Source of the DNA: Melioribacter roseus
GTDB lineage: Bacteria > Bacteroidota > Ignavibacteria > Ignavibacteriales > Melioribacteraceae
Assembly (NCBI GenBank): GCA_020722005.1
Contig: DYLP01000026.1
Coordinates: 5,815-37,913, forward strand
DNA length: 32,099 nucleotides
Reading direction: 5' to 3'
Shown: piece after piece, positions 1-32,099 of the stretch
Numbering within the stretch: position 1 is the stretch's first letter
How the letters are laid out: the number at the start of each line of letters is the position of its first letter
Notes under the pieces: model-generated
What the model was told of the DNA's origin: nothing
Database searches by the model: none
What the model saw: the letters and a program-made list of their open reading frames with translations, nothing else
Made by a program: the position numbers and the translations under genes

Positions 1-2
1 CT

Positions 3-1058
3 GTTCCAGAAGCTCCATGGCAGAAATTCTACGTAGGAGATTGGGGATTCATCGGTAATAGAAATGGCGGATGGACCCTTGAACCGGTAGAATTAATTGG
101 TAACACTACTATGTCAGGTGCTAAAAAGCCGTTTGGTTGGGCTGCATTAAGAGGAAAATTCCCCATTGATGTTCAGGCAAAAGTCGATAAAGCACTTGTT
201 GTTACAGGTAAAATGGAATTGGTTGGAGGAGGCTTCGAAGGTTGGTCGTCACTCAGAATGGGATTGTTCTACCAGAACGCCGGTAAACTGGTTAATACAG
301 ATAACGGCATGGCTTGGAATGGCTCTGAATCTGGCGCCTCAGGTTATCTTGTTATTCCTCACAGCGGCGGTAACGACTTAACTGTATGGGGCGAAGGAAC
401 TGACCAAAAAGGTACTGTAGGTGCAATTATAAACGGTACATGGCTCAACACAAACGAACCGGAAAATTATGTTCTGGCTGATACACGTCAGAAACCTGCA
501 GGTGCTGTAGCTACAGCAGGTATGTACAATTTTGCATTCTCTATTGCACCCTTAGCAAATGGAAATGTTGAATTCCGTTATTATATCTATAAGGAAGATG
601 GCTCGTATAACTTCGGTGGGATTGTAGTGGACGACAAAACGCCAATTTCAAAGATCAATAGCTTCAATATCGCACTAAATAATCTGGCAAGTGCAACAAA
701 ATTAAATCTCTATGATGTATTGGTCGACCTGGGTGCTCCAATTGAAATTCCTGATTCCGTTGTTTCCGTAGAAACTTTCTCTTCTACTATACCGACGGAT
801 TATTCACTTGGACAAAATTATCCGAATCCTTTCAACCCAACAACCAACATCGAATTTGCATTGCCACAGAGTAGCGATGTTAAATTGGTTGTTTATGACG
901 CTTTGGGCAAAGAAGTAGCTCAATTAGTTAACGGACATATGAATGCTGGTTATCACAGAGTTACTTTCAATGCTTCGAATCTTGCTTCCGGCGTCTACTT
1001 CTATACTATTAAAGCCGGTGAATTTTATAGCGTCAAGAAATTGATGCTGATTAAATAA
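3..1058 (+). CDS. C-terminal part of a T9SS-exported beta-sandwich protein (5' end outside window)
   Basis: The frame is open to the left edge of the window (it reads VPEAPWQKFYVGDW... before the first ATG at 111), so this is the 3' part of a longer gene and the ATG at 111 is internal. About 235 residues of Gly/Asn/Trp-rich sequence, probably a beta-sandwich of the kind seen in extracellular glycan-binding proteins, precede a clear T9SS C-terminal sorting domain. That domain begins at YPNPFNPTT, continues with VYDALGKEV and LASGVYFYTI, and ends KKLMLIK. The protein should be exported and surface-attached or released. I do not recognise the family of the upstream domain. A hairpin terminator follows 22 bp after the stop, separating this gene from the GH2 gene. 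Confidence 0.85.
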   Translation, partial: VPEAPWQKFYVGDWGFIGNRNGGWTLEPVELIGNTTMSGAKKPFGWAALRGKFPIDVQAKVDKALVVTGKMELVGGGFEGWSSLRMGLFYQNAGKLVNTDNGMAWNGSESGASGYLVIPHSGGNDLTVWGEGTDQKGTVGAIINGTWLNTNEPENYVLADTRQKPAGAVATAGMYNFAFSIAPLANGNVEFRYYIYKEDGSYNFGGIVVDDKTPISKINSFNIALNNLASATKLNLYDVLVDLGAPIEIPDSVVSVETFSSTIPTDYSLGQNYPNPFNPTTNIEFALPQSSDVKLVVYDALGKEVAQLVNGHMNAGYHRVTFNASNLASGVYFYTIKAGEFYSVKKLMLIK

Positions 1059-1080
1059 TTACTCCTTCGCTGGGGTTTAT

Positions 1081-1116
1081 AACAGCCCGCCACGAGCGGG
1101 CTGTTTAATTTTATTT
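1081..1116 (+). terminator. Rho-independent terminator
   Basis: A perfect 10-bp stem (AACAGCCCGC / GCGGGCTGTT, 1081-1090 and 1096-1105) with the 5-nt loop CACGA is followed by the T-rich tail TTTAATTTTATTTT. It lies just downstream of the sorting-domain protein and marks the boundary before the glycoside hydrolase block. Confidence 0.9.
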
Positions 1117-1213
1117 TCTACTGAATAAATTAATCGATAAGTAATTGATTATACTACCAAACTGCACATTACTCACAGGCTTCTAATAAAGAAAGTATGG
1201 GCTCTAACTTATT

Positions 1214-3955
1214 ATGAAATTAAGTGAATATTTAATTAAGATAGTTTTATTGGTTCTTCTGTTGGGAAATGACTTTATTTGTTCTGTAAAGGAGACAGAA
1301 ATTGAAAGAAATGTAAGAGAAAAAATATTGCTCAATAACGATTGGAGATTTTATAAATATGAAAAGATTGAAAATGCAGATAGTTTGATATATGATGTGC
1401 GTCCTGTAATTAAAGAATACAAAGATGATAAACCTGCAGATGCGATTCCAACCGAAGCTGCTAAGATTGAATCTCCGAAGTCAGTATTGAAATTCTGGGT
1501 ATTACCTACGGGAAATGAATTCCTTCATGATAACTCAAAACATTATAAAAGACCGAATGGTAATCCAGGTAAAGATTTTCCATTCGTTCAATTGAATTAC
1601 GACGACGCTCATTGGGAAAAAATTAATTTGCCTCACGACTGGGCGATTAAAGGACCGTTTTATAAAGGAGAAAATTCCGAAGTAGGCGGTAGTATGGGAC
1701 GCTTGCCGAGTCAAGGTGTAGCCTGGTACAGAAAAAAAGTTTTTATTCCCGAATCTGATTCGGTTAAGCAAATTTATCTCGATATCGACGGTGCAATGTC
1801 GTATGCAATGGTCTGGATTAACGGTTATCTTGCCGGGGGCTGGCCTTACGGTTACAATTCATTCAGAATTGATCTTACTCCGTATATAAATTTTGGCAAT
1901 GAAAATATTATCGCAATACGCCTGGATAATCCTCCAAAATCTTCACGCTGGTATCCTGGAGGAGGTATATACAGAAATGTATGGCTGGTTAAAACAAATC
2001 GCGTTCATGTGGCGCAATGGGGTACGTTTATTACAACAGATAGTGTGTGTAACTCTTTTGCCAACGTAAATATCAAAACCAAAGTAGATAATAACTCTAA
2101 CAAAAAGGTTATTGTTGATATTGTTAATGAAATTTATCTCCTTGACAAAACGGGACAAAAAATTGATAGCCTTCTTGCCAGGTTAGTTATTACGGGTATA
2201 GAAATTGAACCAAATACAAGTTGCACAGAGAACAGTAGCATTAAAATTAATAATCCAAAATTGTGGGGTATACCGCCATCACAAACGCCCAATCTCTATC
2301 TATCAGAAATTAAAATACTAAAAAATGGGAAACTGATAGATAATTACTCCGCGAATTTTGGAATTCGCAAACTTGAATTTGATCCCGATAAAGGGATAGT
2401 TCTAAATGGTGAATTAATAAAAATTAAAGGTGTCAATCTGCATCACGATTTAGGTCCTTTAGGAGCAGCATTTAACATAAGAGCTGCCGAGCGTCAACTT
2501 GAATTACTTAGGGAAATGGGATGCAATGCAATTCGATTTGCGCACAATCCTCCAGCTCAGGAATTTCTTGAATTAACTGACAGAATGGGTTTCCTTGTCG
2601 TAGATGAAATTTTCGATGTATGGGAACGAAAGAAAACACCTCTCGATTTTCATTTGATTTTTCCCGAATGGCATGAACAGGATTCGCGAGCTTTCGTTCG
2701 CCGGGATAGAAATCATCCATCAATTATTATGTGGAGTTTTGGTAATGAAGTGGGTGAACAATATACCGACAAAGAAGGCGCCAGACTTGCAAAACATTTG
2801 TATGATATAATTAAACAAGAAGATTCCACAAGACCAGCAACCGCTTCAATGAATTATGCTAAGCCGAACATGCCTTTTCCGGAAGTGATGGATGTAATCA
2901 GTCTAAATTATCAAGGAGAGGGAATCAGGAATGCTCCAGCTTATGCACATTTGCAGGGAATTAAAACTGAGCCTTTATACGACGAATTTCACAAAAAATT
3001 TCCGGACAAAGTAATTCTAAGTAGCGAAAATGCCGCCGCCTTAAGCAGTCGTGGCACATATTTATTTCCAGTGTATGAAGGAATAAGTTCGCCCGTAAGC
3101 GACTCGCTGGGAGGCGATCCTGTCAAAAAATATGTCAGCGCTTACGAACTTTATACGGCGGATTTCGGGTCGTCAGCAGATAAAGTCTTCGCCACACTCG
3201 ACAGGCATCCATACGTTGCTGGCGGATTTGTCTGGAGCGGATGGGACTATCTGGGTGAACCTACTCCGTATTATGAAGAACGTAGTTCATACTTTGGGAT
3301 TATCGATCTTGCCGGTTTCAAAAAAGACCGCTTTTATTTATATCAGTCATACTGGCGTCCCGAATATCCGATGGCTCACATTCTACCACATTGGAACTGG
3401 CACAATAGAGTAGGTAAAGTAACTCCTGTTCACGTTTTTACATCGGGCGACGAAGTCGAGCTATTCTTGAATGGGAAATCCTTAGAAAAAAAGAAAAAAG
3501 GAAAATATGAATATCGATTACGATGGGACAACATCGTTTATGAACCGGGCGAATTAAAGGTAGTCGCTTACAAAAACGGTGAATTCTGGGCAATCGACAG
3601 TGTGAAAACCACTCTCGACCCGGCTCAGATCGAGTTGATACCGGATAGAAATGTAATCAAGTCAGACGGCACCGATCTTTCTTTTGTTACGGCTAAAATT
3701 ACGGATAAAAACGGATTGTATGTTCCGAATGCATCTAACTTGATTAATTTTGAAATTGAAGGACAGGGTGAAATTGTAGCAACGGACAATGGCGACCCGA
3801 CCTGTATGATACCGTTTCCGTCTAAAAGTCGTAACGCTTTTAATGGACTGGCATTGGTAATTGTACGATCTATAGAAGGAACTAAAGGTAAAATAATTTT
3901 AAGAGCTTCCTCCGAAGGATTGAAAGAAGCCACAGTTATAATCAATACCAAATAA
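1214..3955 (+). CDS. GH2 beta-galactosidase-type glycoside hydrolase with DUF4982-type C-terminus
   Basis: A 913-residue exo-acting glycosidase. The order is an N-terminal hydrophobic export signal (IKIVLLVLLLGNDFIC), a GH2 sugar-binding domain (about 130-265, with WYRKKVFIP and NPPKSSRWYPGGGIYRNVW), an immunoglobulin-like domain (about 270-385) and a TIM barrel from about 390. The barrel has the acid/base motif SFGNEVGE (E512) and the nucleophile motif LSSENAA (E605). The C-terminus has a DUF4982-like domain (VELFLNGKSL) and a final beta-sandwich typical of Bacteroidota GH2 enzymes. There is no sorting domain, so it is probably periplasmic. GH2 specificity ranges over beta-galactosides, glucuronides and mannosides, and the exact substrate cannot be read from sequence; galactose side chains on xylan are one possibility. 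It is the first gene after the terminator and its ribosome binding site is weak. Confidence 0.9.
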   Translation: MKLSEYLIKIVLLVLLLGNDFICSVKETEIERNVREKILLNNDWRFYKYEKIENADSLIYDVRPVIKEYKDDKPADAIPTEAAKIESPKSVLKFWVLPTGNEFLHDNSKHYKRPNGNPGKDFPFVQLNYDDAHWEKINLPHDWAIKGPFYKGENSEVGGSMGRLPSQGVAWYRKKVFIPESDSVKQIYLDIDGAMSYAMVWINGYLAGGWPYGYNSFRIDLTPYINFGNENIIAIRLDNPPKSSRWYPGGGIYRNVWLVKTNRVHVAQWGTFITTDSVCNSFANVNIKTKVDNNSNKKVIVDIVNEIYLLDKTGQKIDSLLARLVITGIEIEPNTSCTENSSIKINNPKLWGIPPSQTPNLYLSEIKILKNGKLIDNYSANFGIRKLEFDPDKGIVLNGELIKIKGVNLHHDLGPLGAAFNIRAAERQLELLREMGCNAIRFAHNPPAQEFLELTDRMGFLVVDEIFDVWERKKTPLDFHLIFPEWHEQDSRAFVRRDRNHPSIIMWSFGNEVGEQYTDKEGARLAKHLYDIIKQEDSTRPATASMNYAKPNMPFPEVMDVISLNYQGEGIRNAPAYAHLQGIKTEPLYDEFHKKFPDKVILSSENAAALSSRGTYLFPVYEGISSPVSDSLGGDPVKKYVSAYELYTADFGSSADKVFATLDRHPYVAGGFVWSGWDYLGEPTPYYEERSSYFGIIDLAGFKKDRFYLYQSYWRPEYPMAHILPHWNWHNRVGKVTPVHVFTSGDEVELFLNGKSLEKKKKGKYEYRLRWDNIVYEPGELKVVAYKNGEFWAIDSVKTTLDPAQIELIPDRNVIKSDGTDLSFVTAKITDKNGLYVPNASNLINFEIEGQGEIVATDNGDPTCMIPFPSKSRNAFNGLALVIVRSIEGTKGKIILRASSEGLKEATVIINTK

Positions 3956-3981
3956 TATTTTATAATAAAAAGGAGGGGGGA

Positions 3982-5427
3982 ATGAAAAAGTCCGAAAGTA
4001 AAGAAGGCATCAACTCGAGCAGACGTGAATTCATTAAAAAAAGCAGTATTGCATTTGCAGGTTTATTTACAATTCCTTATTTGAAACCGTCTGGTATTTT
4101 TGCCTATGATTTAAATAAACGGGCGAATTTATCTACCGTTGCAATAACAAATACATTGAATACTCCGGCTGACAATTATGTATATGATGATATCAATGGA
4201 GGAGTTAAACAAAAAATGCAATACTTGTTTGAACAGCTGGGTGGAATTTCAGATTTATTCAGTAGTGATAAAAAAGTTGTAATCAAGATTAATCTTACAG
4301 GTGGCTCTGGAAGTGCATCCAACGATAAACTACAGGGCTCTACAATCGAAGAAGCTATGTGGAGTCACTCGACTGTCGTAAGAGCTGCAGCAGAATTAAT
4401 TATTGATTCGGGAGTATCGCCCAGTAATATTTATATAGTTGAAAGTCTCGGTAGTTACGATTCTTTTGATAATCCTGTATTTGAAGGATATCGGTCTATA
4501 CAAAAAGACTTAAACTGTCATTTGGTTGATATCAGCAAGGGAAATTTTATCGACGTTTCCACGGGCGACGACTATTTTAATTTCCCGAGTTTCAGAATGA
4601 ACGAAATACTTATTAATAACGATGTTTATGTATCGATTGGCAAGTTAAAACAGCATGCTGAAGCTGGAATAACTCTGGCAATTAAGAACCAGATCGGTTC
4701 AGTGCCGCAGGCAGATTATGCAACCCAACAGATTCAGTATCGGCGACAGGCAATCCATAGCCCTACGAATGGATCATCTGCAAAATTTTTACCTCGCTCG
4801 GTGTGCGATTTATATGCAGCGCGTCCCGTCGATTTTTCTATTGGTGACGGAATTAAAAATGCTTTAGGCGGAGAAGGCGTCTGGAATCCGAATTTTGCAC
4901 CATATGCCAGTCATGTATTGTTTGCAGGAAAAGATCCTGTGGCTACGGACACTATAGCAGCTCATTTAATGGGGCTCGAGCCAGAAGCTGAAAAACTTAA
5001 GTTGCCTGCAAAAAACAGCTATGGCGACACTGAATGCGATAATTATCTTGATCTTCTCTATAAAAAGGGAATTGGTACCAATCGCCTGAGCGAAATTAAT
5101 TTAGTTGGCGACGGGAAAGATTTAATAACAAGCGTGAACAAAAATAAAGACTTGGAAAGACCTTCCGATTTTAAATTATGCGCAAATTATCCAAATCCAT
5201 TTAATCCTTCTACCATGATTGTATTTTATTTGCCACGAAATGACTATATAAAATTAAAAGTATTCGATATCACCGGCAAAGAAATTGAAACTCTAATTGA
5301 AGGCGAGGTGCCTGCAGGCGAACATCGTCTGCAATGGAACGCTACAGGACTGGCAAGCGGTCTTTATATCAGTCGATTGGAAACTAATGGTTACAGTCAA
5401 TCCATTAAAATGATCTACCAAAAATAA
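3982..5427 (+). CDS. DUF362 protein with Tat signal and T9SS sorting domain
   Basis: A 481-residue protein. The N-terminus carries a twin-arginine motif, SRREFIK (R14, R15), followed by a hydrophobic stretch (SIAFAGLFTIPYL). This predicts folding in the cytoplasm before export. The body (about 70-385) resembles DUF362, with VVIKINLTGG, an SHSTVVRAAAELI segment, GKLKQHAEAGITLAIKNQIG and FAGKDPVATDTIAAHLMGL. DUF362 proteins are often linked to Fe-S domains, but no ferredoxin-like Cys cluster is visible here. The C-terminus is a full T9SS sorting domain (YPNPFNPST to SIKMIYQK). The start is well set by the strong AGGAGGGGGG at 3971-3980. The gene sits 26 bp after GH2 and 19 bp before the SMP-30-like gene. 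Biochemical function unknown. Confidence 0.8.
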   Translation: MKKSESKEGINSSRREFIKKSSIAFAGLFTIPYLKPSGIFAYDLNKRANLSTVAITNTLNTPADNYVYDDINGGVKQKMQYLFEQLGGISDLFSSDKKVVIKINLTGGSGSASNDKLQGSTIEEAMWSHSTVVRAAAELIIDSGVSPSNIYIVESLGSYDSFDNPVFEGYRSIQKDLNCHLVDISKGNFIDVSTGDDYFNFPSFRMNEILINNDVYVSIGKLKQHAEAGITLAIKNQIGSVPQADYATQQIQYRRQAIHSPTNGSSAKFLPRSVCDLYAARPVDFSIGDGIKNALGGEGVWNPNFAPYASHVLFAGKDPVATDTIAAHLMGLEPEAEKLKLPAKNSYGDTECDNYLDLLYKKGIGTNRLSEINLVGDGKDLITSVNKNKDLERPSDFKLCANYPNPFNPSTMIVFYLPRNDYIKLKVFDITGKEIETLIEGEVPAGEHRLQWNATGLASGLYISRLETNGYSQSIKMIYQK

Positions 5428-5446
5428 TTTTAACAAGAAAAGAAAA

Positions 5447-6637
5447 ATGAAAAACTTAATGCTTACAAATATTATCCTGATTTTTATCTTTTTCATAACG
5501 ACAGTAAACGATGTCATCCCGCAAATCATAATTGATACAAATGCTACGGTTGAAGAAATTGTAACGGATATTGAACAACCTGAAGGTCCCGTCTGGAAGA
5601 AAGGCATCGGTCTACTTTTTTCCGATATCAAAGGAAATAAAATTTACAAGTGGACTCAGGAGCATGGCAAGGAAATTTATCTGGACCCATCGGATAGCAC
5701 AAACGGCTTGACTTATGATCTCGATGGTAGACTTGTAGCAGGACAGATGGGTTTGAGAAGAGTTGTACGTTTTGAGAAAGACGGATCTCAAACTCCTTTG
5801 GCGGACAAATACGAAGGTAAACGTTTCAATAGCCCGAATGACCTGATTGTAAAATCAGATGGTTCAATTTTTTTTACCGACCCCGATTTCAATATTCCAG
5901 GAGGGCTTAAGAATAAAGAACTTCCTTTTAATGGCATTTACAGAATAAACTCTTCTGGAAATATTCAGTTACTCGATAAACTCGAACTTCCAAACGGTAT
6001 TTGTTTTTCCCCCGATGAATCGAAGTTGTATGTTAATGATTCAAGAGTACACAGAATTTACGTATGGGATGTTGTAGACGATTCGATAATTGCGAACAAA
6101 AAACTTTTTTATACAATCCCTGTTAACGGATACGCCGATGGCATGAAAACCGACGCGGAAGGAAATCTTTACGTTACTTGCTCTTCTGCTGTCTGGATAA
6201 TTTCCCCTGCAGCTAAATTGCTTGGAAAAATTAATTTACCTTTCAATGCATCGGCTTCAAATTGTGCATGGGGAGAAGATGACTATAAAACTTTATTTAT
6301 TACTGCGGGACATTCAGTTTTCAAAGTAAGACCAATTATCACCTCAATTAATGAGCGCAAAGAATCGATTCCTCAGGGATATGAGTTATACCAGAATTAT
6401 CCAAATCCTTTTAATCCTTTAACTAATATTACCTATTCGATACCAGTAGAGACTCGAGTTACAATAAAATTGTACGACGAAACAGGCAGAGAATTAATGA
6501 CTCTGGAAAACTCAACAAGACCGGCTGGAAGTTATACTTTTTCTTTTAATGCTCGAAATCTTTGCAGCGGCATTTATTATTATAAGATGTTTACGGAAAA
6601 TTATTCAGCTTCTAAAAAATTAGTCCTTCTTAGATAG
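5447..6637 (+). CDS. SMP-30/gluconolactonase-like beta-propeller with T9SS sorting domain
   Basis: A 396-residue secreted protein: N-terminal hydrophobic signal (NIILIFIFFITTV), an SMP-30/gluconolactonase/LRE-like six-bladed propeller (about 30-310) and a T9SS sorting domain (YPNPFNPLT to KKLVLLR). Family hallmarks are EGPVWKKG (metal-binding Glu of the EGP motif), NSPNDLIVKSDGSIFFTDPD (metal-binding Asn and the FTDP turn), LPNGICFSPDE and YADGMKTDAEGNLYVT (Asp/Gly motif). Family members hydrolyse sugar-acid lactones or related esters with a divalent metal. In this locus a sugar lactone or uronate-derived ester is a plausible substrate, but that is inference. It follows the DUF362 gene by 19 bp, and the two are probably co-transcribed. 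Confidence 0.85.
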   Translation: MKNLMLTNIILIFIFFITTVNDVIPQIIIDTNATVEEIVTDIEQPEGPVWKKGIGLLFSDIKGNKIYKWTQEHGKEIYLDPSDSTNGLTYDLDGRLVAGQMGLRRVVRFEKDGSQTPLADKYEGKRFNSPNDLIVKSDGSIFFTDPDFNIPGGLKNKELPFNGIYRINSSGNIQLLDKLELPNGICFSPDESKLYVNDSRVHRIYVWDVVDDSIIANKKLFYTIPVNGYADGMKTDAEGNLYVTCSSAVWIISPAAKLLGKINLPFNASASNCAWGEDDYKTLFITAGHSVFKVRPIITSINERKESIPQGYELYQNYPNPFNPLTNITYSIPVETRVTIKLYDETGRELMTLENSTRPAGSYTFSFNARNLCSGIYYYKMFTENYSASKKLVLLR

Positions 6638-6665
6638 TTTAATATGCTTAAGATTTATATTAGCA

Positions 6666-6679
6666 ATATTACGTAATAT
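6666..6679. promoter_or_regulatory. Perfect 14-bp palindrome upstream of the GH3 gene
   Basis: ATATTACGTAATAT equals its own reverse complement. It lies in the 57-bp gap before the GH3 gene, immediately upstream of the AAAGAGG ribosome binding site. It could be an operator or an mRNA hairpin, but the AT-rich context makes chance occurrence possible. Confidence 0.3.
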
Positions 6680-6680
6680 A

Positions 6681-6687
6681 AAAGAGG
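6681..6687 (+). promoter_or_regulatory. Ribosome binding site that favours the second ATG of the GH3 gene
   Basis: AAAGAGG ends one base before the ATG at 6689 but seven bases before the in-frame ATG at 6695. The normal spacing favours 6695 as the real start. Confidence 0.6.
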
Positions 6688-6694
6688 CATGTCT

Positions 6695-9463
6695 ATGAAT
6701 AAAAAAATTTATTACGTCAATTTAGCTTTCTTGTTTTGTCTGGTAATTAATAACACTATTTATTCCGTCGGAACAGAGAACTATTGTTATGTTAACTGGA
6801 ATGAAAAGCAATCAATTGTCCTGGAGACCAAATTAAAGAGTGGAGAAGTTTTTATAAAGTGGCATTGCTTAAATAATTCAGATGTTATTGTTGAAAATCC
6901 TTCGGAAGCAACGACAAAAGTTATTTTCCCTCGTCCTGGGTATTATTTATTTAGTCGAGCCATAAAAAACACTGCGGGTAAAATAGATTCTTCTACTATT
7001 GTTGTGAATGTCTTTAAGCCAGGCTCGTACGAAGAAAGATTATCGGATTTAATTGAATTAATGACTATAGACGAAAAAATTACGCAATTGACAAATCAAG
7101 CCGATTCAATTCCGCGGCTCGGTTTGAAAGCATATAATTATTGGAACGAAGCATTGCACGGCGTATTGGCAAGAGGCGCTACATCATTCCCTCAATCAAT
7201 TGCAATGGGAGCAACGTGGGAGCCTGAGCTTGTTTACAGTGTTGCATCGGCAATATCCGACGAAGCCCGAGCTTTGAATCATTTATACGGAAAAGGCTTA
7301 ACGTACTGGAGTCCTACAATCAACATTGCAAGAGATCCAAGATGGGGCAGGAATGAAGAATCCTACAGTGAAGATCCTTATCTCCTGTCAAGAATGGGAG
7401 TAGCTTTTATTAAAGGAATGCAGGGAGACCATCCCTATTATTTAAAGACCGTCTCAACTCCGAAACATTTTATTGCTAACAATGAAGAAGAAAGAAGGCA
7501 TACGGGTTCGTCGGACGTCGACATGAGAAACCTTTACGAATATTATTTGCCAGCATTTAAAAGTGCAATTGTTGAAGGCAAAGCCTATTCTATAATGGGC
7601 GCTTATAATGAACTAAATCATGTGCCGAGTAATGCAAATATGTTTTTGATGACCGATTTATTAAGATGCCAATGGGGATTTGATGGATACGTAGTGTCGG
7701 ATTGCGGAGCAATTAATGATATGATCTATGGGCATAAGTTTTTTAACACAGGCGCCGAGGCAGTTGCTCGAAGCATTCTTGCAGGCTGCGATTTAAACTG
7801 CGGAGAAGCGTATCGCCAATTTATTAAGGACGCGTTGGATGACGGGCTCCTTACTATTAAGGATGTTGACAGGGCTTTGTACAGAGTTCTCTCTGCACGT
7901 TTCCGATTGGGCGAGTTTGACCCTCCCGAACTTATACCGTATTCTTCAATAGGACAGGAAAAATTAGACAGCAAAGAAAACAGAAAATTAGCACTGGAAG
8001 CTGCTCGAAAATCGATAGTACTTTTAAAGAATAACGGTATCCTACCAATTGACAAAAACAGAGTAAAATCAATTGCTGTTATTGGCCCAAATGCAAAAGA
8101 AGCGCAATTGGGAATTTATAGCGGTTACCCGAATGTATTGATAAGTCCTCTTGAAGGAATACAACACAAAGCTGATTCATTAAATATTAAAATCGAATAT
8201 ACAGAAGGATGTGACATCGGAGGCGGATTGCTTAGACCGATTGAACCTGAATACTTTGGTGTAATTGAAGGGGAATCGACTAAAGGGTTAATAGGCGAAT
8301 ATTACGATAATATGAATTTGGAAGGAAAGCCCGTTAAAACAAGAATTGACTCGCAAATTAATTTTTCGTTCGGTATGAACTCTCCAGCTGATGGTGTGCC
8401 GGCCGATAAATTTTCTGTAAGGTGGAGAGGAACAATAATTCCTCCCGATACAATACACTATATCGGTACAAGCTGCGACGACGGAGCGCGGCTTTATATC
8501 GATAATAAGTTGATTATTGACGATTGGAAAGAGCACGGCGAAAAGCCAATCGCCGCTGAAGTTAATTTAATCCCGGGCAAAAAGTACGATGTGGTATTCG
8601 AATATTTCGATAATTCATTGGGGGCAACTGCAAGATTAACTTGGGACCTGGGACAAAAAGATTTCGAAAAAGCGAAAAAGGTCGCCGCCGAAAATGATCT
8701 TGTTATTCTAGTGTTGGGTATCACTCCGGGGTTATCTCAGGAAGAACACGATAGAATGGAAATCGAATTGCCGTCAGTTCAACAGGAACTAATTAAACAA
8801 GTGGCAGAGGTCAATCCGAACATTGTACTAGTACTTGTAAACGGAGGACCGATTGCTCTATCAGGAACGGAAAAATATGCCAGTGCCATTGTTGAAAATT
8901 GGTATAATGGAGAATTCGGAGGGCAGGCACTTGCCGATGTTCTATTCGGAGATTATAATCCAGGTGGAAAATTACCTCAAACTTTTTATGCCTCTACGGA
9001 ACAATTACCACCTATGTCGGATTATGATATTATTAATAATCCCAGAACTTACATGTATTTGGATGAACCAGTGTCGTTCCCATTTGGTCACGGTCTATCG
9101 TATACTACATTTGAATATGACAGTCTTAATATTCTTCAAAAAAATCTAAATGTAAGTGACACACTTACGATCGAATTCACAGTAAAAAACACAGGCGATT
9201 ATGTCGGCGATGAAGTTGTACAGGTTTATGCTCGTTGTACTGATGCTAAGTTTAAAACGCCTCGTAAACAATTGAAAAGATTTCAGCGGATTACACTTAA
9301 GCCTGGAGAGCACCAAAAATTCCAATTTAATATTCCTGCCTCGGAATTTTCGTTTTACAGTACTTACGAAAACAATTTAGTGGTCGAAAAAGGCGTCTGG
9401 GAAATACTTGTCGGTAGTTCTTCTGAGGATATTCATTTAAGTGATGAAATAATCATGAAATAA
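6695..9463 (+). CDS. GH3 beta-xylosidase/beta-glucosidase-type enzyme with PA14 insert
   Basis: About 922 residues from the ATG at 6695; the ATG at 6689 is too close to the ribosome binding site. The order is a signal peptide, a small Ig/PKD-like domain (about 25-105), the GH3 TIM barrel (about 108-400), the GH3 C-terminal domain interrupted by a PA14 module (about 525-650, with GLIGEYYDN and DDGARLYIDNKLIIDDW) and a C-terminal fibronectin-III-like domain. The barrel shows YWNEALHG, the KHF motif in TPKHFIANNEE and the nucleophile in GYVVSDCGAI (about D336). The acid/base candidate lies in LSQEEHDR. The YWNEALHG type resembles Bacteroidota and plant GH3 beta-xylosidases, which fits the xylan context, but beta-glucosidase activity is not excluded. 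No sorting domain is present, so a periplasmic location is likely. Confidence 0.9.
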   Translation: MNKKIYYVNLAFLFCLVINNTIYSVGTENYCYVNWNEKQSIVLETKLKSGEVFIKWHCLNNSDVIVENPSEATTKVIFPRPGYYLFSRAIKNTAGKIDSSTIVVNVFKPGSYEERLSDLIELMTIDEKITQLTNQADSIPRLGLKAYNYWNEALHGVLARGATSFPQSIAMGATWEPELVYSVASAISDEARALNHLYGKGLTYWSPTINIARDPRWGRNEESYSEDPYLLSRMGVAFIKGMQGDHPYYLKTVSTPKHFIANNEEERRHTGSSDVDMRNLYEYYLPAFKSAIVEGKAYSIMGAYNELNHVPSNANMFLMTDLLRCQWGFDGYVVSDCGAINDMIYGHKFFNTGAEAVARSILAGCDLNCGEAYRQFIKDALDDGLLTIKDVDRALYRVLSARFRLGEFDPPELIPYSSIGQEKLDSKENRKLALEAARKSIVLLKNNGILPIDKNRVKSIAVIGPNAKEAQLGIYSGYPNVLISPLEGIQHKADSLNIKIEYTEGCDIGGGLLRPIEPEYFGVIEGESTKGLIGEYYDNMNLEGKPVKTRIDSQINFSFGMNSPADGVPADKFSVRWRGTIIPPDTIHYIGTSCDDGARLYIDNKLIIDDWKEHGEKPIAAEVNLIPGKKYDVVFEYFDNSLGATARLTWDLGQKDFEKAKKVAAENDLVILVLGITPGLSQEEHDRMEIELPSVQQELIKQVAEVNPNIVLVLVNGGPIALSGTEKYASAIVENWYNGEFGGQALADVLFGDYNPGGKLPQTFYASTEQLPPMSDYDIINNPRTYMYLDEPVSFPFGHGLSYTTFEYDSLNILQKNLNVSDTLTIEFTVKNTGDYVGDEVVQVYARCTDAKFKTPRKQLKRFQRITLKPGEHQKFQFNIPASEFSFYSTYENNLVVEKGVWEILVGSSSEDIHLSDEIIMK

Positions 9464-9541
9464 AAAATCGTTCATGTTGGCGAGCAAATGAATTGTATTA
9501 TTAGTGTAGTTATTACAATAATTTACTAAAGGAAAAATCAA

Positions 9542-11536
9542 ATGAAAAATACGTTCAATATTCTTTTTACTGTGAAGATGTATTACATTTTGTTTATTCT
9601 CATTTCGTGTACTGTAATTAACGGTCAATCTGAAAATCAGAAATGGGTCGGTACGTGGACAACCTCGCCTCAGTTGGTGGAACCTCAGAACAATCCTCCT
9701 GTTCCGCCTGGATTGAGTAATAATACTATTCGGCAAATCGTAAGAGTTTCTATTGGCGGCAATTTATTGAGAGTACGTTTTTCCAACGAATTCAGCAGCT
9801 CGCCTGTTACAATGAATGCGGTTCATATTGCTGTGTCAAAAGGGAACGGTCTAATAGATAAATCGACGGATAGAGCTCTTACGTTTAACGGTAAGACGGA
9901 GGTCACAATGGCGGCAGGTTCTGCAGTCACTTCCGACCCGCTTGAATTCGATTTAACTCCTTTAACAGATATCGCCATTACAATTTATTTCGGGAATACT
10001 TCCAGAGATGTTACCGGGCATCCGGGGTCGAGAACGACTTCGCATATTTTAACGGGCAATAACGTCGACAAAGAAGATTTTACTGGAGCTATTACCACAG
10101 ACCATTGGTACGTAATCAATACGATTGAGGCATTAGCTTCCGACTCAGCTTTTGCTGTTATAACGCTCGGAAATTCGATCACCGATGGCAGGGGCTCAGG
10201 CACCAACAAACAAAATCGCTGGCCGGATGAACTCGCAAAAAGATTACAAGGCAATCTGGAAACAAAACAGGTAGCTGTGCTAAATGCCGGCATCGGAGGG
10301 AACTGTGTATCAAAACAGTGCCTTGGACCTTCTGCACTTAGCAGATTCGAAAGAGACGTGCTCAATCAAAGCGGCGTAAGATGGTTGATAATTCTTGAAG
10401 GGATTAACGATATCGGAGGCTCGAATAGTATCGACGTGGCTGATGATCTAATCGAAGCATACAAACAGATGATTTATTATGCACACTCAAAAGGTATTTA
10501 TGTATTTGGTGCTACGCTCTTACCTATGAAAGGTTCTTCCTATTATTCCGACGTGCACGAAGCTGCAAGACAGAAAGTCAACGACTGGATTCGAAATAGT
10601 GGGTACTTCGACGCAGTCATCGATATGGATAAAGCACTCAGAAATCCAGAGGATACATTAAGCCTTTTACCCGAAGCCGATACTGGCGACCATCTTCATC
10701 CTAACGAAACCGGTCACAGGATGATGGCAGAAGCTGTCGATTTATCTCTCTTTACCAGAACAGAACCCGTTACAGTTGATACAAAATCACACTCGATTTT
10801 TCTTGAACCCGAATGTGGAACGATGGGAAGTAACTGGCAAGTTGTCTCTGACGATAACGCATCTAACGGTAAATATGTGATGGTTAAAAACGGACTAGAA
10901 AGTTTGAATCAAGCACCAGTAGGAAAAGATGATGTTATTACTCTTTCTTTTACTGTCGATTCTACGAGTCTATATTATTTGATGGCTCGTGTAAATTGCG
11001 CCACATATAACGACGATTCATTCTGGATAAGAGCCGATAACGGAGATTTTCGTATGTATAACGGCTTGGTTTCAAACGGGTGGGAATGGAAATTGTTGGA
11101 TAGTTATCAGTTTGAAAGTGGCGAGCATATTATCACCGTAGCATACAGAGAAGACGGGGCAGCCCTGGATAAATTGGTCATATCGAATTTGCAGTTCCTT
11201 CCAATTGGCAAAGGTGATTCTGCAATTAATTTATGTGGCACTACTGACATAAAAGATTCATACGAAAAAAACGTAGGATTTATTCTTCAACAAAACTATC
11301 CGAACCCCTTTAATCCTCGAACAAGAATTACTTTTAAGATTAATAAAGCCAATGAAGTATCGTTAAAAATTTATGATTTGTTGGGGAAAGAAATTCTTAC
11401 TCTTATTGAAGGTTATAAACAAGCAGGAGAATATGCGGTTGATTTCAACGCAAATAAATTATCGAGCGGAATTTACATATGTAAATTACTTGTCGGTAAG
11501 AATGCCGATTCTAAAAAAATTGTTTTGATGAAATAA
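9542..11536 (+). CDS. SGNH/GDSL esterase (XynE-like) with CBM6/35-like domain and T9SS sorting domain
   Basis: A 664-residue secreted esterase. After the signal peptide (cleavage probably at NG|Q; an LISC lipobox-like string is also present) comes a GTWTTSPQ-type N-terminal region and an SGNH hydrolase core. The core shows block I LGNSITDG (S212), block II NAGIGGN, block III EGINDIGG and block V DHLHP (D383, H386). This pattern matches XynE-like esterases of Bacteroidota xylan loci, so removal of acetyl groups from xylan is the best guess. Residues about 415-565 form a beta-sandwich (FLEPECG..., YNDDSFWIRAD, ALDKLVI) resembling CBM6/35 and the middle domain of the GH10 protein in this window. 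A T9SS sorting domain (YPNPFNPRT to KKIVLMK) ends the protein. A 78-bp gap precedes it. Confidence 0.87.
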   Translation: MKNTFNILFTVKMYYILFILISCTVINGQSENQKWVGTWTTSPQLVEPQNNPPVPPGLSNNTIRQIVRVSIGGNLLRVRFSNEFSSSPVTMNAVHIAVSKGNGLIDKSTDRALTFNGKTEVTMAAGSAVTSDPLEFDLTPLTDIAITIYFGNTSRDVTGHPGSRTTSHILTGNNVDKEDFTGAITTDHWYVINTIEALASDSAFAVITLGNSITDGRGSGTNKQNRWPDELAKRLQGNLETKQVAVLNAGIGGNCVSKQCLGPSALSRFERDVLNQSGVRWLIILEGINDIGGSNSIDVADDLIEAYKQMIYYAHSKGIYVFGATLLPMKGSSYYSDVHEAARQKVNDWIRNSGYFDAVIDMDKALRNPEDTLSLLPEADTGDHLHPNETGHRMMAEAVDLSLFTRTEPVTVDTKSHSIFLEPECGTMGSNWQVVSDDNASNGKYVMVKNGLESLNQAPVGKDDVITLSFTVDSTSLYYLMARVNCATYNDDSFWIRADNGDFRMYNGLVSNGWEWKLLDSYQFESGEHIITVAYREDGAALDKLVISNLQFLPIGKGDSAINLCGTTDIKDSYEKNVGFILQQNYPNPFNPRTRITFKINKANEVSLKIYDLLGKEILTLIEGYKQAGEYAVDFNANKLSSGIYICKLLVGKNADSKKIVLMK

Positions 11537-11559
11537 TAATTACCTCAGGGGAGTAATTA

Positions 11560-13491
11560 ATGAAAATAATTATTAACATTTTACTTCTTACTGCAATTAT
11601 ATTTCCGCAAAATAAAATTGAGCGGAACGGTTACAGAATAAATCCAGTCGATATCAGGAATGTCACATTGACGGATAACTTCTGGTTACCCAAAATCAAA
11701 ACGATACAGGAAACCACAATCAAATATGCTTTCAAAAAATGCGAAGAGGAAGGCAGAATGGATAACTTCCTCGTAGCCGGCGGTAAGAAGAAAGGAGAAT
11801 ACAGGGGGAAAATGCCATTTGACGACACCGACCTGTATAAAATTATCGAAGGCGCTTCCTATACTTTAGTTAGCAGTCCAAATAAAGAACTTGAAAAATA
11901 TATCGACTCGGTAATTGCAATTATAAAAACAGGACAAGAGGAGGACGGCTATTTAACCACCTGGTTTACGATAAATCCTCAAAAGCCACCGGCATGGTGG
12001 GTTAAACCATCTTCAAAAAGATGGGGAAGTCTCGAAAGCAGTCACGAACTTTATAACAGCGGACATCTGTTCGAAGCAGCCGCCGCACATTATTATGCAA
12101 CTGGTAAAAGAAATTTCCTCGATATCGCAATTAAAAATGCGGATTTGTTAGTTCAAAATTTCGGACCTGATAAACTCAGAAAACCCCCTGGTCATCAAAT
12201 TGTCGAAACCGGGTTAATAAAATTATACCAGATTACTGGTAAAAAAGAATATTTGGAATTGGCTAAGTTTTTCCTCGACATACGAGGTGACTCGACAACT
12301 CATAAATTATACGGAGAATATGCTCAAGACCACAAACCTGTTTGGGAGCAAAATGAGGCAGTAGGTCATGCAGTGCGTGCTCTTTATATGTATGCCGCAA
12401 TGACTGATATTGCAGCTTTACTTAATGATGATGCCTATAAAAATGCAGTTTTTACATTATGGAATAACGTCGTTAATAAAAAGACTTATATAACAGGTGG
12501 ACTTGGTTCGCGCCACGAAGGAGAGGCTTTCGGCGAAGATTATGAATTGCCCAATCTTACTGCTTACGGCGAAACATGTGCTGCAATCGGAAGCGTTTAC
12601 TGGAATTACCGTTTATTCAGAATGACAGGCGATCCAAAATTTTTTGACGTCATCGAACGAACGCTTTACAATGGGTTGATTTCCGGAATTTCTCTTGACG
12701 GTAAAAACTTCTTCTATCCAAATCCTCTGGAATCAGACGGAGAATATAAATTTAATATGGGCGCCTGTACACGGCAGCCCTGGTTCGACTGTTCTTGCTG
12801 TCCTACTAATCTTATTCGGTTTATTCCTTCTCTACCCGGCTTAATTTATTCAATAGACAGAGACAGCCTGTATGTTAATCTTTTTGTGGGCAGCAAAGCC
12901 GAGATTAATCTGGGAAACAGAAATGTCAGGATTATTCAAAAAACTTTATACCCATCGGAGCCTAAGGTTTTGATCGTAATAGAACCTCAAACAGCATCCC
13001 GCTTTACATTAAAAATCAGAATACCTGGATGGTCGAGAAATATCCCATTACCAGGTGATCTCTATCATTATCCGAACAAGCAAAACGGGAAAATTAGATT
13101 GCTTGTAAACGGAAAAGAGCAAAGTCTAAATTTCGATTCGGGATATGCAGTTATTACCAGGCTTTGGGAAAAAGGAGACACAGTTGAATTGATATTTCCC
13201 AAAGAAGTCAAAATAGTTCGGGCAAATGAAAAAGTAAATGAAGACAGAAATAAGGTTTCCCTTGAGTTGGGTCCATTTGTCTACTGTGCAGAAGAAATAG
13301 ATAACAAAAATATATCGAACGTTTTTATTACCCAAAATTCAAAAATGACAATTAATGAAGAGAATATTTTGACGGAAAAAACTCCGGTAATTTATATCGA
13401 AGAAGACAACGATATTATTAGAATGATACCTTATTATCTCTGGTCAAACAGAGGTGTCGGTAAAATGAAAGTATGGATACCATATAAATAA
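11560..13491 (+). CDS. GH127-type (DUF1680) beta-L-arabinofuranosidase
   Basis: A 643-residue protein with a short signal (IINILLLTAIIFPQ) and a full-length (alpha/alpha)6-barrel of the GH127/DUF1680 type. The zinc-cysteine catalytic centre known in this family is visible as GETCAAIG (E338, C340) and FDCSCCPTN (C413, C414), with the nucleophilic Cys in the CC pair. Other family features include ESSHELYNSGHLFEAA, GLGSRHEGEAFGEDYELPN and a C-terminal beta-domain (IPGWSRN). It removes beta-L-arabinofuranosyl residues; related GH146 enzymes act on arabinans, so the exact linkage is open. No sorting domain, hence probably periplasmic. It starts 23 bp after the esterase with GGGGAG as ribosome binding site and ends 24 bp before the GH43 gene. 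Confidence 0.9.
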   Translation: MKIIINILLLTAIIFPQNKIERNGYRINPVDIRNVTLTDNFWLPKIKTIQETTIKYAFKKCEEEGRMDNFLVAGGKKKGEYRGKMPFDDTDLYKIIEGASYTLVSSPNKELEKYIDSVIAIIKTGQEEDGYLTTWFTINPQKPPAWWVKPSSKRWGSLESSHELYNSGHLFEAAAAHYYATGKRNFLDIAIKNADLLVQNFGPDKLRKPPGHQIVETGLIKLYQITGKKEYLELAKFFLDIRGDSTTHKLYGEYAQDHKPVWEQNEAVGHAVRALYMYAAMTDIAALLNDDAYKNAVFTLWNNVVNKKTYITGGLGSRHEGEAFGEDYELPNLTAYGETCAAIGSVYWNYRLFRMTGDPKFFDVIERTLYNGLISGISLDGKNFFYPNPLESDGEYKFNMGACTRQPWFDCSCCPTNLIRFIPSLPGLIYSIDRDSLYVNLFVGSKAEINLGNRNVRIIQKTLYPSEPKVLIVIEPQTASRFTLKIRIPGWSRNIPLPGDLYHYPNKQNGKIRLLVNGKEQSLNFDSGYAVITRLWEKGDTVELIFPKEVKIVRANEKVNEDRNKVSLELGPFVYCAEEIDNKNISNVFITQNSKMTINEENILTEKTPVIYIEEDNDIIRMIPYYLWSNRGVGKMKVWIPYK

Positions 13492-13504
13492 CAGGACAAA
13501 TATT

Positions 13505-13511
13505 AAGGAGG
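13505..13511 (+). promoter_or_regulatory. Strong Shine-Dalgarno sequence for the CTG-started GH43 gene
   Basis: A perfect AAGGAGG stands four bases before a CTG at 13516. It opens the GH43 frame, and no ATG, GTG or TTG lies at a suitable distance in that frame. Confidence 0.7.
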
Positions 13512-13515
13512 AAAT

Positions 13516-15633
13516 CTGAGAATCTTAAGTATAATAATACTATTTACGAGTATTCTTTTTCTAACAGCTAAAATATCTCTGTACGGACAGGTAATAATTC
13601 CAAGACAGAACGACTCTACAAATTGTACCTGGCATGCCGATAATGGAAATGGAACATTTACTAATCCAATTTTTTACGAAGAATTTTCCGACCCGGATTT
13701 AATAAGGGTGGGCAACGACTATTATATGACGGGTACAACAATGCATAGCATGCCAGGATTGCCTGTCCTTCATTCGAAAGATTTGGTAAACTGGAAGTTA
13801 TTAAGCTATGCGTGCGAGAGACTGGACCTAGGTCCGGAATTCCGATTGGAAGAAGGTAAAGAGATTTACGGACAGGGACTTTGGGCGCCATGTATTCGAT
13901 ATAAAAACGGCGTGTTTTATATTTTCAGTAATGTAAACAAGCATAAAACTCAGGTGTTCAAAAGCACAAATCCAGCAGGTCCGTGGGAACATTATCAAAT
14001 GAATGTTTCACTTCATGACCTGTCAGTTCTTTTTGATGACAATAAGATATATGTCGTTTGGGGCTATGATGAAATATGGTTAGCAGAATTAAATGAAGAA
14101 TTGACCGATATTATCCCGGGTACGGAAAAAATAATCATACCTGCGGGAAGTGGAGCCGGGGAAGGATGTCATTTCTATAAAATTAATGGGAAGTATTATA
14201 TAACAATTACGAACTGGGATCCAACATGCTATCAAGTATGTGCAAGAGCTGACAATCCTTATGGTCCTTACGAAATTAATGTGATTAGCTCGGAAGAAAA
14301 TATGGGAATCGGCACAACCTGGCGTTTGTGGGATACTAAAAACGGCCCGCCTTTTAATTTGATTAAAGCACAGGCAAATCATGTGGGCTGTATTACGATG
14401 CATCAGGGAGGAATTGTAGAAACAGATAAAGGCGAATGGTGGGGATTTTCGATGATGGATTATAATTCTTTGGGGCGAGTTACAGTGCTTAGTCCTGTAA
14501 CATGGAAGGATGGCTGGCCTTATATAGGACTACCTGGAAATTTAAAACGTTCACCCAGAGTATGGATTAAACCTGATACTAAATATTCTTCAGTTCCAAC
14601 TTCGCCATTTGAAAGGGACGACGATTTTAGCGGTCCTCGATTAAAAAATGTGTGGCAATGGAATCATCTACCGGATGATAGCAAATGGTCGTTAAATGAA
14701 AGAAGAGGATTCTTACGCCTGCACTCTTTGCCCGCAGAGTCATTCTGGCACGCTCGAAATACTTTAACTCAGCGAGCTATTGGTCCTGAATCGTATGCAA
14801 TTACAAAGATGGAATTTGCAAATCTTGAAATCGGCGATAATGCCGGTCTTGCTCTGCTTAATTTACCGTATGCCTGGATAGGAGTTATTAAAACAAAAGA
14901 AGGAAATATACTTCAGTATTATAATCAACAGAAAAATGAAAAGAGAGCACTCCCGTTAGATTCTAATAAAGTATGGTTGAGAGCTTACTGTAACTTTGAC
15001 GACGATTTTGCTTATCTAAGTTATAGCTTAAATGGCAGGGACTACATAACAATAGGGGAAAAAATAATATTACCATATCAATTAAAAACTTTCCAGGGAG
15101 TGAGATACGCACTATTTAATTTTAATATAGAGGGCAAAGAAGGATGCTATGCGGATTTCGATAGTTTTGAGATAATTGAACCACGTTGTAAAGGATTAAC
15201 TAAACCAATTCCATACAACAAAATTATTAAATTGATTTCCTTGTCCGATAGCACTGTCCTGGTTAACTGGAAAAATTTTTTAAGACCTGTACCATTCGAC
15301 AGTAAATTAAGTCGGGGCAAAGAAGCATTATTCCGCGTACTCGATAGAGGCAATGGTCGTATTGCATTGCAATCAATCGAATCAGGTGGATTTGTGACGG
15401 CTAAAAATTTTGGAGATATGGCGGAAGTACGCATTGAAAAAGAAGAGCATCGATTAGCCTCTGTTTTTCAATGGGTTGATATGTTGAAAGGTGATATAAT
15501 GTTAATGTCATTGCATACTCATAAGTACTTGTACGCTGCACCCAATGCAGGAAGTCTTTGCTCTGCAAATTCAAAAGGAGCAAGGGCTGATCGAAAGGGA
15601 GGAGAATGTTTCACCTGGATTGAAATTAAATAA
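13516..15633 (+). CDS. GH43 xylosidase/arabinofuranosidase with beta-xylosidase C2 and beta-trefoil domains, CTG start
   Basis: The first conventional start in frame is a GTG at 13708, which lies inside the catalytic domain. Reading upstream without a stop gives a good signal peptide (MRILSIIILFTSILF, cleavage at YG|Q25) that begins at CTG 13516 behind AAGGAGG, so I take 705 residues as the true protein. GH43 five-bladed propeller (about 45-345): base D59 in FSDPDL, the HDLSVLFDD Asp and the acid E216 in GAGEGCHF. Residues about 365-570 form the concanavalin-like beta-xylosidase C-terminal domain (from FERDDDFSG). Residues about 600-705 look like a fascin-type beta-trefoil (ALFRVLDRGNGRIAL). 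No sorting domain is present. It probably trims xylo- or arabino-oligosaccharides in the periplasm. An ATG-to-CTG change or a sequencing error is possible. Confidence 0.85.
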   Translation: MRILSIIILFTSILFLTAKISLYGQVIIPRQNDSTNCTWHADNGNGTFTNPIFYEEFSDPDLIRVGNDYYMTGTTMHSMPGLPVLHSKDLVNWKLLSYACERLDLGPEFRLEEGKEIYGQGLWAPCIRYKNGVFYIFSNVNKHKTQVFKSTNPAGPWEHYQMNVSLHDLSVLFDDNKIYVVWGYDEIWLAELNEELTDIIPGTEKIIIPAGSGAGEGCHFYKINGKYYITITNWDPTCYQVCARADNPYGPYEINVISSEENMGIGTTWRLWDTKNGPPFNLIKAQANHVGCITMHQGGIVETDKGEWWGFSMMDYNSLGRVTVLSPVTWKDGWPYIGLPGNLKRSPRVWIKPDTKYSSVPTSPFERDDDFSGPRLKNVWQWNHLPDDSKWSLNERRGFLRLHSLPAESFWHARNTLTQRAIGPESYAITKMEFANLEIGDNAGLALLNLPYAWIGVIKTKEGNILQYYNQQKNEKRALPLDSNKVWLRAYCNFDDDFAYLSYSLNGRDYITIGEKIILPYQLKTFQGVRYALFNFNIEGKEGCYADFDSFEIIEPRCKGLTKPIPYNKIIKLISLSDSTVLVNWKNFLRPVPFDSKLSRGKEALFRVLDRGNGRIALQSIESGGFVTAKNFGDMAEVRIEKEEHRLASVFQWVDMLKGDIMLMSLHTHKYLYAAPNAGSLCSANSKGARADRKGGECFTWIEIK

Positions 15634-15656
15634 ATTTTCAATTTTCGGAGGGGGAT

Positions 15657-17924
15657 ATGAAAAGAACAACAATAATTCTTTTAATTTTTCTTTTTTGTAG
15701 TTACAGTATTGCGCAGATAACTCAACAAAAGACTTACATGAATCCTGTCATTCCCGGCGACCATCCAGATCCAACATTAACAAAAATAGGGAAAGATTTT
15801 TATACTTCAGGCTCATCATTTAATCCAACACCAAAGATATATCATTCTACTGACTTAGTACATTGGGAAGTAATAGCACAACCGGTTTCCTCATCATGGA
15901 GCGAATACGGAAATAGTCCGGGCGGAGGAATTTGGGGCGGCCACATGGTCTATTACAAAGGAAAATACTGGCATTTCTTTGGACGAGGCGGTGGTAGTAT
16001 GTATTTTGTAATGGCAGATAAACCGGAAGGACCATGGAGTATACCTACTCGAATGAAAGTGCCGTCAAGTATGCCAGCCGGTCTGGGCGTCGACAATTCA
16101 ATATTTATCGACGAGGATACTGGTAAATGGTACTTACTCACAAAAGCGGGACAACCTAATAATCACATTGTGGAACTTGGAGACGATGGACAACCGACAG
16201 GGAAGGTTTTTGACCTGACATGGCTTAATCCTGCTCCATCATACCCTTACGGTTGGGCTGAAGGACCTGTAATGTGGAAACATAACGGTTATTATTACTA
16301 TAGCTTTGCACAGCATCTGGTCGGCAGTCAATATATAATGAGAAGTGATACATTAACCGACGATAAATCAAAATGGACAATAATTGGGACTAACATATTT
16401 ACGGGAAGCAGTAGTGTCTTTACTACTCCGAATCATATTTCGCCGGCAGTAGAATTAGAAGATGGAACAAGCTGGGTTATAACTCATAGTTACCATAGTA
16501 GTAATTGGTATGCACAGGGTCGTCAGGGATTGTTATGTCAGGTAGTTTACGACGAAAATGATTTTCCAAAAATTTTAAGACCATCCAGCAGTGCAGCGGT
16601 AGCTCCTAATCTGCCAAGTAATGGTATCCCGTGGGCAGTCCCTCACTCAGATAATTTTAGTACAGTTAAGCTTCATCCTGAATGGTCCTTCCTTGGTTAT
16701 ACGCCGGATAACACTTATTCACTCACAGAGAGACCCGGCTGGTTGAAACTTGTAAACATTCGGAAAGGCGGAAGAAATACTGTAATTAAAAATGATGGTG
16801 AGCATAGTTACTCATTAATCACGCGAGTCGAATTCGAACCCGAATCCAGTTCAGACGAAGCAGGTCTGTGGATTATCAATGGTCCGGAAACCCATCAAGT
16901 AAAACTATGCTCGACTTTAGATCAAAATGGAAATAAAATTATTTCATTTGGTTTTAAGAATACAATTTATCAGGTTGAAAATACAATTGGCTCTAATCTC
17001 TGGCTTAAATTAGTAAGAAACGAACACAAAATGTCCGGGTACTATAGTAGCGATGGTTTTTACTGGTTTCAGGTAGGTAATGAAATTGATGCAGCTGAAA
17101 TTGATAAGGAAGTAACTCAGTTCAATAATTTTACAGGCAACTATCAGGGGCTCTATACAATTGGTAGCCCAGCCTTTTTTGATCTTTATATTTATAGGGA
17201 TGCTTATACTGAAATACCAGCTATAAATCCTGCGGACCAATATGGCACAACCTCTTCTACCGTAAGCAATACACTCAATAGTATTCATAATGATGATTGG
17301 GCAATGTATGCTGGTGTGGAATTCGGGAATGACGATTATCCTAAAAAACCGGATTCATTAATTATTGTGGCTTCTTCGAACACATCAGGAGGTAAAATTG
17401 AAGTTGTTATTGATTCACTTAATGGTACTAAAATAGCAGAATGTGAAATTGCCAATACCGGAAACTGGTCTTCGTATAAGGAATTCAAAACAAATATTCT
17501 TAAAGAAATTAACGGCATGCACGATCTTTTCTTGATTTTTAAGGGAAATGAAAATCAAGAGCTCTTCAGATTAAAGACATTGCAGTTTATTACTAACTCT
17601 ACTCCTACATCTATGAATGATAAATCAAATAGCAGTATACCAACTGCATTCGAATTATATCAAAATTATCCTAACCCTTTTAATCCATCGACAACTATTA
17701 AATACACTATACCAGTTAATAGTGAAGTGACGATAAAAATTTTTGATTTGATGGGCAAGGAGATAGCGGTACTTGCAAATAAGAAGTATCATCAGGCAGG
17801 CACATATACTATTCAATGGGATGGTAAAGATAAAAATAACAAAGCAGTTGCTTCAGGCATCTATTTTTGCCAGATTATAAACAATAATAGAACCAGGACG
17901 ATAAAATTAGTATTAGCAAGATAA
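15657..17924 (+). CDS. GH43 - CBM6 enzyme with T9SS sorting domain
   Basis: A 755-residue secreted enzyme. The signal peptide (TIILLIFLFCSYSIA, cleavage before Q) is followed by a GH43 propeller (about 25-325) with base D38 in DHPDPTL, GVDNSIFIDED for the second Asp and acid E202 in WAEGPVMWK. The beta-xylosidase C2 domain (about 335-520, LHPEWSFLG onward) comes next, then a CBM6 (about 525-655, with DDWAMYAGVEFG, GGKIEVVIDS and GMHDLFLIFKG). The C-terminal sorting domain begins YPNPFNPST and is of the longer, FlgD-like kind (IQWDGKDKNNKAVASGIYF). It likely acts on xylan or arabinoxylan at the cell surface, the CBM6 holding it on polymer. Ribosome binding site GGAGGGGG, 23 bp after the previous gene. 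Confidence 0.9.
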   Translation: MKRTTIILLIFLFCSYSIAQITQQKTYMNPVIPGDHPDPTLTKIGKDFYTSGSSFNPTPKIYHSTDLVHWEVIAQPVSSSWSEYGNSPGGGIWGGHMVYYKGKYWHFFGRGGGSMYFVMADKPEGPWSIPTRMKVPSSMPAGLGVDNSIFIDEDTGKWYLLTKAGQPNNHIVELGDDGQPTGKVFDLTWLNPAPSYPYGWAEGPVMWKHNGYYYYSFAQHLVGSQYIMRSDTLTDDKSKWTIIGTNIFTGSSSVFTTPNHISPAVELEDGTSWVITHSYHSSNWYAQGRQGLLCQVVYDENDFPKILRPSSSAAVAPNLPSNGIPWAVPHSDNFSTVKLHPEWSFLGYTPDNTYSLTERPGWLKLVNIRKGGRNTVIKNDGEHSYSLITRVEFEPESSSDEAGLWIINGPETHQVKLCSTLDQNGNKIISFGFKNTIYQVENTIGSNLWLKLVRNEHKMSGYYSSDGFYWFQVGNEIDAAEIDKEVTQFNNFTGNYQGLYTIGSPAFFDLYIYRDAYTEIPAINPADQYGTTSSTVSNTLNSIHNDDWAMYAGVEFGNDDYPKKPDSLIIVASSNTSGGKIEVVIDSLNGTKIAECEIANTGNWSSYKEFKTNILKEINGMHDLFLIFKGNENQELFRLKTLQFITNSTPTSMNDKSNSSIPTAFELYQNYPNPFNPSTTIKYTIPVNSEVTIKIFDLMGKEIAVLANKKYHQAGTYTIQWDGKDKNNKAVASGIYFCQIINNNRTRTIKLVLAR

Positions 17925-17943
17925 GTAATAACTTTGGGGGAAT

Positions 17944-19464
17944 ATGCAAAGGTACATCCTTATTTTTATCATTAGTCTTTTTAGTATTTGTAAGGCTCAG
18001 CATTTACCGATTTCTTATCGAGTTGAAAATAGCTGTCTTGACTGTCCAGAGCCGCCGTTACCTTCAATTAATGAATTGCCCGTAATAAAATCTTTACCCA
18101 ATCCATTTATGTGGTCCGATACAACGCGAGGGCGAATTAAAACAATTCAGGATTGGAAATATAGGCGTTGTGAAATAGGTAGAGAAATTCAGTATTATGA
18201 AACTGGAATAAAACCACCGCCGCCGGATACATTGTATGCAAAATATGAAGATAGTTTATTAACAGTTACAATAATTGAAAACGGCGATACACTAATTTTG
18301 ACTGCACGAATTACAATACCAGAAGGAGAAGGTCCTTTCCCAGCAGTTATTGGTGTGGGTTTCTGGGGCGGCACTGGAAGTCTGCCACCGGATATTTTTG
18401 TTAGCAGAAATATTGCTACCATACAATATAATTTTAGTGAACTGGCACCCTGGGGTTTTGATGTCAAACGCGGCACAGGTGGATTTTATAAAGTCTACCC
18501 TGATCCAAAAATTGGGTTTTTCACTGCATGGGCATGGGGAGTTAGTCGTATAATTGACGGTCTGGAAAAGATTCCAAATTTGAAAATCGACCTTTCGCGA
18601 CTGGCAATTACAGGATGCTCATTTGCAGGCAAAATAGCTCTTTTTTCTGCGGCATTCGACGAACGAATTGCATTAACGATATCTCAGGAATCAGGCGGAG
18701 GGGGTTATACTGCCTGGCGCGTTACAGAATCTCTTTCTGGTTCCAGAGAGACTTTAAGAAATGCACAGGGAGCTCCGTGGTATTTGCAGAGTTTGAATCA
18801 ATTTAATAATTATGTAACAAAACTTCCTTACGACCACCACGAGCTAATGGCTATGATTGCTCCGCGTGCTCTTTTCGTGACAGGTAATCCTGATTTTGAA
18901 TGGCTTGCCGATGAATCGGGACACGTTGCTTCACTGGCTGCACATGAAGTCTGGAAAGCACTTGGGGTACCGGACAGGTTCGGATTTTCTATAGTAAGTG
19001 GACATCAACATTGTGTTGTCCCGTCTTCCCAGATTCCCGAAATAGAAGCATTTGTCGATAAATTTCTTTTAGGTGATTCTACTGCTAATACTAATATTAA
19101 AACTACACCGTATAATACAGATCTTTCAAAATGGATTACGTGGACGACTCCGGAATTAAAGGACGTCCCTGCTGATGTTGGCAGTGCAGAAAAATTAATC
19201 AATGATTTTGAACTTTATCAGAATTTTCCCAATCCATTTAATCCAGAGACAAGAATTATATATAAAGTGCCTGCAAGAAGCTTCATTAGCTTAAAAATTT
19301 ATAACTCATTAGGAGAGGAAATTAAAACCCTTTTTGAAGGGATCCAGAATCAGGGAAAATATGAACTCGTTTTCGATGCTAACGAACTTACATCGGGGGT
19401 TTATCTTTGTGAATTTAAGTCCGATGATTTTCAGAAAGCAACCAAACTTTTGTTAATCAAATAA
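17944..19464 (+). CDS. CE15-type glucuronoyl methylesterase with T9SS sorting domain
   Basis: A 506-residue secreted alpha/beta hydrolase. The signal peptide ends KA|Q. The catalytic domain (about 40-375) shows PAVIGVGFWGG, the nucleophile elbow TGCSFAGK (S226), SQESGGGG with the acidic residue E249 and SGHQHC with the catalytic His (H356 or H354). This is the CE15 layout; these enzymes cleave the ester between (4-O-methyl-)glucuronic acid of xylan and lignin alcohols. The usual CE15 elbow is GCSRxGK; here Phe227 replaces the Arg that helps form the oxyanion hole, so it may belong to a divergent clade. A T9SS sorting domain (FPNPFNPET to TKLLLIK) ends the protein. It is the last gene of the first block. 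Confidence 0.85.
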   Translation: MQRYILIFIISLFSICKAQHLPISYRVENSCLDCPEPPLPSINELPVIKSLPNPFMWSDTTRGRIKTIQDWKYRRCEIGREIQYYETGIKPPPPDTLYAKYEDSLLTVTIIENGDTLILTARITIPEGEGPFPAVIGVGFWGGTGSLPPDIFVSRNIATIQYNFSELAPWGFDVKRGTGGFYKVYPDPKIGFFTAWAWGVSRIIDGLEKIPNLKIDLSRLAITGCSFAGKIALFSAAFDERIALTISQESGGGGYTAWRVTESLSGSRETLRNAQGAPWYLQSLNQFNNYVTKLPYDHHELMAMIAPRALFVTGNPDFEWLADESGHVASLAAHEVWKALGVPDRFGFSIVSGHQHCVVPSSQIPEIEAFVDKFLLGDSTANTNIKTTPYNTDLSKWITWTTPELKDVPADVGSAEKLINDFELYQNFPNPFNPETRIIYKVPARSFISLKIYNSLGEEIKTLFEGIQNQGKYELVFDANELTSGVYLCEFKSDDFQKATKLLLIK

Positions 19465-19515
19465 TAAAAAAGTTACGATTTTGTTTTAATTTTTTGTTCA
19501 AAATATGTAATTTAT

Positions 19516-19538
19516 TTTCAAATATTGAAACGATTCAA
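19516..19538. promoter_or_regulatory. Overlapping inverted repeats in the gap before GH30
   Basis: TTTCAA-ATA-TTGAAA (19516-19530) overlaps TTGAA-ACGA-TTCAA (19525-19538), giving alternating half-sites in the 140-bp AT-rich gap between the CE15 and GH30 genes. The second repeat has the CG-centred look of LacI-family operators. The position before a likely new transcript fits an operator, but the evidence is weak. Confidence 0.35.
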
Positions 19539-19604
19539 AATTAATTAAATCATTTAAAGAGTAATTTATCATTTATATTATCCAGTTAAAAAAAAGGTTA
19601 TTTT

Positions 19605-21506
19605 ATGATTCGGAATCACTTTTCTTCGTACTTGTTGTACCTGGTAGTCTTTTCGATTCCTCTATTTATTTCTGATTCTCTGGCTCAATCAATATTGGTC
19701 AGCGGCAAAATTACAGCCTCTCGTTTTCCCGTAAAACAAGCTAAAATTACTTTTGTCAATAATTCCGATACTACAGTTCAGTATTCAACTCTAACGGATG
19801 ATAATGGTAATTACAAGATTGATATTGTAACTTCAATCCAGGATGATTTTACTATTCCTTCAAGTTTTACACTGGGGCAGAGTTATCCAAATCCATTTTC
19901 ATCAAGTGCTGCTATCCCTTATGGATTGCATAATGAATCAGATGTAACGGTAACTATATATGACGTGCTCGGTAGAGTGGTCCGAAAATTTAGCGTCGGA
20001 CGTCAAACTGTCGGTCCGCACAGTATTGTTTGGGATGGCAGAAATGAAATCGGTCAGAAAGTAGCAAGCGGTATCTATTTCTATAAATTGGAAGCAGGGA
20101 GTGAATCGCAGGTTAAAAAGATGATCTTTAATCAAAACGGAAGTGGGCTTATACCGCTGCCGAACAGTTTTTCTTTTGAAAAACTTAGCAAGAATTCGGC
20201 TACACAAATAAATAATGAGTACTCGGTTCGAATTGGCAATAATGACAAAACAATGCCGTATGTTATTGAAAAAGAATACGGAATAGTAAATCTAAAAAAT
20301 GATACGACGATTAATTTTGCCGTTTCATATCTGCCCACGGCATCGGTCACTCCGGAGAATAAACGTCAGATAATAAGAGGATTCGGAGCTGCCAATATTG
20401 TTCAGTGGCGTCAAGATATGACCGACTCGGAAATCGAAACAGCATTTGGTACAGATGAAGGGCAACTCGGTTTTTCGATATTAAGAATTCGTATCCAACC
20501 TGAAAGTAATTTTTGGAGCACTAATGTTCCTACAGCAAAGAAAGCACATGAAATGGGAGCTACAATAGTTGCATCGCCATGGAGTCCACCTGCATCGATG
20601 AAAATTAATAATAACCTTGTCGGCGGCGAATTAAGAGAGGACGCATACGACGATTATGCCGAACATTTAAACTCGTTTGTTGAATATATGGCATCGCAAG
20701 AAGTTCCGATTTATGCTGTCTCAATCCAGAATGAGCCAGATATTAAGGTTAGCTACGAGTCGTGCGGCTGGAATGCCGACCAGATGATTAAATTTCTTAG
20801 AGAAAACAAATCTGCCGTCGGAACGAAAATAATGGCGCCGGAATCGTATCAGTTCAAACGAGAACTATCCGACCCAATTTTAAATGACTCGCTTGCGTGC
20901 GCCAATCTTGATATTGTTGCGGGACATATATACGGCGGTGGTCTTGCTTCATATCCTCTTGCAGAAGAAAAAGGGAAAGAAATCTGGATGACAGAACATT
21001 TAACCGGTAGCGATAATCAGGTTTCACCAAATAGCTGGACTGAAGCTTTTCCTGTGGCTGAAGAAATTAACGACGTTATGAAAAGCGGTATGAGCGCATA
21101 TATCTGGTGGTATTTGGTTCGATTCTACGGACCAATAAGCGACGGTACGGCTAACAGCGGTCAAAAAGGGGATGTGACAAAAAAAGGTTATATAATGTCG
21201 CAGTTTGCAAGATTTGTTCGTCCCGGTTTTTACAGAGTAGAAAGCGAAACGGCGCCCTTTTTAAGCAGTTTTGACGTTACAGCTTATCAGGATCCGCAAA
21301 CGAAAAAACTCGTTATTGTAGCTGTTAATTCGTCCGATTCTCAAACTGAATATGTCATAAAGGTTAACGACAATGTTTCATCATTTATAACATATACTAC
21401 ATCTGCCAGTAAGAATTGTCAAATGGGAAATAACATAAGCGTATCAGACGGTAAATTGTTCATTTCGATGGAGCCGAAGAGTATAACAACATTTATATCA
21501 AACTAA
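19605..21506 (+). CDS. GH30 (subfamily 8-like) glucuronoxylanase with internal sorting-domain-like module
   Basis: A 633-residue enzyme. The signal peptide is cleaved at SLA|QS. Residues about 28-80 begin a carboxypeptidase-regulatory/CnaB-like strand domain (VSGKITASRFPVKQAKITF). Residues about 85-176 are a T9SS-sorting-domain/FlgD-like module (YPNPFSSSAAIPY, VYDVLGR-like YDVLGRVV, ASGIYFYKLEAG, KKMIF), then the beta-rich stretch resumes (to about 245). The GH30 barrel and side domain fill the rest, with acid/base E377 in IQNEPD and nucleophile E464 in WMTEHLTG. WWYLVRFYGPI keeps the Arg and Tyr that bind glucuronate in subfamily 8, so it probably cuts xylan next to (4-O-methyl-)glucuronosyl side chains. 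There is no C-terminal sorting domain, which is odd for a secreted endo-enzyme here. Confidence 0.88.
   Translation: MIRNHFSSYLLYLVVFSIPLFISDSLAQSILVSGKITASRFPVKQAKITFVNNSDTTVQYSTLTDDNGNYKIDIVTSIQDDFTIPSSFTLGQSYPNPFSSSAAIPYGLHNESDVTVTIYDVLGRVVRKFSVGRQTVGPHSIVWDGRNEIGQKVASGIYFYKLEAGSESQVKKMIFNQNGSGLIPLPNSFSFEKLSKNSATQINNEYSVRIGNNDKTMPYVIEKEYGIVNLKNDTTINFAVSYLPTASVTPENKRQIIRGFGAANIVQWRQDMTDSEIETAFGTDEGQLGFSILRIRIQPESNFWSTNVPTAKKAHEMGATIVASPWSPPASMKINNNLVGGELREDAYDDYAEHLNSFVEYMASQEVPIYAVSIQNEPDIKVSYESCGWNADQMIKFLRENKSAVGTKIMAPESYQFKRELSDPILNDSLACANLDIVAGHIYGGGLASYPLAEEKGKEIWMTEHLTGSDNQVSPNSWTEAFPVAEEINDVMKSGMSAYIWWYLVRFYGPISDGTANSGQKGDVTKKGYIMSQFARFVRPGFYRVESETAPFLSSFDVTAYQDPQTKKLVIVAVNSSDSQTEYVIKVNDNVSSFITYTTSASKNCQMGNNISVSDGKLFISMEPKSITTFISN
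19857..20132 (+). other. Internal T9SS-sorting-domain/FlgD-like module in GH30
   Basis: These bases encode the sorting-domain-like module of the GH30 protein (about residues 85-176). It has all landmarks of the C-terminal domains in neighbouring genes, but NPFSSS replaces NPFNPx and more than 450 residues follow it. Confidence 0.8.
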
Positions 21507-21543
21507 TTGGTCAGTATCTATTAATAAATTAAGGAGGCAATCT

Positions 21544-23913
21544 ATGAAGAAGAAAATTTATAGTATTATGACGTGGTTGGTCGTTGCAGTTTTTGTAATG
21601 AGCCCGTCAATTTCAAAAGGTCAGCTGGTTACAAATGGAAGTTTTGAAAATACACCGGTCGGACCAATTACCGGAAATATTGAAGGCTGGGTGTTGAGTG
21701 TTGGAACTTCTGTTACAACACCTCCGGATTTTGCAATAGTTGATAATCCCGTCAAGCACGGCAATCATGCATTGAAAATTGTGATCAATAGTCTAGGCGA
21801 AAATGATTGGGATATTCAGCTTGTTGCAGATAGTATCCCTGTTAAACCTGGCGATACATATATATATTCAATTTGGGCAAAAGCTGAAACAAGTGGAGCC
21901 GAAGCAAATTTTACTGTTGGTAATTACTCGTATAGCGAATACGGCGCCATCAGACCTGCCAGATTAACGACTGAATGGCAGGGATTCACTATGGAATTTA
22001 CTATAACTGACAATCAAACTATAATCCGTGCTCCGATCCATTTTAACCGAGCCGGGAACACAGGTAATACAATTTACGTTGACAATTTAACTATTATTAA
22101 TAAGAATGATTTACCTTCGCCATTAAAGCCGATAGTACTTGAAGCAGAAAATGCCCAGTTAGGCAGCGATCTGGATATCCTGCAAGATGGCGATATTACA
22201 TATGTTACGCCTAAAACTAATTTTATAAATGGCACCAATCCTGGTAGTGCTTCGAAAGTAATTACATTCGAAGTTACTTTTGTTGATACTGGGTCATATG
22301 ATCTATTTGCAAAAGTGCGTGTTGGCGCCAATCAATATAATGACGATAGCTTTTTCTATGGAAACGGTTTCGGGATAAAAGATACACTTAACGACGACGA
22401 TTGGGTGCTTGGTAATGGGTTACAGGTAGCTGGCTTTAATGAAGCCGATAATATTGTAAAGGATCCCGGTGGATTAGGAGATGGAGTCTGGAAATGGGTA
22501 AATTTATCGCATAATAATTTTGGCGAAGACCCTGTGGTCTTTAGAGTTGAAGGCGATACTTTAACAAGAATATTCCAGATTTCCGCTCGTGAAGACGGTC
22601 TCGATATTGACAAAATTGCATTCGGAAAATCGAATCTTTATTTCACGGTTGACAATCTCGAAAACAAAACACCTGGCTCAGACAAATTGCCTGGTGAAGT
22701 GTGGGCTGGTCCGCCAATTGCTTCCAAGCAACAAAAATTTTTGGGCTCGGCGTATAGCGTTGCGCAAGCTCCAAATTTTGCAGCCTACTGGAATTCTGTA
22801 ATTCCTGAAAATGCAGGTAAATGGGGCAGTGTGGAATCCTCACGTGATAATATGAATTGGGGGGAACTTGACGCTGCATATAATCTGGCAAAAGAAAACG
22901 GCTTTGTATTTATTTATCACGTATTGGTATGGGGTCAGCAACAACCAGGATGGATTAATAATCTTTCACCGGAAGAACAACTCGAAGAAATTCGCGAATG
23001 GTTCCAGGCAGTTGCTGACAGGTATCCCGATATCGACTATTTACAGGTTGCAAACGAATCTTTGCCAGACCACAATCCTCCTGATGGCAAGAATGGTAGA
23101 GCAAATTATAAAGAAGCTCTCGGTGGTAATGGTTCAACTGGATGGGACTGGGTAATTAACGCTTTTAAGATGGCTCGTGAAATATTCCCAACCAAAACAA
23201 AACTGATGATTAACGACTATAATATTATTAACAGTTCTACAAACACAAGTGCATATCTCAAATTAATCAGATTACTGCAGAAAGAAAATTTGATCGACGT
23301 TATCGGTGTACAGGGACACGCATTCTCCTTGAATACCGCAGTCTCTGTTATAAAAAAGAATCTCGACTCACTCGCATCTACAGGACTGAAGATTCAAGTA
23401 ACGGAACTTGACATTGACGGATTAACAGACGAAAAACAATTGCAAGACTATCAAAAAATCTTTCCTGTTTTATGGGAACATCCTGCAGTCGAAGGTATCA
23501 CTCTGTGGGGTTGGCGACCCGGTCTATGGCGAAATGACCAGAAGGCTTATCTTGTTGACGCCAATGGTTACGAAAGACCTGCATTGACCTGGCTACGAAA
23601 TTACCTTGATACTGTAGTAGTATCAGTTGAAAAGACGGATGATTTGCCGAAGGATTTCTATTTGTCTAATAACTATCCCAATCCGTTCAATCCGACTACG
23701 AAAATTAATTATTCGATTTCGAAGTCAGTCAATGTTTCGCTAAAAGTTTATGATGTACTCGGACGCGAAGTTAAAACACTTGTGCAGGGTGTGCAAAATC
23801 CTGGTTCGTATACAGTTACTCTTGATGCCTCTGAACTTTCGAGCGGAATCTATTTCTATCGTCTGGAAGCTGGAAATTATTCCGAAACAAAACAAATGTT
23901 GTTGATAAAATAA
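21544..23913 (+). CDS. GH10 endo-beta-1,4-xylanase with two CBM-like domains and T9SS sorting domain
   Basis: A 789-residue secreted xylanase. The signal peptide is cleaved at SKG|Q. Residues about 28-190 form a CBM4/9/22-type jelly roll (LVTNGSFENTPVG, GNTIYVDNLTI). Residues about 195-365 form a second beta-sandwich of CBM6/35 type (VLEAENAQLG, YNDDSFFYG, GLDIDKIAFG). The GH10 barrel (about 390-695) has acid/base E505 in QVANESLPD and nucleophile E621 in IQVTELDIDG; HVLVWGQQQPGW carries Gly where many GH10 enzymes have His. The T9SS sorting domain (YPNPFNPTT to KQMLLIK) ends the protein. It cleaves the xylan backbone at the cell surface. Start set by AAGGAGG (21531-21537), 37 bp after GH30; the two probably share a transcript closed by the hairpin downstream. 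Confidence 0.93.
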   Translation: MKKKIYSIMTWLVVAVFVMSPSISKGQLVTNGSFENTPVGPITGNIEGWVLSVGTSVTTPPDFAIVDNPVKHGNHALKIVINSLGENDWDIQLVADSIPVKPGDTYIYSIWAKAETSGAEANFTVGNYSYSEYGAIRPARLTTEWQGFTMEFTITDNQTIIRAPIHFNRAGNTGNTIYVDNLTIINKNDLPSPLKPIVLEAENAQLGSDLDILQDGDITYVTPKTNFINGTNPGSASKVITFEVTFVDTGSYDLFAKVRVGANQYNDDSFFYGNGFGIKDTLNDDDWVLGNGLQVAGFNEADNIVKDPGGLGDGVWKWVNLSHNNFGEDPVVFRVEGDTLTRIFQISAREDGLDIDKIAFGKSNLYFTVDNLENKTPGSDKLPGEVWAGPPIASKQQKFLGSAYSVAQAPNFAAYWNSVIPENAGKWGSVESSRDNMNWGELDAAYNLAKENGFVFIYHVLVWGQQQPGWINNLSPEEQLEEIREWFQAVADRYPDIDYLQVANESLPDHNPPDGKNGRANYKEALGGNGSTGWDWVINAFKMAREIFPTKTKLMINDYNIINSSTNTSAYLKLIRLLQKENLIDVIGVQGHAFSLNTAVSVIKKNLDSLASTGLKIQVTELDIDGLTDEKQLQDYQKIFPVLWEHPAVEGITLWGWRPGLWRNDQKAYLVDANGYERPALTWLRNYLDTVVVSVEKTDDLPKDFYLSNNYPNPFNPTTKINYSISKSVNVSLKVYDVLGREVKTLVQGVQNPGSYTVTLDASELSSGIYFYRLEAGNYSETKQMLLIK

Positions 23914-23923
23914 ATTATTAATT

Positions 23924-23962
23924 GGGTTGGCTCGCTATGATGGCGGGCTAACCCTTGTTCTT
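23924..23962 (+). terminator. Rho-independent terminator after GH10
   Basis: GGGTTGGCTCGC (23924-23935) pairs with GCGGGCTAACCC (23943-23954) through ten Watson-Crick and two G-U pairs around a 7-nt loop, followed by TTGTTCTT. It separates the GH30-GH10 unit from the GH115 block. Confidence 0.8.
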
Positions 23963-23991
23963 ATTCCCAAAATTTATACACAGGATTTATA

Positions 23992-24003
23992 ATGGGTTTA
24001 TAA
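23992..24003 (+). CDS. Three-codon leader frame overlapping the GH115 start
   Basis: ATG GGT TTA TAA (Met-Gly-Leu-stop) has a well-placed AGGA (23982-23985, six bases upstream). Its stop overlaps the GH115 start as TAATG. The GH115 start itself lies 17 bases from that AGGA, so GH115 may be translated by coupling. This could be chance. Confidence 0.3.
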   Translation: MGL

Positions 24004-26858
24004 TGAAAAAATTAATCGCTTTGATTATCGGCATACTTACGCTTAATAATGGGATTGTATACAGCGGGAATTATATCACAACACAAAAAGAAGGAAGCGC
24101 TTTTACTATTGCAGAAAATGGAAAAGCCGCTCCCATATTCTACAGCAACGACGATTACCCTGGCGTAATTAGAGTTATTAAACAACTTAGTATTGATATT
24201 GAATCCGTTACTAATATTAAACCAGAAATATATGATAGTAACTATCCAGCCTCCGATTTTGCAATAATTGTCGGAACGTATAACAAAAGTAGCTTAATTA
24301 AGAGATTGGTAGAGCAAAATAAAATTGATTTTAAAAATCTTGAAGGCAAATGGGAGCAATTTTTTATAATCACTACGGAAGACGTATTGCCGGGAGTAAA
24401 GAAAGCATTGCTGATAATTGGGAGCGACAAGAGAGGGACGATTTTCGGGGTATACGATTTATCGGAAAAAATGGGGGTATCGCCCTGGTACTGGTGGGCT
24501 GATGTACCTGCAAAGAAAAAGCAAGCCGTTTACGTCAAACCTGTAAATTTTACAATGGGAGAACCTGCAGTACAATACAGAGGAATCTTCATAAACGACG
24601 AAGCTCCTGCATTAACAGGTTGGGCTTACGAAAAATTCGGAGGCTTCAATCATCAGTTTTATCAACACGTTTTTGAATTGATTCTCCGTTTAAAAGGAAA
24701 TTTTTTGTGGCCAGCTATGTGGGGAAAATCATTTTTCGATGACGACTCGTTAAACCCCAGATTGGCAGATGAATACGGTATCGTAATCAGTACTTCACAT
24801 CATGAACCAATGATGAGAGCTCACGTTGAATGGGCTCGTTATGGTAAAGGACCGTGGAACTATACTAAGAACGACAGTTTGTTGAGAGAATTCTGGCGCG
24901 AAGGCATTAAAAGAATGAACGGATACGAAAGCATCGTTACGATCGGAATGCGCGGGGACGGCGACGAACCGATGAGCCAGGAAGCCAATATTTCTTTACT
25001 CGAAAGAATTGTCGAAGACCAGAGAAAAATTATTGAAGAAGTAACGGGCAAAAAACCCGAAGAAGTGCCTCAGGTCTGGGCTCTCTATAAAGAAGTTCAG
25101 GAATATTACGATAAAGGAATGCGAGTACCCGACGATGTAACTTTATTACTTTGCGATGATAACTGGGGAAATATTAGGAAGTTGCCTGACCTGAATGAAA
25201 AACCGCGTAAAGGAGGATACGGAATTTATTATCATTACGATTACGTCGGAGGTCCTAGGAATTATAAATGGATCAATACTAATCAAATTGAACGCGTTTG
25301 GGAACAGATGCATCTGGCATATGAATACGGCGCCAGGAAAATATGGATTGTAAACGTCGGTGATATCAAACCGATGGAATTTCCAATCGACTTTTTTCTC
25401 GATTATGCTTGGAATCCGGAATTTATACCTCTGGAAAAACTTGGCGAATATTCTTATGAATGGGCAAAAGAACAATTCGGTGAAAAATATGCGCGAGATA
25501 TCGCCTATATTCTGGATAAATATACAAAATACAATTCGCGTAGAAAACCGGAATTACTTTCTCCTGAAACGTATAGCCTCATTAATTTCAGGGAATTTGA
25601 AACCGTAGTAAATGACTATAAACTTCTTTATGATAAGGCTAAATTTATTTATGAAAAATTACCATCTGAATATCACGACGCTTATTATCAACTTGTGCTT
25701 CATCCGGTTGAAGCTTCTTCAAATCTTTATGAACTCTATTTCTTTACAGCGAAGAATCGTTTGTATGCAAAACAAAAGAGAGTGTTGACAAATCAAATGG
25801 CTCAAAAAGTTAAAGAACTTTTCGAAAGAGATTCGCTAATAACAGAATATTATCATACTAAAATTGCTGGCGGGAAATGGAACCATATGATGTCGCAAAC
25901 TCACATCGGATATACTTACTGGCAGCAACCGGATAAAAATAATATCCCTGAATGTGAAATAATCGAGAACCCGGATAAATCTGATATGGGAGTTGCAGTC
26001 GAGGGTTCTGCGGATTTTTACCCTAGTACGATAACGCTCGCTCTGCCTGCTTTCGAATCGTTTTATGCTCAGAAGTATTTTATCGAAATTTTTAATAGAG
26101 GAGAAAAACCGTTTGATTATAAAATAGTTTCTGACGATATCTTTGTTATCGAAAATAAAACCGGAACAGTCGAAACAGAAAAGAAAATATGGGTTTCAAT
26201 AGATTGGCAAAAAGTAAAAATAGGAGACCACAATTACGTCATCAAAATAATTGGCTCTAACGATGAAGTTTGTACCATAAATGCAGTTGTAAAAAATCCC
26301 GCGCAATTTGATTGCGATAATTATTTTGTGGAAACAAACAATTACATTTCAATTGAAGCGCAGGATTATTCGCGCAAATCTGAATCTGATAATATTAAAT
26401 GGATTACAATACCGAATCTAGGACGAACGTCGTCTGCAGTTACATTCTTTCCCGTCACAGCTAACGTAGAACTTTCTAAAGAGACTCCTCATTTGGAGTA
26501 TGACATCTATTTATTCAAAAAAGGGAATATTAATGTTAATGTCTATTTATCGCCAACACTCGATTTTAACGATCATCACGCTGAAGACAGCATTGGTTTG
26601 CTCTTTGCCGTATCAATCGACGACGAAATTCCAAAGATTGTTAATATGCATAAAGGAATTAATCTCAGACTATGGGAAAAATGGGTTGCTGAAAACATTA
26701 ACATTCAGCAAACTACGCACGTAGTTAATGAACCTGGCAAACATGTTTTGAAAATATGGGCAATCGATCCTGGTGTGGTGATTCAAAAAATTGTCGTCGA
26801 AACTGGTAAAATCGGCTATTCATATTTGGGTCCACCGGAAAGTGAATGTAGGGAATAG
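24003..26858 (+). CDS. GH115 xylan alpha-1,2-glucuronidase
   Basis: A 951-residue enzyme. I place the start at ATG 24003, which gives a normal signal peptide (MKKLIALIIGILTLNNGIVYS); a TTG at 23955 would add 16 residues reaching back into the terminator. GH115 landmarks are WWADVPAKKK, FGGFNHQFYQHVFELILRLK, NFLWPAMW, STSHHEPMMRAHVEW, MRGDGDEPM, LLLCDDNWGNIRKLP, YYHYDYVGGPRNY and VNVGDIKPMEFPIDFFLDYA. The C-terminal beta domain ends in GYSYLGPPES. This family removes (4-O-methyl-)glucuronic acid from internal and terminal xylose of xylan, so it would release 4-O-methyl-glucuronate. No sorting domain, hence probably periplasmic. The last codons and the stop lie in a heptanucleotide repeat. It heads the block that ends with the corrinoid genes. 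Confidence 0.93.
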   Translation: MKKLIALIIGILTLNNGIVYSGNYITTQKEGSAFTIAENGKAAPIFYSNDDYPGVIRVIKQLSIDIESVTNIKPEIYDSNYPASDFAIIVGTYNKSSLIKRLVEQNKIDFKNLEGKWEQFFIITTEDVLPGVKKALLIIGSDKRGTIFGVYDLSEKMGVSPWYWWADVPAKKKQAVYVKPVNFTMGEPAVQYRGIFINDEAPALTGWAYEKFGGFNHQFYQHVFELILRLKGNFLWPAMWGKSFFDDDSLNPRLADEYGIVISTSHHEPMMRAHVEWARYGKGPWNYTKNDSLLREFWREGIKRMNGYESIVTIGMRGDGDEPMSQEANISLLERIVEDQRKIIEEVTGKKPEEVPQVWALYKEVQEYYDKGMRVPDDVTLLLCDDNWGNIRKLPDLNEKPRKGGYGIYYHYDYVGGPRNYKWINTNQIERVWEQMHLAYEYGARKIWIVNVGDIKPMEFPIDFFLDYAWNPEFIPLEKLGEYSYEWAKEQFGEKYARDIAYILDKYTKYNSRRKPELLSPETYSLINFREFETVVNDYKLLYDKAKFIYEKLPSEYHDAYYQLVLHPVEASSNLYELYFFTAKNRLYAKQKRVLTNQMAQKVKELFERDSLITEYYHTKIAGGKWNHMMSQTHIGYTYWQQPDKNNIPECEIIENPDKSDMGVAVEGSADFYPSTITLALPAFESFYAQKYFIEIFNRGEKPFDYKIVSDDIFVIENKTGTVETEKKIWVSIDWQKVKIGDHNYVIKIIGSNDEVCTINAVVKNPAQFDCDNYFVETNNYISIEAQDYSRKSESDNIKWITIPNLGRTSSAVTFFPVTANVELSKETPHLEYDIYLFKKGNINVNVYLSPTLDFNDHHAEDSIGLLFAVSIDDEIPKIVNMHKGINLRLWEKWVAENINIQQTTHVVNEPGKHVLKIWAIDPGVVIQKIVVETGKIGYSYLGPPESECRE

Positions 26859-26882
26859 GGAATAGGGAATAGGGAATAGGGA
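26849..26882 (+). repeat. TAGGGAA heptanucleotide tandem repeat (4 full copies plus a partial one)
   Basis: TAGGGAA is repeated exactly four times from 26849 and followed by TAGGGA. The array includes the last three sense codons and the TAG stop of the GH115 gene. Five GGG runs separated by four-base AATA loops match the standard G-quadruplex pattern on the coding strand and mRNA. Confidence 0.9.
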
Positions 26883-26887
26883 TTGAA

Positions 26888-26911
26888 GGTTAGGTGGTTA
26901 AGAAGTTAGGA
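26888..26911 (+). repeat. Degenerate 8-bp repeat GGTTARGW x3
   Basis: GGTTAGGT, GGTTAAGA and AGTTAGGA stand in tandem just after the heptanucleotide array, within the 138-bp gap between GH115 and the next GH43 gene. The rest of that gap is AT-rich, and I see no convincing promoter in it. Confidence 0.55.
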
Positions 26912-26996
26912 AGAGAGATTGGCTGGATATTTGTATTCAAATTATTATTTTCTTTGCTAAAAAGACAAAGTATACAATACAATTATAAAAAGGCTG

Positions 26997-28679
26997 ATGA
27001 AGATGAAAAAAATTTTAGCTCTTATATTTTTGATGGTATGCGTGTCTATTGCTCAGGAAAAATTTACAAATCCAATATTGATGGGCTTTTATCCGGACCC
27101 GAGTATATGCAAAGTGGATGATAACTATTACCTGGTAAATTCCTCTTTTTCTTATTTCCCCGGCATTCCTGTTTTCCAGAGCAAAGATTTGGTAAATTGG
27201 AAATTAATCGGGCACGTTCTCGACAGGCAAGAGCAGATGAATACAAATGGACTCGGTGTATCGAGGGGCATTTTTGCTCCCTCTATAAGATATCACAAAG
27301 GTATTTATTATGTCACCTGTACACTCGTCGATGCGGGCGGCAATTTCATTGTTAAATCAAAAGAGCCTTCAGGACCGTGGTCCAATCCGGTTTGGATACC
27401 CGAAATTAATGGTATCGACCCCTCTCCTTTCTTTGACGATGACGGCAAAGCTTATATCGTTTATAATAGTGTAGCTCCTGATAATAAACCATTATACGAT
27501 GGTCACAGAACAATTAGAATTATTGAGTTCGAACTTGAGAATCTTAAAGTAAAGGGTAGAGAACATATCCTTATTAACGGCGGAACCGATTTATCGAAAA
27601 AACCGGTTTGGATTGAGGGCCCTCATATTTTCAAGAAAGATGGCTATTATTATTTGATTGCCGCTGAAGGTGGTACGGAAGATAATCACTCAGAAGTAGT
27701 GTTCAGAAGTAAAAATCTATTCGGTCCTTACGAGTCATACAAAAACAATCCTATACTAACACAAAGACACCTTGACCCGAACAGAAATAATCCGATAACT
27801 TCAACGGGACACGCGGATTTTGTTGTAACAGATGAGGGCAACTGGTGGGCTGTGTTTCTGGGATGCAGACCTTATGAAGACGGTTATTATAATACAGGAA
27901 GGGAAACCTTCCTGTCTCCTGTTAAATGGATAGACGGTTGGCCCATCATTAATCCCGATTATGAAGAAGTACAATATTTCTATCCTTACCCGACAAAACC
28001 GGCAACAGATTTTGCTACCAGACAATATAGCGGTAATTTTACGTTTGTTGACGATTTTGATGATGAAAAGTTAGCAGGCGACTGGATTTTTCTGAGAACT
28101 CCCAAAGAAATATGGTACAGTCTAAAAGAAAAAAAAGGATTTTTGAGAATATACCTGAGACCTGAAACTTGCTCGGGTAAGGGCAATCCTTCTTTTATCG
28201 GTCACAGGCAGCAGCATATAAAGTCTTCTGCAGAGACAAAAATAAATTTTCGTCCGGAATCCGAATTTGAAAAAGCCGGTATTGTAATTTTTCAGAATGA
28301 GAAGCATTTTTATTATCTGTGTAAATCGAAAAATAAACTTAACAGTACAATACAATTATTTAAGTCGACCAGCGGAAATGATATCGAATTGATTGAAGAA
28401 AAAATTATTCCCGAAGAAATACAAAGTGACGATTTATTCTTAAAAATAGTATCCGAAGGTAAAGAATATTCGTTTCACTATGCATGGAAGGAAGGCGAAT
28501 GGCATACGTTCGAAAATAAATTGGACGCCTCTTTTTTGAGTACAAAAGTTGCCGGTGGATTTGTAGGAGCAGTTTTCGGAGTCTATGCAACTTCGTCAGG
28601 GAAAGAATCAAATAATAAAGCTTTCTACGATTATTTCTTATACCGAGGAAACGATGACATTTATAATTCGAATAAATAA
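26997..28679 (+). CDS. GH43 beta-xylosidase/arabinofuranosidase with C2 domain
   Basis: A 560-residue protein. The signal peptide (KKILALIFLMVCVSIA, cleavage before Q) is followed by a GH43 propeller (about 23-325) with base D34 in GFYPDPSI, the second Asp in GIDPSPFFDDDG and acid E207 in WIEGPHIFK. A concanavalin-like beta-xylosidase C-terminal domain (about 345-555, FVDDFDDEKLAGDW to DYFLYRG) ends the protein. The pattern NSSFSYFPGIPVFQSKDLVNW is typical of exo-acting beta-xylosidases with some arabinofuranosidase activity. No sorting domain, so periplasmic. ATG 27003 is an equally possible start given the AAAAAGG ending at 26993. The corrinoid-protein gene follows after 42 bp with no terminator visible. 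Confidence 0.9.
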   Translation: MKMKKILALIFLMVCVSIAQEKFTNPILMGFYPDPSICKVDDNYYLVNSSFSYFPGIPVFQSKDLVNWKLIGHVLDRQEQMNTNGLGVSRGIFAPSIRYHKGIYYVTCTLVDAGGNFIVKSKEPSGPWSNPVWIPEINGIDPSPFFDDDGKAYIVYNSVAPDNKPLYDGHRTIRIIEFELENLKVKGREHILINGGTDLSKKPVWIEGPHIFKKDGYYYLIAAEGGTEDNHSEVVFRSKNLFGPYESYKNNPILTQRHLDPNRNNPITSTGHADFVVTDEGNWWAVFLGCRPYEDGYYNTGRETFLSPVKWIDGWPIINPDYEEVQYFYPYPTKPATDFATRQYSGNFTFVDDFDDEKLAGDWIFLRTPKEIWYSLKEKKGFLRIYLRPETCSGKGNPSFIGHRQQHIKSSAETKINFRPESEFEKAGIVIFQNEKHFYYLCKSKNKLNSTIQLFKSTSGNDIELIEEKIIPEEIQSDDLFLKIVSEGKEYSFHYAWKEGEWHTFENKLDASFLSTKVAGGFVGAVFGVYATSSGKESNNKAFYDYFLYRGNDDIYNSNK

Positions 28680-28721
28680 TTAAGCGTTTTTTTTAATAAA
28701 AAAAATAATGACGGTATCAAA

Positions 28722-29390
28722 ATGGATGACTTAATCAAGAAAATCAGTTATTGTATTGAAAGAGGTAAAGTCAACAAAACTGCTCCTTATCCTCCCGATA
28801 TGAAGGAACAAGAAGGCGCCGACGAACTAACTTTGAAAGCATTGGACTTAGGAATAAAACCGTTTGAAATTTTAGATGCATGCAATGTCGGTATGAAAAT
28901 CATCGGTGAAAAATTTAGCAGGAACGAAGTATTTGTGCCTGAACTTCTTATGGCTGCCAAAGCAATGCAGGCAGTGATGAATCATCTCAAACCGTATTTT
29001 CAAACTGGCGAGGTGAAGAAGAAAGGTAAATTTGTAATCGGTACGGTTGCAGGTGATTTACACGATATCGGAAAAAATTTGGTAAGTATGGTCGTGGAAG
29101 GCAACGGCTGGGAAGTAATAGATTTGGGTGTTGATGTTAAAACGAATAAATTTCTGGAAGTGATAAATAATAACAGAGATTGCACTGTTGGACTGAGTGC
29201 ATTGCTCACAACAACGATGGCAAACATGTCCACTACTGTTGCGGAAATCAAAAGTAAATTCCCGGACATAAAAGTAATTGTGGGCGGTGCGCCTGTAACT
29301 CAAGAAGCAGCTCAAAAAATGGGCGCCGATGCATACGGCGATAACCCTCAGCAAGCAGTTGAAATACTCGAACATTTTTTGGCAGGTTAG
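28722..29390 (+). CDS. Corrinoid (cobalamin-binding) methyl-carrier protein
   Basis: A 222-residue cytoplasmic protein of the MtaC/MtbC/MttC and MetH-cobalamin-domain type. The N-terminal four-helix cap (about 1-90) is followed by a Rossmann-like B12 domain (about 100-220). The base-off/His-on motif is GDLHDIGKN (D112, H114, G117); SALLTTTM supplies the Ser/Thr of the nucleotide-loop pocket and VIVGGAPVT the later GG motif. It carries a methyl group on cobalt between two methyltransferases. No signal peptide. It is the first of four tightly packed genes; the next starts one base after its stop. The ribosome binding site is weak. The natural methyl donor cannot be told from this protein alone. 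Confidence 0.93.
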   Translation: MDDLIKKISYCIERGKVNKTAPYPPDMKEQEGADELTLKALDLGIKPFEILDACNVGMKIIGEKFSRNEVFVPELLMAAKAMQAVMNHLKPYFQTGEVKKKGKFVIGTVAGDLHDIGKNLVSMVVEGNGWEVIDLGVDVKTNKFLEVINNNRDCTVGLSALLTTTMANMSTTVAEIKSKFPDIKVIVGGAPVTQEAAQKMGADAYGDNPQQAVEILEHFLAG

Positions 29391-29391
29391 T

Positions 29392-30273
29392 ATGCGCAAT
29401 TTTATCGAAGCAGTAAAGAACAGTAAAGTCCTCATATCAGACGGAGCATGGGGAACGTTTCTATACGAAAAAGGACTTACTTCAGGTGAATGTCCTGAAC
29501 TCTGGAATTTAACTCACCGTCAAAAAGTTTTAGAGATTGCAAAAAGCTACATCGAAGCGGGCTCAGATATGATTCTTACAAATAGCTTCGGAGGCAGTCC
29601 CTACAAATTAAAAAGGTATGATCTAGACGGCAGGACATATGAAATCAATAAAGCAGCCGCAGAAATTTCCAGAGAAGCTGCTGGCAAAGAGCATTTCGTT
29701 CTCGGTTCGGTTGGACCAACAGGCGCAATTTTAATGATGGGAGATATTACGGAAGAAGAACTTTTTGAAGGATTCAGACTTCAGATTAAAGCACTGGTAG
29801 ATGGAGGGGTGGATGCCGTTTGTATTGAAACCATGTCCGACATCAACGAAGCACTCATTGCAGTTAAAGCTGCAAAATCAGTGTGCGATATACCTGTCGT
29901 TTGTACTTTTACTTTTGAAAAGACCGTTAATAACGAGTATAGAACTATGATGGGCGTAACTCCCGCTCAAATGGCTGTCGAACTTAAAAATGCCGGCGTT
30001 TCGGTAATTGGTGCAAACTGCGGTAACGGATTCGACCAGATGATTGATATTGTCAAAGAAATTAGAACAGTGGAAAAAGAATTACCTGTACTTGTTCATG
30101 CTAATGCGGGGAAGCCAATATTTAAGGACGGTAAAACCGTCTATCTTGAAACACCCGAATCGATGGCTCAAAAGCTAAACTTTCTTATTGAAAGCGGTGC
30201 CAATATTATAGGAGGATGTTGTGGAACTACCCCTCGTCACATTGAAGCCTTTGTCAAAAAAATTAGAAAATAA
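29392..30273 (+). CDS. Single-domain homocysteine S-methyltransferase
   Basis: A 293-residue protein from ATG 29392, one base after the corrinoid gene; a longer frame from 29329 would overlap that gene and adds no domain. It is a TIM-barrel homocysteine methyltransferase like the first domain of MetH, with SDGAWGTFL, TNSFGGSPYKL, GSVGPTGAIL and CIETMSD. The three zinc ligands are visible in GANCGNG (C210) and GGCCGTTP (C276, C277). The methyltetrahydrofolate-binding domain that follows in MetH is absent, and no such gene lies in the window. With the adjacent corrinoid protein it should move a methyl group from cobalt to homocysteine, giving methionine. Confidence 0.9.
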   Translation: MRNFIEAVKNSKVLISDGAWGTFLYEKGLTSGECPELWNLTHRQKVLEIAKSYIEAGSDMILTNSFGGSPYKLKRYDLDGRTYEINKAAAEISREAAGKEHFVLGSVGPTGAILMMGDITEEELFEGFRLQIKALVDGGVDAVCIETMSDINEALIAVKAAKSVCDIPVVCTFTFEKTVNNEYRTMMGVTPAQMAVELKNAGVSVIGANCGNGFDQMIDIVKEIRTVEKELPVLVHANAGKPIFKDGKTVYLETPESMAQKLNFLIESGANIIGGCCGTTPRHIEAFVKKIRK

Positions 30274-30279
30274 GAGCAA

Positions 30280-31002
30280 ATGTTTACGATTAAAAACAAC
30301 GGGAGTAATAGCCTCGAACTTCATTTAACTCCGGAACAAATTACAGTCCAAAAAGAAGAAATTGATTCTATCATTGGTTATAAAAATACTGAGCACCATT
30401 TCTCCGAAATTATAAATCAAATACTTTCTACATTACCCCAGAAAATTACTCCGCGTGCTGGCTATGTAATTATAAATAGTATTGATTACCCGGATAAGAA
30501 AAGTATTCGACTGCAGGATGTAATTTTTAATACAGAGCCCATTGTTACAAGTCAATTGAAAAATGCCGACTTGATGTTCGTCTTTCTTGCTACCATTGGC
30601 AACAAAATGGAAAAATGGGTAGAGGAATTACGAAGCGAAGGGGAACTGGCTAATAGTTATATTGCAGATTTAATTGCTTCTGCCGCAGCCGAAAAAACTG
30701 CCGATTTCATTCATGATTATATTACAAAAGAAATGAAAAAAAATAATATGGGCGTTTCCAATAGATATAGCCCGGGATATTGTAATTGGCATGTCAGCGA
30801 GCAGCATAAACTTTTTTCATTTTTCCCGAAGAATTTTTGTGGAGTAACGCTTAAAGAATCTGCTTTGATGATGCCCATTAAATCAATAAGCGGAATAATA
30901 GCGGCAGGAAGAAAGGTAAAATGGAACGACTACTTATGTGATACCTGCAAAGCGAAAAACTGCACTTACAGAATTAAAAATAAACAAAATAAGAATCAGT
31001 AG
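30280..31002 (+). CDS. Stand-alone MetH-type reactivation-domain protein
   Basis: A 240-residue protein resembling the vitamin-B12-dependent methionine synthase activation (AdoMet-binding) domain. The family signature is RYSPGYCNW followed by VSEQHKLFSFF (R162, G166, Y167). Upstream are VFLATIGNKMEKW and IADLIASAAAEKTADFI. It is thought to reductively remethylate oxidised Co(II) cobalamin with S-adenosylmethionine. The C-terminus carries a Cys cluster (CDTCKAKNC) not found in the MetH domain itself, possibly a metal or Fe-S site. It lies 6 bp after the homocysteine methyltransferase and 8 bp before the URO-D gene, clearly one operon. Confidence 0.87.
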   Translation: MFTIKNNGSNSLELHLTPEQITVQKEEIDSIIGYKNTEHHFSEIINQILSTLPQKITPRAGYVIINSIDYPDKKSIRLQDVIFNTEPIVTSQLKNADLMFVFLATIGNKMEKWVEELRSEGELANSYIADLIASAAAEKTADFIHDYITKEMKKNNMGVSNRYSPGYCNWHVSEQHKLFSFFPKNFCGVTLKESALMMPIKSISGIIAAGRKVKWNDYLCDTCKAKNCTYRIKNKQNKNQ

Positions 31003-31010
31003 AGGAAATT

Positions 31011-32045
31011 ATGACGGACAATCAATGGGAGATTTTGGAAAAAGTTATCAACGGCGAAAAAGTAGAGCCGTTACCGGTAAGTTTTATTATCGACAGCCCC
31101 TGGCTTCCAAATTGGTACGGCATTAAAATAGTCGAATATTTTGCTAGTGAGGAACTATGGTTCTCAGCAAATTTAAAAGCAATCAATCAATTCCCCGATG
31201 TAATATTTCTGCCGGGCTTCTGGTCTGAATATGGAATGTGTACCGAACCGTCTGCATTTGGCGCACGTTCATCTTTCCCTCCGAATGAATTTCCACACGC
31301 TCATAAATTGATTAATTCAGCAGATGAAATCGAATCTTTGCATCAGCCAAATCCCCAAAACGATGGACTTCTGCCGTTGATGTTAAATCGACTCAAATTA
31401 TTGCAGAGCAGGATTGAAGAAAATGGTCATAAAATAAGATTTGCAGTAGCACGAGGTCCATTAAATATTGCCAGTTATTTGATGGGCACTACAGAATTTC
31501 TTACCACAATGATGATGATGCCTGGTAAAGCACACATTCTGTTGAGAAAAATTACAGACTTTCTAAAAGACTGGCTCGATTTGCAGAGAAGAACTTTTCC
31601 TACAATCGACGGAATATTCCTGCTTGACGATATTGTTGGCTTTATGGGCGAGCCGGAATTCAAAGAATTCGGACTCCCGTATTTCAAGGAATTATTCGAT
31701 GCTGATGTATCGGTAAAATTCTTTCATAACGACGCGCCGTGTAAAGTATCAGCCCCCTATCTGAATGAAATGGGTGTTAATTTATTTAATATGGGGATTG
31801 ATGTATCGCTTTCGGAACTGAAGGAGTTGACGGAAAATAAAATTACACTCGTCGGTAATTTGCCTCCGAGGGATGTTCTTGCTGCCGCCTCTCCCGATGA
31901 AGTTGCAGCGGCAACGAAAAAAATGCTCGACGATCTTAAAGATAAATCTAGGCTGATTGCCTCATGTGGAGGTGGAATGCCTCCGGGAGTAAAAACCGAG
32001 AATATAGAAGCGTTTATCGATACGGTGAAAAATTATAAAATATAA
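31011..32045 (+). CDS. URO-D-superfamily methyltransferase (corrinoid-dependent type)
   Basis: A 344-residue cytoplasmic TIM-barrel protein of the uroporphyrinogen decarboxylase superfamily, whose methyltransferase branch includes MtaA, MtbA and CmuA. Visible parts are VARGPLNIASYLMG, FLLDDIVGFMGEPEF, FFHNDAPC (H239, C244), LVGNLPPRDVL and SCGGGMPPGVKTENI (C319). H239, C319 and possibly C244 could bind zinc. The Arg-rich porphyrin-binding N-terminus of true HemE is not seen, and the setting with a corrinoid protein argues for methyl transfer. It most likely moves a methyl group from a methoxy or other methyl donor to the corrinoid protein; the donor is unknown. Ribosome binding site AGAGGA. 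The last 54 bases of the window hold nothing recognisable. Confidence 0.85.
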   Translation: MTDNQWEILEKVINGEKVEPLPVSFIIDSPWLPNWYGIKIVEYFASEELWFSANLKAINQFPDVIFLPGFWSEYGMCTEPSAFGARSSFPPNEFPHAHKLINSADEIESLHQPNPQNDGLLPLMLNRLKLLQSRIEENGHKIRFAVARGPLNIASYLMGTTEFLTTMMMMPGKAHILLRKITDFLKDWLDLQRRTFPTIDGIFLLDDIVGFMGEPEFKEFGLPYFKELFDADVSVKFFHNDAPCKVSAPYLNEMGVNLFNMGIDVSLSELKELTENKITLVGNLPPRDVLAAASPDEVAAATKKMLDDLKDKSRLIASCGGGMPPGVKTENIEAFIDTVKNYKI

Positions 32046-32099
32046 CTGAGTTCACTCTAAAAAGGTAAAACAATATAAATAAAAAAACATAGTTAGTTT

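Follow-up and report, generated by a model that had tools for sequence, protein, structure and literature searches.

Why should four corrinoid methyl-transfer genes lie in one run, and on one strand, with the alpha-glucuronidase and xylosidase genes of a Melioribacter roseus contig? Hardwood xylan carries 4-O-methyl-glucuronate as one of its major side groups, and we know of no enzyme identified so far that removes the methyl group of this sugar acid; a full-text literature search, to which most subscription journals were closed, returned no description of such a system or enzyme. The original prediction for this locus was that the methyl ether of 4-O-methyl-glucuronate, or lignin methoxyls released with it, is the methyl donor and homocysteine the acceptor. 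Here we analyze the window (the whole stretch of 32,099 nucleotides) together with a sample of 294 genomes of its class. We propose, with a probability of about 0.68, that the URO-D superfamily protein would be the methyl-donor enzyme (MT-I) of a corrinoid O-demethylase acting on glucuronoxylan-derived 4-O-methyl-glucuronate, or on the next intermediate of the glucuronate route, and that the methyl group would end up on homocysteine.

The re-derived open reading frames reproduce the six-gene run from GH115 to URO-D and its spacing (Table 1): 42 bp separate GH43 from the corrinoid protein gene, and the next gaps are 1, 6 and 8 bp. All six products score above their own Pfam cut-offs. We start GH115 at the ATG at 24003, its frame being open from a TTG at 23955, and the homocysteine S-methyltransferase (HMT) at the ATG at 29392, its longest frame beginning at 29329, within the preceding corrinoid gene. 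As had been stated, no terminator-like site lies on the forward strand between GH115 and GH43 in a consensus-based scan. That scan returned 10 sites for the region, against 6.0 expected from shuffled sequence, and by far the longest stem among them occupies the gap between GH10 and GH115, where it would separate the GH115-to-URO-D set from the upstream genes. Judged by eye, GH115 has a signal-peptide-like N-terminus, and its product is expected to act outside the cytoplasm, freeing (4-O-methyl-)glucuronate; the four corrinoid-set proteins are small and have no signal-peptide-like starts. CE15 enzymes attack an ester of the same uronic acid, and this xylan partner was found upstream, as was GH10; the GH30 named alongside CE15 in the original prediction is a weak call.

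Table 1. Positions of the genes and the stem-loop discussed in the text, with the matches that identify them
Feature	Position	Strand	Evidence
CE15-type glucuronoyl esterase	17944-19464	+	PF22244; T9SS sorting tail
GH30-like xylanase candidate	19605-21506	+	weak Pfam: PF02055 23.6 bits, PF02057 26.2 bits
GH10 xylanase (CBM_4_9; T9SS sorting tail)	21544-23913	+	Pfam
Terminator-like stem-loop	23924-23954	+	14 pairs, loop 3, T-rich tail; GH10/GH115 gap
GH115 alpha-glucuronidase	24003-26858	+	PF15979 529.6 bits, PF17829 194.6 bits
GH43 beta-xylosidase-type enzyme	26997-28679	+	PF04616 and PF17851
Corrinoid (B12-binding) carrier protein (CORR)	28722-29390	+	PF02607 and PF02310
Homocysteine S-methyltransferase (HMT)	29392-30273	+	PF02574
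Stand-alone MetH-type activation protein (REACT)	30280-31002	+	PF02965
URO-D superfamily methyltransferase	31011-32045	+	PF01208 139.6 bits

The contig is 37,913 bases long and ends 54 bases past URO-D, so the assembly breaks off the operon at this point. In a genome of the same genus (G153), two further genes follow URO-D, and their counterparts open another contig (C16) of the window's genome.

Judged by sequence, the four genes are the modules of a B12-dependent methionine synthase, with the URO-D protein replacing the methyl-folate module. HMT, the corrinoid protein and the activation protein align to positions 2-310, 669-837 and 1043-1178 of the MetH profile, and the homocysteine, cobalamin and SAM-activation modules of MetH are thus all present, here as separate genes. 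For the methyl-THF (pterin-binding) module, neither the MetH profile nor Pfam finds a counterpart in the window cluster; in MetH this module spans positions 345-587, where the pterin protein of a second URO-D family (family B, below) aligns. The nearest solved sequence relative of the corrinoid protein is 1y80 (4jgi is third), and the only PDB sequence match of the activation protein at E <= 0.01 is a methionine synthase, 1j6r. The genome keeps a normal, complete MetH as well (frame of 1227 aa), and this and a FolP-like frame are its only matches to pterin-binding PF00809. Together with the adjacent HMT, this favors homocysteine as the acceptor for the window.

The predicted fold of the URO-D protein (pLDDT 93.5) has MtaA, 4ay7, as its first structural match (Z 32.1, rmsd 2.7, 328 aligned), with HemE chains tying within 1 of it. 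Two assignments were tried and rejected: HemE, at 71 bits against an equivalog cut-off of 302.95 (a separate 481-bit URO-D match elsewhere in the genome is presumed to be HemE), and MtaA/CmuA-type thiol methyltransferase, at 68.9 bits against an mtaA_cmuA cut-off of 235.4 and with no His-Cys-Cys site. The zinc position of the window protein reads H239-N240-D241, and His-x-Asp with Gly at the third position is aligned in all 37 URO-D sequences of the class sample. His-x-Cys appears in 12 of 12 UROD2 homologues; 11 of these also have the third Cys, and the remaining sequence is truncated. The methyltransferases MtaA, MtbA, CmuA and Mlp (type 1 MGC), which share the fold, differ from the window protein in having His-x-Cys...Cys. 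According to PMC10418091, His-Cys-Cys is the site of the superfamily's S-methyltransferases, and in its O-methyltransferases a carboxylate or another residue takes the place of Cys; by that rule, the zinc-site letters agree with O- rather than S-methyl transfer.

The URO-D fold, the replaced zinc-site Cys in the alignment and the corrinoid protein in the cluster are what an MT-I O-demethylase would have; in that class at least one Cys of His-Cys-Cys is exchanged, often for Asp or Glu. With the acetogen corrinoid O-demethylases (OdmB, VdmB; CdmB, 9rui) the window shares a URO-D donor enzyme, a small separate corrinoid protein and clustered genes. However, the window cluster contains neither an MT-II to tetrahydrofolate nor a RACE-type activating enzyme, having HMT and the MetH-type activation protein in their place, and, as compared by description, it is tied to sugar-acid release and catabolism where OdmB and VdmB are tied to aromatics.

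The association with xylan genes extends across the class. The URO-D protein occurs in 37 of the 294 genomes (29 with family A and 8 with family B, the families being 36-37% identical), and all 33 genomes with GH115 carry one or the other (Fisher 1.3e-39; p-values here ignore kinship and are hence inflated). The survey against alpha-glucuronidases (GH115 or GH67) that had been suggested bears out the link, with both present in 34 genomes, URO-D only in 3 (G028, G196 and G212), alpha-glucuronidase only in 2 (G161 and G226, both with GH67) and neither in 255; among the 54 genomes with GH10 the corresponding counts are 34, 1, 1 and 18 (p 3.6e-12). Each of the 37 URO-D genomes, to which this count was confined, encodes a corrinoid protein and an HMT as stand-alone frames (up to 382 aa). 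Glucuronate isomerase does not discriminate, since 3 of the 4 URO-D-negative genomes examined for it have it too. Because the order CORR-HMT-REACT-UROD recurs in 13 of the 29 family-A loci and every GH115 genome carries URO-D, the position of the cluster beside GH115 is not chance.

This survey bears on the reading that the cluster salvages methionine or methyl-thiols, has nothing to do with xylan and came to lie beside the xylan genes by chance or as a transfer unit. In favor of this reading, HMT, the corrinoid protein and the activation protein correspond to parts of methionine synthase, the His-Cys-Cys-type homologue UROD2 comes next in the syntenic neighborhood, and in some MAGs of Spirochaetota and Prolixibacteraceae CORR/HMT/REACT lie next to UROD with no xylan genes around them. 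Against the unbroken GH115 co-occurrence, the complete MetH already in the genome and the invariant His-x-Asp rather than His-x-Cys site, we consider salvage very improbable.

The neighborhoods of URO-D bear on the probable substrate. Among the 37 loci, GH115 lies near URO-D in 15 of family A and 2 of family B and is out of view in 20, partly due to contig ends. Family-A loci include mannonate oxidoreductase (12/29), UxuA (11/29) and a uronate-type MFS transporter of the galactonate-transporter family (11/29); in 5 of the 37 loci the gene directly ahead of URO-D, in the same orientation, encodes mannonate oxidoreductase, and the corrinoid protein is in the cluster in 19/29 family-A and 7/8 family-B loci. 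A Chitinispirillaceae MAG (L095) has the order glucuronate isomerase-CORR-HMT-REACT-UROD, followed further on by mannonate oxidoreductase-UxuA. Since intracellular glucuronate-route genes recur in many of these neighborhoods, 4-O-methyl-glucuronate is favored over lignin methoxyls as the donor; the former has genomic support from co-occurrence, these neighbors and the zinc-site letters, while the latter gained none. Family B often resembles the acetogen systems: RACE occurs in 6 of 8 loci, and 4 of 8 have both a methyl-THF:corrinoid methyltransferase and an MTHFR-like protein; the predicted RACE and methyl-folate:corrinoid methyltransferase are O-demethylase parts.

An ordinary aromatic O-demethylase in a xylan locus, its donor a methoxyl of ferulate, vanillate or syringate freed with the xylan, seems unlikely to us. 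The characterized URO-D O-demethylases OdmB and VdmB act on phenolics (PMC10418091), the family-A/B profile also matches CdmB of Acetobacterium (9rui), and a PF00756 esterase present in 8/29 family-A and 1/8 family-B loci has a representative that weakly matches ferulic acid esterases (6rzn, E 3.4e-6). However, the best PDB matches of that esterase are BES and siderophore/IroE-type esterases, the recurrent neighbors identified are uronate and glycoside-hydrolase genes, and no aromatic-pathway gene appeared among the scanned cluster representatives, which mostly leave out single-occurrence neighbors. In addition, 18 of the 19 GH10 genomes without GH115 or GH67 (some of these GH10 matches being weak) also lack URO-D, though feruloylated xylan would be open to them.

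Beyond the class, URO-D is linked to GH115 or GH67 in MAGs labeled KSB1, Calditrichaceae, Neomarinimicrobiota and Chitinispirillaceae. Elsewhere in the phylum, 0 of 43 sampled GH115 genomes had a URO-D match at E <= 1e-30, which makes the URO-D route one of several solutions at best. In a tree of 102 distinct sequences, a single clade of 63 rows, with local support 93, contains all 27 family-A rows that have GH115 or GH67 nearby. Another 30 sequences, 58-66% identical to that of the window, lie outside both this clade and family B; no GH115 or GH67 was seen in their loci, and some adjoin housekeeping genes, which within the clade also holds for some loci from Spirochaetota. Close homologs in xylan-unrelated loci with a proven other donor had been named as evidence against the original prediction: relatives without visible xylan genes were indeed found, but no proven other donor. 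The URO-D proteins could form a general family of O-methyl-sugar or sugar-acid demethylases, acting on 4-O-methyl-glucuronate or another methylated sugar in xylan loci and on other substrates elsewhere. In Bacteroidales-type MAGs, relatives with 63% identity lie beside Gfo/Idh/MocA glycoside dehydrogenases and DUF6807, with ThuA (L122) or a sulfatase (L126) added, and others occur in Planctomycetota and Verrucomicrobiota. Such a reading is doubtful, as the gathering of the GH115/GH67-linked rows in one clade suggests a stable substrate there and substrates outside it are guesswork.

In the 4-O-methyl-glucuronate pathway that we favor, GH115, with CE15, GH10, the GH30-like protein and GH43, would act outside the cytoplasm to free the methylated sugar acid, and a transporter would import it. 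URO-D would transfer the methyl-ether CH3 to the corrinoid protein's Co(I), and the resulting glucuronate would enter the isomerase/mannonate/KDG route; HMT would pass the methyl group on to homocysteine, yielding methionine, and the activation protein with SAM would rescue oxidized cobalt. From the observed genes, their order, families and co-occurrence, the zinc-site letters and the predicted fold, we infer the substrate, direction, acceptor, cofactor state and transport. C3 of mannonate derives from C4 of glucuronate, and UxuA expels the oxygen at this position, so the methyl group must leave first unless UxuA can expel methanol; UxuA turned up neither in the window's own assembly nor in G212, though G153 has it. 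The methyl-folate branch in half of the family-B loci means that methionine may not be the only methyl sink, and since, by our own estimate, xylan probably supplies more methyl groups than methionine demand can absorb, homocysteine may be insufficient as the sole acceptor.

The P450-dependent oxidative demethylation of 6-O-methyl-galactose likewise strips a sugar methyl ether during polysaccharide use, but it needs O2 and loses the carbon as formaldehyde, whereas the route proposed here would need no O2 and would keep the methyl group. We lean towards the broader view that the two URO-D families represent a widespread, O2-independent corrinoid removal of the 4-O-methyl group of glucuronate, with the methyl going to methionine and, in family B, also to folate; the wider family may treat other methylated sugars. 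If true, this would explain how bacteria use 4-O-methyl-glucuronate without oxygen, would make hemicellulose a direct source of methionine and C1 units, and would add carbohydrates to the aromatics and small methyl compounds on which corrinoid demethylation acts.

In the window, the ORF calls bear out the order of six genes, and the gaps between them, that the original prediction had described, and Pfam backs the family of each: a GH115 alpha-glucuronidase, a GH43 protein, a two-domain corrinoid protein (CORR), a homocysteine S-methyltransferase (HMT), a stand-alone MetH activation domain (REACT) and a URO-D protein. Judged by its gene content, the region upstream of GH115 is a xylan locus: Pfam identifies GH10, a GH30-like protein (weak score), CE15, two GH43, GH127, GH3 and GH2, and several genes in this glycoside-hydrolase region have type IX secretion tails. 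Signal-peptide-like N-termini, judged by eye, are present in GH115 and GH43 and absent from the four methyl-transfer proteins. As had been claimed, the gap from GH115 to GH43 is free of + strand terminator-like sites (the scan found 10 sites versus 6.0 expected by chance); since a 14-pair stem precedes GH115, the stretch from GH115 to URO-D may form a single unit. Two side features, a short repeat and a DUF362 protein gene, are listed in the table.

The genome assembly is 2.66 Mb in 79 contigs. The window covers bases 5815-37913 of the 37,913-base contig C79 and so stops on the right where the contig does, 54 bases past the URO-D gene. In G153, a genome of the same genus, the next two genes after URO-D encode a ~440-aa protein with a T9SS-like tail and then UROD2, a separate URO-D homologue. 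Contig C16 of the window's genome starts with counterparts of both (the ~440-aa protein as two pieces with 78 and 75% identity, UROD2 with 81%), so the operon probably continues there; beyond them, C16 matches G153 again, past a ~6-kb gap in G153.

Coordinates of individual features (window positions unless a locus or contig is named)
Feature	Position	Description
DUF362 protein gene (cluster c19)	3982-5427	Type IX secretion tail; found in 5 of 29 family-A loci
Terminator-like stem	23924-23954	Between GH10 and GH115; from the terminator-like-site scan
Repeat	26850-26883	Brief series of GGGAATA-like repeat units around the stop codon of GH115 and the beginning of the gap to GH43
UROD2 of the window's genome	L154:1454-2470 (contig C16)	URO-D homologue with thiol-type His-x-Cys...Cys site
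Corrinoid protein gene	G000:C74:5585-5791	Further stand-alone gene in the window's genome; similar one in G153

The URO-D protein is not HemE (71 bits versus a cut-off of 302.95), and it scores 68.9 bits on the MtaA/CmuA model, for which the cut-off is 235.4. A thiol-type MtaA/Mlp identity was rejected on the letters of the zinc site. Among 294 sampled genomes of the class Ignavibacteria, 41 match it at E <= 1e-20, and four of them (26-29% identical) were dropped before counting. The 37 that were kept comprise 29 with family A, to which the window's protein belongs (60-92% identical to it, its own copy aside), and eight with family B (36-37%). Across these 37 class loci, to which the zinc-site counts refer (rather than to the 80 loci from a species-genome collection described below), the alignment shows H239-N240-D241-A242 to be invariant and the third zinc-cysteine position to be Gly throughout. 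H239, N240 and D241 are likewise invariant in alignment A2, whose 47 sequences include 20 from that collection. At the same positions UROD2 has H-x-C in 12/12 sequences and the third Cys in 11/12, the remaining sequence being cut short. Within the URO-D superfamily, PMC10418091 assigns His-Cys-Cys to S-methyltransferases, with carboxylates or other residues replacing Cys in O-methyltransferases. R127, R148, E73, E79, D206 and D207 are invariant across both families and could hold a sugar acid.

The structure model of the URO-D protein has a mean pLDDT of 93.5. A structural search with this model places MtaA (4ay7) first (Z 32.1, rmsd 2.7, 328 aligned), tied with HemE chains that lie within 1; the matches listed comprise chains of URO-D, MetE, betaine-homocysteine methyltransferase and ApcE. 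A profile search reaches CdmB of Acetobacterium (9rui) at E 1.6e-7, in the last of 22 rows. A search of a plasmid collection gave URO-D matches in three records, one of them full length, at 35% identity, in an unannotated record from Gemmatirosa.

Co-occurrence with alpha-glucuronidase, which the original prediction had proposed to survey, holds in the class sample: GH115 is found in 33 of the 294 genomes, and all 33 have a URO-D gene of family A or B (Fisher 1.3e-39, kinship ignored), with four URO-D genomes lacking GH115. GH67 is found in 29 genomes, 27 of them with URO-D. When GH115 and GH67 are taken together, 34 genomes have both alpha-glucuronidase and URO-D and 255 have neither; three have URO-D alone (G028, G196, G212) and two alpha-glucuronidase alone (G161, G226). 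The presence of a xylanase is insufficient by itself to explain this pattern: among 54 genomes with GH10, a set that includes some weak matches, 34 have both, 18 neither and one each is mixed (p 3.6e-12, kinship ignored). In four genera (g5, g6, g7 and g17), only part of the sampled members have URO-D and GH115, and the two are always present or absent together. Two of eight URO-D genomes in a further genus, g46, lack GH115, and one of these two has GH67; GH115 accompanies family B in 7/8 genomes. Of 365 sampled genomes from the phylum Bacteroidota, 53 have GH115; the ten that belong to the class all have URO-D, and the other 43 have no URO-D match at E <= 1e-30.

Lignin methoxyls, which had also been suggested as the methyl donor, and ferulate methoxyls find no support: no aromatic-pathway genes were seen among the scanned representatives, and 18 of the 19 GH10 genomes without alpha-glucuronidase are also without URO-D. 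Glucuronate isomerase is present in 8/9 genomes tested, including three of the four without URO-D; having the glucuronate route does not by itself set URO-D genomes apart.

We read the neighborhoods of all 37 loci over up to 20 kb (32 kb for the window), naming each gene cluster from one representative. Several loci end at contig ends, and a greedy ORF caller supplied the orthologue sets; a gene missing from a locus can therefore reflect a truncated contig, a frameshift or a mistake of the caller. Family-A loci contain CORR (19 of 29), HMT (17), REACT (17), GH115 (15), GH43 (15), mannonate oxidoreductase (12), UxuA (11), a galactonate-family MFS transporter (11) and UROD2 (11), with the order CORR-HMT-REACT-UROD in 13. 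Mannonate oxidoreductase directly precedes URO-D in 5/37 loci. Stand-alone CORR and HMT (frames up to 382 aa) occur in every one of the 37 URO-D genomes, the only genomes counted for this purpose; where they are not adjacent to URO-D, copies are present elsewhere in the genome. The eight family-B loci contain CORR (7), HMT (6), RACE (6), methyl-THF:corrinoid methyltransferase (4), an MTHFR-like protein (4) and GH115 (2), and by their families these helper genes are parts of an O-demethylase feeding folate. Families A and B thus have different helpers, while both keep the URO-D partner and both co-occur with GH115. The 12 clustered UROD2 sequences (loci L036-L061) lie downstream of demethylase genes in several cases; L061 alone has the order CORR-UROD2-REACT-HMT.

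On the MetH profile TIGR02082, HMT aligns at positions 2-310, CORR at 669-837 and REACT at 1043-1178. The part missing from the four-gene set is the pterin-binding module, where a separate protein of family-B loci aligns (345-587); by this mapping, the URO-D protein takes the module's place. The four genes are not the cell's ordinary methionine synthase, as a complete MetH (1227-aa frame) is encoded on contig C12. Because pterin-binding domains in this genome are found only in that MetH and a FolP-like frame, the four-gene set would be an additional system with a donor other than methyl-folate; it looks methionine-forming. The best solved relative of CORR is 1y80, a predicted cobalamin-binding protein, and 4jgi ranks third; both come from O-demethylating anaerobes. 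A second HMT is encoded on contig C28, near the GH67 gene; it is surrounded by heptosyltransferase and ispE genes and seems to have nothing to do with the set.

Scanning the species-genome collection gave at least 554 encoding relatives among at least 589 matched stretches, of which we kept 80, with labels including Melioribacter, KSB1, Calditrichaceae, Neomarinimicrobiota, Chitinispirillaceae, Spirochaetales, Prolixibacteraceae, Phycisphaerae and Verrucomicrobia MAGs. An alpha-glucuronidase gene (GH115 or GH67) is present in the flanks of L079 (Calditrichaceae), L083, L104 and L107 (KSB1), L098 and L105 (Neomarinimicrobiota), L099 (Chitinispirillaceae) and L113, as well as in records labelled Melioribacter, Ignavibacteria or Bacteroidetes, which include several of the class genomes already sampled; absence of alpha-glucuronidase at these loci refers to fetched flanks of at most 10 kb, not to whole genomes. 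In L095 (Chitinispirillaceae), glucuronate isomerase directly precedes CORR-HMT-REACT-UROD, with mannonate oxidoreductase-UxuA close by.

In a FastTree tree of 102 distinct sequences (31 of 99 inner branches below 80), a single clade of 63 rows (local support 93) takes in 27 of the 29 alpha-glucuronidase-linked rows, labelled like the collection loci with home-made profiles (cut-off 35% of the median member score). Two more belong to family B, and the other 30 sequences include no such row. Some loci inside the clade, too, have no xylan genes in view; L119 (Spirochaetaceae), for example, lies beside leucyl-tRNA synthetase. Where scanned, neighbors of the other 30 in Bacteroidales-type MAGs are Gfo/Idh/MocA dehydrogenases, DUF6807, ThuA and sulfatase, and in Prolixibacteraceae and Bacteroidales a tRNA synthetase and nitronate-monooxygenase gene (L139), GH5 (L136) and a MutS2-type gene (L140). 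Among the Bacteroidales-type MAG loci, L122 and L126 have Gfo/Idh/MocA glycoside dehydrogenases and DUF6807, with ThuA in L122 and sulfatase in L126, and L124, L127 and L129 have neighbors of similar size. The URO-D relatives of these five loci, all outside the xylan clade, possibly demethylate other methylated sugars. HMT and REACT also stand beside UROD, with no xylanase or alpha-glucuronidase in view, in L112, L116 and L119 (Spirochaetota; CORR too except in L116) and, with CORR, in L131, L136, L139 and L151 (Prolixibacteraceae, Bacteroidales), where UROD is divergent from the other three; some of these loci are near housekeeping genes.

A full-text literature search covering few subscription journals, read by title and abstract start, yielded neither corrinoid demethylation of 4-O-methyl-glucuronate nor an enzyme for that step. 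The families of all parts are already known; what is new, on sequence evidence, is the gene combination, the likely substrate (4-O-methyl-glucuronate) and the swap of MetH's folate module.

In the most likely route, GH115 would free 4-O-methyl-glucuronate, which would be taken up, and URO-D would move its methyl onto Co(I) of the corrinoid protein. HMT would hand the methyl from the corrinoid to homocysteine, forming methionine, and REACT would repair Co(II), while the resulting glucuronate would pass through the isomerase, mannonate oxidoreductase and UxuA. The window's genome has the isomerase on contig C11; UxuA was not found in its own assembly and is present in G153. Glucuronate C4 becomes mannonate C3, whose oxygen UxuA expels as water. 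A methyl on the C4 oxygen would thus sit exactly where the glucuronate pathway would be blocked, a reason for the linkage of URO-D to uronate genes, and 4-O-methyl-fructuronate and 3-O-methyl-mannonate become two further candidate substrates. By our own estimate, methyl supply probably exceeds methionine demand; such a surplus would explain the folate branch in family B and perhaps, in family A, UROD2, which may put surplus methyl on a thiol.
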